Source of the DNA: Terriglobia bacterium
Lineage (GTDB): Bacteria > Acidobacteriota > Terriglobia > Bryobacterales > Bryobacteraceae
Assembly (NCBI GenBank): GCA_020073265.1
Contig: JAIQFN010000006.1
Coordinates: 62,001 to 126,000, forward strand
Direction: 5' to 3'
Length of the DNA: 64,000 nucleotides
In this document: positions 1 to 64,000 of the stretch, one piece after another
Numbering within the stretch: position 1 is the stretch's first letter
Layout of the letters: each line of letters opens with the position of its first letter
Notes under the pieces: model-generated
What the model was told of the DNA's origin: nothing
Databases searched by the model: none
Seen by the model: the letters and a program-made list of their open reading frames with translations, nothing else
Position numbers and translations under genes: made by a program

Positions 1-852
1 CTTTCCGAAAAAGGACTGGAGCTGAAATGCGTTCCCGGCCAGTCGATCAAGCGCATGTGGCATATCCAGGCTGGGCACGCGGACGAACCGGGCGTGGTGT
101 ATGCCGGCGCCGATCCGGGAGCGCTGTTCAAGAGTCACGATTGGGGCGCGAGCTGGGAAGAAGTGCCGGGACTGACCAATCACCCCAGCCGCGACAAGTG
201 GGGACCGGGCGGCGGCGGGATGATGGTGCACTCCATCCAATGCCTGGGCAAGGGCCGCGTGATCGTGGGCATCTCGGTGGCCGGAGCATTTCGAAGCTTC
301 GATGGAGGCGCAACCTGGGCGCCGTTCAACACCGGCGTGCTGGCGGATTTCCAACCCGACAAGTACCCCGAAGTCGGCGTGTGCGTGCACAAGTTGCTGG
401 CGCATCCGAAGGATCCCGAGTCGCTGTACCAGCAGAACCACTGCGGGCTGTATCGCGCCAAGCTGACGGCGGACCGCTGGACCGACATATCGCGCGGGAT
501 GCCGACGCGTTTCGGATTCGGTCTGGCTGTTCCGGCGGCCGAACCGCTGAGCATGTTCACGGTGCCGATCGAGTCGCCGCAGTATCGCTGCAATCCGGAG
601 GGCAAGTTCCGAGTGGCGCGCACTCGCGACGCGGGCAAGACCTGGAAGCTGCTGACGCGTGGACTGCCGCAGCGCAACGCGCATCTGCTGGTGCTGCGGG
701 AAGCCATGACGTCGGACGCGCTGGATCCGGCCGGCGTCTACGTCGGGACCGCGTCCGGACAGGTGTTCTACACGCGCGACGGGGGCGACAACTGGCAGAT
801 CCTGGCCGATAGTCTTCCGTCCGTGTATTCGGTTTCCGTAGCGTCCGCGTAA
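1..852 (+). CDS. Asp-box (BNR) beta-propeller protein, 5' truncated
   Basis: The reading frame is open from base 1 to the TAA at 850-852, so only the C-terminal 283 codons are present. Four Asp-box motifs of the type S/T-x-D-x-G-x-T/S-W are visible (SHDWGASW, SFDGGATW, TRDAGKTW, TRDGGDNW), the hallmark of sialidase/Vps10-like propellers. Such proteins are often annotated as exo-alpha-sialidase or glycosyl hydrolase, but Asp boxes are structural and do not prove sialidase activity. No catalytic arginine triad can be judged from this fragment. Localisation is unknown because the N-terminus is missing. The next gene begins 99 bases downstream and probably belongs to a separate transcription unit. 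Confidence 0.75.
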   Translation, partial: LSEKGLELKCVPGQSIKRMWHIQAGHADEPGVVYAGADPGALFKSHDWGASWEEVPGLTNHPSRDKWGPGGGGMMVHSIQCLGKGRVIVGISVAGAFRSFDGGATWAPFNTGVLADFQPDKYPEVGVCVHKLLAHPKDPESLYQQNHCGLYRAKLTADRWTDISRGMPTRFGFGLAVPAAEPLSMFTVPIESPQYRCNPEGKFRVARTRDAGKTWKLLTRGLPQRNAHLLVLREAMTSDALDPAGVYVGTASGQVFYTRDGGDNWQILADSLPSVYSVSVASA

Positions 853-950
853 GACGCCGGCCCAGGAAGTTCGCTCCGCATTCGCGCGAATCGTGGCGAC
901 AACACGCCGCATCTATAGTTCTTGGCGAAATTCGTTATCCTGAAAATAAA

Positions 951-2360
951 ATGACCTACGATTTGATCGTGATCGGGAGCGGCCCGGGCGGCTACTCCGC
1001 GGCGATTCGCGCGGCCCAGTACGGACTCAAGACCGCACTGGTGGAGAAAGACTCGCGGCTGGGCGGCACCTGCCTGCTGGTGGGATGCATTCCCACCAAG
1101 GCGCTGCTGCACACCGCCGACGTTTGGGAGCATTTCGTGCATTCGGCCGAGGAGGGCATCCAGTGCGACAATCCGAGGCTTGATTACGCGCGGGTGCTCG
1201 ACCGCAAGAACAAGATCGTCGCCAAGCATTCCAAAGGCGTCGAGTTCCTGATGCGGAAGAACAAGATCGACTGGATCAAGGGCTACGCCACGCTGCAGAC
1301 GCGCGGGGCAAATGGATTGCATCGCGTGGAGGTGAAATCGGGCGAAGGCGCCGCGACGCATGAAACCAAGAACGTGATCATCGCGACGGGCTCGGAAGCG
1401 CGCATGCTGCCGGGGCTCGAGCCGGATTCGAAAAGCATTCTCACCAACATCGAGATTCTGGACCTGCCCGGCATTCCCAAGAGCATGCTGATCATCGGCG
1501 CCGGCGCGGTGGGCGTCGAGTTCGCCTCCATCTTCAATCGATTCGGCACCCAGGTCACGGTCATCGAGATGCTGCCGCGAATGGTCCCGATCGAAGACGA
1601 AGAGATCTCCAAGGAACTGGAGCGTTACTTCAAGAAGACCGGCATCCGCTCGGAGACCGGCGCCAAGGCGGAAAACATCACGCGGACCGACGGCGGCGTG
1701 CGCATGTGCGTGTCGATGGCGAACGGCAAGCGCGAGGACATGGAGGCCGAGACGCTGCTGGTGGCGGTGGGACGGAAGCCGAAAACGGACAACATCGGAA
1801 TCGACCAGCTCAAGGTGGAGCTGGATCGCGGATTCATCAAGGTGGACGAATACCAGCGCACCGGCGAGCCGGGGATTTACGCCATCGGCGATGTGGTGGC
1901 CGGAACGCCGCAGCTTGCGCACGTGGCCACCATGGAAGGCATGGTGGCGGTGGCGCACATGGCCGGCAAACCCGCCAAGCCGGTGAATCGCAATCGCATT
2001 CCGAGCTGCACTTATACGGAACCGGGGATCGGCAGCGTCGGACTTACCGAGGCGCAGGCGCGGGCGCAGGGCCGTGCGGTGAAGGTCGGCAAGTTTCCGT
2101 TCAGCGCCAACAGCAAGGCCACTATTCTCGGCAGTCACACGGGCTTCGTGAAAGTGGTGGCGGACGAGAAATTCGGCGAGATCCTGGGCGTCCATATCAT
2201 CGGCCCGGAAGCGTACGAGCTGATCTCCGAAGCCGTGACAGCGATGGAAGCCGAAGCCACGGTGGAGACCATGATGAGCACCATTCACGCGCATCCCACG
2301 CTGTATGAAGCCATGGGCGAGGCGTTCAACAATGTGTACGGGCTGACCATCAACATATGA
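951..2360 (+). CDS. lpdA: dihydrolipoyl dehydrogenase (E3)
   Basis: A 469-residue flavoprotein that reoxidises dihydrolipoamide of 2-oxoacid dehydrogenase complexes with NAD+. The N-terminus has the FAD dinucleotide fold GSGPGGY, followed by the redox-active disulfide motif GGTCLLVGCIPTK near residue 45. A second Rossmann motif (GAGAVGVEFA) lies near residue 185, FAD is contacted by AIGDV near 308, and the C-terminal dimer motif HAHPTLYEA carries the catalytic His-Glu pair. Length is normal for the family. Its TGA overlaps the ATG of lipB by four bases (ATGA), so the two are translationally coupled. The neighbours lipB and an E2 subunit support a role in a pyruvate/2-oxoglutarate-type complex. 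Confidence 0.95.
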   Translation: MTYDLIVIGSGPGGYSAAIRAAQYGLKTALVEKDSRLGGTCLLVGCIPTKALLHTADVWEHFVHSAEEGIQCDNPRLDYARVLDRKNKIVAKHSKGVEFLMRKNKIDWIKGYATLQTRGANGLHRVEVKSGEGAATHETKNVIIATGSEARMLPGLEPDSKSILTNIEILDLPGIPKSMLIIGAGAVGVEFASIFNRFGTQVTVIEMLPRMVPIEDEEISKELERYFKKTGIRSETGAKAENITRTDGGVRMCVSMANGKREDMEAETLLVAVGRKPKTDNIGIDQLKVELDRGFIKVDEYQRTGEPGIYAIGDVVAGTPQLAHVATMEGMVAVAHMAGKPAKPVNRNRIPSCTYTEPGIGSVGLTEAQARAQGRAVKVGKFPFSANSKATILGSHTGFVKVVADEKFGEILGVHIIGPEAYELISEAVTAMEAEATVETMMSTIHAHPTLYEAMGEAFNNVYGLTINI

Positions 2361-3025
2361 GACGTTGTGAAGTCCGGGATCTTGGCCGCATCGGATATGC
2401 CGAGGCGCTGGCGCTGCAGAAGGACCTGGTGGAACAACGCAAGCGCGGGCTGATTCCCGATCAGTTGCTGCTGGTCGAACATCCGCACGTCATCACGCTC
2501 GGGCGCAACGGACGCATGGAGAATCTGCTGGCCAATGAAGAAGTGCTGCGCCGGGCCGGCATCGAGTTTCATGCCGCCAACCGCGGTGGCGACATCACCT
2601 ATCACGGCCCCGGCCAAGTGGTCGGCTATCCCATCTTCGATTTGAGAGAATGGAAGCGCGACGTGGTGGCGTTCGTCCGCGCGATGGAACAGGTGATCCT
2701 GGATTCGCTGGGCGAGTTTGGTATCGATGCCGGGCGGCTTCCGGGCTGCACCGGTGTTTGGGTAGATGGCAAGAAGGTGGCCGCCATCGGAGTTCATATC
2801 AGCCGCTGGGTGACGTCCCACGGCTTTGCCCTGAATCATACGACCGACTTGAGCTATTTCCAATACATCGTGCCGTGCGGGCTCACCAAGCCGGTGACAT
2901 CGATGCGCGAGCTGGGGTCCGACGCCTCCCGCGAGCAGGTGGTCGCGGCGCTGGCCCGAAATTTCTCGAAACATTTTCAATTGGAAGTGTTGACAGTTCC
3001 TTCATACACGGAGACATTTTCATGA
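2357..3025 (+). CDS. lipB: octanoyltransferase (lipoate biosynthesis)
   Basis: A 222-residue protein that transfers octanoyl from acyl carrier protein to the lipoyl-domain lysine of E2 and GcvH. The diagnostic LipB motif NRGGDITYHGPGQ is present near residues 75-87, the lysine-containing stretch GVWVDGKKVAAIGVH follows, and the catalytic cysteine is in PCGLTKPVTS. Length is typical. It overlaps lpdA upstream and the E2 gene downstream by ATGA, so the octanoyltransferase is made together with its probable substrate protein. lipA, the sulfur-inserting partner, is not in the window. Confidence 0.95.
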   Translation: MRRCEVRDLGRIGYAEALALQKDLVEQRKRGLIPDQLLLVEHPHVITLGRNGRMENLLANEEVLRRAGIEFHAANRGGDITYHGPGQVVGYPIFDLREWKRDVVAFVRAMEQVILDSLGEFGIDAGRLPGCTGVWVDGKKVAAIGVHISRWVTSHGFALNHTTDLSYFQYIVPCGLTKPVTSMRELGSDASREQVVAALARNFSKHFQLEVLTVPSYTETFS

Positions 3026-4386
3026 CTGACGTAGTGATGCCCCAGATGGGCGAGAGTATCGTGGAAGGCACGCTCACCAAGTGGCTGAAGAAGCCGGGAG
3101 AGCACGTGGAGCGCGACGAGCCGCTGTTTGAGATCTCTACCGACAAAGTGGACACCGAGATTCCGTCGCCGGCCGCGGGCGTCTTGCAAGAAGTTCTGGT
3201 GGAGGAAGGCAAGACGGTAGCGATCAGCACGGTAGTGGGCCGGATCGCCGAAAGAGCAGGCAACGGCGCCACGGCTCCCGCACCGGTGGCGTCCAAGCCA
3301 GTTCCCGCGCCCGCGCCGCCGATGCCGCCCGCACCGAAACCGGTGGAGCAGCCCGCGGCCCCGGCGCCCGTGGCTGCGAGAGCTCCGGCCGCGCACGTGG
3401 AACCCGAGTTGCCGGCTGGCGCGCTGTCGCCGCTGGTTCGCAAAATGGCGCGGGAATACGGCATCGATCTCCACCAGGTGAAGGGCACCGGCGCAGGTGG
3501 GCGCATCACCAAGCAGGATCTGGAAGCATACATGTCGGCGCAGGGCGCGCGCACCATGGCGCAGGCCACGGCTCCCACAGCGGTGGTGAGCTCGGCTCCG
3601 CAACCTGCCGCGCCTCCGGCTGAAGCACCCTCGCAAGCCGTCGCTCCGGTCTACACTTCGCAGCAGGCTCCGGCCGGGCCGCGAGCCGTGGAACCGCGCG
3701 TGCGCGTGGAACCCATGAGCGCCATGCGCGCCAAGATCGCCGAGCACATGATCCTGAGCAAGCGCGTCTCGGCGCACGTCACCACGGTCCATAAGACCGA
3801 CATGACCAAGATCGCCAAGATGAGGGAGCGCTACAAGGGCGAGTTCCAGCAGCGCTACGGATATTCGCTCACCTATTTGCCCTTCGTGATCGCGGCGGCG
3901 GTGGATGCCATCCATCGTTACCCGATCGTCAACGCATCCATCGAAGGCACCAACATCATCTATCACAACGAAATCAACATCGGGATCGCCGTGGCGCTGG
4001 AAAACGGGCTGATCGTGCCGGTGATTCGCAACGCTGACGAGAAGAACGTGGTCGGCTTGCAGCGCGCGATTGTGGATTTGTCGACGCGCGCGCGATCGCG
4101 GCAGTTGAAGCCGGACGAAGTGCAGGGCGGCACGTTTTCGATCACCAACTTCGGCAGCTTCGGCAGCGTGTTCGCGACGCCCGTCATCAATCAGCCGCAA
4201 GTGGCGATTCTGGGTGTGGGGGCCGTGGAAAAAGTTCCGGTGGTGGTGGACGATGCCATCGCCATCCGCTCGGTGGCCTATCTGGCGCTAACCTTCGATC
4301 ATCGGTTGATCGACGGCGCGCTGGCGGATCAGTTCACCGGCAAGGTGAAATCGATCCTGGAGAACTGGTCGGAGGAGATCCTGTGA
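3022..4386 (+). CDS. 2-oxoacid dehydrogenase E2, dihydrolipoamide acyltransferase
   Basis: A 454-residue E2 core subunit. Domains in order: lipoyl domain (about 1-78) with the lipoylated lysine K42 in STDKVDTEIPSP; Ala/Pro-rich linker; peripheral-subunit-binding domain (about 135-171, starting LSPLVRKMAREYG); a second Ala/Pro linker; catalytic acyltransferase domain from about 230 to the end, with the HxxxD motif H427-RLI-D431. The ATG at 3022 overlaps the lipB stop and gives the canonical MTDVVMPQMGES start; the frame is open further upstream but only as a shadow of lipB. Family resemblance is to SucB/branched-chain E2; the acyl specificity cannot be read from the sequence. No E1 subunit lies next to it in this window. 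Confidence 0.9.
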   Translation: MTDVVMPQMGESIVEGTLTKWLKKPGEHVERDEPLFEISTDKVDTEIPSPAAGVLQEVLVEEGKTVAISTVVGRIAERAGNGATAPAPVASKPVPAPAPPMPPAPKPVEQPAAPAPVAARAPAAHVEPELPAGALSPLVRKMAREYGIDLHQVKGTGAGGRITKQDLEAYMSAQGARTMAQATAPTAVVSSAPQPAAPPAEAPSQAVAPVYTSQQAPAGPRAVEPRVRVEPMSAMRAKIAEHMILSKRVSAHVTTVHKTDMTKIAKMRERYKGEFQQRYGYSLTYLPFVIAAAVDAIHRYPIVNASIEGTNIIYHNEINIGIAVALENGLIVPVIRNADEKNVVGLQRAIVDLSTRARSRQLKPDEVQGGTFSITNFGSFGSVFATPVINQPQVAILGVGAVEKVPVVVDDAIAIRSVAYLALTFDHRLIDGALADQFTGKVKSILENWSEEIL

Positions 4387-4877
4387 TCGAAGAAGCGTTC
4401 CTCAAGTATTCCGCCGACGAATTGCTGGTGTTGAGCGGGCGCATTCTGGATTGCCTGGGACGCTTGACGGCCGAGCAGGTCTGGACTCGCGGCAGTGACA
4501 ACGAGAATTCCGTGGGCAACTTGGTGCTGCACCTGTGCGGCAACGTGCGGCAGTGGATCATCTCGGGAGTTGGCGGCGCTGCCGACGTGCGCGACCGCGA
4601 CAGCGAATTCGCGGCGCGCGGCGGCATGCAACCGGCGGAACTGGCGGCCAAGCTCAAGGCGGTGGTCGGCGATGCTGCGGATGTCATTCGCAAACTGCCA
4701 GTGGAGCGGCTAGGCGAACGAAAGACCATCCAAAAGATCTACGAGACCACGCTGATGGAGGCGGTTTATCACGTGGTGGAGCACTTCGCGCAACACACCG
4801 GGCAGATCGTGTTCGCCACCAAGCTGCTGACGAGCGCGGATCTCGGCTACTACAAGCATCTCAGTAAGAGTGCGTAG
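4383..4877 (+). CDS. DinB/DUF1572-like four-helix protein
   Basis: A 164-residue protein starting with GTG that overlaps the E2 stop (GTGA). It has the alpha-helical pattern of the DinB/DUF1572 superfamily, with a histidine in LVLHLCGN near residue 56 and a cluster in [14 protein letters not shown] near 126-138. In this superfamily these histidines form a metal site. Many members are thiol-dependent transferases or have no known function, so no reaction is assigned. Position at the end of the lpdA-lipB-E2 operon may be co-transcription without a shared pathway. Its last 17 bases overlap the end of convergent eutC. Confidence 0.7.
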
Positions 4878-5583
4878 GCGGCAGCGCGCGCGAATCCTCT
4901 TTGAGGCGCACGCCGGACAATTTGAGCCGCCGGGATTCGTTCATCAGAAACAGAAGCTTCTGTGTTGCGGCGGCGTAGCTCAATCCCTCCGCGCGGATAT
5001 TCGAAATACAGTTGCGTTCGGCGTCGGTGCGCCCTCGACGGGGTTGCCAGGTGAGATAGACGCCCAGGCTGTCCGGCGAACTCAGGCCGGGGCGCTCGCC
5101 GACGAAGACCACCGAGAGCTTCGCGCCTAAGAGCTCGCCGATCTCGTCGCCGATCGCTACGCGTCCTTGTTCGACAATCGCCACCGGCGCGACGCGCCAG
5201 TCCAAATTCGAAAGCACCAGTTCGAGCAGCGGCTCCGCGTGGCGATGGACGGCTAGGGCCGAGAGGCCGTCGGCAATGATGAAGGCTGCCTCGTAGTCTC
5301 CCTGGAGCGGCGCTAGACGTTCGCGCGATTCCGCGTTCAACCGGCGGCCCAGGTCCGGTCGATGCAGATATGCGGTGCGATCCGGCGCGGCGCTGGCCAG
5401 CGTCACAAACGCGATGTTCTTCTGCTGCAGCTCAACAACCAACGATCGGACGTCCAGCGCGAGTTGGACGGCGTCGCGCGCTCTGGCGTGCGCGAGTTGA
5501 AAGTCCAGCAGTTCGCTAGTCGGCAGGCTGTGGCCGGCGCGGCCCAGGTCGACGCGCGCCGTGGTGAAGTCGCGGAGTCTCAT
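4861..5583 (-). CDS. eutC: ethanolamine ammonia-lyase small subunit
   Basis: A 240-residue small subunit of the adenosylcobalamin-dependent lyase that converts ethanolamine to acetaldehyde and ammonia. Recognisable family stretches are [15 protein letters not shown] near the N-terminus, IIADGLSA in the middle, [12 protein letters not shown], and [20 protein letters not shown] followed by [11 protein letters not shown] near the C-terminus. The chosen ATG at 5583 overlaps the eutB stop by four bases; the frame remains open upstream but only as a shadow inside eutB. The gene is last in the permease-eutB-eutC operon. No reactivase eutA or microcompartment genes are nearby. Confidence 0.93.
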
Positions 5584-6932
5584 GCTTCGAGCAGCAGACC
5601 GGCCATGCGCGGCAGCTCCTGGCGCGTCCGTTCGAACCAGGTTTCGAATTCGGGAGCCGGGCGCAGGCCGAACACGCTGCGCAGATAGAGCGCGTCGTGG
5701 AAGGACGTGCTCTGATAGTTGAGCATGATGTCGTCGGCGCCAGGGACGCCCATGATGTAATTCACGCCGGCGGCTCCGAGCATGGTCAGCAGAGCGTCCA
5801 TGTCGTCCTGATCGGCTTCGGCGTGATTGGTGTAGCAGATGTCGCAGCCCATCGGAAGCCCGAGCAGCTTGCCGCAAAAGTGATCCTCCAGGCCCGCTCG
5901 CAGGATCTGCTTGCCGTCGAAAAGATATTCGGGGCCGATGAAACCGACCACGGTGTTCACCAGCATCGGGCGGAAGTGGCGGGCCAGCCCGTACGCACGC
6001 GCTTCCAGAGTCTGCTGATCGACACCCTGGTGCGCGTTGGCCGAGAGCGCGCTGCCCTGGCCGGTTTCGAAATACATAACGTTGTTGCCCACCGTGCCGC
6101 GCTTCAGCTCGAGCGCTTGCGCGTGCGCTTCGTCGAGCATGGCGATGTTGACGCCGAACGCGGCGTTCGCCGCTTCGGTGCCGGCGATGGATTGAAACAC
6201 CAGATCCACGGGCGCGCCGCGGCGCATGGCCTCCACCTGCGTGGTGACGTGAGCCAGCACGCAGCTTTGCGTTGGAATCTGGTAGGCGTCGCGCAAGCGG
6301 TCGAGCATGCGCAGCAGAGTTTCGACCGTTCCCAAATTGTCGGACACTGGATTGATGCCAATCACCGCGTCGCCGCTCCCGTAGAGCAGGCCGTCGATGA
6401 TGCTGGCGGCGATTCCTTTCGGATCGTCGGTGGGATGATTCGGCTGCAGGCGCGTGGAGAGGCGTCCAGCGAGTCCGACGGTATTGCGGAAGCGCGTGAC
6501 CACGCGGATCTTCGCCGCCACGGTGACCAGGTCTTGCAGGCGCATGATCTTGGACACGGCCGCTGCCATCTCGGGGATCAGCCCGGGCGCCAGCGCGTTC
6601 AAAACTTCACCCGTGGCTTGATCGCTGAGCAGCCAGTCGCGAAAATCGCCGACGGTCAGGTGAGAGACGGGCGCGAAAGCTTCGGCGTCGTGCTCATCGA
6701 AAATCAAACGCGTGACCTGATCCGATTCGTAGGGGATCACCGGCTCATCGAGGAATGCGCGCAATGGCAGCGCGGCCAGTGCCATTTGCGCTGCCACGCG
6801 TTCTTCGGCGGTAGCGGCGGAGATTCCGGCCAGATCGTCGCCCGAGCGCGCGGGCGTTGCTTTGGCGAGCAGAGTCTTCAGATCGCCGAACTTATAGACG
6901 ACGCTGCCGGCCGCGTGCGAGTATCCGCTCAC
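5580..6932 (-). CDS. eutB: ethanolamine ammonia-lyase large subunit
   Basis: A 450-residue catalytic subunit, essentially the length of enterobacterial EutB. The N-terminal family signature [20 protein letters not shown], the [15 protein letters not shown] stretch, [30 protein letters not shown] and [18 protein letters not shown] all match EutB. I chose the GTG at 6932 because it follows a good ribosome-binding site (AGGGAG, 7 bases away), starts just before the conserved N-terminus, and overlaps the permease stop as GTGA. Longer in-frame starts upstream would run through permease sequence. Function: TIM-barrel subunit holding adenosylcobalamin and ethanolamine. Confidence 0.95.
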
Positions 6933-8368
6933 ACCGGCGCTCCCTGCTTCAGGCGTTCCTGGTGGGCCAGCGCGAACTCCTCCTCGGGAGAAAGCACCAG
7001 CCGCTTGCGAGCGTAGAACGCGAAATACGCCAAGCCGCACAGAAACCAGATGGCCGCGCCGATCACGCCGCGGTTATAGTCGCGATTGATAAACAGCGTG
7101 ACCAGCGTCGCCGCAGCAATGGCCATCGCGAGCACCGCGCCCGCCGTCCCGACCGGGCTGACGTAGGGCCGGTGGATGCGGGGAAATCTTCGCCGCAGCA
7201 GCACGAACGAAAGCATTTGCAGAATGTACGCCAGCACCGCGCCGAAGACCGCCATGTTCAGCAGAATCGCACCCACCGTGCTGGCTTGCCCAGCGAGCTG
7301 GATCCCGAGCGCGGCCGCGAAGCCGAGCGCCGATCCTGCCACGAGCGCCCGGTGCGGTGTCTTGCGCCTGCCGTGCGTGACCGAAAGCCAGGTGGGAAAA
7401 TAACCGGCGCGCGAAAGCGAATAAATCTGGCGGCCGTAAGCGTAGATGATGGTGTGGAAGCTGGCGAGCAGTCCGGTGCAGGCGAACAGCGCCAGGAGCC
7501 GGGTGCGCATCCCTTCGCCGAAGATCGCGCGGAAGCCCAGGAACAGCGGCTCAGTGGACGCTCCGACCTTTTCGGCGCCGGGCGGAATGCCGGCGTTGAG
7601 AATCACGGTGAGGAAAGCGCACAGGATCAACGTGGCGAGGCCGGAGAGAATCCCCTTGGGCATGTCGCGCGCGGGATCGTGCGATTCTTCGGCGGCCAGC
7701 GGCAACTGCTCGATGCCGAGATAAGTCCACAACGCGAACGGAAGCGCGGTGAAGGCGCCCAGCCAACCTTTGGGCAGCCAGCCCGCGCCTTCGATCGCCC
7801 AGCGATTCAAACTGAACAACGGCGCGGCGCCGATGAAGAACACCACCAGAATGGCGAGCGCGCAAATCGTGATGCCCACCGAGACGCGGAACGACATCGC
7901 CACGCCGCCGGCGTTCAAAGCGACGAACACCGCGTAACAAGCCAGCCACCACAGCGGCGCCCAGGCGGGCGGAGTCTGGAAGATGGCGCCGAGATAGCCG
8001 CCCACGCCCACCACGATGACGGCGGGCGTCAAAATGTACTCCATATTTTCGGCCAGGCCGGTGATGTAGCCGCCCCACGGTCCCATGGCGGTGCGCGCGA
8101 ACGAGTAGGCGCCGCCGGTGTGCGGCAGCGCGGGCGACATCTCGGCGATGCTGAAGCACAGGCCGATGTAGAGCACGGTCATCACCGCCAGGGCGGCCAG
8201 CATGCCACCGAATCCCCCGGCGGTGAGGCCGAAGTTCCAGCCGAAGAAATCGCCCGAGATGACGGCGCCGACGCCCAGCGCCCACAGGTCGAGCACGCGG
8301 GCGTGCCGCCGGAGCGCGCGTTTTTCCAGGTAGCCGGCGTCAGGCTTGATATAGGCGCGCTGGTCCAC
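6929..8368 (-). CDS. eat: ethanolamine permease, APC superfamily
   Basis: A 479-residue polytopic membrane protein with about 12 hydrophobic segments. The N-terminal segment LWALGVGAVISGDFFGWNFGL and the stretch AEMSPALPHTGGAYSFARTAMGPWGGYITGLAEN are typical of the ethanolamine permease branch of the amino acid-polyamine-organocation superfamily. It starts 38 bases after the cupin gene and overlaps eutB by four bases. Adjacent eutBC makes ethanolamine the likely substrate. The acidic, polar C-terminus (SPEEEFALAHQERL) is cytoplasmic by prediction. Confidence 0.9.
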   Translation of the reverse strand: MDQRAYIKPDAGYLEKRALRRHARVLDLWALGVGAVISGDFFGWNFGLTAGGFGGMLAALAVMTVLYIGLCFSIAEMSPALPHTGGAYSFARTAMGPWGGYITGLAENMEYILTPAVIVVGVGGYLGAIFQTPPAWAPLWWLACYAVFVALNAGGVAMSFRVSVGITICALAILVVFFIGAAPLFSLNRWAIEGAGWLPKGWLGAFTALPFALWTYLGIEQLPLAAEESHDPARDMPKGILSGLATLILCAFLTVILNAGIPPGAEKVGASTEPLFLGFRAIFGEGMRTRLLALFACTGLLASFHTIIYAYGRQIYSLSRAGYFPTWLSVTHGRRKTPHRALVAGSALGFAAALGIQLAGQASTVGAILLNMAVFGAVLAYILQMLSFVLLRRRFPRIHRPYVSPVGTAGAVLAMAIAAATLVTLFINRDYNRGVIGAAIWFLCGLAYFAFYARKRLVLSPEEEFALAHQERLKQGAPV

Positions 8369-8406
8369 TGCACACGTTGTAGCACAGAGCTACAGGGCGT
8401 TTTCGT

Positions 8407-8886
8407 TTATCGGGCGCGCGTCACGGCCGAAAGCAAAGATTCCAGGTACGCGGGCACCGCTGGGTCGCCCTCTCTCGGCGCCCAGGGAGCAAAATCCTTG
8501 TCGTTGCTCGCCAGGTATGGCCCGGGCTTCACCTCGTAGCAGACCGCGTGCGGCGACAGAGGAGTCATGGTGTGCCACACACCCGGCGCGAGATCGATGC
8601 CCATGGGGTCGCGGCCGAGGACATGCGTGCTGGCGATGCGCCCGGAATCGTCGAAAGTGAAGAACGCGATTTCGCCGTCCAGCACCAGGAAGGACTCCGC
8701 TTTGGGCGGATCGAGATGTCGGTGCGGGGCGATGTACGTTCCCCGGATCATGACGTTGAGGAAGCGATGCGGATTCTCCTCCATGCCGGCATGGAAGTTG
8801 TGATTGACGCGGCGGCGCGGGGCGCTGCGCGCGCGCTCGATCAGGGATTGGAAGAGGGCGGAGTCCAGGATCTGGATAGCAGGCAT
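8407..8886 (-). CDS. WbuC-family cupin metalloprotein
   Basis: A 159-residue single-domain cupin. The first cupin motif is visible in GTYIAPHRHLDPPKAESFLVLDGEIAF, with two histidines and a glutamate, and the second in GVWHTMTPLSP. The N-terminal ILDSALFQSLIERARSAPRRRVNHNFH matches the WbuC family found in O-antigen and other loci, whose function is not settled. The ATG at 8886 gives the family N-terminus; an open extension upstream to 8988 is not supported. It is 38 bases upstream of the ethanolamine permease and probably co-transcribed, but a role in ethanolamine use is only a guess. Confidence 0.75.
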   Translation of the reverse strand: MPAIQILDSALFQSLIERARSAPRRRVNHNFHAGMEENPHRFLNVMIRGTYIAPHRHLDPPKAESFLVLDGEIAFFTFDDSGRIASTHVLGRDPMGIDLAPGVWHTMTPLSPHAVCYEVKPGPYLASNDKDFAPWAPREGDPAVPAYLESLLSAVTRAR

Positions 8887-9030
8887 CAGTTCATGATGGG
8901 CCGCGAGAGGAGCGCGGTGCAAGCGCCAAACAACTCTCCTTTCGCAAGTCTGATGATCTGAAATCGATCGAGAGGCCCTGTGCAGCAAACGATCGCCGCG
9001 CCGCCTGCCGCGTCAGCGCCGGCGTCACAA

Positions 9031-10497
9031 TCAGAATTTGAACAGCAGCTCGACAAACCCGAAGTTGGCGTCTTCGCCATCCGGATAGATGGATTGCACC
9101 GCCAGTTTCCCGGCTGCGTGGCCGTAGTAGGCGCCGATCGAAAAATAGCGATTGAGGTTGAAATCTCCGCTGGCGTCGTACAGCGTAGCCAGACCGGATT
9201 GCCCGTTGGAGGCGCGCCCGGTGTATCCGAAGGTCCAGGGTTGAAAGGCTCCGCCGCCCGAATACCAGAGATCGTTTGAATTGGCCAGGCGCAGTGAGTG
9301 CACGTCGGTCCGGATGGTCAGTCGCTTGGAAGGCCTGAGCATGAGTTCGCCGAACACGTCCCGGTTGTTCATCATGTTGAAGAACGGAAACCTGGCATAG
9401 ACACGCGGAGTCGGCAGAACCTGGAAAAAGGTTCCATGTGTGGAATCGTTCGGATTCTTGTCGCCCGACCCGTAGTCGTAGCCGCCGCGAATCCACGGCT
9501 TGACGCGCGCAAGCACGGGAGGCTGCCAGCCCGTTTCGGCGGCGAAGGCGCCCGAGCGTTGCACGAGGCTGCCCCAGGTACCGGTCTGCAATGCGCCCCA
9601 GAAGAGGACGTCGAGGGCGCCCGCCGGCGTATCCACGGTGTGTAGAAAATGCCCGCCGTAGGTGCCGATGCTGATGTGTCCGCTATCGGCGCGGCGCAGC
9701 GCGAGCGGCCGGTTGTCGGTCTTCACGACGTTGTCGCGGTAGTCGCTGTAGCCGAGGCCGAACAGCCGCCATTCACTCGCGCGCTTGGTCCCGCCGATCT
9801 GCCCGGTCAGCGCACCGTAGAAGACGTTGATGTTAAGCTCGCCCCAGCCGTCCACTTGAAAGACGCCGCGCGTGGGACGGGCCGCGAGAAACGTGAAGTT
9901 CAATTTCCGTCCGTTCAGCACGTACTGCGCGCCATCGAAGCTGCGCCCGACGTCGGAAAACGCGAAGTTGCCGAGCAGCCGGTGGGCAATCCGGTCGCGC
10001 TTGAGGGCCGCCAGTGTCGCATTGGCCGGAGTGATTTCCGTGCCGTCGATAAACTCCATGCGGCCCAGCTTGAGCGACTGGCCATCCACGCCCCCTAAAC
10101 CTTTGAAGCGCACGAATCCTTGTTTCGCGAACGGTAGAGCGGCGTTGGTGTTGTTCTTGTTCGCGGCGAAGTAGCTGGCGCCGAATCCGAGCTGCCCCTG
10201 AGCGCCCGTAGCGATCGCGTCGCCGGGCAAGCCGAGGAGAAACGGAAGCGCGAACTCGAGCTGCCAGTCGTACTTCTTGGTCGATTGCGACAGGTTCAGA
10301 CGGAAAATCGATCCAGGGAAGGTGTAATCGTTGTTCGCGTTCCCTTGAAACCAGTCCCACGCCTCGATGCGGGTCCGGAGCGATCCTGACACCACCACGT
10401 CGCCGATCTTCAACTGGTCCGGCGAAGCTTGGGCGAAGAGCGACGCGTCGCTCAATGCCGCCAGGAGCGGAACCAGAAGGGCACACGGACGGTACAT
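9031..10497 (-). CDS. outer-membrane porin, alginate-export-like
   Basis: A 488-residue protein with a signal peptide (MYRPCALLVPLLAALSDASLFAQ) and alternating amphipathic beta-strand pattern ending in a terminal phenylalanine (VELLFKF), as expected for a BAM-assembled barrel. The order of segments (SLRTRIEAWDWF, GQSLKLGRMEFIDGTE, NGRKLNFTFLAARPTRGVF) matches the alginate_export family, which in practice includes porins for many small anions and sugars. The ATG at 10497 has GGGAG 8 bases upstream. It is transcribed divergently from the Mo-enzyme operon with 92 bases between the starts, so it may serve as an anion (for example nitrate/nitrite) porin; that is inference from position only. Confidence 0.75.
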   Translation of the reverse strand: MYRPCALLVPLLAALSDASLFAQASPDQLKIGDVVVSGSLRTRIEAWDWFQGNANNDYTFPGSIFRLNLSQSTKKYDWQLEFALPFLLGLPGDAIATGAQGQLGFGASYFAANKNNTNAALPFAKQGFVRFKGLGGVDGQSLKLGRMEFIDGTEITPANATLAALKRDRIAHRLLGNFAFSDVGRSFDGAQYVLNGRKLNFTFLAARPTRGVFQVDGWGELNINVFYGALTGQIGGTKRASEWRLFGLGYSDYRDNVVKTDNRPLALRRADSGHISIGTYGGHFLHTVDTPAGALDVLFWGALQTGTWGSLVQRSGAFAAETGWQPPVLARVKPWIRGGYDYGSGDKNPNDSTHGTFFQVLPTPRVYARFPFFNMMNNRDVFGELMLRPSKRLTIRTDVHSLRLANSNDLWYSGGGAFQPWTFGYTGRASNGQSGLATLYDASGDFNLNRYFSIGAYYGHAAGKLAVQSIYPDGEDANFGFVELLFKF

Positions 10498-10548
10498 GGC
10501 ACTTTCTCCCAACCAGTCGAGGCAATCGATGGGCCGCTTCCCGCAGCC

Positions 10549-10562
10549 GTGACTTTGGTCAC
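10549..10562. promoter_or_regulatory. dyad GTGAC-N4-GTCAC in a divergent promoter region
   Basis: A perfect 5-base dyad with a 4-base spacer lies in the 92-base gap between the divergent porin and the flavoprotein that starts the respiratory operon. It resembles a dimeric-regulator half-site pair (loosely FNR/CRP-like in size) but does not match either consensus. No confident -35/-10 pair was placed. Confidence 0.3.
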
Positions 10563-10589
10563 TGACCTGCGCTCGCAACGGAGCTAACT

Positions 10590-12482
10590 ATGGGTGTGAC
10601 CGCGATAGACGCAGTCCGTTACCAGGCCGTTTTGCCTGACGAGGACTACTGGCGCCGTCAAATCAAGTGCCAATATGCCTGCCCAGTCCACACGGATGCG
10701 CGCGGCTACGTGCGGGCTATCGCGCAGGGTGCGTACAATCGCGCATACCAGATCGCGCGCGGCCCGAACCCACTGGCCTCCATCTGCGGCCGGATTTGTG
10801 GGGCGCCGTGCGAAGTGGCGTGCCGGCGCGGATCCATCGACCAGCCGATCGCCATCCGGGGGCTCAAGCGCTTTGTCGCCGATCAGTTCGGGCGCGACCG
10901 GCGCTCGCCGTCCGATTTTCCGCCCGGTGACTGCGACGGCCTGGACGAGATGGTCAACCTGGCGCGCTTCCTGGCTTCGCGCGAGTACACAAAACCGACT
11001 GGCGACCCCATCGCCATCATCGGTTCCGGCCCGGCGGGCCTCGCGGCGGCGCACGACCTGGCTCTCATGGGCGTGCCTTCGGTCATCTTCGAATCCGAAG
11101 TCAAACCGGCTGGAATGCTCTACACCGGCGTTCCGGCGTACCGGCTGCCGCGCGATCTGATCGACGCCGAGATCGACCTGATTCGGGCGCTGGGCGTCGA
11201 GTTTCGCTGCGGCGTCAAGATCGGCCGCGACATGCAGTTCGACGACCTGCGCCGCGATTACCGCGCCGTGATTATAGCCGTGGGAGCCAAGCGCGCTCGC
11301 ATGCTGTCGTTGCCCGGCGCCGACGCCGAAGGCATTTTCGGCGGCGTCGATTTTCTGCGCGCCGTCGCGCTCGGCGAACAGGTGCCCATCGGACGCCGTG
11401 TGATCGTGATTGGAGGCGGCAACGTCGCTTACGATGTCTCGCGCTCGGCGGTTCGTTATCTGATGAGCGAGCAGCGCGAGCCGGAACGCGTGGTGGAGTG
11501 GCAGATCGAGGCCGACATTTCCCGCGTCGCGGCGCGACAGCCCGCGGTGAACGAAGTCCACCTGGTGTGCCTGGAATCGCGCGCGGAAATGCCCGCGGAC
11601 GAAGTGGAGATTCACGAGGGCGAGGAAGAGGGGATTTTTCGGCACAATAGCCTCGGCCCCAAGGAGTTTCTGTACTCGGATTCCAGCGGACGGCGGCGCG
11701 TCACCGGAGTTCGATTCCGGCGCGTGCTCTCGGTGTTTGACGAAAACCGCCGCTTCCGGCCGGTCTACGACGAAAACGAAACCGTCGACCTGGAAGCCGA
11801 CACGGTGCTGCTCTCGGTGGGTCAGTCGCCGGACGTGAGTTTTCTCGGTCCCGACGTGAATTGGCAGGTGAATCCCGAGACCGGCGAGATCGGCCTGGCG
11901 GGCGTGTTCGCGGCGGGCGACGTCGCTTACGGCGCGCGCTTGATGATCGATGCCATCGCTAGCGGCAAGAAAGCGGCCCGCGAGGTCTACCGCTTCCTCA
12001 CCGGCCGCCAGATCCAGCCCCGCGAAACGCAGTTGCATTTCGAAATCGAAGACTACCACCGGGAACAGGGCTACGAGAGCCGCCGCAGGTTGACGATTCC
12101 AATCGCGCCGGTTCACGAGCGTCTCGCGGATCCGCAACGGCTGGTGGAAACCGGCTACACGGAAACGCAGGCGGTGTCGGAGGCCGGCCGTTGCCTGGAC
12201 TGCGGCGTCAACACCATCTTCGACGGTGAGAAGTGTATTCTCTGCGGCGGATGCGTGGACGTTTGCCCGACGCTCTGCCTGAAGCTGGTGGGGCTCGATC
12301 AATTGGCGCCCTCCGAAGAGCTCGGCACGCTGGCAGAAATGTACGGCGCCGCGCCGGAGTGGTCGGCCATTCTCAAGGACGAAGAGCGCTGCATCCGTTG
12401 TGCATTGTGCGCGCAACGCTGCCCGACGCATGCGATCACGATGGAACGATTTCAATTCACCCAGGAGTGGAGTTATGCATGA
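10590..12482 (+). CDS. GltD-like NAD(P)H/FAD oxidoreductase with C-terminal 2[4Fe-4S]
   Basis: A 630-residue soluble flavoprotein. Domains in order: an N-terminal Cys-rich helical domain (C27, C31, C66, C70, C74, C78) as in the glutamate synthase small subunit; an FAD dinucleotide fold with GSGPAG at about 145-150; an NAD(P) fold with GGGNVAYD near 275; a closing FAD motif GVFAAGDVAYG near 445; and a ferredoxin domain with CILCGGCVDVCP (from about 549) and CIRCALCAQRCP (from about 601). It starts after GGAG and overlaps the Rieske gene by 8 bases, so it belongs to the Rieske/cytochrome b operon and probably links that complex to NAD(P)H or ferredoxin. Glutamate synthase activity is unlikely, as no large subunit is present. 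Confidence 0.85.
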   Translation: MGVTAIDAVRYQAVLPDEDYWRRQIKCQYACPVHTDARGYVRAIAQGAYNRAYQIARGPNPLASICGRICGAPCEVACRRGSIDQPIAIRGLKRFVADQFGRDRRSPSDFPPGDCDGLDEMVNLARFLASREYTKPTGDPIAIIGSGPAGLAAAHDLALMGVPSVIFESEVKPAGMLYTGVPAYRLPRDLIDAEIDLIRALGVEFRCGVKIGRDMQFDDLRRDYRAVIIAVGAKRARMLSLPGADAEGIFGGVDFLRAVALGEQVPIGRRVIVIGGGNVAYDVSRSAVRYLMSEQREPERVVEWQIEADISRVAARQPAVNEVHLVCLESRAEMPADEVEIHEGEEEGIFRHNSLGPKEFLYSDSSGRRRVTGVRFRRVLSVFDENRRFRPVYDENETVDLEADTVLLSVGQSPDVSFLGPDVNWQVNPETGEIGLAGVFAAGDVAYGARLMIDAIASGKKAAREVYRFLTGRQIQPRETQLHFEIEDYHREQGYESRRRLTIPIAPVHERLADPQRLVETGYTETQAVSEAGRCLDCGVNTIFDGEKCILCGGCVDVCPTLCLKLVGLDQLAPSEELGTLAEMYGAAPEWSAILKDEERCIRCALCAQRCPTHAITMERFQFTQEWSYA

Positions 12483-12933
12483 AGAACCATCCCGCCGCCG
12501 CGACTTTCTCGGCTTGGCCGCCATCTGGAGCTCGGCGCTAGCGATGGGCGCGGCCATAGCCGGCATGTTGCGCCTGCCCAAGCCGGCCGTGCTGCCCGGG
12601 CCTTTGCGCGTTTTCAAACTCGGCGATCCGGCCCAGTTCGCCGTCGGCTCGGTCACCAAGCTCGAGGCCGCCAACCTGCTTCTGTTCCGCGATGAGAAAG
12701 GATTCCACGCCATCTCGTCGGTGTGCACGCACCTGGGCTGCATCGTCGCCCACAACGAAGGAGAAGGTTTCGCCTGCCCCTGCCACGGCTCGCGCTACAA
12801 CGAGGACGGCGCGGTGATCGCAGGCCCGGCGCCCACCGGACTGCCCTGGCTTGAAATCTCGCTCTCGCCCGACGGCCAACTGGAAGTCAACGCCGAGTCC
12901 CAGGTGAACCGCGGGACCATCTTCAGAGCCTGA
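12475..12933 (+). CDS. Rieske [2Fe-2S] protein
   Basis: A 152-residue Rieske subunit with an N-terminal twin-arginine-type membrane anchor (SRRRDFLGLAAIW, hydrophobic to about residue 32). The cluster-binding motifs are C84-T-H86-L-G-C89 and C101-P-C103-H104-GS, so all four ligands and both disulfide cysteines are present. The ATG at 12475 has AGGAG 7 bases upstream and overlaps the end of the flavoprotein gene. It sits immediately before cytochrome b and would oxidise quinol at the positive side of the membrane and pass electrons to a c-type cytochrome. Confidence 0.93.
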   Translation: MHEEPSRRRDFLGLAAIWSSALAMGAAIAGMLRLPKPAVLPGPLRVFKLGDPAQFAVGSVTKLEAANLLLFRDEKGFHAISSVCTHLGCIVAHNEGEGFACPCHGSRYNEDGAVIAGPAPTGLPWLEISLSPDGQLEVNAESQVNRGTIFRA

Positions 12934-12937
12934 CATT

Positions 12938-14467
12938 ATGACGTCCGCACAGGAGTTCTTGAAAAATCTGAAGGAGACGCCGCGAAACCTGCGCGAGTCG
13001 ATGCTGCGCGTCGGCCACGCGCCCGAGACCGATCGCGAGCGCTCCCAGAGCACCTTCCACAATCTGTTTCTGCATCTGCAGAGCGTGCGCACGCACCGGG
13101 CGTCGCTGCGCTTCAGCTATACCTTCGGACTCGGACTGATTCTCACCGCCTCGTTCGCGGTCCTCACGGTGACGGGCATCCTGCTGATGGTTTACTACAA
13201 GCCGTCCACGGATCTTGCCTACCAATCCTTGAAAGACATCCACTACGTGGTGCCGGCCGGCCGATTCATCCGCAACATTCACCGCTGGGCGGCGCATTTG
13301 ATGGCGGCGGCCGTGTTCCTGCACATGGCCCGCGTGTTTTACACCGGGTCCTACAAGCATCCGCGCGAATTCAACTGGCTGGTCGGCCTGGCGCTGCTGG
13401 TGATGACGCTGGGTCTCAGTTTTACCGGCTACTTGCTGCCCTGGGATCAGCTGGCCTACTGGGCCATCACCATCGGCGCCAACATCGCCAACTCGCCGCG
13501 CGAAGTGACCGACGCGTTAGGCATCACCAAGTGGTTCGATGTCGGCGGATTCCAAAAGCAGCTCCTACTGGGAGCCAACTACGTCGGCCAGGAAGCTCTC
13601 ATCCGCTTCTACGTGTTGCATGTCGCCGTGCTGCCGCTGGCCATCACGGCCTTCATGGGCATCCATTTCTGGCGGGTGCGCAAGGACGGCGGATTGTCGC
13701 GCGACGTGACGGCGCCGGCGGTTCCCGCACAAATCGCGGGCCGCGACCTCAACGTCTTCGCGCCCACCAAGACGTACGGCCTGATGGCGGTGGTGCGCGG
13801 GCGCACTCCCGTAGTGGGCCGAGCGCCGGAAGGCAGCGTGCCAAGCTGGCCGCATCTGCTGTGGGCCGAAATGGCCGCGCTCATGTTCACGGTGGCGCTC
13901 ACGCTGGTGCTGGGCTACTTCTCCGACGCACCGCTCAAGGAAATGGCCAACCCCGCCATTCCCGAAAATCCCGCCAAGGCGCCGTGGTATTTTCTGGGGC
14001 TGCAGGAGCTGGTCAGCTACTCCGCTTTCATGGGCGGCGTGGGAATTCCCAGCATCGTGCTCATCGGTCTGGGCCTGATTCCTTATCTCGACCGCGATCC
14101 GCGCGGCGTCGGCAAATGGTTCGGCGGCCCGGAGGGGCGTGGCGTGTTCTGGCGATCGCTGCTGTTCGGCCTGCTCAGCGTGCTCGCTCTGCTGACGTTC
14201 ACCGTCAACTTTGGCTGGCTGCGATCGTGGTTCCCGCAGATCCCCCAGCTTTTCATCATCGCGCTCAATCCCGGCACGGTGATTGTCGCGGTCTACATGG
14301 CGTGGTCGCTGTGGGTGTTGCGACGCAGCCAGTCAGTTCGCATGTCCGCGGTCGCGCTGTTCACCTGCTTCCTGGCCGGATTCGTGGTCTTGACCGCCAT
14401 GGGCAGCATTTTCCGGGGACCCAACTGGCACTTCTACTGGTGGCCCAGTCAGTGGCCGGTGCATTAG
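12938..14467 (+). CDS. cytochrome b (fused b6 plus subunit-IV type)
   Basis: A 509-residue membrane cytochrome b. The N-terminal haem-binding four-helix part has ligand pairs H115/H129 and H228/H243; the second pair is separated by 14 residues, as in b6f-type rather than mitochondrial-type cytochrome b. A C-terminal part with further helices follows, containing APWYFLGLQELVSY in place of the canonical PEWY quinol-site motif. Fused b6/IV and a hydrophilic N-terminal extension of about 55 residues are seen. It starts 4 bases after the Rieske stop. Together with the Rieske protein and the next cytochrome c it forms a quinol-oxidising module. Confidence 0.92.
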   Translation: MTSAQEFLKNLKETPRNLRESMLRVGHAPETDRERSQSTFHNLFLHLQSVRTHRASLRFSYTFGLGLILTASFAVLTVTGILLMVYYKPSTDLAYQSLKDIHYVVPAGRFIRNIHRWAAHLMAAAVFLHMARVFYTGSYKHPREFNWLVGLALLVMTLGLSFTGYLLPWDQLAYWAITIGANIANSPREVTDALGITKWFDVGGFQKQLLLGANYVGQEALIRFYVLHVAVLPLAITAFMGIHFWRVRKDGGLSRDVTAPAVPAQIAGRDLNVFAPTKTYGLMAVVRGRTPVVGRAPEGSVPSWPHLLWAEMAALMFTVALTLVLGYFSDAPLKEMANPAIPENPAKAPWYFLGLQELVSYSAFMGGVGIPSIVLIGLGLIPYLDRDPRGVGKWFGGPEGRGVFWRSLLFGLLSVLALLTFTVNFGWLRSWFPQIPQLFIIALNPGTVIVAVYMAWSLWVLRRSQSVRMSAVALFTCFLAGFVVLTAMGSIFRGPNWHFYWWPSQWPVH

Positions 14468-14476
14468 GAGCTTTGG

Positions 14477-15925
14477 ATGAAACCGTCCTCCGATCCATCC
14501 CGAACCTACAAATGGGCCACGCTGGTTTGCGCTGTGGTGGCCGTGGGCTTTCTGTTCGCCGCGGCAGTGCGCGAGAACATCTCAGCGGACTGGCGCCGAT
14601 ACCAGGCCAACTACAAAAAGATTCTGCTGGCGAAGGCTACCGACGACACCGCGCGCCGCACGGCCGAGCGCTTCCCCATCGAGATCCGCCAGGTCACCGT
14701 CCCAACGCTGGGCGCGGTGGACCGTTGCGTGAGCTGCCACAACGGGATCGACGATCCGCGCATGGCCTCCGAGGCGAATCCTTACAAGACTCATCCCAAG
14801 GGCTTGCTCAAAATTCATCCAGTCGAGCGATTCGGCTGCACCGTGTGCCATCAGGGACAGGGCGCAGCGCTCAATTTCCAGGAAGCCAAGGCAGAGGATT
14901 ACTTCTGGGATTACCCGCTGCTGCCGGCGTCGCTCACCGAGGCAACCTGCAACTCCTGTCACGATCCGGACGCGCTGCCTCCGGGCGCTGCCGCTAAATT
15001 GGTCCGCGGCAAGAAGCTCTACTTCGAGAAAGGCTGCGCCAGTTGCCACAAGCTGGACGGCAAGGGTGGATCGCTCGGGCCCGCGCTGGATAACGTCGGC
15101 CTCAAGACCAAGCACCAGTTCATGCGCGCGCAGCTACAAGGTTCGCAGACCGTGTGGAACTGGATGGCGGAGCATTTCCGCGATCCCGCCAAGATCGTGC
15201 CGGCCAGCTTGATGCCCGCTCCGGCGTTGACCGAACTCGACACCCAGGCGCTGACCGTTTACATGCTCTCGCTCCGGCAACGCGAGATACCGTCCGAATA
15301 TCTGGCGCGCGACAAGATCGAAGAAAAGTACGCCCGCCTGCATCCCGGCGAGCCGGATGGCAAGACGCTGTACCAGCAGTATTGCGCCTCCTGCCACGAC
15401 ACCGGATTGTTCACGCGCTGGGACAAGAAATTCGGACGATTTGTTCCTGGCATCCGGAACTCAGCGTTTCTCAAAACAGAAGAGGATGAATGCCTGCTGG
15501 AGACGGTCCGCGAAGGCCGCCCCGGCACGCGCATGCCCGGCTGGGGACCCAAAGCTGGTGGCTTGACCGAAAAGGAATTGAGCGCCGTGCTCGGCTACCT
15601 GCGCACCAGCGCGCCGTTCCAGGATCTGCCGCCGGCCCCCGAGCGCGGTTCCGCCGAGCGCGGCAAGGTTCTGTTCAACCACGAATGCGCGGGCTGCCAC
15701 GGCACGGACGGCAAGGGACTGATCGCCCCGGCCTTGGCGAATCCCGTGTTCCAAAAGGCCGCCTCGGACGCTTTTATCGCGCAGACCATCCGGCTGGGAC
15801 GCGAAAACACTCCTATGCCAGCGTTCGGGCGCGCCGGCATCAGCGAGCAGGAGATCGGCGACGTGCTGGCCTATCTTCGCCAGTGGGAACCCAAAGGGCC
15901 GCCGGCGCAGCGAGCAGGGAGATGA
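14477..15925 (+). CDS. membrane-anchored hexahaem cytochrome c
   Basis: A 482-residue protein with a single N-terminal membrane anchor (about residues 11-33) and six CxxCH motifs: CVSCH, CTVCH, CNSCH, CASCH, CASCH and CAGCH. The last three lie in class-I-like domains (for example CASCHKLDGKGG and CAGCHGTDGKGL with downstream Met-containing segments). It lies 9 bases after cytochrome b and 4 bases before the Mo subunit, so it probably carries electrons between the Rieske/b module and the NarGH-like enzyme on the periplasmic side. It is larger than cytochrome c1 or f, a feature seen in some bacterial and anammox Rieske/b complexes. Confidence 0.9.
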   Translation: MKPSSDPSRTYKWATLVCAVVAVGFLFAAAVRENISADWRRYQANYKKILLAKATDDTARRTAERFPIEIRQVTVPTLGAVDRCVSCHNGIDDPRMASEANPYKTHPKGLLKIHPVERFGCTVCHQGQGAALNFQEAKAEDYFWDYPLLPASLTEATCNSCHDPDALPPGAAAKLVRGKKLYFEKGCASCHKLDGKGGSLGPALDNVGLKTKHQFMRAQLQGSQTVWNWMAEHFRDPAKIVPASLMPAPALTELDTQALTVYMLSLRQREIPSEYLARDKIEEKYARLHPGEPDGKTLYQQYCASCHDTGLFTRWDKKFGRFVPGIRNSAFLKTEEDECLLETVREGRPGTRMPGWGPKAGGLTEKELSAVLGYLRTSAPFQDLPPAPERGSAERGKVLFNHECAGCHGTDGKGLIAPALANPVFQKAASDAFIAQTIRLGRENTPMPAFGRAGISEQEIGDVLAYLRQWEPKGPPAQRAGR

Positions 15926-15929
15926 TGGA

Positions 15930-18683
15930 ATGAACAACCGACGCGATTTCTTGAAAATGGCCGGCTTGGCCGCGCTCGGGGCCTCGATCCCCGGCTGCCG
16001 CAAGGGCGAGAAGCCGGTGCTCGAAAGCTTCGTCTCCAATCCCGATCCGCTGCACGCCTATCCGTATCGTTCCTGGGAGGACCTGTACCGCAAGCAGTGG
16101 ACCTGGGACAAAGTAGTGCGCTCCACTCATTCGGCCAACTGCACCGGCTCGTGCAGTTGGAACGTCTACGTGCGCGACGGCATCATGATCCGCGAGGAGC
16201 AGGCCGCCGATTATCCGCCCATCTCCGCCGAACTGCCCGATTACAATCCCCGCGGCTGCCAAAAGGGCGCCTGCTTCACCGAGTATGTCTATGGACCACA
16301 GCGGCTGCGTTCACCGTTGATCCGGGTGGGCGAGCGCGGCGAGGGCAAATGGCGCAAGGCCAGTTGGGACGAGGCGCTCACTCTCATCGCCGGCAAGCTG
16401 CTGGACAACATCCACAACTACGGCCCCGATACCAATACCTACTTCAGCGTGATTCCGGCCATGAGCCCGGTGTCGTTCTCCGCCGGATCGCGGTTCGCGC
16501 ACTACACCGGCGGGGTGTTCTGCTCGTTCTACGACTGGTACTGCGACCTGCCGCCCGGCGAGCCGCTCACCTGGGGAGTGCAAACCGAGTCCTGCGAGTG
16601 CGCGGACTGGTTCAACTCCAAGTACATCGTGCTGTGGGGCAGCAACATTTCCCAGACCCGCATCCCGGATGCCCACTTCGCCTATGAGGCGCGCTACAAC
16701 GGCGCCAAGCTGGTGGGAATCTCGCCGGATTTCAACTCCAGCATGGTCCACATGGATCTGCATTTGTCCATTCAGCCGGGCACGGACGCCGCGCTGGCGC
16801 AGGGCGTGGCGAAGTACATCATCGACAACCGGCTGTACGACGAACCCTACATCAAGGAGCAGACCGATCTGCCGTTGCTGGTGGACAAGCGCACCGGCCG
16901 CTTCGTTCGCCCCGAGGGCCACTCCGACATATTTCTCTTTCACGACGGCAAGACTGGCGCGCGCAAGGAAGCGCCTGGCTCCATGGGGTCCAAGGAGAAA
17001 ACCATCGCGCTGGCCGGCGCGGATCCCGATCTGCACTACACCGACGGCGACGTGACCACGGTGTTCGAGCTGCTTCGGAAAAAGCTCGAGCCTTACACCC
17101 TGGAAGCCGTCGCGAAGATCACCGGTCTCAATCTCAACGACATCCGCCGTTTCGCCCACGAACTGGGAACGCGCAAGCCGGCCATGATCATCCATGGCGC
17201 CGGGCTGAATCACTGGTTCCACAATGACTTGGTGAATCGCTCGCTTATCCTGCTGGTGGCGTTGACGGGCAACGTCGGCAAGAACGGCGGCGGGTTCAAT
17301 CACTATGTGGGGCAGGAGCGCGTCTGGCCGGAGCGCGGCTTCCGAGCGTACTCGTTTCCGGAAGGCGCCAAGAAGCAGCGTATGCAAAACATGACGCTGT
17401 GGACCTACATGCACTCCTCCAACAAAGATCATCACCTGTATAACGGCAAGCCGGTGGAGTGGTACATCGAGGAGAGCATCAAGAACGGCTGGATGCCGCT
17501 GTATCCGAAAAAGCGCGACCAGAAACCGCGCGCGCTGATCGTATGGCGCGCCAACTATCTCAACCAGGCCAAGGGCAACGAGCACATCCTGCGATCGCTG
17601 TGGAAAGACCTGGACCTCATCGTGGATATCAACTACCGCATGGACACCACGGCGCTGTACTCCGACGTGGTGCTGCCGGCCGCCACCTACTACGAAAAGT
17701 CGGACATCAACACCACCGACTGCCATAGCTACATTCACCCCTTCAACAAAGTCCTGGACCCGCTGTACGACTCGAAATCGGACTGGGAGATTTTCCGCGA
17801 GCTGGCCAGGAAATTTTCAGAATTGGCGGGCGAACACAATCTCGCGCACTTCAAGGACGAGCAACTCGGCTGGGACCGCGACTTCACCAAGACCTACGAC
17901 CTATGGTCCGGCAACGGAAAATTCCAGTCGCCCGAGGATGCGGCGAACTTCATCATGTCCAGTTCGCCGGAGACCGCCGGCCTCACCTTCGAGCAACTCA
18001 AGGAGCACCCGTATCGTTTCCGCAAGATCGATGAAGAGGCCTGGAACAGCGACATCAAGGACGGCGTCGCCTACACGCCCTTCCAACATCAGCTCGAGCG
18101 TAAGCGGCCCTGGCGCACCCTCACCGGACGCCAGCAGTTCTACATCGACCATCCCTGGTTTCTCGACCTGGACGAACAACTGCCTACCTACAAAGAACCG
18201 CTGGGCGAGAGCGCCAAGTATCCGTTCTTCTGGAACACGCCGCACGGCCGCTGGTCCATCCATTCCACCTGGCGCGACGCGCGCTATCAACTGCGCCTGC
18301 AGCGCGGCATCCCCATCGTGTACATGCATCCGGAGGACGCGCGCGAGCGGGGCATCCAGGACAACGACTGGGTGAAGGTCTTCAACGACAACGGAGCCTT
18401 CGTCACCAAGGTCCAGATTCTTCCCGGCGAGAAACGGAAGCGGCTGACCATGTATCACGGCTGGGAGCGCTACCTCGGGTTCCTCGAGGGCGGCTGGCAG
18501 TCGCCCACCTATATCAAGATCAAGCCCACGCAACTGGTGGGCGGCTACGGCCACGTCAATTTCCGGCTCAACTACTGGGGGCCGACCGGCAACAATCGCG
18601 ACCTTCGCGTCGACATCGTGAAATACACGCCCACGCCGGCGGATCTGCGCGTGATCCACCGCAACGGGAAGGAAAGGACCTAG
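15930..18683 (+). CDS. NarG-like molybdopterin oxidoreductase (type II, Tat-exported)
   Basis: A 917-residue catalytic subunit of the DMSO-reductase family. The twin-arginine signal NRRDFLKMAGLAAL at the N-terminus puts it on the periplasmic side. The [4Fe-4S] site is H67-x3-C71-x3-C75 and C110, with the His that marks type II (NarG-like) enzymes and the same His-Cys spacing as E. coli NarG. D202 in SFYDWYCDLPPG corresponds to the Mo-ligand Asp of NarG. It is much shorter than cytoplasmic NarG (about 1240). Close relatives by motif are periplasmic nitrate reductases, nitrite oxidoreductases and selenate/chlorate-type enzymes. Substrate is inferred as nitrate/nitrite but not proven. Confidence 0.88.
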   Translation: MNNRRDFLKMAGLAALGASIPGCRKGEKPVLESFVSNPDPLHAYPYRSWEDLYRKQWTWDKVVRSTHSANCTGSCSWNVYVRDGIMIREEQAADYPPISAELPDYNPRGCQKGACFTEYVYGPQRLRSPLIRVGERGEGKWRKASWDEALTLIAGKLLDNIHNYGPDTNTYFSVIPAMSPVSFSAGSRFAHYTGGVFCSFYDWYCDLPPGEPLTWGVQTESCECADWFNSKYIVLWGSNISQTRIPDAHFAYEARYNGAKLVGISPDFNSSMVHMDLHLSIQPGTDAALAQGVAKYIIDNRLYDEPYIKEQTDLPLLVDKRTGRFVRPEGHSDIFLFHDGKTGARKEAPGSMGSKEKTIALAGADPDLHYTDGDVTTVFELLRKKLEPYTLEAVAKITGLNLNDIRRFAHELGTRKPAMIIHGAGLNHWFHNDLVNRSLILLVALTGNVGKNGGGFNHYVGQERVWPERGFRAYSFPEGAKKQRMQNMTLWTYMHSSNKDHHLYNGKPVEWYIEESIKNGWMPLYPKKRDQKPRALIVWRANYLNQAKGNEHILRSLWKDLDLIVDINYRMDTTALYSDVVLPAATYYEKSDINTTDCHSYIHPFNKVLDPLYDSKSDWEIFRELARKFSELAGEHNLAHFKDEQLGWDRDFTKTYDLWSGNGKFQSPEDAANFIMSSSPETAGLTFEQLKEHPYRFRKIDEEAWNSDIKDGVAYTPFQHQLERKRPWRTLTGRQQFYIDHPWFLDLDEQLPTYKEPLGESAKYPFFWNTPHGRWSIHSTWRDARYQLRLQRGIPIVYMHPEDARERGIQDNDWVKVFNDNGAFVTKVQILPGEKRKRLTMYHGWERYLGFLEGGWQSPTYIKIKPTQLVGGYGHVNFRLNYWGPTGNNRDLRVDIVKYTPTPADLRVIHRNGKERT

Positions 18684-18686
18684 GCC

Positions 18687-19703
18687 ATGTCAATCCACCA
18701 GATCTCGATGGTGCTCGACTTGAACAAGTGCCTGGGTTGCCAGACCTGCACCATGGCTTGCAAGAAACTCTGGACCGACGGCGACGGCATGGATTACATG
18801 TACTGGAACAACGTCGAGACGCGGCCCGGGCAAGGCTACCCGCGCAACTGGGACAAGATCGGCGGCGGCTTCGAAAACGGCCGGCTACGCCCCAGCGACA
18901 TCCCCACCAAAGAAGACTACGGCCAGACTTTCGAATACAACTATTCCGAGCGCCTGTTCGAGGGCGGACTGCAGGCCATGCCTCACCAGGAAGTGCGCAA
19001 CACTCCCAACTGGGACGAGGACGTCGGCTCGCTGATGCTGGGCGAGAACTATTACTTCTACCTGCCGCGCATCTGCAACCACTGCACGAATCCCGCCTGC
19101 CTGGCCGCCTGCCCGCGCAACGCGATTTACAAACGCGAGGAAGACGGCATCGTGCTGGTGGACCAGGAGCGCTGCGAAGGCTACCGCTATTGCATGCGCG
19201 CCTGCCCCTACAAGAAGATCTACTTCAACGAGCTGCTGGGCAAGGCGCAGAAGTGCATCTTCTGCTATCCGCGCATCGAAAAAGGCGAAGTGAACGCTTG
19301 CGCCAAACAGTGTCCCGGACGTCTGCGCTTCGTCGGATATCTGGACGATCCCAATTCCGCCGTACACAAGCTGGTGCACGTTTATAAGGTCGCGCTCGGC
19401 CTGTTCCCCGAGAAAGGCACCGGGCCGAACGTCTTCTACGTGCCGCCATTCAATCCTCCGCGCAAGGGCAACTATGGCAAGAGCATTCTCGAAGATCCCC
19501 GCATGCCGATCGATTACCTGGTCTATTTGTTCGGCGAGCAGGTGACGGATGTCATCCGGCGGCTGGAAGGGGAACTGCAGAAGGCCCAGAATGGCGGAAG
19601 CAGCGAGGTGTTGCAGTTGCTGATCGGCCGCGACGCCAGTGTGCGTTATCAAATCCCCAAGCGCGAAGAGCTGATCCATATTCAAGGAGCGAAAAAAGCA
19701 TGA
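18687..19703 (+). CDS. NarH-like Fe-S electron-transfer subunit
   Basis: A 338-residue beta subunit with four Fe-S cluster motifs: CLGCQTCTMAC near the N-terminus, CNHCTNPACLAACP, CEGYRYCMRACP and CIFCYPRIEKGEVNACAKQCPG. In the third motif the second cysteine is replaced by tyrosine, which in NarH-type subunits (Trp/Tyr) gives a [3Fe-4S] cluster. No signal peptide is visible, as expected for a subunit co-exported with the Tat-signalled alpha subunit. It begins 3 bases after the alpha-subunit stop. It would carry electrons between the Mo site and the haem-b gamma subunit. Confidence 0.92.
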   Translation: MSIHQISMVLDLNKCLGCQTCTMACKKLWTDGDGMDYMYWNNVETRPGQGYPRNWDKIGGGFENGRLRPSDIPTKEDYGQTFEYNYSERLFEGGLQAMPHQEVRNTPNWDEDVGSLMLGENYYFYLPRICNHCTNPACLAACPRNAIYKREEDGIVLVDQERCEGYRYCMRACPYKKIYFNELLGKAQKCIFCYPRIEKGEVNACAKQCPGRLRFVGYLDDPNSAVHKLVHVYKVALGLFPEKGTGPNVFYVPPFNPPRKGNYGKSILEDPRMPIDYLVYLFGEQVTDVIRRLEGELQKAQNGGSSEVLQLLIGRDASVRYQIPKREELIHIQGAKKA

Positions 19704-20398
19704 AGAGCGTTGCGCTAGTTGCTTTGTGGTGCGCCGCCTCGGGAGTTCTGGCCCGGGCCGAGCTGCACACCATACCGGTCACGCCGGCATCGGCCGAAGG
19801 CGCGCTCGATCCTTCCTCGCCTATGTGGAAAACCGCTACACCGGTTTCGCTCGGCCTGCAGCGCACGCCGCTGCTCTATCCCACCGACCAACCCGCTGCA
19901 CTCGACATCACCTCGGTCCAGGTTCAGTTGCTGCGCGCTTCCGGACATGTCTGGGTGAGGCTGGAGTGGCAGGATAAGTCGCGCAACTCGGCCGAGCTGC
20001 CGGAAGCCAAGCGAGCCTGGCAGGGCGGGCACCTGGTGGCGCAATCGGAAGCCACCGATCGATTCTCGGACGCCTGCGCCGTCATGCTGCCCGCGACAAC
20101 CGGTGCCTCCGAGGTGTTCCCCGCGCTGCAAATGGGCGACGCCGCGCATCCGGTCCAGATCTATTTCTGGGACGCGACTCGCGGCACTGCCGTCATGGAA
20201 GCCAAGGGACGCGAAACTACCCACCGCACCGGAAAGAAGTTCCCCTCGCAATCCGTGTGGAAGGAAGGCAAATGGATGGTGACGCTGGAACTGCCCGAAT
20301 TCGCGGCCGGAACACCGCTGGCCGTCGCCCTCTGGAACGGTGACCAGCAGGATCGGGATGGAAGGAAATACTTTTCGGTATGGTACAAGACGCAATAA
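19700..20398 (+). CDS. haem-b gamma subunit (ethylbenzene dehydrogenase-type)
   Basis: A 232-residue protein with a cleavable signal peptide (MKSVALVALWCAASGVLARA). The beta-rich core with VQVQLLRASGHVWVRLEWQDKSRN, the PALQMGD segment and WDATRGTAV resemble the EB_dh/cytochrome-b558 gamma family, which binds one haem b in the periplasm. The methionine in ALQMGD is a candidate axial ligand. Start overlaps the beta-subunit stop by four bases. With the alpha and beta subunits it completes a soluble or peripheral alpha-beta-gamma type II Mo enzyme. Confidence 0.82.
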   Translation: MKSVALVALWCAASGVLARAELHTIPVTPASAEGALDPSSPMWKTATPVSLGLQRTPLLYPTDQPAALDITSVQVQLLRASGHVWVRLEWQDKSRNSAELPEAKRAWQGGHLVAQSEATDRFSDACAVMLPATTGASEVFPALQMGDAAHPVQIYFWDATRGTAVMEAKGRETTHRTGKKFPSQSVWKEGKWMVTLELPEFAAGTPLAVALWNGDQQDRDGRKYFSVWYKTQ

Positions 20399-20925
20399 AT
20401 CCCTGGGCCACATTTCGCTTCGCGCTGGGCTATCCCGATGAGCGGCACCTGGAGTTCTTCGCGGAACACTTGGGCCGTCCGCCCTCCAGCCTGGAAACTC
20501 TGCGTTCGGAGTACATCGACTGGTTTGAGGCCGGCCTGCCGCATCCCAAGTGTCCGCTGCTCGAAGCCTACTATCTGTTGAACCGTCCGGCCGGCGAAGT
20601 GGTGCTGGAGAACAAGCTGTTCTTCCAGCATTTCGGACTCTCGATGCAATCCAAGGCCGCGCCGGATCATTTGCTCACGCAGTTGGAGTTTCTGAGCTGG
20701 CTGGAGCATTGCATCGCGGTGGGCAATCCGGAGTCGCAATCGCTCGCGCGGGCACGCAAGGATTTTGTCGAGCGGCACCTGCGGCACTGGATTCCGCGCG
20801 CGGCGCAATCGCTCGCCAATCGCGGCGCCGGATGTTACGCCGACGTGTTTGCCGCGCTCGCGGCCCAGGTGGAGGAAGTTGTTCGCGAGGGTGCGAGCGA
20901 AAATCCAAGCGAGGTCCAAGCATGA
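20380..20925 (+). CDS. NarJ/TorD-family Mo-enzyme chaperone
   Basis: A 181-residue all-helical protein starting inside the end of the gamma-subunit gene (19-base overlap). The pattern of YPDERHLEFFAEHLG, EYIDWFEAG, PKCPLLEAYYLLNRP and FFQHFGL matches TorD/NarJ/DmsD-like chaperones that bind the Tat signal of the catalytic subunit and assist cofactor insertion. This fits the Tat-signalled alpha subunit four genes upstream in the operon order. No membrane segment. Confidence 0.82.
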   Translation: MVQDAINPWATFRFALGYPDERHLEFFAEHLGRPPSSLETLRSEYIDWFEAGLPHPKCPLLEAYYLLNRPAGEVVLENKLFFQHFGLSMQSKAAPDHLLTQLEFLSWLEHCIAVGNPESQSLARARKDFVERHLRHWIPRAAQSLANRGAGCYADVFAALAAQVEEVVREGASENPSEVQA

Positions 20926-21302
20926 AATTACGAATTCACGGCAACTCCATTCGTCTGCGTCTGAACCGGCGTGAGGTGGCGCAGTTCGCCGCGGCCGGAG
21001 GTCTGGAAGAAGCGTTCGAGTACGGAGGCGACCCTGGAAACCGGTTGGTTTACCGGATCGAATCCTCGAACAGCGCGCCGGCCATCGCGGTGCGGGTTTC
21101 AAACCAGGCCATCAGCATCGTGCTGCCTGCCGCGCTGGCTCAAGCCTGGACCAACACGGACCGAGTTGGCGTGAGCGGCGACGTGCCTCTCCAAGGCGAC
21201 AAACGGATGACGGTCCTGGTCGAAAAGGAATTCCGCCGATTGCACGGGGCGACTTTCGATCCAGATCTCTATCCGAATCCCCTGGAAGCGAAGACCGCTT
21301 AG
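20922..21302 (+). CDS. small conserved protein, DUF7009-like
   Basis: A 126-residue soluble protein beginning MKLRIHGNSIRLRLNRREVAQ. This N-terminus is characteristic of a small conserved family I recall as DUF7009, found near nitrogen-respiration genes; its function is unknown. The ATG overlaps the chaperone stop by four bases (ATGA), so it is the last gene of the respiratory operon. Its end overlaps the end of the convergent LacI-type regulator by four bases. Confidence 0.7.
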   Translation: MKLRIHGNSIRLRLNRREVAQFAAAGGLEEAFEYGGDPGNRLVYRIESSNSAPAIAVRVSNQAISIVLPAALAQAWTNTDRVGVSGDVPLQGDKRMTVLVEKEFRRLHGATFDPDLYPNPLEAKTA

Positions 21303-22342
21303 CTTGCGCTGGCGCGAGCGGGTCCCGAACCGCCGGGCGGCGCGGTGGAATTGCGGATGCGTAGCTCCGGTTTCAGCATCACCTTTTTGTTCCAATTCCC
21401 GTTGCCACCGTGCTCGCGGTTTTGTATTTCGTCCAGCAGCATGCGCATGGCCTGGTGCCCCATTTCATGCGTGGGTTGCGCCACCGTGGTCAGGCGCGGG
21501 CTGAAGTTGGCCGCCCAGTCGAAGTCGTCAAACCCCAGCACGCTGACGTTCTCCGGACAGCGCAGCCCCAACTCGGTGACCGCGCTCATCAATCCGAGCG
21601 TCATTTTGTTGCTGCAGGAAAAGATGGCCGTGGGAGGCTTGGGCAAGCGGAGCAGATGCAAACCGCTGCGATATCCGCTCTCGAGCTGAAAGTCGCCCCG
21701 CTGCAGGTACTCATCGTGAAGCGGAAGATCTGCTTCCTGCAGGGCTTTGCGGAAGCCCTCCAGGCGGTCGATGGCATTGCAGAAATCCTGGCGGCCGGCG
21801 ATGGTGGCGATGCGCGTATGCCCCAGCGATATCAAGTGCTGCGTGGCCTGATAGGCGCCGCCAAAATTGTCGATGACCACGGCCGGTCCGTCGAATCCCG
21901 GCGGGATGCGATCCACGAACACGATGGGGAACCGCCGCTGAGAGAGCCGGTCCAATCCCGACATCACGTGGGACGGCGAAAGTAGCACGCCGTCCACGCG
22001 CCGCGCGTAAAGGTTGTCCAGGTTGGTTCGATCCATGCTCCCGTCTTCGTTCGAGTCGCACAGAATCAGGGAGTAACCGCGGGAGCGCGCTTCGTCCTCG
22101 GCGCCGCGGACCACTTCGGCGAAGAACGTGTTGGTCAAGTCGGGAATCACCACGCCGATGGTCTGCGTGCGGCGTGCCTTCAGGCCTCGCGCCAACTGGT
22201 GCGGCTGGTAGTCCAGGGCGACCAAGGCTTTTTCGACGCGATCGGTGAGTTCGGCGCTGACTCCGCCCTTCTTGTTCAGCACGGCGGACACGGTTGCGAT
22301 GGAGACTCCCGCCAACCGCGCCACGTCGTGGATCGTGTGCAA
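21299..22342 (-). CDS. LacI-family transcriptional regulator
   Basis: A 347-residue repressor-type regulator. The N-terminal HTH and hinge are clear (TIHDVARLAGVSIATVSAVLNKKGGVS, then YQPHQLARGLK), followed by a periplasmic-binding-protein-like sensor domain (TQTIGVVIPDLTNTFFAEVVRGAE, GVLLSP, DNFGGAYQATQHLISLGHTRIA, GFDDFDWA). It diverges from the broken oar1 gene with 338 bases between the starts, a region holding a LacI-style palindrome and a sigma70-like promoter. The likely effector is a sugar or sugar derivative; likely targets are oar1 and itself. Confidence 0.92.
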   Translation of the reverse strand: MHTIHDVARLAGVSIATVSAVLNKKGGVSAELTDRVEKALVALDYQPHQLARGLKARRTQTIGVVIPDLTNTFFAEVVRGAEDEARSRGYSLILCDSNEDGSMDRTNLDNLYARRVDGVLLSPSHVMSGLDRLSQRRFPIVFVDRIPPGFDGPAVVIDNFGGAYQATQHLISLGHTRIATIAGRQDFCNAIDRLEGFRKALQEADLPLHDEYLQRGDFQLESGYRSGLHLLRLPKPPTAIFSCSNKMTLGLMSAVTELGLRCPENVSVLGFDDFDWAANFSPRLTTVAQPTHEMGHQAMRMLLDEIQNREHGGNGNWNKKVMLKPELRIRNSTAPPGGSGPARASAS

Positions 22343-22411
22343 AGATTCCTCTGGTGCTGTGCAGCCGCCGCTGTGGAATATAGCAGTTCAACCGGGAAAT
22401 AGTCAAGATCT

Positions 22412-22425
22412 CTGAAAGGTTTCAG
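22412..22425. promoter_or_regulatory. palindrome CTGAAAGGTTTCAG, candidate LacI operator
   Basis: Perfect 6-base arms around a central GG, 70 bases upstream of the lacI-type start and 256 bases upstream of oar1. LacI-family operators are typically such palindromes, though usually with a central CG. Flanking GATC on both sides extends the symmetry. The rest of the 22343-22680 gap holds the promoter listed below and no ORF. Confidence 0.45.
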
Positions 22426-22555
22426 ATCGGCATCGATGGCCAGCCCCGGATCTGAATGCTGGCAGGCCCGGAGGTCCGCAAACTAAGATGTTGCTTCTGT
22501 TACATACGCACTGGGATCCCGGCGGGTTCGACGGAGTCTCTGGCTTGCCCGAGAA

Positions 22556-22563
22556 AAACGTTT
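22556..22563. promoter_or_regulatory. AAACGTTT core, candidate LacI-type operator at the oar1 promoter
   Basis: The 8-base palindrome, in the context GAAAAACGTTTCGG, ends 10 bases before the -35 hexamer of the oar1 promoter. The same extended core (AAAAACGTTTCG) recurs at 28996-29007 upstream of oar2. A central CG palindrome is characteristic of LacI-family operators, and a LacI gene is adjacent. Confidence 0.4.
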
Positions 22564-22573
22564 CGGAAAATTC

Positions 22574-22602
22574 TTGACAATCATGTGAATTCCGAATAGA
22601 GT
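22574..22602 (+). promoter_or_regulatory. sigma70-like promoter of oar1
   Basis: TTGACA at 22574-22579 is a perfect -35 element, followed after 17 bases by TAGAGT at 22597-22602 (4 of 6 matches to TATAAT). The ATG of oar1 is 79 bases downstream of the -10, leaving an untranslated leader of about 70 bases. Confidence 0.6.
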
Positions 22603-22680
22603 CTCTCTAAAGTCGTCCCAAAAAAGGACGCTGCGGCTCCGTCTATGCGGCCGCACGCTCAAGAGCCAAGAGGGGGAAAC

Positions 22681-25600
22681 ATGTATATCCGAACCGGGTT
22701 GTTCGTATTGCTATCGTTGTGTTTCGCCGCCGTGGGTTTGGCGCAGCTCGACACAGCCAGCATCGTGGGAACCGTCAGCGACGCCTCGGGAGCGGTGGTG
22801 CCCGGGGCAACCGTCTCGATTCAAAACGTCGGAACTTCGGCCACCGTCAAGCTCACCACGGATTCGTCGGGCGCCTTCGCAGCGCCGAGTCTTGCGGTCG
22901 GGACTTACAAGGTTACCGCGACCGCGACCGGATTCAAGACCTACGTGCAGGACGGAGTCCGGCTGAGCGTCGCCGACGTGATCAAAGTCGCGGTGCAACT
23001 TTCTCCCGGCGATGTCAACGAGCAGATCACGGTGCTAGGCGAAGTCTCGCAAATCCAAACTGCCTCTTCGACATTGGGCGGTGTAGTGAACACCCAGCAA
23101 GTGATGGACCTGCCCGTAAATGGACGCGCTTTGGCGACCTTGCTGGAAACGGTGCCGGGCGTTTCGATGCTGGGCGTGGAGCCGAGCATCGGCGGAGGCG
23201 GCACCGGACGGCTGTTCGAGGCCGGCGCGCGAACGCTGCTGGATGGCACCGATAGCGGCGTGACGGATTCGGATTTCTTCGGCGCTGGCTACCAGAGCCG
23301 CGCCCGCATCGACCGGGCCAGCATCGAGTCCATCGCCGAGGTCCGCATTCAGTCCAACGCGTTCTCGGCTGAATACGGCCAAGCCTCCGGCGGTGTGATC
23401 AACTACATCACCAAGTCCGGCACCAATCAGTTCCATGGCAGCCTGTTCGAGTACTTCCGCAATGAGAAGCTGGATTCGCGCGACTACTTCAATCCGGCTC
23501 CCGCTCCCAAACCGGCGGTTCGTTTGAACCAGTTCGGCGGCTCGGTCGGCGGGCCGATCAAACGGGACAAGCTGTTCTTCTTCTTCAACTACGAAGGCAA
23601 CCGCGAGCGGCGGGGTGTCTATCTGAATGGCGTGGTTCCAACCAAAGCGTTCCGCGACACGCTGATTCCGGCGCTGCAACCCGCGGTCAACCTGCTGCCA
23701 CTTCCCAATGGCCCGGTCTCAGCCGCCGATCCGCGCCTGGCGCAGTACACCACCGCGGTGTCAAACCAGTTGACCGAGAACACGTTCGGCATCAAGGTCG
23801 ACTACAACATGACCGACAAAGACCGGCTGGCTGTCCGCTTCAACTCCAACAAATCGGATAGCGTCAGCTATTTCGGCATCGGCAACGGCCAGCAGAGCAT
23901 AGTCCCGTACTATCCGAAGCTGGGCAAGATCACCTATACGCGCACCATATCTCCTAGGCTGCTGAACGAGGCGGGCATCGCGGTCGACCGAGTCTTCACC
24001 ATCTTCCAACCGGCCAGCGACGAGACTGTCCGGAAGCTCCCATCATCGCGTATGGAAGCGGTATCCCCAACGGCGGTCCCGACCTGTTCGACCTGGTGGT
24101 CGGCAACATGTCGGAGACCTACCTCGACACGTTGTCCTGGGTGAAGGGCAAGCATCAGATCAAGTTTGGCGGGCAGATTCTGCGCGACCAGATCAACAAG
24201 GACACGAAATTCCAGCAACTGATTGCATTTCTGGGACTGGGAACCTCGCCCGGTTTCTTCGGATCGAACACGCCGTTCCTGATCGAGAACATCGGGAACC
24301 CCACGGTCGGGCAGCGCGAGACCATGGTAAACCTGTTCGCGCAGGACGATTATCAGGCCACGCCCGACCTGACCTTGAATATAGGACTGCGCTATCAATA
24401 CGAGTCCGCACCGGCGGAGGCGCATGGCCGCAACACCAACTTCAATTTCGCGACCGGCAAATTGTTCGCGCCGGGCACGTCCGTGTTCGACGCACCGAAG
24501 GGCAATTTCGGACCGCGCTTGGGCTTTGCGTGGACTCCCCTGCATGGCAGGAGCTTCGTGGTCCGCGGCGGATACGGAATCTTCTACACCAGCATCAACC
24601 CCGCCGTCACGCAGTTTGAGCCCGCCAACAACCCGGCGTACAGCTACTATCGCCTGGTGACGATTTTCGATAATCCCGCACTGACGGCCTTCCCGGCAAC
24701 CGACATCAGCAATGGTCCGGTGGCTGGTTTCTTCGTGCCGATTCCCACCGACCTGAAGACGCCGTATACGCATTCCTGGAATTTGAATTTGCAGCAGGGG
24801 TTTCGGGCAGTCGACTCTGGTGCAAGCGGCCTATATCGGCAGCGCCGGCCGGCACTTCGCGGGATTCACGGATCCCAACCGGATCGATCCGGTGACCAAG
24901 AAGCGCCCCTATCCGGACTTCGGATCGATGCTGGAATATTTCCCGTGCTGCAACACCAGCTACAACGCTCTGCAGGCCACCTTGAAACGGCGGCTCGCGC
25001 GCGGGTTGGCTTTTAACGTGAACTATACCTGGTCGCATTCGCTCGACCAGGGCGAATGGGGATTCGCGACGCGCCCCAACAACGACCATCAGCTCAATCT
25101 CGAGCACGCCAGTTCGGACTACGACATCCGCCATCAGATCGAGTTCGACTACACCTACGAGATACCGGGACTGCGATCGATCCCGAAGGTGATCGGCAGC
25201 GGCTGGCAAATCAACGGAATTTCGGTGTTCCGGTCCGGTGTTCCGGTGAATGTCTACTATCCGGTGGACACTGCAGGAGTCGGCACGGATCCGACCGGGT
25301 TGTCCTATCAACCCCGGCCGAATCTGGTTCCGGGAGTTTCGACCACGCCGTCTAACTTCAGCCTGCCCTTCAACCAGATCAATATCGCAGCCTTCAGCCC
25401 GGCGGCCGCTGGAACGTTCGGAAACCTGGGCCGCAATGTTTTGCGCGGTCCGTCCATATACAACTGGGACTTCTCCTTGTTTAAGGGGTTCCAGGTATAC
25501 GAGCAAAGCCGGCTGGAGTTCCGCGCGGAGTTCTTCAACATCTTCAACACTCCGCAGTTCGCCGCGCCCCAAGCCAACCTGGCCGCGCCCGCGACTTTCG

Positions 25601-25686
25601 GCCAGAGTCTCTCGACCATCAGCTCGGCGGGCGGATACTTCGGGTCCAACCGGCAGATCCAGTTCGCGCTTAAGTTCTTGTTCTGA
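22681..25686 (+). pseudogene. Oar-like TonB-dependent receptor (oar1), two frameshifts
   Basis: About 1001 codons if read through, matching its two intact paralogues. Signal peptide ends near FAAVGLAQ; a carboxypeptidase-regulatory-like Ig domain follows (LDTASIVGTVSDASGAVVPGATV), then the TonB plug (VNTQQVMDLPVNGRALATLLETVPGV) and a large barrel ending in phenylalanine (FALKFLF). The frame is broken twice: near 24028-24032 one C seems missing (GTCCGG where GTCCCGG restores the frame), and at 24801-24803 one T seems extra (GGGTTTCGGG). Between and beyond these points the protein is intact and collinear with the paralogues, so the breaks are recent or are sequencing errors. ATG at 22681 follows AGAGGGGG. 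Confidence 0.88.
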
Positions 25687-25752
25687 GGTGTGTGCAACAC
25701 CGAACCTAAGACGCGCTCCGGCATCATTAGTCGCGAAAAACCCGCGCAACCA

Positions 25753-25822
25753 CTCCCTGACGGTCGTGGCTCAGAATCGGCGTTCTAGCGTCCACAGTCA
25801 CAGAGCCGTGACCGTTAGGGAG
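25753..25822. repeat. long imperfect inverted repeat between convergent oar genes
   Basis: Arms at 25753-25772 and 25803-25822 pair at 17 of 20 positions with a 30-base loop. It lies in the 190-base gap between the convergent ends of oar1 and oar2, so it could act as a bidirectional terminator or be a REP-like element. There is no T-run on either side. The remainder of the gap holds no ORF. Confidence 0.5.
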
Positions 25823-25876
25823 CGGGTATCAGACCGGATACACGATGTATTTCGATCAGACTGGGCCCGCGCTCCC

Positions 25877-28849
25877 TCAGAAGCCGTAGCGGAGAGCGAA
25901 CTGCATCTGGCGGTTGGAGGAGAATCCACCGATCGTGGCGATGGTGGAGAGACTCCGCCCGAAAGTTGCCGGCGATGCCAGGCTGGCCCCCGGCTGGCTG
26001 AATTCCGGCGTATTGAAAAGGTTGAACGCTTCGGCGCGGAACTGCAGCGATTGCCCCTCTCGAACCTTGAAGTTCTTGAACAGCGAGAAGTCGGTGTTGT
26101 AGGCCGACGGGCCACGCAGAATGTTGCGGCCCGAGTTGCCCACCGTGCCGGCCTTGGGGGCGGCGAAGGCGGCGATGTTGAATTGATGCGTCGGCAGGTC
26201 GTAATTGCCGGGCGTTGACGACACGCTAGAGACGATATCCGCCCGCTCGTTGAAAATGCCGTTGCCGTTGGAGTCGCAGCCGCACGTGACGGTCACCGGG
26301 AGGCCCGAACGCAACACCGTGATTCCGTTGATCTGCCATCCGCTGCCAACCACTTTGGGAATTCGCGGAATCCCCGGAATTTCGTAGGTGTAGTCGAATT
26401 GGAAATTGTGGCGAGCATCGTAGTCGCTGTTTCCCTTTTCGCTGCCGTAGTCGTAGAAGTTCTGCGCTTGGGCGCCGAAGGTCAAACCGCCCTGGTCGAT
26501 GCTGTGCGACCAGGTGTAGTTCACGTTGAAGGTCAGCCCGTGGCTGTAGCGCCGCTTGAAGCTGGTCTGCAGAGCGTTGTAGGTGGCGCCGCAGCAACCC
26601 CAGAATTGCGAAATGGGTCCGAATGCCGTGAAGATGCGATGGCCCAGAGCGGGAACCACTGGGTTCAGCTCGCGGTACGGGACCAGATGCGTGGAGTGAT
26701 TGCCGATGTAGCCGACTTCCAACACCATGTTGTCGCCGAAGCCCTGCTGGACATTGAAGCTCCAGTTTTGCGTGGCGGCGGTGTGCCAATTCTTGTCCAT
26801 CGACCAGAAACTGGTGGCGCCCTGGAATTTCGTCAGGTCGGGAAATGGAAAGCCAACCAGGGTGGGGTCCGTGGCCGAGGAGACCGCGGCGTTGAAGTTC
26901 AAACCGGGAACGTTCGCCGGCAGCGATTGTGCCTGGGCTGCGATCAGCGCCGAGTGGAAGATTCCGTAACCGGTTCGGAAGACGGTTTTCTTGGAGCGGA
27001 AGGGCGTATAGGCGAGGCCGACGCGAGGACCGAAGTTCAGCGCCGGCGCGTCGAAAATGTTGGTTCCGACGGGATCCAGCGCGCCCTTCAGAGGATCGAA
27101 GTTGGCGATGCGGCCGTGCGATTCACTCGGCGTCGAATCGTACTGATATCGCACACCCACGTTGGCGGTGAGATTTCTGCTGACCTGAATGTCATCCTGA
27201 ACGAAGAAGTGGTAGTATGTATTCCGCATTCCGACGGTGGGATTGCCGATGGTTGTCACCGTGGACGGCTTGTTGGCGGCGAACAGATCCAGGCTCGCGT
27301 AGGTGACTCCGCCCTGCAGGTTCGAGGCCTTGTTGTCCCGGTTGCGAACCACCTGTCCGCCGATCTTAAGCTGGTGGCGGCCCTTCACCCAGGACAATGT
27401 GTCCAGGTAAGTGAACGACGTGTTGCCGACGCGCAGGTCGAAGAGCGTGGGGCCGACGCCGGCCGAACCTCCGCCGATCGTGGTCAGCGGGTAAGAGCGG
27501 ACCGCGTCCACATCGGAGCCCGGATCGGCTGCGTTCCAGCGGTTCACCGCGAAGCTGGCCTCGTTGAGGAGTGTGGGCGTGATGGTCTTGGTGTAGGAGA
27601 GCTTGGTGAGCTGCAGGATCGCCGGCACGCTGCGAAAGCCGCCGGTCTGCACGCCGAAGTTCTGCAGGGTAGTGGATTGATTCCGGTTGTGACGAATGCT
27701 CAAGCGGTCCTTGTCCGTCGCGGCGTAATCCAACTTGAACGAACCGGTGTCCTCGGTGAGTTGATTCGAAACGCCGCGAATGAACTGCGCCAGGCGCGGC
27801 TCGGTCGGCGACGCCGGACCATTTGCGTGGGGCAACTGGTTTACCACGCCCTGCATCACCGGCGAAAGCGTGGCTCGAAAGGCGTCGGTGGGAACGAACA
27901 CGTTCTGAATGAGGCCCAGCCGCTGCCGGACGGCTTCGTAGTTCACAAAGTAGAAGAACTTGTCCTTGATGATCGGGCCGCTCAGAGAACCGCCGAATTG
28001 GTTCAAGCGGAACGCCGGTTGAACCGCGGGCCGAACGTTGAAATAGTTCCGTGCGTCCAGCACGTTATTGCGGAAATACTCAAACAGGCTCCCGTGCAGC
28101 TGGTTCGCGCCGGACTTGGTGATGAAGTTGATGACACCCCCGACCGAACCGCCGTATTCGGCTGAATAGGAACTCTCGACCACGCGGACTTCGGCAATCG
28201 AGTCCACGCTGGCACGGGAAATTCTCGCGCCGGACTGATAGCCGCCGTCGCCCAAGTCCGAATCCACCTGGCCGGAGTCTCCGCCGTCCACCAGGTACTT
28301 GAGCCCGCTCTCAAACAGGCGGCCCTGGCTGGCGCCGTTCATGCTGCGCTGTGGGCCTAGAAACACGACGCCCGGAACTACAACCAGGAGCTGAGTGAGA
28401 CTGCGGCCGTTCAGCGGCAGCTCGCTCACCTGTTGCGTGTTCACCACGCCGCCTAGCGTGGTGGAGGCCGTGTCCACGACCGACGCTTCACCTACTACGG
28501 TGACCTTCTCGCTTACCACGCCGGGCTCGAGCGTCACGTCGACACGGGCACGGTCTGACACTCGAAGCGTGATGTTTTCGGTGATGTGGGTCTTGAATCC
28601 GGGAGCCGAGACGGTAATCCGGTAGGCGCCAATTTGAAGTACCGGAGCAACGAAATTGCCGTTGGAATCGGTGATTAGACTGACGGTGGCGGCTGTCCCC
28701 TGGTTCTGGACCTCAACGGTAGCCTTCGGGATCACAGCGCCGCTAGGGTCGATAATGGTCCCGACGATACTGGCAGTCTCAAGTTGCGCGAACGCGATGG
28801 TCGAAGCGAGCATTCCCGCGAGCAGATATAGAACGATTCTTGACGGCAT
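25877..28849 (-). CDS. Oar-like TonB-dependent receptor (oar2)
   Basis: A 990-residue outer-membrane receptor. Signal peptide MPSRIVLYLLAGMLASTIAFAQ, then the carboxypeptidase-regulatory-like domain (LETASIVGTIIDPSGAVIPKATV, about 22-105), the plug (VNTQQVSELPLNGRSLTQLLVVVPGVVFLG) and a barrel ending FALRYGF, the aromatic terminus recognised by BAM. I chose the ATG at 28849, 8 bases after AGGGG; an ATG at 28855 is possible but lies only 2 bases from that site. Oar-like receptors are abundant in Acidobacteria, where they are thought to import saccharides or peptides. The upstream region has two copies of a 17-bp motif and a LacI-type core. Confidence 0.9.
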   Translation of the reverse strand: MPSRIVLYLLAGMLASTIAFAQLETASIVGTIIDPSGAVIPKATVEVQNQGTAATVSLITDSNGNFVAPVLQIGAYRITVSAPGFKTHITENITLRVSDRARVDVTLEPGVVSEKVTVVGEASVVDTASTTLGGVVNTQQVSELPLNGRSLTQLLVVVPGVVFLGPQRSMNGASQGRLFESGLKYLVDGGDSGQVDSDLGDGGYQSGARISRASVDSIAEVRVVESSYSAEYGGSVGGVINFITKSGANQLHGSLFEYFRNNVLDARNYFNVRPAVQPAFRLNQFGGSLSGPIIKDKFFYFVNYEAVRQRLGLIQNVFVPTDAFRATLSPVMQGVVNQLPHANGPASPTEPRLAQFIRGVSNQLTEDTGSFKLDYAATDKDRLSIRHNRNQSTTLQNFGVQTGGFRSVPAILQLTKLSYTKTITPTLLNEASFAVNRWNAADPGSDVDAVRSYPLTTIGGGSAGVGPTLFDLRVGNTSFTYLDTLSWVKGRHQLKIGGQVVRNRDNKASNLQGGVTYASLDLFAANKPSTVTTIGNPTVGMRNTYYHFFVQDDIQVSRNLTANVGVRYQYDSTPSESHGRIANFDPLKGALDPVGTNIFDAPALNFGPRVGLAYTPFRSKKTVFRTGYGIFHSALIAAQAQSLPANVPGLNFNAAVSSATDPTLVGFPFPDLTKFQGATSFWSMDKNWHTAATQNWSFNVQQGFGDNMVLEVGYIGNHSTHLVPYRELNPVVPALGHRIFTAFGPISQFWGCCGATYNALQTSFKRRYSHGLTFNVNYTWSHSIDQGGLTFGAQAQNFYDYGSEKGNSDYDARHNFQFDYTYEIPGIPRIPKVVGSGWQINGITVLRSGLPVTVTCGCDSNGNGIFNERADIVSSVSSTPGNYDLPTHQFNIAAFAAPKAGTVGNSGRNILRGPSAYNTDFSLFKNFKVREGQSLQFRAEAFNLFNTPEFSQPGASLASPATFGRSLSTIATIGGFSSNRQMQFALRYGF

Positions 28850-28939
28850 GGTCATAACCCCTGTGGTGTGCGAAGCTACTTCGATCAAGCTAAGCGGATC
28901 GAGGCGGTAAAGCAACGGGATTCATGGCACTGTCATACC

Positions 28940-28956
28940 GTTTCATTCAGAGAAAC
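28940..28956. promoter_or_regulatory. 17-bp operator-like motif, copy 1
   Basis: GTTTCATTCAGAGAAAC. It is an imperfect palindrome (GTTTC-N7-GAAAC) 91 bases upstream of the oar2 start. The exact reverse complement recurs at 29064-29080. Related copies precede oar3, all three monooxygenase-like genes and the PAL-like gene. Confidence 0.5.
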
Positions 28957-28995
28957 CCAGGCGCCTTAGAAACCTGGATGAAATGCTCCCAAAAT

Positions 28996-29007
28996 AAAAA
29001 CGTTTCG
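28996..29007. promoter_or_regulatory. AAAAACGTTTCG, candidate LacI-type operator upstream of oar2
   Basis: This 12-base stretch is shared exactly with the region just upstream of the oar1 promoter (within 22553-22566) and contains the palindrome AAACGTTT. It lies midway between the two 17-bp motif copies in the oar2 upstream region. Confidence 0.4.
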
Positions 29008-29063
29008 ACCTTAGTGGATTAAGGTCTCGGCGACGCGTCGCGATGGTGCGACAGAATGTTTCC

Positions 29064-29080
29064 GTTTCTCTGAATGAAAC
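29064..29080. promoter_or_regulatory. 17-bp operator-like motif, copy 2 (inverted)
   Basis: GTTTCTCTGAATGAAAC, the perfect reverse complement of the copy at 28940-28956, 124 bases apart start to start. It lies between the end of the ABC ATPase gene and oar2, and can only regulate oar2 on this side. Confidence 0.5.
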
Positions 29081-29096
29081 CAAGCTGATATGTCAC

Positions 29097-30596
29097 TCAG
29101 TGTCCCGGATCGGCCAGGCTTTCAGTTCTGGTGGCCAAAGCCATGATGCGCTCCTGCGTGGCTTCGGCGCGATCCAGGATTCCGGTCTGCTCGCCCTCAT
29201 GCAGCACCAGGATTCGGTCACAGCACTGCAGCAGCTCGGGCAGCTCGGAGCTGATCAGAATCACGCCTTTGCCGGCGCCTGACAGATCGCGGATGACCTG
29301 ATAGATGTCGTACTTCGCGCCGATGTCGATGCCGCGCGTCGGATCATCCAGGATCATGACTTCGGGATTCACCAGAAGCCAGCGCGCCAGCAGCACTTTC
29401 TGCTGATTCCCGCCGCTCAGCGTGCTGATGAGCGCGTCCGCGCCGGCAGTCTTCACGCGCAGCCTGCGGTGGATCTCATCGGCCTGGCCATGCGCCGCGC
29501 CCGTGCGCAGGAAACCGAACGACTGCAAGCGGTCAAGTATCGAAATGGTGGCGTTGTCCTGGACGCTCATCTGCATCATCAGGCCCATGGTCTTGCGATC
29601 CTCGGGCAGCAGGCCGATGCCGCTGTCGATGGCGTGTCCGGGCGAGCGCGGCTGATAGGACAGGCCGCGCAGCTCGATGCGTCCGCGCACGGTGGGGTCC
29701 AATCCGAACAACGCCGCGCCCAGCGAGCTGCGGCCCGATCCAACCAGCCCGGCGATTCCCAGAACCTCGCCGGCATGCAGCTGGAAATTCACGTTGACAA
29801 GCTTGCGGCTGGACAGTCCCGCTACGCGCAGCAGAACCTGTTGATTGGTTGAGGCCGCGCGGCCGGAACCGGCGTCCAGATCGCGCCCCACCATCATGGC
29901 GATGATGCGGTTCATGTCCGTCTCCGAGGTAAGAACTGTTCCGATATGCGCGCCATCGCGCAGCACCGTGATGCGATCCGAGAGCCGGAAGATTTCATCC
30001 ATCTTGTGCGACACGTAGAGAATCGCAACGCCCTTTTGCTTGAGCTGCGCGATCAGGCGGAACAGCGTTTCGGCGTTGTCGTCCGATAGCGCGCTGGTGG
30101 GCTCATCCATGATGAGCAGGCGCGCGTTCATCCCCAGCGCCCGCGCGATCAGGACCAACTGCATCTGGGCGATGGACAGCTCGCTCACCAGTCTTCCGGG
30201 CGGCACCCGCAGTCCGACCTCGCCGAGCAGCGGCTCGCAGAACGACTGCATGCCGCGCGGGTTCAGGAACGCGCCCCGCTCCGCGCCCAGGCTCCCGATA
30301 GTCAGGTTGTCGGCCACGCTCAGGTGCGGAAAAACGTCCAGTTCCTGGAAGATGATCCCGACGCCGAGCCGCTGCGCTTCCACCGGATCGCGCAGAACGA
30401 CGGGCTTTCCGTCCCAGGCGAGTTCGCCCGAATCCGGTTGGACGACACCCGCGATGATTTTTGAAAGCGTGCTCTTGCCCGCGCCGTTTTCGCCCACCAG
30501 CGCGTGGACCGTGCCGGCTTCGATCTCCAGGTCGACGTCCCGCAGGGCCTGCGTTCCGTCGAAGTGCTTGCTGATCTTGCGGGCGGTGAGAAGCAC
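29097..30596 (-). CDS. sugar ABC transporter ATPase (RbsA/MglA type)
   Basis: A duplicated-cassette ATPase of about 499 residues that energises uptake of monosaccharides. First cassette: Walker A GENGAGKST near residue 37, signature LSIAQMQ, Walker B LLIMDEPTSAL. Second cassette: degenerate Walker A GLVGSGRSSLG, signature LSGGNQQKV, Walker B VMILDDPTRGID. The degenerate second site is normal in this class. The GTG at 30596 gives the family N-terminus MLLTARKISKHF; TTG codons at 30602 and 30605, just after the stop of the upstream binding-protein gene, are alternatives. It is the last gene of the oar3-dehydrogenase-GH172-ABC run. Confidence 0.92.
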   Translation of the reverse strand: MLLTARKISKHFDGTQALRDVDLEIEAGTVHALVGENGAGKSTLSKIIAGVVQPDSGELAWDGKPVVLRDPVEAQRLGVGIIFQELDVFPHLSVADNLTIGSLGAERGAFLNPRGMQSFCEPLLGEVGLRVPPGRLVSELSIAQMQLVLIARALGMNARLLIMDEPTSALSDDNAETLFRLIAQLKQKGVAILYVSHKMDEIFRLSDRITVLRDGAHIGTVLTSETDMNRIIAMMVGRDLDAGSGRAASTNQQVLLRVAGLSSRKLVNVNFQLHAGEVLGIAGLVGSGRSSLGAALFGLDPTVRGRIELRGLSYQPRSPGHAIDSGIGLLPEDRKTMGLMMQMSVQDNATISILDRLQSFGFLRTGAAHGQADEIHRRLRVKTAGADALISTLSGGNQQKVLLARWLLVNPEVMILDDPTRGIDIGAKYDIYQVIRDLSGAGKGVILISSELPELLQCCDRILVLHEGEQTGILDRAEATQERIMALATRTESLADPGH

Positions 30597-30605
30597 GGTC
30601 AACAA

Positions 30606-31583
30606 CTAGAATGTCAGCTTCTGATACATTTCGGCGGCGTTGGCCTTGGTGATGATCTCCGAAGAGAGCACGTACTTCTTGTCGGGCTTGAAGCCCGGTT
30701 CGCGCAGCATGCGGTTGCCGATTTCCATGGCCTTGTCGACGGCCAGCGGGTAGTAGAAGGTGGCGGCCAGCACTCCGTCCATCACTTTCTTGATCCCGCC
30801 GGCGGGGCCGCCCAAGCCATCCACGCCCACGAAGATGATCTGCTTCTCGCGGCCGAGTTCCTGCGCCGCCAGATACGCGCCCACGGCCATCGGATCGTTG
30901 TGCCCGTAGACGACGTCGATTTCCGGCTGCGCGCGCAGGATCTCCAGCATGCGCTCGCGGCCCTTGCTCTGCAGCCAGTCGGCGACGGCTTCGTGAACCA
31001 CCTTGATGTCGGGATACTGCTCGAACACTTCATGCGCGCCGCCATGCCGGTTGATCTGCGCTTCGACGCCCAGCAGGCCCTTCAGCTCGACGATCTTGCC
31101 GCGCGGCTTTCCGTAGCGCGCCTTGAGCTGGTCCACGATAAATTGGCCCGCCATCTTGCCGATGGCGTAGTTGTCGCAAGCGACATAGGCGCTGTAGTTG
31201 GGCTCCACAATGTCGCGCTCCAGGCAGATGGTGGGAATGCCGGCCGCCATGGCTTTGCCCATGACGGCAGTGAGCGGAGCGCGCTCGTTCGGCGCCACGA
31301 TCAGCAGGTCCGGCTTCTGCAAAATCAGCGTCTCGATCTGTGCGATCTGTTTGCTGGTGTCCTGCTGGCCATCGCTGATGCTCAGCCGGATGTCGCCCGA
31401 ACGCGAACAAATGCGCGTGAGCAGCTCGTTCTGCGCCGCGCGATACGGCTCGGCATTGTTGCATTGGCTGAACGCGACGAAAAATTGTTTCTTCCCTGTG
31501 TCCTTGTTCGCGCCGCCGCCGCAGGACGCCAGCATCGCCGCCAGCGACGCAACCGCGGACCGCCGGGTAACTTGATGATTCAT
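30606..31583 (-). CDS. sugar ABC transporter substrate-binding lipoprotein (RbsB type)
   Basis: A 325-residue periplasmic-binding protein of the ribose/xylose cluster. The N-terminal TRRSAVASLAAMLASCGGG has a lipobox (LASC) and twin arginines, so it is probably an inner-membrane-anchored lipoprotein. The fold is recognisable from FFVAFSQCNNAEPYRAAQNELL, QIAQIETLILQKPDLLIVAPNE, AGIPTICLERDI and VVYGHNDPMAVGAYLAAQELG. ATG at 31583 overlaps the permease stop by four bases. Substrate is unknown; the GH172 neighbour suggests a furanose sugar or oligosaccharide. Confidence 0.9.
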   Translation of the reverse strand: MNHQVTRRSAVASLAAMLASCGGGANKDTGKKQFFVAFSQCNNAEPYRAAQNELLTRICSRSGDIRLSISDGQQDTSKQIAQIETLILQKPDLLIVAPNERAPLTAVMGKAMAAGIPTICLERDIVEPNYSAYVACDNYAIGKMAGQFIVDQLKARYGKPRGKIVELKGLLGVEAQINRHGGAHEVFEQYPDIKVVHEAVADWLQSKGRERMLEILRAQPEIDVVYGHNDPMAVGAYLAAQELGREKQIIFVGVDGLGGPAGGIKKVMDGVLAATFYYPLAVDKAMEIGNRMLREPGFKPDKKYVLSSEIITKANAAEMYQKLTF

Positions 31584-32578
31584 GTCTTTCTCCGTGCCAG
31601 CGGCGAGATGCGGATCTGCTGGATCCAAACCGCCGCTATAATGATGACCGCTTTCAACATCAATTCAGTATTGCTGTCCACGTTGTTCAGGCGCAGCATG
31701 TTGGTGAGGACCCCGAGGATCAGCGTGCCCACCACGGTTCCGCCGATCGATCCGCTGCCACCCATCAGGCTGGTTCCGCCGATCACGGCCGCGGCGATCG
31801 CGTCCAGCTCGTAGGAAATTCCAGCGTTCGGATTGCCCTGATGATTCTGCGCCGCATGCAGGACGCCGGCGACGCCGGAAAGCAACCCGCACAGCGTGTA
31901 GACCCAGATGCGAGTGCGGCGGATCGGTAGACCGGCATACAGGGCCGCGCGTTCGTTGTCGCCGATCGCCTTGACGCGCCGGCCGAACACGGTTCGCGCC
32001 AGAATCACGGCGCACACCACCGCCAGCGTTGCGAAGATCACGACTACCAGGGTTTTGTCCGAGCCGGTCTTGGCGAACGTGGAAGCGACATCCTGACCGA
32101 ATCCCAGATCGATATTGGTGTTGTCGGTGAGGCGGCGCGCCAGCCCGCGGATCCCGATCATGGTGGCCAGTGTCACGATGAAAGGTTGGATGCGCAAGCT
32201 TACGATCGCGGCTCCGTTGATGGCGCCCACCGCGGCGCAGGCTGCCAGCGCGGCCAACACCGCCAAGCCGATGTGCCCCGCCTGGCCGAGATCCGTTTTC
32301 CAGCGCGTTAGCACCATGGCCGTCACCGTCGCCGCCAGCGCCAGCGTGCTGCCCACGCTCAAATCGATTCCTGCGTTGAGGATCACCAGCGTCATCCCCA
32401 GCGCCATCACGCCGATCTCGGCGGCCTGCCGCAGAATGTCGGTGAGGTTTCCGGCTTCCAGGAAGATCCGATCGCCGGCGCCGCTCTTGGGGCTGAACAG
32501 AACTGCGAGCAGAAAGATCACGGCCAAGCCGAGCACGCTTTGGAGCCGCGCAAAGATGCGCCGTCCGTCGATGGCCAT
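31580..32578 (-). CDS. sugar ABC transporter permease (RbsC type)
   Basis: A 332-residue inner-membrane permease with about 8-10 hydrophobic segments. The stretch GMTLVILNAGIDLSVGSTLALAATV is the typical RbsC core, and AIGDNERAALYAGLPIRRTRIWVY is the conserved coupling region that contacts the ATPase. The ATG at 32578 (MAIDGRRIF) gives the normal length; an open frame upstream to 32827 is a shadow inside the GH172 gene. It starts 23 bases after the GH172 stop and overlaps the binding-protein gene by four bases. Confidence 0.9.
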   Translation of the reverse strand: MAIDGRRIFARLQSVLGLAVIFLLAVLFSPKSGAGDRIFLEAGNLTDILRQAAEIGVMALGMTLVILNAGIDLSVGSTLALAATVTAMVLTRWKTDLGQAGHIGLAVLAALAACAAVGAINGAAIVSLRIQPFIVTLATMIGIRGLARRLTDNTNIDLGFGQDVASTFAKTGSDKTLVVVIFATLAVVCAVILARTVFGRRVKAIGDNERAALYAGLPIRRTRIWVYTLCGLLSGVAGVLHAAQNHQGNPNAGISYELDAIAAAVIGGTSLMGGSGSIGGTVVGTLILGVLTNMLRLNNVDSNTELMLKAVIIIAAVWIQQIRISPLARRKT

Positions 32579-32601
32579 CGAATCGATTCTAACCGACGGC
32601 G

Positions 32602-33837
32602 TCAATAGGTCTTCCAGAACCGGCGGCTGCTCTCGGCGTCGGGGATCGGCAGGCGATCCTCCACTTTGGCTAACTGGGGAAACGCCTGGTGCGGCTCGCT
32701 CTGATACCAGTAGGCCACCGATGAGTAGTCGTTCGATTGTGCGTTGCCATGTCCGTGTTCGATGGTCACCTTGATCGATCGCGAGAACATCACCGGGTCC
32801 TGGATGTGGAAGCGGTACATGGTCCACTTGCCGGAGAACATGATCAAGCCGTCGTTCGGCCCCGCCAGCGAAATACCGTGATACGGCATCGGGTTGAAGC
32901 CGCCCGGATAGCCCCAGGCGGCGCAGAAGTAATCTTCGGTGCCGGTTCCGATGACGGATGGAGTGGCCTCGCCGTCGATGAACATCATGTCGTCACCCTC
33001 GCCGAACCAGCCGAAGTTGGGGATGGGATTGATGTGATCGATGGACAGATTGCAGCCCACGTAGTGCCCGCGGCCGTTGGCTTCCAGAATGACGTAGTTG
33101 TTCTTGCCGTCCTGATTCACGATGCCGTTCACGGCGAGAAAACCGTTGCTGCGATTGGAGAGGTCCAGGGCGCCCGCGGTGGGATTCACGCGGCGCCACT
33201 GCGCGTGAAAACGCAGCGCGTCGTCCGGCACCGAATCGTGCTGCTCATAGTCGATGTTGAAGTACAGCGCGCGAATCGCCTTGGCGCCCTGGTTCTCCAC
33301 CGTGATGCGAGCCCCGCGCGCATAGGGCATGGGGAAGTAGCAGTTCATCGCGGCGCGGTTCTCTTTCATGGGCTGTCCGCCGGTGACCATGTTGAGCGGC
33401 ACCGACGAAAAGTTGGAAACCCGCCCGTGCCCGACGCCGAAGAAGTCCCCCACCGGCGACTCGATGCTGGGCGACGATTCGCCGTCCCAATACGCCCGCA
33501 GCACCGAGCGGCGCAGATAGTCGGGTTCGTCGGTCGCGATGGTGATCCAGATGTGGCGGATGTAGCCGGCTCCGCGCAGATCCGCGATGGTGGCGGTGGC
33601 GCCGGGCGGTACTCCGACGTAGTCGTTGTTTCTGCCGGTGACGTCGTGGCTGGACGAGCGAGAATACCGGCCGCCGCGCGCCAAGTGAAGCTGGCCCAGG
33701 CCGCCCGGAAGCGCGAGTCCCGCGGACGGCCGCGCCGGTGCACCGCTCTGTCCTCGAGCTCCGGCCGCCGCGGCTGCCGCCAAACCGCTCCACTTCATGA
33801 ATCGGCCGACAAAATCCCGGCGTAGAGCTTTCGGCAT
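32602..33837 (-). CDS. DUF2961/GH172 glycoside hydrolase
   Basis: A 411-residue exported protein with a twin-arginine-type N-terminus (RRDFVGRFMKWSGLAAAAAAG). The DUF2961 core is clear: AGYIRHIWITI, YWDGESSPSIESPVGDFFGVG, FPMPYARGARITVENQG, FGWFGEGDDMMFIDGE and GTGTEDYF. DUF2961 proteins now form GH172, whose characterised members act on alpha-D-fructofuranosides and D-arabinofuranosides. E280 (in GEG) and E301 (in TED) are 21 residues apart, the same spacing as the catalytic pair E270/E291 I recall for the founding enzyme. It sits directly upstream of the sugar ABC transporter, supporting glycoside breakdown followed by uptake. Confidence 0.85.
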   Translation of the reverse strand: MPKALRRDFVGRFMKWSGLAAAAAAGARGQSGAPARPSAGLALPGGLGQLHLARGGRYSRSSSHDVTGRNNDYVGVPPGATATIADLRGAGYIRHIWITIATDEPDYLRRSVLRAYWDGESSPSIESPVGDFFGVGHGRVSNFSSVPLNMVTGGQPMKENRAAMNCYFPMPYARGARITVENQGAKAIRALYFNIDYEQHDSVPDDALRFHAQWRRVNPTAGALDLSNRSNGFLAVNGIVNQDGKNNYVILEANGRGHYVGCNLSIDHINPIPNFGWFGEGDDMMFIDGEATPSVIGTGTEDYFCAAWGYPGGFNPMPYHGISLAGPNDGLIMFSGKWTMYRFHIQDPVMFSRSIKVTIEHGHGNAQSNDYSSVAYWYQSEPHQAFPQLAKVEDRLPIPDAESSRRFWKTY

Positions 33838-33864
33838 GACAGTTTTCTCGCCCCCCTAGTTTAA

Positions 33865-35052
33865 CTAAGCGGCGATCATTCGATGCGGATCGATGACGAA
33901 CTTCTTGGCGGCTCCGTGGTCGAAATCTTTGTAACCCTGCGGCGCCTCGTCGAGCGAGATCGTCGTCACGTTTACGGCCTTGGCGATCTGAATCTTGTCG
34001 TGAAGAATGGCCTGCATGAGCTGGCGATGATATTTCATGACCGGACATTGGCCGGTCGTGAACGCGTGCGACTTGGCCCAGCCCAGCCCGATGCGGATGC
34101 CGAGGTTGCCGATCTTGGCGTTGGCGTCCACGCCGCCCGGATCGCCGGTTACATACAGTCCGGGAATCCCGATGGCTCCGCCGGCGCGCGTGATCTCCAT
34201 CACCGAATTGAGAACCGTGGCCGGGCGTTCCACCTTGGCGTCGGCGCCGTGACCGCGCGCTTCAAAGCCCACGCAATCGATGGCGGCGTCCACTTCAGGA
34301 ACCCCCACGATCTGCGCGATCTGATCCGCGAGCGAGACATCCTTGCTGACGTCCACTGTGGCGCAACCAAAGCTGCGCGCTTGAGCCAGCCGCTCCGGAA
34401 TCATGTCGCCGACGATCACCACCGCCGCTCCGAGCAAATGGCACGACGCGGCGCACGCCAGTCCCACCGGTCCCGCTCCGGCCACGTAAGCAATGGATCC
34501 GGGTCCGACGCCGGCGGTCACCGCGCCGTGGTAGCCGGTGGGAAAAATGTCGGAAAGCAGCGTGAGATCGCGGATCTTGGCCATCGCACGCGCTTTGTCG
34601 GGAAATTTCAGCAGATTGAAGTCGGCGTAGGGAATCATCACGTACTCGGCCTGCCCGCCGACCCAGCCGCCCATGTCCACGTAGCCGTAAGCCGCGCCCG
34701 GGCGCGCCGGGTTCACGTTCAAACAGATCCCGGTCTGCCCGGCTTTGCAATTCCGGCAGCGCCCGCAAGCGATGTTGAAGGGCACCGAAACCAAGTCGCC
34801 GGTCTTGATGAACTCGACGTCCCGCCCAGCTTCGATAACTTCGCCGGTGATCTCGTGCCCCAGAATCAATCCGGCGGGCGCCGTGGTTCGGCCACGGACC
34901 ATGTGCTGATCGCTCCCACAGATATTGGTGGAAACGACTTTTAGAATGACGCCGTGCTCGCATTTGCGCGAACCCAGCGCGAGTTTCGGAAAATCGATGG
35001 ACTGCAATTCGACTTTTCCGGGAGCGATGTACGCAACTCCTCGATTGGTCAT
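33865..35052 (-). CDS. fdhA: zinc dehydrogenase, glutathione-independent formaldehyde dehydrogenase type
   Basis: A 395-residue zinc-dependent medium-chain dehydrogenase. It matches the Pseudomonas FdhA pattern: catalytic zinc residues in NICGSDQHMVRGR and GHEITGEV, the four-Cys structural zinc loop CGRCRNCKAGQTGIC, the long insert GAAYGYVDMGGWVGGQAEYV, the NAD-binding GAGPVGLA near residue 180 and the C-terminal KKFVIDPHRM. Such enzymes carry tightly bound NAD and dismutate aldehydes. It lies 10 bases after oar3 and 27 before the GH172 gene in the same run. In this sugar-uptake setting the substrate may be another alcohol or aldehyde. Confidence 0.88.
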   Translation of the reverse strand: MTNRGVAYIAPGKVELQSIDFPKLALGSRKCEHGVILKVVSTNICGSDQHMVRGRTTAPAGLILGHEITGEVIEAGRDVEFIKTGDLVSVPFNIACGRCRNCKAGQTGICLNVNPARPGAAYGYVDMGGWVGGQAEYVMIPYADFNLLKFPDKARAMAKIRDLTLLSDIFPTGYHGAVTAGVGPGSIAYVAGAGPVGLACAASCHLLGAAVVIVGDMIPERLAQARSFGCATVDVSKDVSLADQIAQIVGVPEVDAAIDCVGFEARGHGADAKVERPATVLNSVMEITRAGGAIGIPGLYVTGDPGGVDANAKIGNLGIRIGLGWAKSHAFTTGQCPVMKYHRQLMQAILHDKIQIAKAVNVTTISLDEAPQGYKDFDHGAAKKFVIDPHRMIAA

Positions 35053-35062
35053 GTGCTCTCCT

Positions 35063-38038
35063 TCAGAACGCGTAACGCAGCGCGAACTGGATCTGACGGT
35101 TCGACCCGAATCCGCCGACTGCGGGAATAGTACTTAAGCTCTGTCCGAAGGTCGCCGGCGAAGAAGTCGTCGACCCTGGGTTTGAAAACTGCGGGGTGTT
35201 GAAGATGTTGAACATCTCCGCGCGGAACTGGACTTGCTGCCGCTCGGTCACGGCGAAGTTCTTGAACAGCGAGAAGTCCCAGTTGTAAGCCGAAGGCCCG
35301 GTGAATACGTTCCGGCCTAAGCTCCCGAAGTGGCCCACCGGAGTCGCGAATGCCGCCAGGTTGAGTTGCCGCTTGGGCAGGTCGAAATTGGCCGGTGTGA
35401 CAGCAACGCCCGTAATCAGGTCGGGGCGCGCCGTCGCCGCTCCAATCCCAGCCGCGTCGCATCCGCAAACAACGTTGTATGGCAAGCCCGCGCGCATCAC
35501 GGTGATGCCGTTGAACTGCCAACCGCTGCCGATCACTTTGGGAACGCGCGGCATACCAGGAATCTGGTAAGTGTAGTCGAGTTCCACATAGTGACGCACG
35601 TCATAGTCCGCGCTCCCATACTCGTTGCGGAAGTGGGCATCATCCTGATTGGCGGTGGTGGCCGGACCATTGGAAACGCCGCCCTCATCGAGCGCATGGC
35701 TCCAGGTGTAATTCACATTGAACGTCATACCGCGCGTCAGGCGTTGTTTGAAGCCCACCTGCAGGCCGTTGTAGTCGGCGATGGCTCCGTCATAGAAGTT
35801 CGTAATGGTGCCGAATTGCGGATACTTTCGCACGCCGGTCCCTGGAACGACCCGGTTCAACTCCTGGAACGGACTGAGGTGCACGCCGCGATTGCCGATG
35901 TAGCCCACCTGCAACACCGAGTTTTGCCCGAAACCCTGCTGGATATTCATGTTCCATGTCTCGGTGTAGGACTGCTTCCAGTCCTTCGGGAACGCATACA
36001 AGTTGCGCGCCGAAGCGATTAGTTTGCTGAGCGGGAACGGAAAGCCCACACCCGGATTCAGCGCCGTGGCGCTTTGTCCGATTCCAGGGATGTTGGAAGG
36101 CACCGATTGCGCCGCCGCGGCTACCAGCGGGGAGTGGAAAATACCAAAGCCGCCGCGCAGCACGGTTTTCTTGGAAGAGAACGGAGTGTAGGCGAAACCA
36201 ACGCGAGGCGCGAAGTCAAGTTTCGGAGCGTCGAACAGCGAAGATCCCGGCGTATCGATGTCGCCCGTGACTCGATCGAAATTCGCGATGCGTCCGTGCG
36301 ATTCGCTCGGAGCGGTGTCGTATTGATATCTCACGCCCAGATTGATCGTGAGATTCTTGGTCGCCTGGATGTCGTCCTGCGCGAAAAAGTGGACGTACTT
36401 GTTCCGCATTCCCTGGCGCGGCTGGCCTAGTGTCGAAATTGCGAACGGCGCGTTGGCTGCAAAACTATCCAGCGTCAAGAACGTAACGATCTCCTGAAAC
36501 GAGATGGCCTTGTTGTCGCGATTGCCTACCACCTGGGTCCCGAACTTGAGCGCGTGCCGCCCCTTGGTCCAGGAAAGCGTGTCGAGATAAGTGAAGGAAG
36601 TGTTGGCCACCGGCAGATCAAATACTGCCGGTCCGATGGCTGCCATCCCGGCGATCGATCCGACGATGGGGGAGTTCAGGACAGCCGGACTGCCGGCCGC
36701 GCCGGCATACCAGACGCCGCGATTGAACGTGATCCCGGCCTCGTTGAGCAGCGTCGGAGTGAGCGTCTTGGTGTAGGCGAGCTTGGCGGTCTGCAGCAGC
36801 GCAGGGACCGGGCGGAACTGGCCGTCGCCGACGCCGAACCAGCTCTTGGTGAACGATTCGTTGCGGTTATAGCGCAGCGTAAGCGTATCTTTCTCGGTGA
36901 TGTGGTAGTCCATCTTTCCGCTGCCCGTGTCCTCGGTGAGTTCGTTGGAAATGCCGCGGATGAACTGCGCCAGGCGCGGTTCGGTGGCCACCGCCGGACC
37001 GTTCGGAAGCGGCAGGATATCGGCTTCCGCGCGCACCGGTGCGGGCAGCGTGTTGCGAAACGCCTGAGTGGGCACGAACGTATTCTGGAAGATTCCCAGA
37101 CGTTGCCGGACGCCTTCATAGTTGACAAAGAAGAAAATTTTGTCGCGCTTGATCGGCCCTCCGAAGGTACCTCCGAATTGGTTCAGACGGAAGGGCGGCT
37201 TCAGGGCAGGGGCCACGTTGAAGTAGTTGCGCGCGTCCAGTTTTTCATTGCGGAAGTACTCGAAAAGGGTACCGTGATATTGGTTCGTCCCGGACTTGGT
37301 GATGAAGTTCACCACGCCACCCATGGACTGGCCGTATTCCGCCGAGTAGGACGACTCTTGAATGCGAACTTCAGCGATCGCGTCGACGCTGGCGCGGGTC
37401 ACGCGCGCTTGCGATGCGTAGGCGCTGTCGACGATATCCGAATCCACTTGCCCGGAATCGCCTCCGTCCACCAGCAAACGGGATCCGCTTTCGAACAGAC
37501 GGGTCTGGCTCACGCCGTTCATACTGCGCTGCTGCGTGGTGCCCAGCATCACCACACCGGGCGCCAGGCCCATCAGCGAAGCCAGACTACGGCCGTTGAA
37601 GGGCAGGTTTGACACCTGTTGCTTTTCGATCACGCCGCCCAGCGTGCTCGAAGCGCTGTCGATCACCGGCGCCTGGGCCTCCACCGTGATTCGCTCCGTC
37701 ACCTCGCCTGCGCTTAAGGTTAAGTCGATCCTGGCCCGATCGTTGACGCTGAGTGCAATGTTGTCGCGCACCGAAGTCTTGAAGCCGGGTGCGGAAGCTG
37801 TGACCTGATAGTTCCCTATCGGCAGCACCGGTGCGATAAAGTTTCCGTTCGCGTCGGTCGTCAGAGTCAACTCCGCGGCCGTGCCCTGGTTGGTGACCTT
37901 GACAGTGGCGTTGGGAACCACGCCTCCGGAAGCATCCGTGACCGTTCCTAAGATGGCCGCTCGATCGAGCTGCCCGTAGCAAATCGAAGCGCCCATCAGC
38001 GCCATTGCTATAAGCAATTTAGTCCGCAGAGTAATCAT
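35063..38038 (-). CDS. Oar-like TonB-dependent receptor (oar3)
   Basis: A 991-residue receptor paralogous to oar1 and oar2. Signal peptide MITLRTKLLIAMALMGASICYG, carboxypeptidase-regulatory-like domain (LDRAAILGTVTDASGGVVPNATV), plug (IEKQQVSNLPFNGRSLASLMGLAPGVVMLG) and barrel ending FALRYAF. A strong ribosome-binding site (AGGAGGG) lies just upstream of the ATG at 38038. It heads the minus-strand run oar3-dehydrogenase-GH172-permease-binding protein-ATPase (gaps of 10, 27 and 23 bases, then overlaps), so it probably delivers the substrate of that pathway across the outer membrane. Confidence 0.9.
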   Translation of the reverse strand: MITLRTKLLIAMALMGASICYGQLDRAAILGTVTDASGGVVPNATVKVTNQGTAAELTLTTDANGNFIAPVLPIGNYQVTASAPGFKTSVRDNIALSVNDRARIDLTLSAGEVTERITVEAQAPVIDSASSTLGGVIEKQQVSNLPFNGRSLASLMGLAPGVVMLGTTQQRSMNGVSQTRLFESGSRLLVDGGDSGQVDSDIVDSAYASQARVTRASVDAIAEVRIQESSYSAEYGQSMGGVVNFITKSGTNQYHGTLFEYFRNEKLDARNYFNVAPALKPPFRLNQFGGTFGGPIKRDKIFFFVNYEGVRQRLGIFQNTFVPTQAFRNTLPAPVRAEADILPLPNGPAVATEPRLAQFIRGISNELTEDTGSGKMDYHITEKDTLTLRYNRNESFTKSWFGVGDGQFRPVPALLQTAKLAYTKTLTPTLLNEAGITFNRGVWYAGAAGSPAVLNSPIVGSIAGMAAIGPAVFDLPVANTSFTYLDTLSWTKGRHALKFGTQVVGNRDNKAISFQEIVTFLTLDSFAANAPFAISTLGQPRQGMRNKYVHFFAQDDIQATKNLTINLGVRYQYDTAPSESHGRIANFDRVTGDIDTPGSSLFDAPKLDFAPRVGFAYTPFSSKKTVLRGGFGIFHSPLVAAAAQSVPSNIPGIGQSATALNPGVGFPFPLSKLIASARNLYAFPKDWKQSYTETWNMNIQQGFGQNSVLQVGYIGNRGVHLSPFQELNRVVPGTGVRKYPQFGTITNFYDGAIADYNGLQVGFKQRLTRGMTFNVNYTWSHALDEGGVSNGPATTANQDDAHFRNEYGSADYDVRHYVELDYTYQIPGMPRVPKVIGSGWQFNGITVMRAGLPYNVVCGCDAAGIGAATARPDLITGVAVTPANFDLPKRQLNLAAFATPVGHFGSLGRNVFTGPSAYNWDFSLFKNFAVTERQQVQFRAEMFNIFNTPQFSNPGSTTSSPATFGQSLSTIPAVGGFGSNRQIQFALRYAF

Positions 38039-38124
38039 ACGTTGACTTCCCTCCTGAAACTTGTTTGGTCAAGCGTAGGCTAATGCGCGACTTGGGGGCA
38101 AGCACTTTTCGCCTTGGGATATCA

Positions 38125-38141
38125 GGTTCACTAGATGAAAC
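38125..38141. promoter_or_regulatory. 17-bp operator-like motif, copy 3
   Basis: GGTTCACTAGATGAAAC; its reverse complement GTTTCATCTAGTGAACC fits the shared pattern TTTCATYMAGWGAA. It lies 87 bases upstream of oar3 and 196 bases upstream of the divergent duplicated monooxygenase gene, in a relatively AT-rich 298-base gap that holds no ORF. Confidence 0.45.
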
Positions 38142-38298
38142 TGCGCGACCGAGGTCTGACGTGTCTCAATTGCCTGTTTTTGTTGGAGTATTTGGTTTTT
38201 CTGGAGCACGGGCACTTTAGATGCAGTGATTTGGTTGAAACGATACGAGATCCGGCTGGTTTTGTTGCATGAACTCTTTGGACGGGTCCTTTATCAAA

Positions 38299-38328
38299 TT
38301 GCTTCGTTCATCCTACTGCTTCTATGAT
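38299..38328 (+). promoter_or_regulatory. possible promoter of the duplicated haem-copper protein
   Basis: TATGAT at 38323-38328 matches the -10 consensus at 5 of 6 positions, with a weak -35 (TTGCTT) 18 bases upstream. The ATG at 38337 is only 8 bases after the -10, so a transcript from here would be leaderless or nearly so. Confidence 0.3.
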
Positions 38329-38336
38329 GACTTGGT

Positions 38337-40943
38337 ATGAGGATTCCACCTCTCGCGGTATTCTTTTGTCTCGCCGGCTCGGTGTTGCTGGCCTCTTCGC
38401 CGGTGACTTTCCACAAAGATGTGGAACCGATCCTGCAGAATCGGTGTCAGGGCTGCCATCGTCCGGGCGAAATCGGGCCCATGTCGCTGCTCACATATAA
38501 TGACGCCCGACCCTGGGCGAAAGCCATGCGCGGCGCGATTTTGACCAAGAAGATGCCGCCGTGGCCGCTCGATCCGGCGTTCGGAAAGTTCGCCAATGAC
38601 CAGCGATTGTCGCAGGCGGAGATCGAAACGCTGGTGGCCTGGTCCGACCAAGGATCCCCAGAGGGAAACGCGAGCGACGCACCGCCGCCGCGCCAGTTCG
38701 TCCAGGGCTGGAATATCGGTACCCCGGACGCTGTGGTGGAGCTCTCACAGGAATTCCAGATTCCCGCGTCGGGCGATGTTCCGTACCAATACATTATCGT
38801 CCCCACCGGTTTCACCAAGGAGACCTGGGTTGAGGCTGTCGAGATTCGTCCCGGCAACCGGGCGGCGCTGCACCACGCCATCGCGTTCGTTCGCGAACCG
38901 GGCACTTATAAAGGCATGAAGGTGGGCGAGTTCCTGGATCCGTACGTGATGGCGAAAGCTATGCGTCCGCGAACCAACCCGCCTCCCGATCAGTTTGGCG
39001 ATAGCCTGACTGGGGACGCCGTCGGCTTCTACGTGCCCGGAATTCCCCCGGCCGTTCTCCAGCCCGGGCAAGCCAGACTGATCCAAGCCGGCTCAGCACT
39101 CCTGTTCCAGTTGCACTATACGACCAACGGAAAGCCGGGTACCGATCGTACCCGCATCGGATTCAGGTTCGCCAAGCAGCCGCCCAAGGAATGGATCCGG
39201 ACCGTCAACGTCCAGAATTTTGCCTTCAGCATTCCGCCTCGGGAGCAAAACTATCCCATTTACGCGCGCGCCCGGCTTACTCGCGACATGAAGATCGTGT
39301 CGTTCATTCCACACATGCATCTCCGCGGCAAGGACTTCGAGTATCGCGCACTCTACCCGAGCGGCGAGACCGAAACGCTGCTGCGCGTGCCGCGCTGGGA
39401 TTTCGCCTGGCAGATGGCCTACTACCTCGAAGAGCCGAAGGTGTTGCCAGCGGGAACCGTCATCGAGGTTGTGGGCCACTATGACAACTCGCCCAACAAT
39501 CCCAACAATCCGGATCCTAACGCCCTGGTAGTTTACGGCGAGCAAACCTGGAACGAAATGATGGGCGGGCTGATCGACGTGGTGGAGGATCCCACCACGA
39601 AGCCACGACGTTATTTCGAATCGGTGCCCGAGAAGCCGGTATCCACGGCCTCCGTTACGCCGACCTTCCACAAGAACGTCGAGCCGATTCTGCAGGCTCG
39701 CTGCCAGACTTGTCATCGCCCCGGCGAAACCGCTCCCATGTCGTTGCTCACTTATAGTGATGCGCGTCCCTGGGCCAAGGCGATTCGCGCCGCCGTGCTG
39801 CAGAGGAAGATGCCGCCTTGGTTCGCGGATCCGCACTACGGGAAATTCTCGAACGACCGCCGCATGCCGCAGGCCGAGATCGACACGCTGGTAGCCTGGA
39901 TCGATGGCGGCGCGCCGGAGGGAGATGCGAAAGACGCGCCCAAGCCGCTGACATTTGCCGACGGCTGGAACATCGGCAAGCCGGACGTGATTATCGAGAT
40001 GCCCAAGGCGTTCAATGTTCCCGCCACGGGCAGAATCCCCTATCAATACATTGCCGTCGCTTCCGGCTTCACCGAAGACAAGTGGGTGCAGGCCGCCGAG
40101 ATCCGCCCCGGCAACCGCGCAGTGGTTCACCACGTACAGGCGCACGCCATCAGTCCGGATTCCCCCTCCGCGAAGATTCTGGGGGAATTCATGGATGCCG
40201 ACGCGATCGATCAGCGTGTGGTCGCCCGAACCGACAAAGCGCTGGCCGGCGGACCCATGCCCAACCAGTTCGATTCCGGACTCGGCGGCGAGTACATCCA
40301 GGGCTACACGCCCGGAGCGCAGCCGCTCAATTTGAAGCCCGGCCAGGCCAAGCTCATCAAGGCCGGGTCGGTGATCTTTTTCCAATTACACTACACCAGC
40401 AGCGGAAAGGCCGGCAGCGACCGGTCCCGCCTGGGCCTCATCTTCGCCAAGCAGCCGCCTACCGAAAAACTGCACACCATCAACGTGCAGAACTTCGCTT
40501 TCGATATCCCGCCCATGGTGGACAACTACCCGATCGCCGCGCGGGCCCGCCTGACGCGCGACATGACCATCGTGAATTTGCGGCCGCATATGCATTTCCG
40601 CGGCAAGGATTTTGAATACCGCGCCATCTATCCCACCGGGGAGTCGGAAGTCCTGCTGCGGGTGCCGCGCTGGGATTTCAACTGGCAGATGACGTATTAT
40701 CTGGAGACGCCCAAGGTTCTGCCGAAGGGAACCATCATTGAAGTGCTGGGTCACTACGACAACTCGCCCAACAATCCCGCCAACCCGGATCCCAAGGCTC
40801 GCGTGCTGTACGGCGAGCAGACCTGGAACGAAATGCTGGGCGGCTTGATCGACGTGGCCCTCGATCCGCAGCTCCAGTCACCGCAATTCTTCGAATCCGT
40901 TCCGGCGGCTGCGGTGACCAACGCCACCGCGTCCATTCACTAG
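38337..40943 (+). CDS. tandem-duplicated haem c / PHM-type copper monooxygenase
   Basis: An 868-residue secreted protein made of two homologous halves (about 20-430 and 440-868). Each half has an N-terminal c-type haem module, C37-x2-C40-H41 with Met49 in the first and C456-x2-C459-H460 in the second, then a Cu2-monooxygenase-like domain. All six copper-ligand positions of PHM/DBM enzymes appear in each half: a His-His pair (ALHHAI; VVHHVQ), a His in FQLHYT, a His-x-His in PHMH, and a Met in WNEM. Signal peptide MRIPPLAVFFCLAGSVLLAS. The substrate is unknown. The haem could supply electrons in place of ascorbate. Divergent from oar3. Confidence 0.8.
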   Translation: MRIPPLAVFFCLAGSVLLASSPVTFHKDVEPILQNRCQGCHRPGEIGPMSLLTYNDARPWAKAMRGAILTKKMPPWPLDPAFGKFANDQRLSQAEIETLVAWSDQGSPEGNASDAPPPRQFVQGWNIGTPDAVVELSQEFQIPASGDVPYQYIIVPTGFTKETWVEAVEIRPGNRAALHHAIAFVREPGTYKGMKVGEFLDPYVMAKAMRPRTNPPPDQFGDSLTGDAVGFYVPGIPPAVLQPGQARLIQAGSALLFQLHYTTNGKPGTDRTRIGFRFAKQPPKEWIRTVNVQNFAFSIPPREQNYPIYARARLTRDMKIVSFIPHMHLRGKDFEYRALYPSGETETLLRVPRWDFAWQMAYYLEEPKVLPAGTVIEVVGHYDNSPNNPNNPDPNALVVYGEQTWNEMMGGLIDVVEDPTTKPRRYFESVPEKPVSTASVTPTFHKNVEPILQARCQTCHRPGETAPMSLLTYSDARPWAKAIRAAVLQRKMPPWFADPHYGKFSNDRRMPQAEIDTLVAWIDGGAPEGDAKDAPKPLTFADGWNIGKPDVIIEMPKAFNVPATGRIPYQYIAVASGFTEDKWVQAAEIRPGNRAVVHHVQAHAISPDSPSAKILGEFMDADAIDQRVVARTDKALAGGPMPNQFDSGLGGEYIQGYTPGAQPLNLKPGQAKLIKAGSVIFFQLHYTSSGKAGSDRSRLGLIFAKQPPTEKLHTINVQNFAFDIPPMVDNYPIAARARLTRDMTIVNLRPHMHFRGKDFEYRAIYPTGESEVLLRVPRWDFNWQMTYYLETPKVLPKGTIIEVLGHYDNSPNNPANPDPKARVLYGEQTWNEMLGGLIDVALDPQLQSPQFFESVPAAAVTNATASIH

Positions 40944-40952
40944 CGCGGGGCG

Positions 40953-42119
40953 CTAAGCCGTATCCACCATCGACGCCGTGGTCAACTCGGCGGTCTGCAG
41001 CACCGCGTCGGTGGGGTAGAGGTGATCGACGTTCGCCGGCGTCAGCAACTGGTGCTTGACGAACACGGCGGGCGGCACCGATTTCTTGGCCAGAATCTGG
41101 ACCGCTACTGAGATCAGGCCTTCGCCGTAGCGCTCCGGGAAGAACGCCATGGTCGCCAACATCCGCGTGCGGGGACGGCGCAGCTCGGCGCGGCCCTCTT
41201 GCGATCCTCCGAACCCGAGCGCGACACACTTGTCCGCGCGCCCGGCTTCTTCAAAGGCCCGCAACGCCCCGATGGTGCTCGGATCGTCCACTCCGCTGAT
41301 CACGGTCCGGTCCGGCCCAGCCGCGCGCCGGAGGTGCTTGCGCGTTACCTCCAGGCTGGCGGGAAAGCGAGCCTGCCCGTTCAAGAAAACCACGCGCGCC
41401 TCGTCGATGTCCGGTAGAATCTCCCGCAGCCCCGCCACCGCTCCCGTCAGCCGGGAACGAGCGAACGGCCCGGCGCGCGGGTACTCCACCAGCAGAATCT
41501 CGTCGATCTTGGCCTGCCAGTTCTGCTTCACCCAGCGTCCGACGTAGCGCCCTCCGATCACGCCGGCCGTGTAGTTGTCAGGCCCGAAATAGTTGGCGCC
41601 CGGATGCGGCACGTGCAGCGCGATCAAGGGAATGCCCGCTTCCCGGATGCGCGCGGCGATGATGGGCGCCAGGTGGTCGTCGCCCTGATGCATCAGGATC
41701 AGATCCACGCGCTCGCGGATCAGCAGCTCGACGTTGCGCACCACCTGCTTGGAGTTGTAGTGATTGTCCAGCGCGATCAGGTCGATCCGCTCCTCGGCGG
41801 CGGCGCGCTTCAGACCCTCGGTGATGGCGCGCGAGTAGGCGTTCTCCAGGTTGAGAGCGCAGTAACCCAGCCGGTGTTTGTTGGGCTTCAGCGGCTTGAC
41901 CGTGGAGCGGTACTGATGCGATCCCACCCGCTCGATGAACCCGCGCTCCTCCAGCGTGCATAGGATGCGAAACGCCCGGGTCTTGTTCATCTTGGTGCGG
42001 GCCACCAGCTCCTGCAGGCGCAACAACTCGCCGTCGAACCGGAACGCATCCAGAATGTCGCAGGCCCGTAAAACTGCTTCGATGTGGTAGCGGTCTTTGG
42101 ATTGGTTTCCGTTGTTCAA
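40953..42119 (-). CDS. chimeric regulator: IclR-type HTH plus sugar-binding (PBP) domain
   Basis: A 388-residue protein. The N-terminal 70 residues have the IclR winged-helix pattern (HIEAVLRACDILDAF, LQELVARTKMNKTRAFRILCTLEERGFIERV), but the rest is a periplasmic-binding-protein fold as in LacI or ribose-binding proteins (LGYCALNLENAYSRAITEGLKRAAAEE, ELLIRERVDLILMHQ, AGIPLIALHVPHPGANYFGPDN, TVISGVDDPSTIGALRAFEEAG) instead of the usual IclR GAF-like domain. There is no signal peptide, so it is cytoplasmic. It lies 10 bases after the PAL-like gene in the same direction. It is a good candidate for the regulator that reads the 17-bp motifs, by position only. Confidence 0.8.
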   Translation of the reverse strand: MNNGNQSKDRYHIEAVLRACDILDAFRFDGELLRLQELVARTKMNKTRAFRILCTLEERGFIERVGSHQYRSTVKPLKPNKHRLGYCALNLENAYSRAITEGLKRAAAEERIDLIALDNHYNSKQVVRNVELLIRERVDLILMHQGDDHLAPIIAARIREAGIPLIALHVPHPGANYFGPDNYTAGVIGGRYVGRWVKQNWQAKIDEILLVEYPRAGPFARSRLTGAVAGLREILPDIDEARVVFLNGQARFPASLEVTRKHLRRAAGPDRTVISGVDDPSTIGALRAFEEAGRADKCVALGFGGSQEGRAELRRPRTRMLATMAFFPERYGEGLISVAVQILAKKSVPPAVFVKHQLLTPANVDHLYPTDAVLQTAELTTASMVDTA

Positions 42120-42129
42120 GGCTGGCCCG

Positions 42130-43161
42130 CTAGCTGACCTTGCGGAGCTTGCTCACGCGGCCCACTTCAACCCACTCCACGACAAAAATGTTGCCCTCAT
42201 GGTCGAAGCAGGCGCTGTGCGGGCAAACGAATTTGCCTGCAATGAACTTGTCGCGTGGTTGGGTCCGCAGCTTGAGCCAGGTGTTGGATGCATCTTCGCC
42301 CAGGTGCACGATCACTTTGTTGTTGCGATCCAGCAGCGACACGCGCGCCGCCAGGTCCGGCATCACGATGTCGCCATTGCGGAACGTGTTGAAGTAGCAA
42401 GGCAGGTTCACGCCGCTGACGAAATCCACATGCTTTCCTTCCAGCGTGAACCGCTGCAGACGGCGGTTGGACCGGTCGGCGACAATCAGGATCGGGTCGC
42501 CCCGCAGGTCTACCATCAGACCGTGCGGGCAATTGAGCTGCCCCGCCTCTTTTCCCAAGCCGCCGAAGGTGCGGATGTACTCGCCCTTGTGGTTGTACTG
42601 ATTGATGTAGCTGGAACCGTAGCCGTCGCCCACGTAGAAATCCCCGTTCGGCGCCACCGCCACATTGGTGGGACTGTACTTGATCGGCTTCCCGTCGGGG
42701 CCCGGCCGGCCGTAAGGTTCGGCCTCCTTCGGGTATCCCATCGAGAAAACCTCCTCGCCATTGGTGGTCGCCTTCACCACCACGCCGCGCTGCGTGTCGC
42801 ACAGGTAAAGAAATTCGTGCCCGTTCTCCTTGAGGATGTGCAGCCCGTGCGCGCCGCCCTTGAACTCCTTGCCCCAGGACTTGACGAACTTGCCCTTGTG
42901 GTCGAACACCACCATGCTGTCGGACGACTCGCTGGTCGCGTGCACCGTGTGATGAATGTAGATGTGGCCATGCGAGTCCTCGCAGACCCCATGTGTGTTG
43001 CCGTAGCGAATGCTGGGCGGTAAAACGCCCCAGTCGTGCGTCACTTCGTACTTGTGATCGCCTTCGCCCAGGATTGGTTTGTGGCTGCCGGACTTGTTGG
43101 TGGCATTCAAGATCAGTGGGGCGGCGAGGCCCGTGAGGAACGTGCGTCGGGTTGCATCCAT
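42130..43161 (-). CDS. NHL beta-propeller, PAL-like lyase (peptidyl-hydroxyglycine amidating lyase family)
   Basis: A 343-residue secreted six-bladed propeller with Tat-type signal (TRRTFLTGLAAPLILNA). It aligns by eye with the PAL domain of animal PAM: zinc ligands H105 (GAHGLHI), H213 (CPHGLMV) and H315 (CPHSACFD), catalytic-type Y181 in VGDGYGSS, and R230 in VADRSNRR all sit at spacings close to those of rat PAL. A second PAL arginine (R533 in rat) is not clearly conserved. PAL cleaves alpha-hydroxyglycine peptides to amides and glyoxylate; the substrate here is unknown. It is divergent from a haem-copper monooxygenase resembling the other half of PAM. The ATG at 43161 gives the signal peptide. 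Confidence 0.75.
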   Translation of the reverse strand: MDATRRTFLTGLAAPLILNATNKSGSHKPILGEGDHKYEVTHDWGVLPPSIRYGNTHGVCEDSHGHIYIHHTVHATSESSDSMVVFDHKGKFVKSWGKEFKGGAHGLHILKENGHEFLYLCDTQRGVVVKATTNGEEVFSMGYPKEAEPYGRPGPDGKPIKYSPTNVAVAPNGDFYVGDGYGSSYINQYNHKGEYIRTFGGLGKEAGQLNCPHGLMVDLRGDPILIVADRSNRRLQRFTLEGKHVDFVSGVNLPCYFNTFRNGDIVMPDLAARVSLLDRNNKVIVHLGEDASNTWLKLRTQPRDKFIAGKFVCPHSACFDHEGNIFVVEWVEVGRVSKLRKVS

Positions 43162-43221
43162 GTTGTATATCCTCAGCCCGCGAGACAGTTCAGGCAAGCT
43201 TCCAAATATATAGGATAGCTT

Positions 43222-43238
43222 GATTCACTGAATGAAAC
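43222..43238. promoter_or_regulatory. 17-bp operator-like motif, copy 4
   Basis: GATTCACTGAATGAAAC; reverse complement GTTTCATTCAGTGAATC. It lies 61 bases upstream of the PAL-like gene. It pairs with an inverted copy at 43346, 124 bases away start to start, exactly the separation of copies 1 and 2. Confidence 0.5.
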
Positions 43239-43345
43239 GCCGTGGGGATCTGAAAGGTTTAGAAACGTCCTGGATGGTCAACGGATTGAAAGCCAAGAAG
43301 TCCTTTGCTATCGACAGGGAGCAGGCAACCTGGTAGAGTTTCCGA

Positions 43346-43362
43346 ATTTCATTCAGTGAACT
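43346..43362. promoter_or_regulatory. 17-bp operator-like motif, copy 5 (inverted)
   Basis: ATTTCATTCAGTGAACT, inverted relative to copy 4 with 14 bases in perfect inverted match. It lies 72 bases upstream of the haem-copper gene at 43434. The 272-base gap between the two divergent genes otherwise holds no ORF. Confidence 0.5.
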
Positions 43363-43433
43363 ATTGGTTCGTCTAATCCGGAGGCTCTTGTCGGCTTCCG
43401 AAAGTCGCTGCTAACATCCCAAGAGGTACACCT

Positions 43434-44810
43434 ATGCGCATTTCCGCTTGGCTTTTCGCTGCAGCGCTCGTCGGCGCCGCCTTTGGAGCCAGCCCATCCA
43501 ACGTCACGTTCGATCGCGACGTGCTGCCGCTGCTCGAGAAAAATTGCCAGACCTGCCATCGTCCTGGCGAGATCGGACCCATGCCGCTGCTCACCTACCA
43601 GCAAGTGCGTCCGTGGGCCAAAGCGATTCGAGCCGCGGTCCTGCAGCATAAGATGCCGCCGTGGCACGCCGATCCCAATTTTGGTCATTTCGCCAATGAC
43701 CGCTCGCTGAGCGAGGCGGATGTCAAGACGCTGGTCGCGTGGATCGACAACGGCACTCCGGAAGGATCACCCAAAAACGCGCCCAAGCCGCTGGTTTTCT
43801 CGGACGGCTGGCGCATCGGCGAGCCCGACCTGGTGATCGAGATGCCGCTGGCTTACAATGTTCCCGTCACCGGCATTGTCAATTATCAGTACATCATCGT
43901 CCCCAGCGGGTTCACCGAGGACAAGTGGGTGCAAGCCGTGGAGGTTCGTCCCGGAAATCGCGGCGTGGTGCATCATGCGGTTTTGTATTCTCGCGAGCCC
44001 GGCGGTGAATACGCGGCAGCCGCGCCCAAGGGCGAATTCTTCGAGCTCGCCAAGTATTACAAAGTCACGTCCAGGCCGAAGGACGAACGGATGTTCTCCG
44101 CGGTCAGCGAGCCGGAGCATCTGCAGGTGTACGCGCCGGGCGCCGATCCCATTCAACTGGGACCCGGTCAAGCGCGCCTGATCAAGGCCGGATCCGACAT
44201 CATCTTCGAGATGCACTACACGCCCAACGGGACCGCCACCACCGACCGCACCAAGGTCGGATTCATCTTCGCCAAGCAGCCCGTGAAGGAGCGCGTCCAT
44301 ACCATCCGCATCAACAACGGCAGCATCCTCTCGATTCCGCCTAACGAGCCGGACTATCGCATGCAGTCCCAGGTCTATCTGACCCAGGACGTGCGCGTCA
44401 TCGCATTCCAACCGCACATGCACCTGCGCGGGAAGTCGATGGAGTTCAGCGCGGTCTACCCGTCCGGCGAATCGGAAGTGCTGCTGCGGGTGCCCAAGTA
44501 CGATTTTCACTGGCAGATGAGCTACTATCTCGCGCAGCCGAAACTGCTGCCCAAGGGAACGCTGTTCATTTGCAAGGCCAGCTGGGACAACTCGCCCAAC
44601 AATCCCAATAACCCGCATCCGGAAAAACGCGTGCGGGGTGGATTCCAGAGCGAGGATGAAATGTTTGCAGGATTCGTGGACCTGGGCATTGCGCCCGGCC
44701 TGGCGGATCTCAAGTTCTTTAAGGATGCTCCGCCCGAGGCGGTTCCCCAGATCATTACCAACACCACAGCGGACTCGCTTGCTAAGACCATTTCCGGTGG
44801 CCAAAACTAA
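43434..44810 (+). CDS. haem c / PHM-type copper monooxygenase
   Basis: A 458-residue secreted protein (signal MRISAWLFAAALVGAAFGA). Haem module: C38-x2-C41-H42 with candidate axial Met50 in RPGEIGPM. Copper ligand positions of PHM/DBM enzymes: H180-H181 (VVHHAV), H261 (FEMHYT), H328 and H330 (QPHMHLRG), M410 (EDEMFAGF). Spacings of about 80, 67 and 80 residues are close to PHM. The family is Cu2_monooxygenase (N- and C-terminal domains) fused to a cytochrome. An AGAGG ribosome-binding site precedes the ATG. It faces the PAL-like gene across a shared promoter region and overlaps the DUF6351 gene by 14 bases. Confidence 0.82.
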   Translation: MRISAWLFAAALVGAAFGASPSNVTFDRDVLPLLEKNCQTCHRPGEIGPMPLLTYQQVRPWAKAIRAAVLQHKMPPWHADPNFGHFANDRSLSEADVKTLVAWIDNGTPEGSPKNAPKPLVFSDGWRIGEPDLVIEMPLAYNVPVTGIVNYQYIIVPSGFTEDKWVQAVEVRPGNRGVVHHAVLYSREPGGEYAAAAPKGEFFELAKYYKVTSRPKDERMFSAVSEPEHLQVYAPGADPIQLGPGQARLIKAGSDIIFEMHYTPNGTATTDRTKVGFIFAKQPVKERVHTIRINNGSILSIPPNEPDYRMQSQVYLTQDVRVIAFQPHMHLRGKSMEFSAVYPSGESEVLLRVPKYDFHWQMSYYLAQPKLLPKGTLFICKASWDNSPNNPNNPHPEKRVRGGFQSEDEMFAGFVDLGIAPGLADLKFFKDAPPEAVPQIITNTTADSLAKTISGGQN

Positions 44811-46919
44811 GCTGCTGCTCCAGTCGGCGCTGCTCACGGTCTGCGTTTCGATCCTTTGCGCCGCGCCTCAAACTTTTGAGATTCGCGCGCTGTCCGCCCG
44901 GCCCGACATGGTGAGCGGCGGCGACGTGCTGGTCCGCGTGGCGGCGCCCAGCGACGCTGCCCTCAAGAAGGTACGCCTCGCGCTCAACGGCGCGGACGTC
45001 ACCAGCGCCTTCCGCCCGGCGCGCGATCAACACGCCGTCGTCGGCCTCGTAACCGGACTGAAGCAGGGACGCAACATTCTGGAATTGACCCGGGACGGAT
45101 CGCGCAAAGCATCGCTCGAGCTCACCAACTACGCCATCACCGGTCCCATCATTTCTGGCCCGCACCAGACCCCCTTTATCTGCCAGACCGAGGCCTGGGG
45201 CCTGGGCGCGGCGCTGGATGCGGACTGCTCGGCGAAGACGCGCGTCGAGTATCTGTACTGGTCCGCGTCCGCGGGAAAGTTCAATCCGTTCGATCCCGCC
45301 GGCCCGCGACCGCCGGACCTGCAGCAGACCACCACCACCGAAGGCCACCAGGTGGATTACATCGTGCGCAAGGAAACCGGCACCATCAATCGGGCGGTCT
45401 ATGAAATCGCGTTTCTGCATCAACCCGGAACCCCGTTGCCCGACCCCTGGACCAGTTCACCCGGCTGGAACGGGCGCCTGGTGTATACCTTCGGCGGCGG
45501 TGCTCGGCGGGCTATCGCCAGGCCACCACCACGGGCGGCGTTCTACTCGACGGCGCGCTCTCCAAAGGCTACGCGATGGCGTCGTCCTCGCTGAATGTAT
45601 TCGGCAACAACTGCAACGACGTGCTTTCGGCCGAATCCTTGATGATGGTCAAGGAATACTTCATCGAACATTTTGGCGTTCCCGTTCACACCATCGGCTG
45701 GGGCGGCTCGGGCGGCTCCATGCAACAGCACTTGATCGCGCAGGATTATCCCGGCCTGCTGGACGGAATGCTGCCCACCCTCAGCTATCCCGACATCTTC
45801 ACAGTGGCCTCCGGCGCGCTGGACTGCTCGCTGCTCGACCACGCTCTCACCAATGCATCCTCCCCCTGGACCAACGAACAGAAAACGGCCGTCTCCGGGT
45901 TCTCCGATTGGGGCATGTGCACGCTGCGGCAGCTCGGCAAACTGACGTGGATTCCCTCGGAGTTTTCTCCGGGTTGGGTGAATGCATCCAAGTGCGATCC
46001 AGTGGTTCCGAAGGCGCAGGTGTACGACGCAGCGTCCAATCCCGGCGGCGTGCTGTGCACCATCTATGACAACGAGGTCAACGTTCTGGGAAAGGATCCG
46101 AAGACGGGCCGCGCCTACCGGCTGCTGGACAACACCGGCGTCGAATACGGGTTGGCCGCCTTCAACGCGGGCCGCATCACCGCCGAGCAGTTCCTGGATT
46201 TGAACCAGCACGTCGGCGGATTCGATCAGGACGGTAAGATCGCCGGCGCGCGTATGGCGGCCGACACGTCCGCGCTGCGGCGCGCCTATCAGACCGGGCG
46301 TATCAATACCGGCGGAGGCGGGCTGGCGTCGATTCCGATCATCGACATGCGGCCGTACCTCGATGCCGTGCCCGACTTGCACGACCGCTTCCGGTCGTTT
46401 TCGACCCGGGCGCGCCTGACCGCCGCCAATGGCGCCGCCTCCAACCAGATCATGTTCACCATGCCGACGGCCGGAATTTTGTATACCGACCTGACCTCTC
46501 TGAAATCCCCGCTGACTCTGCATAGCGCCGAAGCCCTGCCGGTGATGGATCGCTGGCTCGACAACATCGCGCACGATCCATCCAACGCCCCGGCCGCTCA
46601 AAAGACCGCTCGCAACAAACCCAGCGATCTGGTCGACGTCTGCTGGACGCCTTCGGGCGAGAAAATCCCGGATGGTCCTTCCGGACGCTGCCGCGAACTG
46701 TACCCGCTCCATGGCGATCCGCGAATCGCAGCCGGCGCGCCGCTGGCAAACGATATCATCAAGTGCGCGCTCAAGCCGGTGAACGCGAAAGATTACGCTC
46801 AGCCGCTGACCGCCGGGCAACTCGCGAAACTCAAGACCATCTTCCCGGAGGGAGTTTGCGACTACAGCCGGCCGGGCGTGGGACAACAGCCCGTCAAAGA
46901 GCTGTGGCGCAAGTACTAG
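44797..46919 (+). pseudogene. DUF6351-family secreted protein, one frameshift
   Basis: About 708 codons if read through. The N-terminus from the GTG at 44797 gives a signal peptide (AKTKLLLQSALLTVCVSILCAA) and a beta domain; the second part has a nucleophile-elbow-like motif GWGGSGGSMQQH, suggesting an alpha/beta-hydrolase fold, and ends near VGQQPVKELWRKY. The frame breaks at about 45501, where GGCGGTGCTCGG lacks one T relative to GGTTGCTCGG, which would restore FGGGCSAGYRQATTTGG. No other stop interrupts either half, so it is either a sequencing error or a very recent mutation. I recognise the family as DUF6351; no function is established. It overlaps the upstream monooxygenase gene by 14 bases. 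Confidence 0.78.
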
Positions 46920-46939
46920 AATCCCCAGGCAAAGTTAAT

Positions 46940-46956
46940 GTTTCTCTTGATGAATC
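46940..46956. promoter_or_regulatory. 17-bp operator-like motif, copy 6
   Basis: GTTTCTCTTGATGAATC; reverse complement GATTCATCAAGAGAAAC. It lies 182 bases upstream of the third haem-copper gene. The right end merges into the hairpin described next. Confidence 0.4.
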
Positions 46957-46988
46957 CGAATAGCCTGAAAGGCAAGCTTGTCGGATTC
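46952..46988 (+). terminator. two-level hairpin after the DUF6351 gene
   Basis: An outer stem GAATCCGA / TCGGATTC encloses an inner stem GCCT-GAA-AGGC. It begins 33 bases after the DUF6351 stop, so it may end or attenuate that transcript. There is no T-run, so a rho-independent terminator is not certain. The gap to 47137 holds no ORF. Confidence 0.35.
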
Positions 46989-47101
46989 CTAGCTTACCCC
47001 TCAGGAACCAGTAACGTACTGTAATATAGATAGTTGTTCATGCATTGTGTGGGATCTGTAGTTTTATTGGGCGAACTGTGCAAGGGCGTCACGGAATTAC
47101 C

Positions 47102-47131
47102 TTGTCTCGACACGCACCGGACCCCTATATT
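47102..47131 (+). promoter_or_regulatory. possible promoter of the third haem-copper gene
   Basis: TATATT at 47126-47131 (5 of 6 to -10) with TTGTCT at 47102-47107 (4 of 6 to -35) and an 18-base spacer. The ATG at 47138 is only 6 bases downstream, implying a leaderless transcript if this promoter is used. Confidence 0.3.
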
Positions 47132-47137
47132 CGTTTT

Positions 47138-48511
47138 ATGAAAGCTGTCGGTCTATTTGTGCTCGCCTGCTCGTCCGCGGTCTGGGCGGCTACTCCGGTA
47201 ACGTTTCACAAGGACGTCGAACCGATTCTCGAGAAGCATTGCCAAGGTTGCCACCACACCGGCGACATTGCCCCGATGCCCTTGCAGACCTACGAACAGT
47301 CCAGACCCTGGGCCAAAGCCATCCGCTCGGCGGTGGCGCAGAAGAAGATGCCGCCTTGGGATGCCGATCCGGCGTACGGCGCCTTCCGGAACGATCGATC
47401 GCTCACCAAAGCCGAGATCGACACGTTGACTTCCTGGGTGGATGCCGGCGCGATCGAAGGCGACCTCAAGGATGCGCCGCCGCCGCGCGAGTTCGTCGAA
47501 GGTTGGCACATGGGCAAGCCGGATGTGGTGATCCAGATTCCCCAAGTGTTCCACGTGCCGGCCAAGGGCACCATTCCTTATCAGTACATTTCCGTGCCCA
47601 CCAACTTCACCGAGGATAAATGGATTCAAGCGGTGGAGCTCCACCCCAGCAATCGGAAAGTGGTTCACCACATCAACGTGTCCGCGACTCCACCCCCCGC
47701 CGCCGGCAGCGCCCCTGCCAGGGGGCCGAGCGGCTTTTTCACCTCCGACGCCGAGGCCCGGATGCTCGCCAGGCTCAAGCCCGGACAGGAACCACCGCAA
47801 TTCCAATCCTCGCGCGAAGGCGACCTGTTGCAAACCTTCGTGCCTGGCGGCGTGCCTCCCGAACTGGAACCCGGTCAGGCCAAGCTGATCAAGGCCGGCT
47901 CCACGCTGATGTTCCAGATCCACTACACCACCCTGGGAACGCCGCAAGAAGACCAGACCAGCATCGGCTTTATCTTCGCCAAGGAGCCCCCCAAGGAGCG
48001 CATCAAAGCGCTGCTGATTTATAACACGCGTTTCACCCTCCCGGCCGGTTCGTCCAACACGATGGTCGGGGCGCGCGCCGAAGTCCTGCATGACTTCAAG
48101 ATGGTCTCGATGCTTCCGCACATGCACCTGCGCGGCAAGGATTTTCAATTCCGCGCTATCTATCCTTCCGGGGAAAGCGAAATTCTGCTGCGCGTGCCGA
48201 AGTACGATTTCAACTGGCAGATCAATTACTACCTCGCCAAACCCAAGCTGCTTCCCAAGGGCACCATTATCGAGGTCACGGGGCACTTCGACAATTCTCT
48301 GAACAACGCCTTCAATCCGGATCCCTCCGTGGACGTGCATTATGGCGAGCAGACCTGGGAAGAGATGCTGAACGGGTTCTTTGACGTGGCCATCGACCCG
48401 ACCACGGACGCGGCTCCGCTACTCCTGGGGCCCGGCCCCGGCCCGTTCTTGCCAGTGAACGCTACCGCCAGCACCCTGGCGCCGGCAAGCAACGTCGCCA
48501 CTCGGCGCTAG
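47138..48511 (+). CDS. haem c / PHM-type copper monooxygenase
   Basis: A 457-residue secreted protein (signal MKAVGLFVLACSSAVWAA). Haem motif C35-x2-C38-H39 with Met47 in HTGDIAPM. PHM/DBM copper positions are kept: KVVHHI, FQIHYT, LPHMHLRG and WEEMLNGF. Compared with the other copies it has an insert rich in Ala/Pro/Gly after the His-His pair (ATPPPAAGSAPARG) and an Ala/Pro-rich tail. The ATG at 47138 directly precedes the signal peptide; the open frame upstream lacks one. It lies 55 bases before the second GH172 gene, probably in one transcript with it. Confidence 0.8.
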   Translation: MKAVGLFVLACSSAVWAATPVTFHKDVEPILEKHCQGCHHTGDIAPMPLQTYEQSRPWAKAIRSAVAQKKMPPWDADPAYGAFRNDRSLTKAEIDTLTSWVDAGAIEGDLKDAPPPREFVEGWHMGKPDVVIQIPQVFHVPAKGTIPYQYISVPTNFTEDKWIQAVELHPSNRKVVHHINVSATPPPAAGSAPARGPSGFFTSDAEARMLARLKPGQEPPQFQSSREGDLLQTFVPGGVPPELEPGQAKLIKAGSTLMFQIHYTTLGTPQEDQTSIGFIFAKEPPKERIKALLIYNTRFTLPAGSSNTMVGARAEVLHDFKMVSMLPHMHLRGKDFQFRAIYPSGESEILLRVPKYDFNWQINYYLAKPKLLPKGTIIEVTGHFDNSLNNAFNPDPSVDVHYGEQTWEEMLNGFFDVAIDPTTDAAPLLLGPGPGPFLPVNATASTLAPASNVATRR

Positions 48512-48566
48512 AATTGAGCAGTCGGCTTAAAATCAACAACGCTCGAAGAGCGGACAGGAGTGGTTT

Positions 48567-49715
48567 ATGAGAAGACGAACTGTGTGGATCGTGTGCGCCG
48601 TTTTCACTTGTGCTTCATTGTCGGTCCTGGCGCAACAGGCTTACGACGGCCTCGCCAATGGCCTCAGCAACATCTTTCGCACTTCGGAAGCCAAGACCTT
48701 TTCCATCAGTCCCGAAAACTTCACTGGGGAAAAGGGCAAGGGTGGAATGGCCACCGAAGGTGTAGCCTCGGCGGCGGCGCGAGAATTAGGACGCGGATGG
48801 AAGGTCAACCCGTTCGTCAACATCGCCGCCGGAACCACCTTCACGCTGGGCGAGATCACCGGGCCGGGTTCCATTCAACATATTTGGATGACGCCTACCG
48901 GGAACTGGCGCTTCTCCATCCTCCGCATGTATTGGGACGACGAGACGACGCCGTCAGTGGAAGTACCGGTGGGCGACTTCTTCGCCATGGGTTGGGGAAA
49001 ATACGCGCCGGTCAATTCGCTGGCCATCTGCGTCAATCCGGGCAGCGCCTTCAATTCCTACTGGCCCATGCCGTTCCGGCGAAAAGCCAAAATCACAATG
49101 GAAAACCTGGACGCGCGGCCCATGCGCGTCTACTATCAGATCGACTATACGAAGACGCAGATTCCCGCCGACGCGGCTTACTTCCACGCGCAGTTCCGGC
49201 GCGTGAATCCGCTGCCCTACAAAGAGGTCTATACCATCGTCGACAAGATCAAGGGCAAGGGACAGTACGTCGGAACCTACATGGCCTGGGGCGTCAAGAA
49301 CAACGGCTGGTGGGGCGAGGGCGAGATCAAGTTCTACATGGACGGCGACAAGGAATTCCCCACCATCAACGGCACCGGTACTGAAGACTACTTCTGCGGC
49401 TCCTATGATTTCGAAAACCAGGAGAAGAAACAATACGAGCCGTTCACCACGCCCTACTCGGGGTTGATTCAGGTCATCAAGCCCGACGGCCTGTATCAAT
49501 CGCAGCAGCGCTTCGGCCTGTACCGCTGGCATATTCCCGATCCGGTCCGCTTCGACTCCGACCTGCGTGTCACCATTCACGCCCTGGGCTGGAGACAGGA
49601 TCGGCGCTATATGCCGCTCACCGACGACATCGCTTCGGTGGCCTACTGGTATCAGGTGGAGCCGCACGCGCCGTTCCCCAAGCTGCCCTCCCGGGACGAA
49701 TTGGAAGTAGACTAA
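48567..49715 (+). CDS. DUF2961/GH172 glycoside hydrolase
   Basis: A 382-residue secreted enzyme with a cleavable signal peptide (MRRRTVWIVCAVFTCASLSVLA). GH172 core: GSIQHIWMTP, YWDDETTPSVEVPVGDFFAMG, FPMPFRRKAKITMENL-like region, GWWGEGEIKFYMDGD and GTGTEDYF. E251 and E273 are the counterparts of the two candidate catalytic glutamates, one residue further apart than in the first GH172 of this window. AGGAG lies upstream of the ATG. The next genes encode a pentulose kinase and a fucose-isomerase-family protein, which points to release and catabolism of a pentose such as D-arabinose. Confidence 0.85.
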   Translation: MRRRTVWIVCAVFTCASLSVLAQQAYDGLANGLSNIFRTSEAKTFSISPENFTGEKGKGGMATEGVASAAARELGRGWKVNPFVNIAAGTTFTLGEITGPGSIQHIWMTPTGNWRFSILRMYWDDETTPSVEVPVGDFFAMGWGKYAPVNSLAICVNPGSAFNSYWPMPFRRKAKITMENLDARPMRVYYQIDYTKTQIPADAAYFHAQFRRVNPLPYKEVYTIVDKIKGKGQYVGTYMAWGVKNNGWWGEGEIKFYMDGDKEFPTINGTGTEDYFCGSYDFENQEKKQYEPFTTPYSGLIQVIKPDGLYQSQQRFGLYRWHIPDPVRFDSDLRVTIHALGWRQDRRYMPLTDDIASVAYWYQVEPHAPFPKLPSRDELEVD

Positions 49716-49720
49716 CGCCC

Positions 49721-51340
49721 ATGGGCATCGTCGCCGGCGTCGACTTCGGTACGCTGGCCGTCCGTGTGTCGCTGTTCGATAAAACGCGCGGACGGCTGGC
49801 CGCCGCCACGGCCGAGTATCCGCTGCATCGCACTCCGGCCGACCCGGATCACGCCACTCAAAGCCATCAGGATCACCTCGCCGCTCTGGAGCGCGCCATG
49901 CGCGACGTCTTGCGCAGCAGCGGCGTCAGCGGCGGCGACGTCATGGCCATCGCGCTCGATACCACCGGTTCGAGCGTCGTAGTGGTGGGAGAAAATCTCG
50001 AACCGCTCGGCGATTACTATCTGTGGTGCGACCACCGCGCCTGGCGCGAAGCGGAGCAGATCACTCGCTTGGCCCGCGAATCGGGCCTGGAGGCGATCGA
50101 CTGGTGCGGCGGCGCCTATTCTTCCGAGTGGGGATTCGCCAAGCTTCTGCACTGGCTGCGAAATAACCCCGCGCAACGCCAGGGCTTCGCTACCGCGCTC
50201 GAACATTGCGACATGATCGCGGCCACCCTGTGCGGCATCCGCGACCCGGCTCAGGTTCCGCGCAGCGTGTGCGCGATGGGCCACAAGTGGATGTGGAACG
50301 CCAAGTGGGACGGGCTGCCCTCCGAATCGTTTCTCACCAGCGTGGACCCGCTGTTGTCCGGCATTCGCGCTCGGCTGCAAGGACGCTATGCCGCGTCGCG
50401 CGCGCTGGCCGGCCGCTTGAGCAAGGAATGGGCGGCGCGTCTCGGTTTGCGCGAAGGCATCCCGGTTCCGGTGGGCGCTCTGGATGCCCATTGGGACGCC
50501 ATCGGCGCGGGCATCCGGCTGGGCGACGTGGTCAACGTGATCGGAACTTCCACCTGCATCATGGCCATGAGCGAAACCGCGCGCTTGATCCCCGGCGTCT
50601 GCGGCGTGGTCCCTGGCTCCATTCATCCCGACTATGCGGGCATCGAAGCGGGGCTCTCGGCCGTCGGCGATGTCTTCGACGCTATCGCGCGGCGAGCATC
50701 CACGACGGTCAGTGCGCTCTCTCAAGGACTCGAATCCTATCGCGCCGGACAAACCGGTCTGCTGCGCCTGTGCTGGGACAATGGCGACCGCACCGTGCTG
50801 GTGAATCCCGCGCTCGGCGGCGTTACGCTGGGCTGGAATCTCACGCACACCGCGCAGGACGAACTTTTCGCCGCTATCGAAGGCACCGCGCTGCACACCC
50901 GCGTGATTCTCGACCGCATGGCCGAATATGGAACGCCCATCCGGCGAGTCATCAACGGCGGCGGCATCCCGCAGCGCAACGACGTGCTGAATCGCGTGTA
51001 CGCCAACGTGTTGAACAAGCCGGTGCTGGTTCCCTCGGGCGACGTCACCAGCGTCGGATCGGCCGTGTTCGCGTTCCTGGCCGCCGGAGAGTTCCAGAGC
51101 GTGGAAGAAGCGCAGGATGCGCTGTGTCCCGCGTATCGCACCGTGCTGCCGGAACCGGCCGAGGCAGCCGTGTATCAAAAGCTATTCGAAGTTTTCCAGC
51201 CGCTCTACTTTTCCCTCGGCCGCGCGGATTCGCCCGCGGTCCAAGTGGGCCACGCGCTGCCATCGCTGCGGCGTCTGGCCGAGGAGTCGCGCCACAGCCG
51301 GAGCTTCAATTCCGGGCAAGTGCGACAGGCGGCAAACTAG
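49721..51340 (+). CDS. araB: FGGY carbohydrate kinase, ribulokinase-like
   Basis: A 539-residue kinase. The N-terminal phosphate-binding motif GVDFGTLAVRVSLFD, the middle GTSTCIMAM stretch and the C-terminal NGGGIPQRNDVLNRVYANVLNKPV and GDVTSVGSAVFAFL match AraB-type ribulokinases in the FGGY family. AraB enzymes phosphorylate L-ribulose but also accept D-ribulose. It starts 5 bases after the GH172 gene and ends 12 bases before the isomerase gene, so the three are likely co-translated. No L-ribulose-5-phosphate epimerase (araD) is present in the window, which fits D-ribulose slightly better than L-ribulose. Confidence 0.85.
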   Translation: MGIVAGVDFGTLAVRVSLFDKTRGRLAAATAEYPLHRTPADPDHATQSHQDHLAALERAMRDVLRSSGVSGGDVMAIALDTTGSSVVVVGENLEPLGDYYLWCDHRAWREAEQITRLARESGLEAIDWCGGAYSSEWGFAKLLHWLRNNPAQRQGFATALEHCDMIAATLCGIRDPAQVPRSVCAMGHKWMWNAKWDGLPSESFLTSVDPLLSGIRARLQGRYAASRALAGRLSKEWAARLGLREGIPVPVGALDAHWDAIGAGIRLGDVVNVIGTSTCIMAMSETARLIPGVCGVVPGSIHPDYAGIEAGLSAVGDVFDAIARRASTTVSALSQGLESYRAGQTGLLRLCWDNGDRTVLVNPALGGVTLGWNLTHTAQDELFAAIEGTALHTRVILDRMAEYGTPIRRVINGGGIPQRNDVLNRVYANVLNKPVLVPSGDVTSVGSAVFAFLAAGEFQSVEEAQDALCPAYRTVLPEPAEAAVYQKLFEVFQPLYFSLGRADSPAVQVGHALPSLRRLAEESRHSRSFNSGQVRQAAN

Positions 51341-51352
51341 GAGCCATCGGTA

Positions 51353-52948
51353 ATGTCTGAGTCGATCTATCTTGTGGCGAGCGGCGACCTGCGCCTGTCC
51401 GCCAACCAGAAATGCTGGCCTGCTCAGGAGCACGTGGAACAGGCAGTCATCGCCGCCGTTCAACGCGAAGGCCGCCAGGTGGTCCGCGCGCATCCCTACA
51501 ATCCAGCGCTCCAGCACGGATTCATCGACAGCCAGCGCCACGGAATGGAGGCGTTTCGCAACATTCCAGCGGAAGCGCCGCTGTTGGTGGTGGAAGCGGT
51601 ATGGCAGTACAGCCATCATGTGCTGCATGGACTGTACAGCCATCGCGGCCCCATCCTGACGGTAGCCAACTGGAGCGGAGAATGGCCCGGGCTAGTCGGC
51701 ATGCTGAACCTCAATGGCTCGCTCACCAAGGCCGGGGTCCGCTACAGCACGCTGTGGAGCGCGGAGTTTACCGACGAGTTCTTTCTTCGCGGGCTGCGCC
51801 AGTGGCTGCGCGAAGGCCGGATCACGCACGACACCAGCCACGTCCACCCGCTCGCCGATTTCAAGCTGCCTGACGAATCTACCCGCATCGCGTCCGAGCT
51901 CGCCTCCGAGCTCAAGCGCGAGAAAGCCATCCTGGGCGTGTTCGACGAAGGCTGCATGGGGATGTACAACGCCATCATCCCCGACGAACTGCTGCACCCG
52001 GTTGGCGTGTTCAAGGAACGGCTGAGTCAATCGACGCTGTACGCGGCCATGCTCCAGGTTGGTGACGACGAAGCCCAGGGCGTGCGGCGCTGGCTGGATG
52101 CCAAGGGCATGCGGTTCCACACCGGCCGGAATCCGGAAACCGATCTTACCGACGAGCAGATCCTGGCGCAATGCAAGATGTACATCGCGGCGGTGCGCCT
52201 GGCCGACGAGTTCGGCTGCGATGCCATCGGCATCCAGTATCAGCAGGGTTTGAAGGATCTCACGCCGGCTTCGGACCTGGCCGAGGGGCTTTTGAACAAC
52301 GTCGATCGCCCGCCGGTTCGAGCCGCCGGCAACGGCCGAGTCCTGTTCGAGGGCGCCGCATTGCCGCACTTCAACGAAGTGGACGAGTGCGCCGGCCTGG
52401 ACGCGCTGGTCACTAACCGCGTCTGGCGGCGCCTGGGCTTCGATCCGGAAACCACGCTGCACGACGTCCGCTACGGCGAAGACTACCAGGGCCAGTTCGT
52501 CTGGGTTTTCGAGATTTCGGGCGCCGTGCCGCCGCAGCATTTCGCCGGCGGCTATCGCGGCGCGGTCAGCGAGCGCCAGCCTTCCATGTACTTCCGCTTG
52601 GGCGGCGGCACCATCAAGGGCAACAGCAAGCCCGGCGAGATCGTGTGGAGCCGCGTGTTCGTCGACAACGGTGCGCTCAAGGCCGATCTGGGCCGCGCCG
52701 GCGTAGTCGACCTGCCCGCTCAGGAAACCGAGCGGCGCTGGCAGATGACCACCCCGCAGTGGCCCATCATGAGCGCCGTCACCTATGGAGTCTCGCGCGA
52801 TCAGTTCATGGCCCGGCACAAAGCCAACCACATCCAGGTAGCCTATGCGCCGGACTCGGACGCCGCCAATCGCGCGCTGTTCGCGAAAGCCGCGGCTTTC
52901 CGCGACCTGGGACTCGAAGTCAGCATCTGCGGCAAGCTCTCCCGCTGA
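51353..52948 (+). CDS. fucose/arabinose isomerase-family protein
   Basis: A 531-residue protein of the L-fucose isomerase superfamily. Candidate metal ligands are in [14 protein letters not shown] (about 195-208), [12 protein letters not shown] (about 343) and [10 protein letters not shown] near the C-terminus, in the order Glu, Asp, His known for fucose and arabinose isomerases. The family interconverts aldoses and ketoses such as L-fucose/L-fuculose and D-arabinose/D-ribulose. Next to a ribulokinase and a GH172 enzyme, D-arabinose to D-ribulose is a reasonable prediction. The sequence is divergent from classical FucI, so substrate is not certain. Convergent with bioB, 47 bases between the stops. 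Confidence 0.75.
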
Positions 52949-52995
52949 AGCCGGGAAGTCCGAAAGCGGCGCTGAAGGGACTGAGCGAAGTAAGC

Positions 52996-53928
52996 CTAGA
53001 CTTCTGCTCGAAGCGCCGCCAGCACGGCGGAGTCCGCGGCCGCGCTGGAGTTGGGCGTGGTGAGCAGCTTGTCGCCGATAAAGATGGAATTGGCGCCGGC
53101 GAAGAATGCGAGCAGTTGCGCCTCCCTGGATAAACTGAGGCGGCCGGCCGCCAGCCGCACCCTCGATTTCGGCATGAGAATGCGCGCCACCGCGATGGTG
53201 CGAACCAGGTCGACCGAATCCACCTTCGGTGCGTTTTCGAGCGGCGTGCCTTTGATCGGCACTAAGAGGTTAATGGGAACCGACTCCGGCTGCGGATCGA
53301 GCGATGCCAGCTCGTCCAGCAACTGGCAGCGATCTTCCGCCGTTTCCCCCATCCCGAGGATGCCGCCGCAGCACAACGTCAGACCGGCCTGGCGCGCAAA
53401 GCGGAGGGTTTCGAGGCGATCGTCATAGGTTCGCGTTGTGATGATCCGCGGATAAAACTTCCGGCTGGTGTCGAGATTGTGATTGTAGGCGTCCAGGCCC
53501 GCCTCCTTCAAGCGCTCGGCTTGCGCCAGCGTCAGCATACCGAGTGTGACGCACGCTTCGAGCCCGAGCGCCTTCACTTCGCGAACCATTTCCAGGACGC
53601 GCTCGAACTGTTCTCCTTCGGGGGCCTGTCGCCACGCCGCTCCCATACAGAATCTCTGCGCGCCGCGTTCGGCGGCGGCCCGGGCGGCGGCGCGGACCTG
53701 TTCCACCGACACCAGCGGATCGCGCTTCAGTCCGGGTTCGTAGTGCGCCGACTGGCCGCAATAGGCGCAGTCCTCCGGGCACCCTCCGGTCTTGATGGAG
53801 AGCAGCACGCAGCGCTGGATGTCGTCGGTCGCGTGATGCAGCCGATGGACGGAATGCGCCTGATACAGAAGATCGAAGAAAGGCAGGTTGTAGAGATCGG
53901 ATGACGGCACAAGATCTGATGGTATCAA
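52996..53928 (-). CDS. bioB: biotin synthase
   Basis: A 310-residue radical-SAM enzyme that inserts sulfur into dethiobiotin. The SAM-cluster motif is [11 protein letters not shown] near residue 50; other BioB hallmarks are [67 protein letters not shown] and [16 protein letters not shown], which includes the arginine that binds the [2Fe-2S] cluster. The TTG start at 53928 has GGAGG 6 bases upstream and overlaps the RND stop (TTGA); a GTG at 53910 is a weaker alternative. Coupling to an efflux operon is unusual. No other bio genes are in the window. Confidence 0.95.
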
Positions 53929-56900
53929 CTGCGGCCTCCGGTGTAGAACCGAACGGCCGGCGTCACCACCAACGAGAGAATCATCGAAGCCAGAATTCCG
54001 CCGATCACCGCGATCGCCAGAGGTTGCAGCATTTGAGAACCGGCGCCGATGGCGAGCGCCAGAGGAAGCATGCCGGCCACGGTGGCGAGCGCGGTCATCA
54101 TGATGGGGCGCAAGCGGCGCTCGCCCGCGCGGATCATGCTCTCTTCGGCGGGAATGCCCGCGGCCCGGAATTTCTGGTCCGCGTCCAGCAGCAGGATGCC
54201 GTTCTTGGCCACGATGCCGATCACCATGATCAGCCCCATGAAGGACGACAGGTTGAACGTGGTTCCGGTGATCAGCAGCGCCAGAAAAACGCCCGAGGTG
54301 GACAGCAGCGCCGACGATAACACCGCGATCGGCGCGGCGAAGCTGCCGAATTCGAACAACAGAACCACGAAGACCAGCACGACGGCCAGCGCCAGAACAA
54401 ACGCCAGGTCGCGGAAAGATTTCTGCTGTTCTTCATACTGGCCGCCGTACTGGACCCGGATGCTGGGCGGCAGGTTCATATCCGCGACAGCCTTTTGGAC
54501 CTTGGCCATTCCGTCGCCGAGGTTGACACCCTCGAACCGCGCGGTCACGTTGACGCTGCGCTGCAGGTTCTCGCGGCGGATTTCGGTCTGGCCGGGGATC
54601 TCCATCAACGTGGCCAGCGAGCCGATGGTGGCGGTCTTCCCGGTTCCGCTGACCAGCAGGGTGTTGCGGATGGCGTCGAGCGATGTGCGCGTGGAAGGCG
54701 GGAAGCGCACGCGAATGGTGTAGGAACGATCGTTGAGAACCACTGGCGCCGACGCCGGCTCGCCCTGCAGCATCGCGCTCGCGTCCAGCTCCACTTCCTG
54801 CGGCGTGAATCCGGATCGCGCCGTCACGGCCGGGTCCACATTGAACATCATGGCGGTGCCGCTGATGGTGTTCTCAATGCCGTTGAGGACATCCACCACG
54901 CCGGGAATCTTCTTGATGCCGTCGCCGACGCGCGGAGCCCACTGCTTCAACACATCGGGGTCCTGGGCGAACAGTTTGATGACTACCGGCTCGGGCGCGC
55001 TGGTGAGATCGCCGATCATGTCCTGCAGGAGCTGCGGGAATTCCACGTCCAGAACGGGTTCAGCCTCGCGGACCTTGGCGCGCACATCGGCGATCACCTC
55101 GTCGCCGGAACGCTTGCGGTCGCGTTTCAGCTTGACGGTGAAATCGCCCCGGTTGGCTTCCGTAACGGCGGCCAGGCCAAGTTGCAGCCCGGTGCGGCGC
55201 GTGGTGGTCTCTACTTCCGGAGTATCGCGCAGGATCTGCTCCACATGACTCAGGACGCGGTTAGCTTCTCTGAGCGACGAACCGGCTGGCATGAGGTAGT
55301 CGAGGATGAAGCCGCCCTCGTCCATGGCCGGCAAGAGATCGGAACCGGTGCGCGTGTAACAGAGGTACGAGGCGCCGACTAGCAGGATGGTGAAGAGCCC
55401 CAGCACCAGCGGATTCTCCAGCGTGAAGCGTAGCGCGTGTTCGTAGGCGCGCATCAGCCAGCCAGGTACTGTTTCGTGCCGCCTCGGCTCCGTCCCGCTG
55501 CGCCGGTGGCGGAGGAAATAGTGGCTGAGCGTCGGAGTCCACGTGAGGGCCAGCGCGAGTGAGGTGAGCAAGGCCATCCCCACCGTGACGGCCAGCGCGC
55601 GAAAGAAGACGCCCGTGACGCCGGTGATGGAGATGAGCGGCAGGAAAACGACGATCGGCGTTATGGTGGACCCCACCAGCGGCACGCGGATTTCGCGGAT
55701 CGCGCTGCGGATGGCCTGCGCCCGCGATTGGCCCGAATCGCGATGCATGACGATGTTCTCCACCACCACGATGGCGTCATCGATCACCAGACCGACGGCC
55801 GCGGCCAGCCCGCCCAGCGTCATGAGATTGAAGGTTTCATTCATGAGCCGCAGCGCTGCGAACGTCACCGCGATGGTGGCGGGAATCACCAGGCCGGCCA
55901 CCAGCGACGTGCCCCAATCGCGCAAGAACAACACCATGATGAACGAAGCCAGGATCAAGCCGAGTAGAATGGCGTCGCGAACGCTCCTGACCGAGTCGGT
56001 CACGATCTCCGACTGATCGTAGAACGGGTGAAGCTCGACGCCCGGAGGCAGATCCTTCTTGATGCGCTCGATTTCCGCATGCACCGCGTTGGCCACCTCG
56101 ATGGTGTTGCTGTCGGGCTGCCGGTAAACACTGAGCAACACCGAGGGCTTTCCGTTGGCCGTGACCACGGTGTAGACGGGCATCACCGAATTGTTCACGG
56201 CGGCCACGTCGGCGATTCGCAGAGGCGCACCGGCCGGCGTGGTCTTGATGATGATGTTCCCGATATCGCCGGTGGTTCGCGCCTGGCCGCTCATCAGGCT
56301 GAGCACCAGTTGGTGGTTGGTTTCGATCAGTCCCGGCGAATCGATCATGTTGCTGCGATTGATGGCGTCGAGAATATTGGGAATGGTGACGCCCGCCTGG
56401 ATCAGCTTGGCAGGCTCAGGCTCGACTTCGAATTCGGGGACCTGCCCGCCCTGTACGACGATCGAAGAAACGCCGGCCTGCCGATTCATGCGCGGCTTCA
56501 GCTCGTAGTTCGCCAGCTCCCAGAGATTGGTCTGCGGGATCTTGCCGGAAGTCAGGCTGTAGCCCATGATGGGGAACGCCGAGAAGGTCAGGCGATTGGC
56601 AGTGACCTTCGCGATGGGCGGCAACGTCGGCTGGACTCGCGCCAGCGCGGCGTTCACCAGCTCCAGCGTTCTGAACATGTCCACGTCCCAGGAAAAGAAC
56701 AAGTCGATCTCCGCCGTGCCGCGGCTGGTAACCGACCACAGGTGATCCAGACCCTGCACGGTGTTGATAGCTTCCTCGAGAGGCTTGGTCACCTGAACCA
56801 TCATCTGGTCGATCGGAAAAACGCCGGCGTCCGCCCCGATGACGATGCGCGGGAAGTCCGTGTTCGGAAAAACCGCGACCGGAATCGCGAGAGCCAGGTA

Positions 56901-57017
56901 GATTCCGACCGCCACCAGCGTCAGAATGACGAAAACGATCGGTTTGCCGTGGCGGGCCGTCCAGTGCGGTGTGTCATCAGCTTCCGGCGGAGCTGGAGGT
57001 GTTGGAAGGTCGCTCAT
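53925..57017 (-). CDS. RND efflux permease (AcrB/CzcA superfamily)
   Basis: A 1030-residue inner-membrane transporter with the RND topology: TM1 near 28-47 ([21 protein letters not shown]), a large periplasmic loop, six central TM segments, a second large loop and a C-terminal TM group. TM4 has [14 protein letters not shown] with paired aspartates of the proton relay, and the C-terminal half has [20 protein letters not shown]. It is closest in pattern to HAE-type multidrug/solvent pumps; metal export is possible but no Met-rich periplasmic sites stand out. It overlaps the adaptor gene and bioB by four bases each, forming a TolC-adaptor-RND operon. Confidence 0.92.
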
Positions 57018-58309
57018 TTTTCCTTGCCCGCGGGCGCGCCCTTCTCGTCACTCTTGTCCTCGTCCGGGCTCTCTTTGGCGGCGGCCGGGATCACTTTCAC
57101 TTTGGCTTTGTCGTCCACGCCCAGGCCGCCCACCACCACCACTTGCTCACCGGGAGCGACGCCGCTCGCGATCTGCACCTGATCGCCCTCGCGCACTCCC
57201 AGCTTGACCGCCTTCTTGTGAGCGATCGAGTCGGGCGTGACGGTCAGGACCGCGGTGCCTCCTTCGTCGCCGGGCAGAATGGCTGCGGCCGGCACCACGG
57301 TTGCGTCCTTCAACTCCTCCGTGACAATGGCCGCGTGCACGCTGGTTCCCGGCTTCAAGCGTTCGCCCGGGTTGTTGATCTCGACCCACACTTGAACCGT
57401 GGTGGTGTTGGCGTCGGTGGCGGGGCTCACTACCGTCACCTTGCCGTTCAGCTCTTCCCCTTTGTCGGCCTGCGTGACGAGCGCCGATTGCCCGACTTTC
57501 ACCAGTGTCGCCTCGGCCTGCGGAACATTCAGGCGCGCCACCACGCGCGAAAGATCCATCACGGTCAGCAGCGGCGCACCCGGGCTGGCCATCTCGCCCG
57601 CATACAGCGGCCGGTCCGCGATCACTCCGCTGATCGGGCTGACGATTCGCGAATAGGCGACCTGAGCCTCCTGGGATTGATAGTGCGCCTTGGCGGCCTC
57701 CACCTGCGCGGCGGCGCCCTTGAGCTGTTCCTCTTTCGAGACGGACTGCAGCGTTCTCAAGTGCTCGGCGGCGGCCTGAAACTGGTTGGCGGCCTGCGCG
57801 TATGCGAGCTGGGATTCGTCAACCTGGCGGCCCGGCAGCGCCCCTTCCTTGAACAACTGCTGGCGGCTGTCCAATACTTTCCTGGCGGCGTCGCGAGCTT
57901 CACGGGCGGCATCCAAATCGGTTTGCGCCTTCACCACAGCGTCGGGAACGGCTGCGCCCTGGATCGAGCGGAGATTGGATTCGGCTTGATCCACCGCGCC
58001 TTTGCTCTCGGCGACCGCCGCCACCAGGTCGCGGTTCTCCAACACCGCCAGAAGCTGGCCCTGTTTGACGTGGTCGCCGCGGTTCACGTAAAACCTCTGC
58101 ACCGGCGCCGCGATTTTGGGCATCACACTGGCCTGGTCCTCGGGGAACAGAACTCCATCTCCGCCGACGATGTGGCGGATGGTGGCCTGTGTCACCGCGG
58201 CAACCTGGACCGGCGCGGGCGCCGCAGTCTCCACTTCTTCTTTCGGCTTGGTGCAGGCCGCGACAAAGAGCAGGGGAACCACCAGCAGGCAGATCTTTCC
58301 GCGCAGCAC
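57014..58309 (-). CDS. RND periplasmic adaptor lipoprotein (MFP/HlyD family)
   Basis: A 431-residue adaptor with a lipobox (LLFVAAC, so a lipoprotein), then a barrel-sandwich/lipoyl half-motif (ASVMPKIAAPVQRFYVNRGDHVKQGQLLAVLENRDL), a long coiled-coil hairpin (about 95-215, KGAVDQAESNLRSIQ, RDAARKVLDSRQQLFKEG), the second lipoyl half (YSRIVSPISGVIADRPLYAGEMASPGAPLLTV) and a beta-barrel domain. The C-terminal tail is Lys/Asp/Glu-rich. The GTG at 58309 has GGGAG 8 bases upstream and directly follows the TolC-like stop. It would bridge the pump and the outer-membrane channel. Confidence 0.92.
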   Translation of the reverse strand: MLRGKICLLVVPLLFVAACTKPKEEVETAAPAPVQVAAVTQATIRHIVGGDGVLFPEDQASVMPKIAAPVQRFYVNRGDHVKQGQLLAVLENRDLVAAVAESKGAVDQAESNLRSIQGAAVPDAVVKAQTDLDAAREARDAARKVLDSRQQLFKEGALPGRQVDESQLAYAQAANQFQAAAEHLRTLQSVSKEEQLKGAAAQVEAAKAHYQSQEAQVAYSRIVSPISGVIADRPLYAGEMASPGAPLLTVMDLSRVVARLNVPQAEATLVKVGQSALVTQADKGEELNGKVTVVSPATDANTTTVQVWVEINNPGERLKPGTSVHAAIVTEELKDATVVPAAAILPGDEGGTAVLTVTPDSIAHKKAVKLGVREGDQVQIASGVAPGEQVVVVGGLGVDDKAKVKVIPAAAKESPDEDKSDEKGAPAGKEK

Positions 58310-59671
58310 TTAGAAGGCTCCCGTGAGCGTCTGGAGATTGGCGAGCGCCAGGCGATAGCGGACCATTCCGTCATCATACGCGTTGCGCGCCTGCGTCAAG
58401 GTGGTTTGAGCATCCACCAGCTCCAGTACGGTAGCCTCTCCGGCCTGATAACGCAAGGTGTTCAGGCGCAAGCTTTCGGAAGCGAGATCGGCCGCGGCGC
58501 GAAGCGAGTCAACCTGCTCGCGAGCCGCCTGCGCTTCAGCGTAGGACGAGCGAAGATTCTTCACCAACGCTCGTTGTGCCGCGGTCAATTCAACGCTGGC
58601 TTGCTGCTGTTTGATCTGCGCCTGCCGGACCTTGCTGCGGCGCGTACCCCAGTCCCACAGCGGCAGGTTCAGACTGGCGGTGACAAAGTAGCCGAGGTTG
58701 GGCAGGGGACCAAGCTCCTTGTCGGCGGCGACGGTGCTGTGCAGCGCGAAGGCGTTGGCTTCGATGCCGTAGTCGAAATCCACGGCGATGGTGGGTAGGA
58801 AACTCTGGCGAGCGATCGAAACATCCAGCTTGGAGCCGCGCAGCGTTTCCATCGCCACGCGCAGGCTGGGATTCTCCCGCTCCGCCATGGTCTGAACATC
58901 GGCCAGCGGAGGAAGGGCGGGTGCCAGATTCAAATCGTCCACGACCGCGAAGTTCTCGTTGAAGTCGGGGAACAGCAGCACCGCCAGATCCAGCCGGGTG
59001 CTCTCCATCGCCAGCTTCGATTCCCGGAAGGCCTGCTGCTGCGCATTGAACTGCAACTGAAACTTGACGACGTCGCTATGCGCCACCTCGCGCCCGCGTT
59101 CCAGGCTCTGGCTGATATCCAGGGAACGCTGAGCCTGATCGAGAGCCTGCTGGGCGGTGGCGTACTTGCGCTCGGCCACGATCAGCGCGTAGTAGGCGCG
59201 CGTAACGGTAGCCGCCAATCCTCGCCGCGTGATTTCCGCCTTGGCTCGAGCCACAGCCTCGGCGGCGGCGGCGCGCTCGATACCAGTCCTGGTGAACGTG
59301 GCCGCCGTCAGATCCTGGTGGAGCACGGCCCAATCGCGGTAGACGTGCACGCCATCGTTGGTGATGAACCTTCCAGAGGGATTCTGTCCATTGCCTTGTG
59401 TGCCGAGATAGTCTGACCTTGCGCCCAGCGTCGGAAGGAGCGCCGCCTTCGCCTGCATGCGATCCTCCCCGGCGACGGAGGCATCGGCCACCGCAGCCAG
59501 AAATTGCGGATCGTTCTTCTGCGCCCGCTCCAGCGCATCCTTCAGCGTGAGGGTCAACGGCCCCGATTGGGCGGCGCCCGCGGGCTGCGGCTGTGCGAAA
59601 CCGGGCGCCAGCAACGCCGGGAAAACCAATATCGTTCCGAGCAAAAGCGACTTGCGATCCATGGACATCAT
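58310..59671 (-). CDS. TolC-like outer-membrane efflux protein
   Basis: A 453-residue outer-membrane factor with a signal peptide (MDRKSLLLGTILVFPALLAPGFA) and the duplicated helical pattern of TolC-family trimers: LTLKDALERAQKNDPQFLAAVADA, AQQALDQAQRSLDISQSLERGREVAHSDV in the first repeat and LPLWDWGTRRSKVRQAQIKQQQASVELTAAQR, LRLNTLRYQAGEATVLELVDAQTTLTQARNAY in the second. ATG codons at 59671, 59668 and 59662 are all possible starts. First gene of the TolC-adaptor-RND-bioB operon; 73 bases separate it from the upstream membrane protein gene. Confidence 0.92.
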   Translation of the reverse strand: MMSMDRKSLLLGTILVFPALLAPGFAQPQPAGAAQSGPLTLTLKDALERAQKNDPQFLAAVADASVAGEDRMQAKAALLPTLGARSDYLGTQGNGQNPSGRFITNDGVHVYRDWAVLHQDLTAATFTRTGIERAAAAEAVARAKAEITRRGLAATVTRAYYALIVAERKYATAQQALDQAQRSLDISQSLERGREVAHSDVVKFQLQFNAQQQAFRESKLAMESTRLDLAVLLFPDFNENFAVVDDLNLAPALPPLADVQTMAERENPSLRVAMETLRGSKLDVSIARQSFLPTIAVDFDYGIEANAFALHSTVAADKELGPLPNLGYFVTASLNLPLWDWGTRRSKVRQAQIKQQQASVELTAAQRALVKNLRSSYAEAQAAREQVDSLRAAADLASESLRLNTLRYQAGEATVLELVDAQTTLTQARNAYDDGMVRYRLALANLQTLTGAF

Positions 59672-59744
59672 CTTGTCAGTAGACCCTACCAGTTCAACCT
59701 TAAAGTTGGCTTAAATTGCTCGACGTTTTGTGCGGCGGAGCGCG

Positions 59745-60440
59745 TTAGAGATGGTGGAAAGGCGCCTGGGCCTCTTCGCGCGAGGTCTGGCGTTCCAGGG
59801 ACCGGCTCACCAGGTCCTTCGATCCCAGCCCCACGGCCAGCGCCAGCGCCAGCACGATGCCCCCAAACAGGATGCCGAAAGCCAGCTCGACGATCCCGCC
59901 GCCAATGCCCAGATGCTCCAGCGCCATCGCGGCGGTCAGCACCAGGACCAGCCACTTGACCCCCACGCTCAACAGGCGCGCGTATTGCACGTTCATGTTT
60001 ACCGCGCCGATCAGGACGCCGCGAGCCAGGAAGCGCGCCACTACCGTGCCGATCACCAGCAACAGGATGGCGGCCAGCAGGTTCGGCAGATAGGCGAAGA
60101 GCCGCATCACCAATCGCGAGGTCAGCGTGGCGTCGAAGGCGGCGATGCCGATCAGGAATCCCACCAGAATGATGACCCAGGAGACGAATCGCACCACCAG
60201 CACGGTGGGGCTCTTGGAGGGCGAGAGTTCGGTTAGACCGGCCAAGCCCCAGTTCGCTGCCTTGCCGTCGAAATCGATGCCGCGCAGCGAACGCCGCAGC
60301 ACGAATCCCAGGATTCCGGCCACCAGAATTGAAATCAGCAGCGCCACGGCCAGCGCGACAAATCCGGGCAACAGATTCGCGGCCCCGCTGACGATGCGGT
60401 CCGCGGATTCGTTCAGAGCCTGCTCGATTTGGTTCCACAT
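59745..60440 (-). CDS. TM-helix protein related to mechanosensitive channels
   Basis: A 231-residue membrane protein with about five hydrophobic segments (for example LLPGFVALAVALLISILVAGILGFVL, FVSWVIILVGFLIGIAAF, LLAAILLLVIGTVVARFLA, GILFGGIVLALALAVGLGSKDL). The last segment resembles the pore-lining TM of MscS-like proteins and the family often called conserved TM helix. The cytoplasmic beta domain of full MscS is absent. It lies 22 bases after the glycosyltransferase gene and may be co-transcribed with the trehalose/osmolyte genes, fitting a role in osmotic adjustment, though this is inference. Confidence 0.75.
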   Translation of the reverse strand: MWNQIEQALNESADRIVSGAANLLPGFVALAVALLISILVAGILGFVLRRSLRGIDFDGKAANWGLAGLTELSPSKSPTVLVVRFVSWVIILVGFLIGIAAFDATLTSRLVMRLFAYLPNLLAAILLLVIGTVVARFLARGVLIGAVNMNVQYARLLSVGVKWLVLVLTAAMALEHLGIGGGIVELAFGILFGGIVLALALAVGLGSKDLVSRSLERQTSREEAQAPFHHL

Positions 60441-60462
60441 AGTTCACTCCTTTCGCCGACCG

Positions 60463-61686
60463 TTACGGATTGAAACGGTCCGGCCATCTCCAGCGCGACA
60501 CCAAGTAAGGCTTCTGCGCTTCAAACGCCAAGCACAGCCGTTCCAGACGAGCCTCCACCTGGCGCGGTCCCGCGTCTTGCACTTCCAGCGCGAAGGAAGC
60601 CACCCAAGCCAGATACGCCGGCGTCATGGCCCGGAGCAGATGGTCGCGATTCATCACCCGCTGCCGGTACCCGAGCGCGAAATCGTACACCAGGCGCACC
60701 CATACGTCGTCCGGCAAGCGGAACTGGTCCGGCGGGATTTTCGCCAGCTTCCTAAGCTCCATCAAAGTGGCGGGCGACAGAACCGCCGCCCAGATCTCCA
60801 TCAAATCGCGGCAGCCCAGATGAAACGCATCGATCATTTTTCGAACATCGACCGCCGGGCTCTCTTCGGGCGCCGCTTCGAGCTGGCCGAACGTGCGAAC
60901 TGCCTGCGAGCCGCGCGATCGCTGCCAGAACATCACGTTGCGGTCCAGGTCTTGAAACAGAGACCCGAGCACGCTGGCGAGGACGGCACTCAAGTCCGCG
61001 GTGTCCTTGGGCGGCGGAGCGAGACCGAGACTTACCTGGCACACCTGAAGTCCCGCGCAAACCGCGTTGACCGTCATCCAGGACAGCGGGACCGGCCGAG
61101 AGGACGCTGGTTGGAGACACCAGCCCACCAGCCGGGCGGAGCAGGCCAGGTCTTGCGCCATCGGATAGTGGACGCGTTTGCCGTACAGAGCGCGCGTCAG
61201 CGGATAGACCGCGGCGCTGTTGATGAGGCCGTCGAATTTGCGCCGGGCGTAATACGGCACCGCCAGATCGAAGCCCTGGTTCAGAACCGGTTCCAGCAGA
61301 GCGCGCAGAGCGGCCGGCGTGGAGGAATCTATGTCAGAGTTCAGCACGGCGCAAGACCGCGTTCCGAGCTTCTGGCCGATCAGGAACACCGAGCGAAGAT
61401 CGTCCGGCTGGACCCGGCCGTCGCGCCGTTCCACGGGAACAAAAGGATAAGGGAGAAGCTGGACTCGAGCGTCCGGCGCGGACTCATCGCCGTTGCGGTT
61501 GACTCCCGGGATCGCCGCCGGCGGATAGACCAAGACTGTCTTGGGAAAAGCCGAGCGCAACCCGGACGCCACCGTTTCCAGAGACTCGCCGCTGGCACAA
61601 GCCGGCAGGCCGATGAGCAGGTCCGCGGCGCCGATGCTCTCGACGCGCTCCCGGGCTTCCGCCGCGATGCTGTCCAGTTCGGCCAT
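60463..61686 (-). CDS. glycosyltransferase, possibly glucosylglycerate-type (GT81-like)
   Basis: A 407-residue soluble protein. The N-terminal GT-A-like fold shows IGLPACASGESLETVASGLRSAFPKTVLVYPP, a DxD-like motif NSDIDSS near residue 135, LLEPVLNQGFDLAVPYYARRKFDG and PMAQDLACSARL, in the order seen for mycobacterial GpgS and bacterial glucosylglycerate synthases. A helical C-terminal domain follows. The ATG at 61686 shares one base with the TreS stop (TAATG), indicating coupled translation with trehalose synthase/maltokinase. A compatible-solute role is likely; the exact product is uncertain, and other GT-A transferases cannot be excluded. Confidence 0.6.
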   Translation of the reverse strand: MAELDSIAAEARERVESIGAADLLIGLPACASGESLETVASGLRSAFPKTVLVYPPAAIPGVNRNGDESAPDARVQLLPYPFVPVERRDGRVQPDDLRSVFLIGQKLGTRSCAVLNSDIDSSTPAALRALLEPVLNQGFDLAVPYYARRKFDGLINSAAVYPLTRALYGKRVHYPMAQDLACSARLVGWCLQPASSRPVPLSWMTVNAVCAGLQVCQVSLGLAPPPKDTADLSAVLASVLGSLFQDLDRNVMFWQRSRGSQAVRTFGQLEAAPEESPAVDVRKMIDAFHLGCRDLMEIWAAVLSPATLMELRKLAKIPPDQFRLPDDVWVRLVYDFALGYRQRVMNRDHLLRAMTPAYLAWVASFALEVQDAGPRQVEARLERLCLAFEAQKPYLVSRWRWPDRFNP

Positions 61687-64000
61687 TAAGACAGTAACTC
61701 TAGAATCCCCGAGACCGGAATCTTCACCCACAGCGGACGGTGCTCGAGTTCATAGCGCAGCTCGTCCAGAGCCTTGTCGAGCATGTACGCCTGCAGCAGC
61801 GCCCGGAGTCCTTGTGGAGTGGCAGGCAAGAAAGCCGCGCCGGCAGCCGCCGACCGGTACGCCCGCAGAAATTCCGCCATGGCGGACTTTTCCCACAACC
61901 GGGCCCAGGGCGTGAGCCGCTCGAAATCGTCCGGATGCCTGGCCAGGTAGCCGGCCAGCCCGGCCTGCGCCGCGTAACTGAAGGAGCGCAGCATGCCGGC
62001 CACGTCTTTGAGAGGCGACTGCTTCGAGCGACGCTCGGCCAGCGAACGCGCCGCTTCGCCTTCAAAATCGAGAATGACGTAGTCCTGCTTGACGCGCAGA
62101 ACCTGCTCGAGACGATAGTCGCCATGGATGCGCGTGCACAGCCCGCTGACTTCCATATCTGCGATGGCGCGGAAGGCGTGCAGCAGTTCCCGCCGGCGGC
62201 TGAGCAGAAGCCCGCCCTGCTCCACCAGTTCATCCGGCAGGCGCGAGAGATTTTCCTTCAGCCGGTCCAGCACGCGCATGGCGTGCGCGCGGAAGTCCGC
62301 CGCCAGCACCCGTAGGTCCTCTTTCGAAAGCGGCTCCGGAGCGAAGGCCGGATCGCCGGTCGCCGCCGCCAGAGCCAGGTGCATTTCCGCGGTCCGTCGG
62401 CCCAGGATCGCGGCTGAATCCAAGCAGATCCCCAGATGCTCGCGGGCCAGCGCGCTGGGTTCGGATTCCGACAGCTCGAAGCAGGATCCGTCGGGTATTG
62501 TGACGTCGCCTTCCAACGTCAGCCGGGCGTGCTCCTCGTAGTAACGCGCCAATTCCTCCTGGTTCCATTTCCAGCCGTCGCCTTCGTTGGCAACCAGTCC
62601 CTGCAGCATGGCCAGCGTGGTGGTTTCGGCGCCCGGCCGGACATATTCGATCAGCCCGGCGAAAGGCGGAATCCGGTTGAAGCCGGTTTTCTCGGTGAGG
62701 TATCGGTCGATCTCGCAGTCGGGGTTGGCGCCTTGTTCCAGCCGGCGGAACAATTTCAGGATCAGACGGTCGCCATAGAGAATGGACGAGTTATTTTGCT
62801 CGGCGGGATTGCGAGCCGGAGTGAGCGCCTCCTCGGCGGGACCGCGGAGTTCGGCAAACATCGGCGCTGGGCCGCCGCGGATCACACCATGCGCGGTGCG
62901 AATCTCGCGTCCTTCGCCAAGCGCGGCGAGCAAAGCTGAGCAGGTTTCGTCGCTCAGAACGGCGTCATGCAGCACGCCATCGCCCTCGGTGGAGACTGCC
63001 GCGCAGACAATCGCCGAAGGCGTGCTGGTTCGAATGGCGCCCGCGGCGGTACCGAAGCTCGCCGTGAGACAGAGCTGGTACAGATCCGATCCCTCGTCCT
63101 CGTACGTCACTTCCAGCAGCGCCAAGGCGGAGCGGGTTCCCGGGAGTTCAGCCCAATCCAGCAGCGAGGCTGCCTTGAAGCGTCGCGATTTTCCAGCAAA
63201 CCAGCGCTGCTTCTGAAGATAGTCCGGCAGAGCGCGCTCCAGCACGCTCCACTGCGCGCCTTCGAAAACGGAGCTCCATCCTCCGGCGACATACACCGTC
63301 GCGAATGTCCAGGAGGTCTCGTCGCTTTGGATCTCGGCCTGCTCCAGCGTCGGCTGCAGCTCGAACCACAGGAACCCGTACGGTCCCAGCGTCAGCGGAT
63401 AGGGCTGTTTCGAGATCACCGGGAAGTCGACGTAGCCCAGCATCTCCACCGGCTTCATGCCCTCGAACTGCTGCAGGTTCAGCTCCACCGGCTGCGCGAA
63501 CCGCGAGAGGTTGGCGACGCACAGCACCTGTTCCACCTCGCTCCGCCGCACGTAAGCCAGAATCTTGCGATTGGCCGGATGCAGGAACTCGATGGACCCT
63601 CGCCCGAACACGCGGAACAGCTTGCGCAGCGCGATGATGTTGCGCATCCAGCTCAGCAACGAAGACGGATCGCTTTCCTCGGCCTCCACGTTCAGCGCAT
63701 CGTAGCCGTACACCGGATCCATGATGACCTGGCTGTAGAGCCGGGCCGGCGTGGCGCGCGAAAATCCGCCGTTGCGGTCGGCGCTCCATTGCATGGGCGT
63801 GCGTACACCGTTGCGGTCGCCCAGGTAGATGTTGTCGCCCATGCCGATCTCGTCGCCGTAATAAATGATGGGCGTTCCAGGAAAGGAGAACAGCAGGCTG
63901 TTCAGCAGCTCGATGCGACGGCGATTGTTGTCCATGAGCGGCGCCAGCCGTCTGCGGATTCCGACGTTGACGCGCATGCGAGGGTCGGCGCTATAGGCCA
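61686..64000 (-). CDS. treS: trehalose synthase-maltokinase fusion, 5' truncated
   Basis: The frame is open through the window end, so the N-terminal part is missing; 771 codons with stop are visible. The first part is the end of a GH13 trehalose synthase: DPRMRVNVGIRRRLAPLMDN, LLFSFPGTPIIYYGDEIGMGDNI, RNGVRTPMQWSADRNGGFS, and the C-terminal beta domain. From about position 63250 down, a maltokinase domain follows (LPDYLQKQRWFAGKSRRFKAASLLDW, GDRLILKLFRRLEQGANPDCEIDRYLTE, RIHGDYRLEQVLRVKQDYVILDFEGEA with kinase-like catalytic Asp). TreS interconverts maltose and trehalose and Mak makes maltose-1-phosphate, linking trehalose to glycogen. A glycosyltransferase is coupled downstream. Confidence 0.95.
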   Translation of the reverse strand, partial: AYSADPRMRVNVGIRRRLAPLMDNNRRRIELLNSLLFSFPGTPIIYYGDEIGMGDNIYLGDRNGVRTPMQWSADRNGGFSRATPARLYSQVIMDPVYGYDALNVEAEESDPSSLLSWMRNIIALRKLFRVFGRGSIEFLHPANRKILAYVRRSEVEQVLCVANLSRFAQPVELNLQQFEGMKPVEMLGYVDFPVISKQPYPLTLGPYGFLWFELQPTLEQAEIQSDETSWTFATVYVAGGWSSVFEGAQWSVLERALPDYLQKQRWFAGKSRRFKAASLLDWAELPGTRSALALLEVTYEDEGSDLYQLCLTASFGTAAGAIRTSTPSAIVCAAVSTEGDGVLHDAVLSDETCSALLAALGEGREIRTAHGVIRGGPAPMFAELRGPAEEALTPARNPAEQNNSSILYGDRLILKLFRRLEQGANPDCEIDRYLTEKTGFNRIPPFAGLIEYVRPGAETTTLAMLQGLVANEGDGWKWNQEELARYYEEHARLTLEGDVTIPDGSCFELSESEPSALAREHLGICLDSAAILGRRTAEMHLALAAATGDPAFAPEPLSKEDLRVLAADFRAHAMRVLDRLKENLSRLPDELVEQGGLLLSRRRELLHAFRAIADMEVSGLCTRIHGDYRLEQVLRVKQDYVILDFEGEAARSLAERRSKQSPLKDVAGMLRSFSYAAQAGLAGYLARHPDDFERLTPWARLWEKSAMAEFLRAYRSAAAGAAFLPATPQGLRALLQAYMLDKALDELRYELEHRPLWVKIPVSGILELLS

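Follow-up and report, generated by a model that had tools for sequence, protein, structure and literature searches.

The window analyzed here, a stretch of 64,000 nucleotides from a Terriglobia bacterium, raises the question of what a GltD-like flavoprotein does at the head of an operon for a Rieske/cytochrome b complex: whether it works with the membrane complex, which terminal enzyme the complex serves, and in which direction electrons pass between NAD(H) and quinone. The initial annotation took the flavoprotein to be a probable functional partner of the complex that could link NAD(P)H to the quinone pool or bifurcate electrons.

Gene run and flavoprotein

The flavoprotein ORF (10590–12482, + strand, ATG start, 630 amino acids) is real and is the first of nine genes on one strand, in the order flavoprotein, Rieske, cytochrome b, hexaheme cytochrome c, alpha, beta, gamma, chaperone, and DUF7009. 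The Rieske [2Fe-2S] protein (12475–12933) has a twin-arginine N-terminus and the motifs CTHLGC...CPCHGSRY. Its ATG at 12475 and the flavoprotein stop codon at 12480–12482 confirm on the sequence the 8-base overlap described initially. Cytochrome b (12938–14467) is a protein of 509 amino acids in which b6 and subunit IV are fused, and the c-type cytochrome (14477–15925) has six CxxCH motifs and a hydrophobic segment at its N-terminus. Next come the molybdenum oxidoreductase genes (15930–20925). They encode the molybdopterin alpha subunit (15930–18683; twin-arginine N-terminus), the iron-sulfur beta subunit (18687–19703), a gamma subunit of the ethylbenzene-dehydrogenase type (19700–20398; EB_dh above the Pfam cut-off, TIGR03477 below its cut-off), and a NarJ/TorD-type chaperone (20380–20925; Nitrate_red_del above the cut-off). 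The final gene of the run encodes a DUF7009 protein (20922–21302; start codon picked by eye). The initial description of a GltD-like flavoprotein leading a Rieske/b operon thus holds for the first genes of the run, but the nitrate-reductase-type enzyme genes at 15930–20925 had not been mentioned. A scan for promoters and terminators found 0 and 12 sites, where shuffled sequence gave means of 2.1 and 9.8, and so was not informative. Judged by eye on the sequence, the Rieske and alpha subunits have a twin-arginine motif at the N-terminus, and no signal peptide is apparent in the flavoprotein. The flavoprotein would thus lie on the cytoplasmic side, and the Rieske and alpha subunits on the outside.

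The GltD/NfnA-like FAD protein has a Rossmann NAD(P) site and matches Fer4_20, Pyr_redox_2, and Fer4 (in two C-terminal stretches) above the Pfam cut-offs; its top NCBIfam model is the GltD-like PRK12771, with a score below the cut-off. Sixteen cysteines (27, 31, 66, 70, 74, 78, 535, 538, 549, 552, 555, 559, 601, 604, 607, and 611) are conserved throughout the 109 aligned flavoproteins, save that one has lost Cys66; Lys93 and Glu329 are invariant in the same alignment. The 16 cysteines are likely enough for four predicted [4Fe-4S] clusters. The ferredoxin-like Fe-S sites recognized earlier therefore stand, but the count of two [4Fe-4S] clusters given with them was too low.

In a sequence comparison with the PDB, NfnABC (9bov and 9bp5, which are identical in sequence) came first, followed by StnABC, Thermococcus NfnABC, and NfnI. 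An AlphaFold2 model built from 30 sequences (mean pLDDT 85.5) gave NfnABC 9bov as its top structural match (Z 34.4, 514 residues, rmsd 6.8), with StnABC also among the best, and NfnI superposes on the model at 2.6 Å over 394 residues. The match of the predicted fold to NfnABC at Z 34.4 places the flavoprotein gene far beyond chance. At the position of Tyr-Arg-Arg in NfnABC and StnABC, the sequence alignments place Cys-Leu-Glu (327–329). Such an arginine pair holds the phosphate of NADP, and an acidic residue favors NAD(H). Because the arginine pair is replaced and Glu329 is acidic, the flavoprotein would prefer NAD over NADP. A glutamate synthase small subunit was considered and rejected, as the cluster has no GltB-like gene and the arginine pair is replaced. 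Likewise, none of the nine genes was found to encode the partner subunit of the Nfn-type flavin bifurcators, so bifurcation, if it occurs, would more likely use the quinol site of cytochrome b than the flavin of the flavoprotein.

Conservation of the block and exchange of its partner enzymes

The linkage between the flavoprotein and the Rieske/b genes was surveyed in two sets of loci, which overlap in part (L094 and L061) and, as best matches to the query, are both biased to close relatives. In Acidobacteriota, taken as the phylum of the window from its nearest named relatives, 46 of 149 genomes have a flavoprotein match at E 1e-60 or better. Forty loci were fetched from the 55 match rows outside the window's own genome; the 15 omitted rank 39th or lower. 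A Rieske gene lies within 400 bp downstream of the flavoprotein in 30 of these 40 loci, and in 30 of the 38 that could be evaluated. In eight others, the flavoprotein gene is found several kb past the cytochrome b and c genes with cbb3 genes between; six of them show the Rieske gene, and the stretches of the other two extend no further than cytochrome b. The contig of L057 stops at the flavoprotein gene, and L055, whose homologue is 32% identical, has no Rieske/b genes at the locus. At L075, a Rieske gene is present with no cytochrome b match.

A scan of GTDB species genomes gave at least 580 relatives, and all the following counts refer to the best 80 of them. Of these 80 loci, 78 have the Rieske gene no more than 400 bp downstream; among the 76 whose downstream sequence reaches 600 bp or more, 75 do. 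The exceptions are L124, which stops at the gene, and L100, which has no Rieske gene in the 2 kb downstream. In 73 loci the sequence is long enough to look for cytochrome b, and 71 of them, all but L100 and L125, have it no more than 1.5 kb further on, so that one locus has the Rieske gene without cytochrome b and one has neither. Judged from record titles among the matches listed, at least 16 phylum-level lineages have a Rieske gene next to the flavoprotein gene, although nearly all of the records are metagenome-assembled genomes and single assignments may be mis-binned. They include Acidobacteriota, Planctomycetota, Verrucomicrobiota, Gemmatimonadales, Binatota, Omnitrophota, Latescibacterota, Hydrogenedentota, Zixiibacteriota, KSB1, Poribacteria, Armatimonadetes, and Deltaproteobacteria. 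In the class of a Brocadiia metagenome-assembled genome, 17 of 23 genomes have a flavoprotein match at E 1e-30; among five fetched stretches of that class, two have NxrA-like genes beside the block, one has only the Rieske and cytochrome b genes, and two have neither.

The three proteins are also co-inherited. Across 108 loci, pairwise distances correlate at 0.932 for flavoprotein and cytochrome b, 0.899 for flavoprotein and Rieske, and 0.872 for cytochrome b and Rieske, values that partly reflect shared species history and, for Rieske, the shortness of the protein; none of the three was attained in 500 permutations. The adjacency is thus conserved in other genomes, and it supports the earlier suggestion of a functional partner of the membrane complex. 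A soluble NAD(P)H-handling enzyme, serving for example maturation or redox supply, might merely share the operon, as a shared operon need not mean a complex, several kb lie between the genes in the eight cbb3-type loci, and related Rieske/b complexes occur without the flavoprotein. We regard this explanation as very improbable: the adjacency persists across at least 16 phylum-level lineages (among the matches listed) with differing partner enzymes, the flavoprotein follows cytochrome b at least as tightly as the Rieske protein does, and all subunits of the Kuste4569–4574 complex of Kuenenia are reported to comigrate (Hauser et al. 2025, PMC12954380). The flavoprotein is, with high probability, the NAD(P)-linked module of the Rieske/cytochrome b complex, and the encoded proteins would form one physical assembly.

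The enzyme next to this block is exchanged among relatives. Partner classes were assigned in 120 loci as the best match within each fetched stretch, which need not adjoin the block, and are uncurated best-hit calls to window or locus examples: 34 are NxrA-like, 17 NapA-like, 13 a cytochrome-porin termed U546, nine cbb3 oxidase, eight of the Nar/Pcr-like type of the window, five nitrous oxide reductase, three AioA/IdrA-like, and two NarG; one is a weak molybdopterin match, and in 28 no partner was seen in the fetched stretch. The NxrA-like example has Kuenenia NxrA as its top PDB match, the AioA/IdrA-like example locus has its own Rieske subunit and two MauG-type cytochromes, and the NarG example scores above the NarG equivalog cut-off. 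The U546 consensus contains PAFARKYQTSCxTCH, and its predicted fold is a porin barrel of low confidence (59.8). PMC10654088 describes Cyc2 and Cyc572 as fusions of a cytochrome with a porin, and we read U546 as a putative member of this kind. Apparent fusions of cytochrome c with alpha in L038 and L064 were discarded as reading-frame artefacts, the long frame having no CxxCH.

Among the 92 classed loci, 44 have acceptor-type partners (Nap, cbb3, Nar/Pcr, NosZ, AioA/IdrA, and NarG), as needed by a scheme in which quinol electrons are bifurcated. The 34 NxrA-like partners could be electron donors that reverse the flow, and the 13 cytochrome-porins are possible donors as well; both classes speak against such a scheme. 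We tentatively suggest, as a reading that falls somewhat short of an even chance, that the flavoprotein, Rieske protein, cytochrome b, and multiheme cytochrome c form a portable "complex III that makes NADH", placed on varied high-potential enzymes across at least 16 phylum-level lineages: partners for nitrate, N2O, O2, and probably iodate or arsenite, and of the Nap, Nxr, and cytochrome-porin types. The anammox complex would then be one case and the window the nitrate case.

Terminal enzyme

The alpha subunit scores 1118.5 bits against TIGR03479 (cut-off 984.75), which places it in the type II DMSO reductase family, and the beta subunit scores 485.9 bits against TIGR03478 (cut-off 480.7). Alpha keeps the Mo-ligand aspartate. 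It is 49.9% identical to PcrA over the aligned part, 49.7 and 48.8% identical to two haloarchaeal proteins, 41.8% to two NarG, 37.3% to ClrA, and 28.2% to an NxrA-like protein. In a phylogenetic tree, the alphas of the window type form a group of their own (100/99), with no firm deep order relative to PcrA, NarG, ClrA, and the haloarchaeal sequences.

Nitrate reduction is the probable terminal reaction. It is suggested by a NarG-like glutamate at the gate and by the likeness to haloarchaeal NarG-like proteins. The gate position is the column of PcrA Trp461, which we take to be the aromatic gate of perchlorate reductase, reportedly treated by Youngblut in 2016. Here the alpha of the window, the seven window-type relatives compared, the two NarG, and the two haloarchaeal sequences have glutamate. 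A (per)chlorate or other oxyanion reductase would find support in PcrA, the solved structure nearest to alpha by sequence and as near to it as the closer haloarchaeal protein (49.9 versus 49.7%). We consider such an enzyme rather unlikely, given the glutamate shared with NarG and the haloarchaeal sequences and an operon without a chlorite dismutase gene, the sole Cld-family match of the genome lying on another contig (C77). Perchlorate reductase was rejected as the first choice on these two grounds. The window enzyme and PcrAB are alike as type II DMSO reductases of about 50% identity with the Mo-ligand aspartate and the FS0 histidine kept, and they differ in the glutamate at the gate and in the operon without cld.

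The plasmids of Haloferax larsenii and Halomicrobium urmianum carry an operon with Rieske, cytochrome b, alpha, beta, EB_dh-type gamma, and TorD genes in the same order as in the window. Their alphas (49–50% identical to that of the window) are annotated only as molybdopterin-dependent oxidoreductase; we read them as putative NarG. The window shares with the haloarchaeal-type periplasmic nitrate reductase (pNar) a NarG-like alpha, a Tat-type N-terminus (by eye), and the combination of Rieske/b with an EB_dh gamma. According to PMC4683180, haloarchaeal nitrate reductase and Rieske/b genes form one gene cluster, and the nitrate reductase reaction is inhibited by antimycin A. Unlike the window, the haloarchaeal operons have no GltD-like protein and no multiheme cytochrome c in the stretches examined, and their cytochrome b, about 28% identical to that of the window, has a gap at His46 and PDWF.

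Electron flow and comparison with the anammox complexes

The window cytochrome b has the four heme-b histidines (115, 129, 228, and 243), and in addition His46 and the residues R246/R248-K249-D250, with APWY in place of PEWY. His46 is present in 109 of 109 linked cytochromes b (the window and 108 loci). R246, R248, K249, and D250 are kept wherever aligned, except for one histidine at 248, and the glutamate of PEWY is changed to proline in all 91 linked sequences covering that position. The genome has two other Rieske/b complexes, whose cytochromes b have proline or glutamate at position 46 and PEWY. His46 is not an exclusive marker of flavoprotein-linked complexes: among 20 control loci without a flavoprotein match within the fetched 5–17 kb, both His46 and RxR(K/R)D occur in 16, and one more has histidine at that column. 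Cys35 of cytochrome b6, the ligand of heme cN, aligns to Gly64 of the window cytochrome b, with no cysteine nearby. Split forms of cytochrome b6 and subunit IV are present in relatives. The Rieske protein of the window carries Ser106 and Tyr108, residues linked to high potential in PMC12954380. The pair Ser and Tyr is found in 10 of 115 linked Rieske sequences, the window included, and Ser and Phe in 102; the rarity of the former counts against the bifurcation scheme.

The initial annotation noted that similar NAD(P) modules are reported beside Rieske/b genes in anammox bacteria, and this parallel is real and published. For the two NAD(P)-linked Rieske/b complexes of Kuenenia, PMC12954380 proposes that quinol electrons are split between a high-potential acceptor and NAD(P)+, and gives potentials of −70 mV for menaquinone and −320 mV for NAD(P)+. 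Here, we propose that the window complex works in a related manner. The flavoprotein would act as the cytoplasmic NAD(H) module, and the periplasmic side of the complex would feed the NarGH-type nitrate reductase. Menaquinol would be oxidized at the quinol site on the positive side. The first electron would then pass through the Rieske protein and the hexaheme cytochrome c to gamma, beta, alpha, and finally nitrate. The second would pass from heme b to heme b, possibly by way of an additional heme that His46 would bind at the dimer interface, to the four [4Fe-4S] clusters and FAD, which would reduce NAD+ to NADH. The nitrate/nitrite couple lies at about +420 mV. Calculated with these potentials and with menaquinone assumed, two electrons each way leave about 46 kJ per mol NADH, so that bifurcation in the window could run downhill.

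We give about even odds that quinol bifurcation, with net formation of NADH, is the direction in which the complex runs. The main rival is the same complex with the opposite flow, in which electrons pass from NADH through FAD, the Fe-S clusters, and the b hemes to quinone on the cytoplasmic side, and the quinol is oxidized through the Rieske protein with nitrate as the acceptor, making up a self-contained NADH:nitrate oxidoreductase. The anatomical evidence fits this direction equally well. Moreover, the two other Rieske/b complexes of the genome may leave this one to serve a dedicated NADH-fed acceptor, and the absence of the heme cN cysteine could leave a bc1-like quinone site on the cytoplasmic side. 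Hauser et al. (PMC12954380) consider such a flow wasteful in Kuenenia because the organism makes ion-translocating NADH dehydrogenases. Overall, the opposite flow is a serious possibility, clearly less probable than bifurcation. Reverse electron transport, driven by a high-potential donor and proton-motive force toward NAD+ with alpha oxidizing nitrite, would suit the NxrA-like (34 of 120) and cytochrome-porin (13 of 120) loci, whose hosts are possible nitrite and iron oxidizers. For the window it is improbable, as its alpha belongs to the Nar/Pcr group and is 28% identical to the NxrA-like protein compared; the nitrous oxide reductase (five loci) and cbb3 (nine loci) partners are acceptor enzymes.

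That a Rieske/b complex may form NADH by bifurcating quinol electrons is a proposal made for anammox bacteria, organisms that do not lend themselves to manipulation. With the block present in organisms that have nitrate, N2O, or oxygen reductases, the proposal could be tested outside anammox, and the NADH-making electron-splitting device may thus be widespread and testable. If bifurcation is true, it is an important general variant, and the NADH supply and energy yield of many uncultured bacteria would have to be counted differently. The constant block with its exchanged partners amounts to a natural experiment that could show where the coupling resides. What makes the locus interesting is the operon in its full extent and the wide spread of the block. 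A search of open-licence PMC titles and the starts of abstracts found no paper that combines the flavoprotein and Rieske/b with a nitrate, N2O, or oxygen reductase, which is weak evidence of novelty.

Among known systems, the large subunits of NfnABC, StnABC, and NfnI and the glutamate synthase small subunit have in common with the window flavoprotein the Fer4_20 domain and the FAD and NAD(P) Rossmann fold (Z 24–34). The window flavoprotein differs from them in being a polypeptide on its own that includes a C-terminal 2[4Fe-4S] set and, compared with the Nfn and Stn enzymes, in a cluster without the flavin-bifurcating partner subunit. The closest described complexes appear to be the NAD(P)-linked Rieske/b complexes of Kuenenia stuttgartiensis, Kuste4569–4574 and Kustd1480–1485, compared here through their published description (Hauser et al. 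2025, PMC12954380). Both sides have a Rieske protein, a b6-type cytochrome b, a multiheme cytochrome c, and an FAD/Fe-S NAD(P) protein on the cytoplasmic side (predicted for the window) that is structurally like NfnABC; the structural match reported for Kuste4570 is NfnABC 9bp5. The Rieske box of Kuste4569 has Ser and Tyr as in the window. The same paper proposes a new b heme between His43 or His62 and an Arg/Lys about 204 residues further on (His43/Arg247 in Kuste4571 and His62/Arg266-Lys267 in Kustd1481), and His46 and R248-K249 of the window match this spacing to within two residues. The FAD-proximal cluster of the anammox type is held by three cysteines and a buried lysine, for which the invariant Lys93 of the window is a candidate from its sequence. 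In contrast, cytochrome b6 and subunit IV are separate in Kuenenia, which has a four-helix cytochrome b, and fused in the window. Heme cN is modeled on the Kuenenia cytochrome b and its cysteine is missing in the window, so the electron path must differ from that of Kuenenia. The partner enzyme is an HAO-like octaheme protein (Kuste4574) in Kuenenia and a NarGH-type molybdoenzyme in the window.

Genes outside the operon

An ethanolamine ammonia-lyase cluster is located upstream of the operon on the opposite strand (4861–8368, −). It contains EutB, which was assigned by a Pfam match, an adjoining ORF that looks like EutC in our reading, and an amino-acid permease. For the 868-aa ORF at 38337–40943 (+), a Pfam search at E 1e-10 returned no family. 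A chlorite-dismutase-family gene of the same genome (G000:C77:17633–18304), located apart from the operon, is probably of the heme-synthesis type (HemQ), as we read it.

Other Rieske/cytochrome b systems

The second Rieske/cytochrome b pair of the genome (G000:C50:55438–56719; loci L005, L158, and L159) lies upstream of the window on the same contig, ~5.3 kb from where the window starts. It appears canonical, having the PEWY motif and lacking His46, the extra histidine of the operon's cytochrome b. Contig C51 holds a third pair (L004 and L157). A related complex type was found at L190–L205, with a Rieske protein, a four-helix cytochrome b containing His46, a separate large subunit IV, and an octaheme c of ~1000 aa. 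A cupredoxin-like gene frequently accompanies these components, and these stretches contain no match to the flavoprotein. L113 (2697–21896) carries two Rieske/b systems in tandem; a GltD-like gene accompanies both of them, and a NapA-like gene follows the second. At L139 (13926–16784), a 19-CxxCH cytochrome occupies the hexaheme c position.

Partner enzymes of the flavoprotein/Rieske/b block

An AioA/IdrA-like molybdoenzyme is encoded near the block at L111, L142, and L147. At L142, the one locus of the three that was scanned, the enzyme's Rieske subunit is also encoded, as are two diheme cytochromes of the MauG type, an arrangement known from iodate reductase clusters. Monoheme cytochrome-porin proteins, often accompanied by cupredoxin-like genes, occur near the block at L036–L051 (10 loci), L091, L119, and L148. 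They are possibly metal oxidisers, and with their consensus PAFARKYQTSCxTCH, they resemble Cyc2.

Follow-up and report, generated by a model that had tools for sequence, protein, structure and literature searches.

Regulators of the IclR family, such as KdgR, PcaU and BhcR, carry an N-terminal winged helix (HTH_IclR) and a GAF-like effector domain. In the LacI/GalR family, a type-I periplasmic-binding-protein (PBP) sensor is joined to a LacI helix-turn-helix (HTH) and a hinge helix. AraR of Bacillus combines a GntR HTH with a LacI-type sensor, and XylR of E. coli combines a PBP sensor with an AraC HTH. The window, a stretch of 64,000 nucleotides of DNA, encodes a regulator that resembles each of these groups in part (Table 1). 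The HTH_IclR winged helix at its N-terminus scored above the Pfam cut-off as in the IclR family, but the GAF-like domain is replaced by a PBP-type-I sugar-binding domain. As in LacI/GalR, a type-I PBP domain serves as the sensor of a cytoplasmic sugar regulator, whereas the LacI HTH and hinge helix are replaced by an IclR winged helix, and the predicted operator is an odd 17-bp palindrome without a central CG. Paired operators about 100–130 bp apart suggest looping as in the lac and gal systems. AraR and XylR are earlier cases in which the DNA-binding domain beside a PBP-type sensor was exchanged, but they differ in HTH family, lineage and operator. The regulator is therefore outside both IclR proper and LacI proper, since it lacks a tested defining feature of each. 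It is of a known kind, the one-component sugar regulators with PBP sensors, including those with an exchanged HTH, and only the pairing with an IclR helix is unusual. The initial annotation had held that PBP sensors normally go with a LacI HTH; it was right about the unusual pairing, but the HTHs of AraR and XylR are also known partners of such sensors.

Table 1. Position, strand and basis of assignment of the regulator, the genes of the locus and the predicted operators in the window.
Feature	Position	Strand	Basis or remark
IclR-HTH / PBP-type-I regulator, 388 aa, TTG start	40953–42119	-	ORF
HTH_IclR winged helix, residues 15–65	41925–42077	-	Pfam PF09339
Peripla_BP_4 sensor domain, residues 90–346	41082–41852	-	Pfam PF13407; PDB ribose-binding-type relatives
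TonB-dependent-type outer-membrane receptor (CarboxypepD_reg + OMP barrel)	25877–28915	-	downstream of pair a
CUT2 sugar ABC transporter, complete: ATPase 29097–30605, binding protein 30606–31628, permease frame 31580–32827	29097–32827	-	profile matches
DUF2961/GH172 enzyme, closest solved alphaFFase1 7V1V	32602–33837	-	both catalytic Glu positions kept
Glutathione-independent formaldehyde dehydrogenase-type ADH	33865–35052	-	NCBIfam fdhA_non_GSH, above cut-off
Second outer-membrane receptor	35063–38038	-	first gene of unit behind pair b
Cytochrome c / Cu type II monooxygenase-like protein, duplicated	38337–40943	+	Pfam; behind pair b
NHL-repeat (PAL-like) protein, first gene of the regulator's operon	42130–43197	-	Pfam; PDB match
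Cytochrome c / Cu monooxygenase-like protein	43434–44810	+	Pfam; behind pair c
Third cytochrome c / Cu monooxygenase-like protein, probable ATG at 47138	47138–48511	+	by eye, no Pfam match
DUF2961/GH172, close relative of exo-alpha-D-arabinofuranosidase ExoMA1 (8IC8)	48567–49715	+	PDB match
FGGY kinase, ribulokinase type	49721–51340	+	NCBIfam, above cut-off
L-fucose (D-arabinose) isomerase-like protein	51353–52948	+	weak profile match
Predicted operator GTTTCATTCAGAGAAAC, pair a, 124 bp	28940–28956	.	upstream of outer-membrane receptor 25877–28915
Predicted operator GTTTCTCTGAATGAAAC, pair a	29064–29080	.	motif profile
Predicted operator GGTTCACTAGATGAAAC, pair b, 134 bp	38125–38141	.	divergent promoter 38038/38337
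Weaker predicted operator GTTTTGTTGCATGAACT, pair b	38259–38275	.	motif profile
Predicted operator GATTCACTGAATGAAAC, pair c, 124 bp to partner	43222–43238	.	motif profile
Predicted operator ATTTCATTCAGTGAACT, pair c	43346–43362	.	motif profile
Predicted operator GTTTCTCTTGATGAATC, pair d, 121 bp	46940–46956	.	upstream of 47138–52948
Weaker predicted operator GTTTTATTGGGCGAACT, pair d	47061–47077	.	motif profile

In the Pfam scan of the whole protein, HTH_IclR was matched with an E-value of 4e-11 (42.9 bits, cut-off 22) and Peripla_BP_4 with an E-value of 1.5e-23. Both matches were kept when the two parts were scanned separately, with E-values of 4.5e-12 for the N-terminus and 7.5e-24 for the sensor. 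Peripla_BP_1 (PF00532) was also above its cut-off. The LacI HTH (PF00356) had no Pfam match in the regulator, and the LacI-family protein at 21299–22342 of the same window did match this model as a positive control. The IclR effector domain was likewise not matched in the Pfam scan of the regulator, where Peripla_BP_4 was found instead; this sets the protein outside the canonical IclR members. An IclR-like winged helix followed by a ribose-binding-type domain had been proposed by the initial annotation, which named a LacI or other HTH at the N-terminus, or a standard known architecture, as outcomes against it. The N-terminus was assigned to HTH_IclR, and the literature searched contained no published description of the architecture. 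With NCBIfam, the C-terminal part was closest to RbsB and the N-terminal part to PcaR/PcaU and BhcR of the IclR family, all below the curated cut-offs, and the PDB relatives were ribose-binding proteins. A structure model of low confidence, based on a three-sequence alignment (pLDDT 48.8), predicted helices and a wing at residues 8–72; its sensor prediction failed and the model was left out of the fold searches. No signal peptide was apparent on the protein, whose N-terminus is the HTH. A signal peptide, export and transporter partners in the operon, which characterise CUT2 binding proteins, were not apparent. A DNA-binding domain and a PBP sensor were present in one protein encoded amid putatively regulated sugar genes with predicted operators, as in one-component sugar regulators with an exchanged HTH.

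The regulator gene follows the NHL-repeat gene at the distance of ten bases given by the initial annotation, with the NHL gene ending at 42130 and the regulator starting at 42119. The earlier label 'PAL-like' for the NHL-repeat gene is fair, since its product also resembles, more weakly, the PAL domain of peptidylglycine amidating monooxygenase (3fvz, E-value 2e-9). A 17-bp motif, for which the regulator had been named as the natural candidate reader, occurs twice in the divergent promoter before this operon, at 43222 and 43346. The motif proved real. A symmetrical profile built from seven sites gave eight best matches in the window, two in each of four promoter regions and 121–134 bp apart. 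The predicted operator is an odd palindrome, RTTTY-N7-RAAAY, with GTTTCATTCAGTGAA(A/T)C as the window form. To limit circularity, a second profile was trained solely on the 43222/43346 pair and on both copies of one relative in genome G020. The other six sites were still within the ten best matches of the window, and four pairs at 115–140 bp were found compared to 0.03 expected in simulated sequence (at most one in 200 simulations). Exact copies of TTTCATTCAGWGAA occurred four times in the 6.4-Mb genome, all within this locus. With up to two mismatches from TTTCATTCAGTGAA, the genome held 20 matches, of which five, including the four best, were in this locus. Pair a precedes the outer-membrane receptor gene. 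Pair b separates the second receptor gene and the ADH, GH172 and ABC genes downstream of it from a cytochrome/Cu-monooxygenase gene, pair c lies between the NHL-regulator operon and another such gene, and pair d precedes a third one followed by GH172, kinase and isomerase. The paired sites thereby cover all four transcription units discernible from 25.9 to 52.9 kb. The cytochrome c and Cu type II monooxygenase-like module was present in four copies in three genes, with 38337–40943 internally duplicated, all behind paired operators.

The same palindrome was detected upstream of related regulators in other genera. The relative L043 (51% identical; genome G020) had variant copies (TTTCATACAKTGAA) at its own start; its two sites, TTTCATACAGTGAA and TTTCATACATTGAA, were 98 bp apart and the sole matches in that genome. 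Other relatives had upstream sites of this layout in which the inner bases were changed, among them GTTTCGCATTGCGAAAC, GTTTTGCAACGCAAAAC and GTTTCGCCTCGCGAAAC. Exact TTTY-N7-RAAA sites preceded 11 of 25 relatives (shuffle mean 1.0, maximum 5), and a spacer of 7 was favoured, with spacers of 3–6 and 8–11 giving zero to two loci each. In a second set fetched after motif discovery, the exact site was found for 5 of 19 relatives (shuffle mean 0.8, maximum 4). Kinship between the relatives raises these and the following counts to some extent; the sets cover many genera. The strict 17-mer was counted 19 times in the 15.9 kb upstream of 44 regulators, whereas 380 kb of random control loci contained two copies. 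It preceded 14 of the 44 family members, and its absence in about two thirds indicates that the operator is not universal, or drifts. Pairs 118–128 bp apart were found for 6 of 24 relatives of the first set (shuffle mean 0.09), clustering at 121–124 bp. This count was not replicated in the second set, with 1 of 19 against a shuffle mean of 0.18 and single cases at 112, 123 and 132 bp.

This recurrence upstream of family members, often paired at about 123 bp, makes the IclR-PBP protein the likely reader of the paired 17-bp sites, as had been suggested earlier. Control of the cluster through this motif by the LacI-family regulator at 21299–22342 is highly improbable. It is encoded 4–30 kb away with a normal LacI HTH and sensor in Pfam and NCBIfam, and looping between two operators is common for LacI proteins. 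However, its own divergent promoter (22342–22645) held no copy of the motif, and a LacI-type TGNAANCGNTTNCA site was not found in the window. Most operators of LacI proteins are palindromes of even length centred on CG, in contrast to the odd palindrome with spacer 7. A LacI relative was detected in only one of 30 relatives' loci searched (L060) and not in that of L043, whereas the motif accompanies the IclR-PBP gene in other genera and lies at that gene's own start in G020. The palindrome was also observed just downstream of some relatives, at about +1172 (L113), +1163 and +1319 (L044), +1278 (L047), +1188 (L110) and +1171 (L112) from the regulator start, where it probably belongs to the promoter of the next gene.

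Of 61 related genomes, about 20 encoded long relatives of the regulator, with two to four copies in several of them and mostly 32–51% identity. A sample of the phylum contained them in 19 of 199 genomes, the window's own genome included; two more matches comprised the sensor only. Overall, identities of about 30–52% were spread over dozens of genomes, and both domains were above the Pfam cut-off in all five relatives scanned, which shows that the architecture is no product of chance or mis-assembly. The family-wide survey proposed by the initial annotation returned a conserved multi-copy acidobacterial family, and the regulator is therefore no singleton; outside the phylum, plasmids were searched and genome contigs were scanned with one pattern. 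Among the best matches examined from 72,556 plasmids, no IclR-PBP fusion was found. Matches from Rhizobium and Paenarthrobacter that apparently spanned the HTH were, where checked, binding proteins of ABC transporter operons, and the Rhizobium match contained no HTH when translated and scanned. The literature searched contained no description of the architecture, family, operator or regulon, and a published paper on a rhamnose regulon mentioned neither IclR nor Acidobacteria. The regulator thus belongs to a conserved, apparently undescribed family. Sugar-use regulators of Acidobacteriota, abundant soil bacteria, appear little described in general. The family can be recognised by its architecture and offers a predicted operator and a regulon open to testing, which makes many neighbouring loci for rhamnose, arabinose and D-arabinan assignable.

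The closest sensor relatives examined outside Acidobacteriota were CUT2 ABC binding proteins of Rhizobium (WP_033184085.1) and Acidisoma (WP_284948211.1), encoded beside an arabinose isomerase (sugar isomerase) or an L-rhamnonate dehydratase. They share about 25–29% identity and the motifs IPxPGAxxFG.NN and FPxxYG with the sensor, but have a signal peptide, as judged by eye, lack an HTH and are part of transporters. The sensor accordingly resembles a transporter protein reused inside the cell, and the change would have led from transporter binding protein to intracellular sensor. The cluster's own transporter has a separate binding protein, only 24% similar to the sensor. The regulator represents a further example of a binding protein of transporter type that acts as a sensor in the cytoplasm, here with a DNA-binding head other than that of LacI. 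A more far-reaching scenario is rather unlikely as a whole: a phylum-wide acidobacterial family born of the fusion of an IclR winged helix with a transporter binding protein, each member controlling a local sugar locus through a DNA loop that joins two 17-bp operators on one face of the helix, with the window member as a dedicated D-arabinose sensor.

The protein is probably a cytoplasmic one-component sugar regulator with an IclR-type helix for paired 17-bp operators and a PBP-fold sugar sensor, which would act on the four promoter regions of the locus mostly by repression with looping and respond to D-arabinose or D-ribulose. Computation establishes the domains, the family, and the operators, including how they are paired and where they lie; operator binding, looping, repression and ligand are inferred. 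The winged helix would bind the RTTTY-N7-RAAAY sites, and the type-I PBP fold would have been recruited as intracellular sugar sensor. Two operators in each of the four promoter regions, 121–134 bp apart, would place about 25.9–52.9 kb under control. Two dimers per operator pair, bridged by a DNA loop, would keep the genes off until the pathway sugar closes the sensor clamp, lowers the affinity for DNA and releases the genes. D-arabinose or D-ribulose would be supplied via the GH172 alpha-D-arabinofuranosidases, the CUT2 transporter, the FucI-like isomerase and the ribulokinase. Pair distances of 112, 123 and 134 bp are separated by roughly one turn of the helix each, which would be consistent with looping, although the numbers are small.

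The sign of control was considered separately. Many IclR-family proteins are activators, and the regulator could mainly activate, or act in both ways, from a distal or proximal site, with looping not being obligatory. Overlap of operators with predicted sigma-70 promoters was no greater than expected by chance (6 of 15 compared to 4.9), and the pair spacing varied from 98 to 134 bp across the family. On the other hand, the best-scoring promoters of the relatives L043 and L034 (scores of at least 12) do overlap an operator, the modal spacing of 121–124 bp is conserved between genera, and PBP-type sugar regulators are mostly repressors. Predominant activation is considered rather unlikely, and repression is preferred.

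The locus probably serves the digestion of D-arabinose-containing sugars. The GH172 enzyme at 48567 matched ExoMA1 (8IC8) with 430 bits as its closest solved relative, and the catalytic glutamates of alphaFFase1, E270 and E291 (PMC8605356), align with conserved residues in the two GH172 copies. In published D-arabinan loci, GH172 occurs together with fucose isomerase (Dysgonomonas gadei PUL42) or with an ABC transporter, a putative isomerase and a kinase (Microbacterium arabinogalactanolyticum) (PMC10115798, PMC10509167). The window locus shares the respective combination with each of them but differs in its Cu-monooxygenase/cytochrome, NHL and formaldehyde-dehydrogenase genes, and the endo-D-arabinanase GH183 was not seen among the subset of window ORFs scanned. 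Based on the likeness to ExoMA1, the kinase, the FucI-like isomerase, the CUT2 transporter and the resemblance to these loci, D-arabinose or D-ribulose is tentatively predicted as the effector.

Neighbourhoods of other family members point to sugar catabolism generally, with GH78 rhamnosidase, RhaT, xylose-isomerase-like TIM barrel, AraA-like isomerase and enolase-superfamily genes. AraA-like neighbours were commoner at regulator loci, though not significantly (7 of 46 compared to 0 of 20 control loci, p 0.09). A 6-deoxyhexose or an L-arabinose-type sugar as ligand of the same regulator and operators is conceivable but somewhat doubtful. The GH78, RhaT, AraA-like and enolase-superfamily genes, the last of sugar-acid dehydratase type, adjoin other members of the family; the FucI-like enzyme at 51353–52948 could use L-fucose, and AraB-type kinases prefer L-ribulose. 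D-arabinose is favoured by the GH172 enzyme at 48567, closest to an alpha-D-Araf-specific enzyme, and by the recurrence of GH172 with fucose isomerase in D-arabinan loci (PMC10115798, PMC10509167). In addition, sequence comparison showed that probable pocket positions of the window protein differ from those of its family (EFQ to MHQ and QNA to FGG), and its ligand may thus differ from that of its relatives.

Outer-membrane receptors were encoded within 6 kb at 10 of 14 regulator loci and at 2 of 20 control loci, the latter from two genomes only (p 0.0006). The formaldehyde dehydrogenase shares a regulated unit with GH172 and the sugar transporter, and three Cu-monooxygenase-like genes are nearby; oxidative demethylation of a methylated sugar by these enzymes is speculative. 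A DUF6351 (tannase-like) gene at 44638–46919 (+) showed an apparent frameshift near 45576–45594, with profile positions 1–212 in one frame and 234–655 in the next, which may be a real frameshift or an assembly error.
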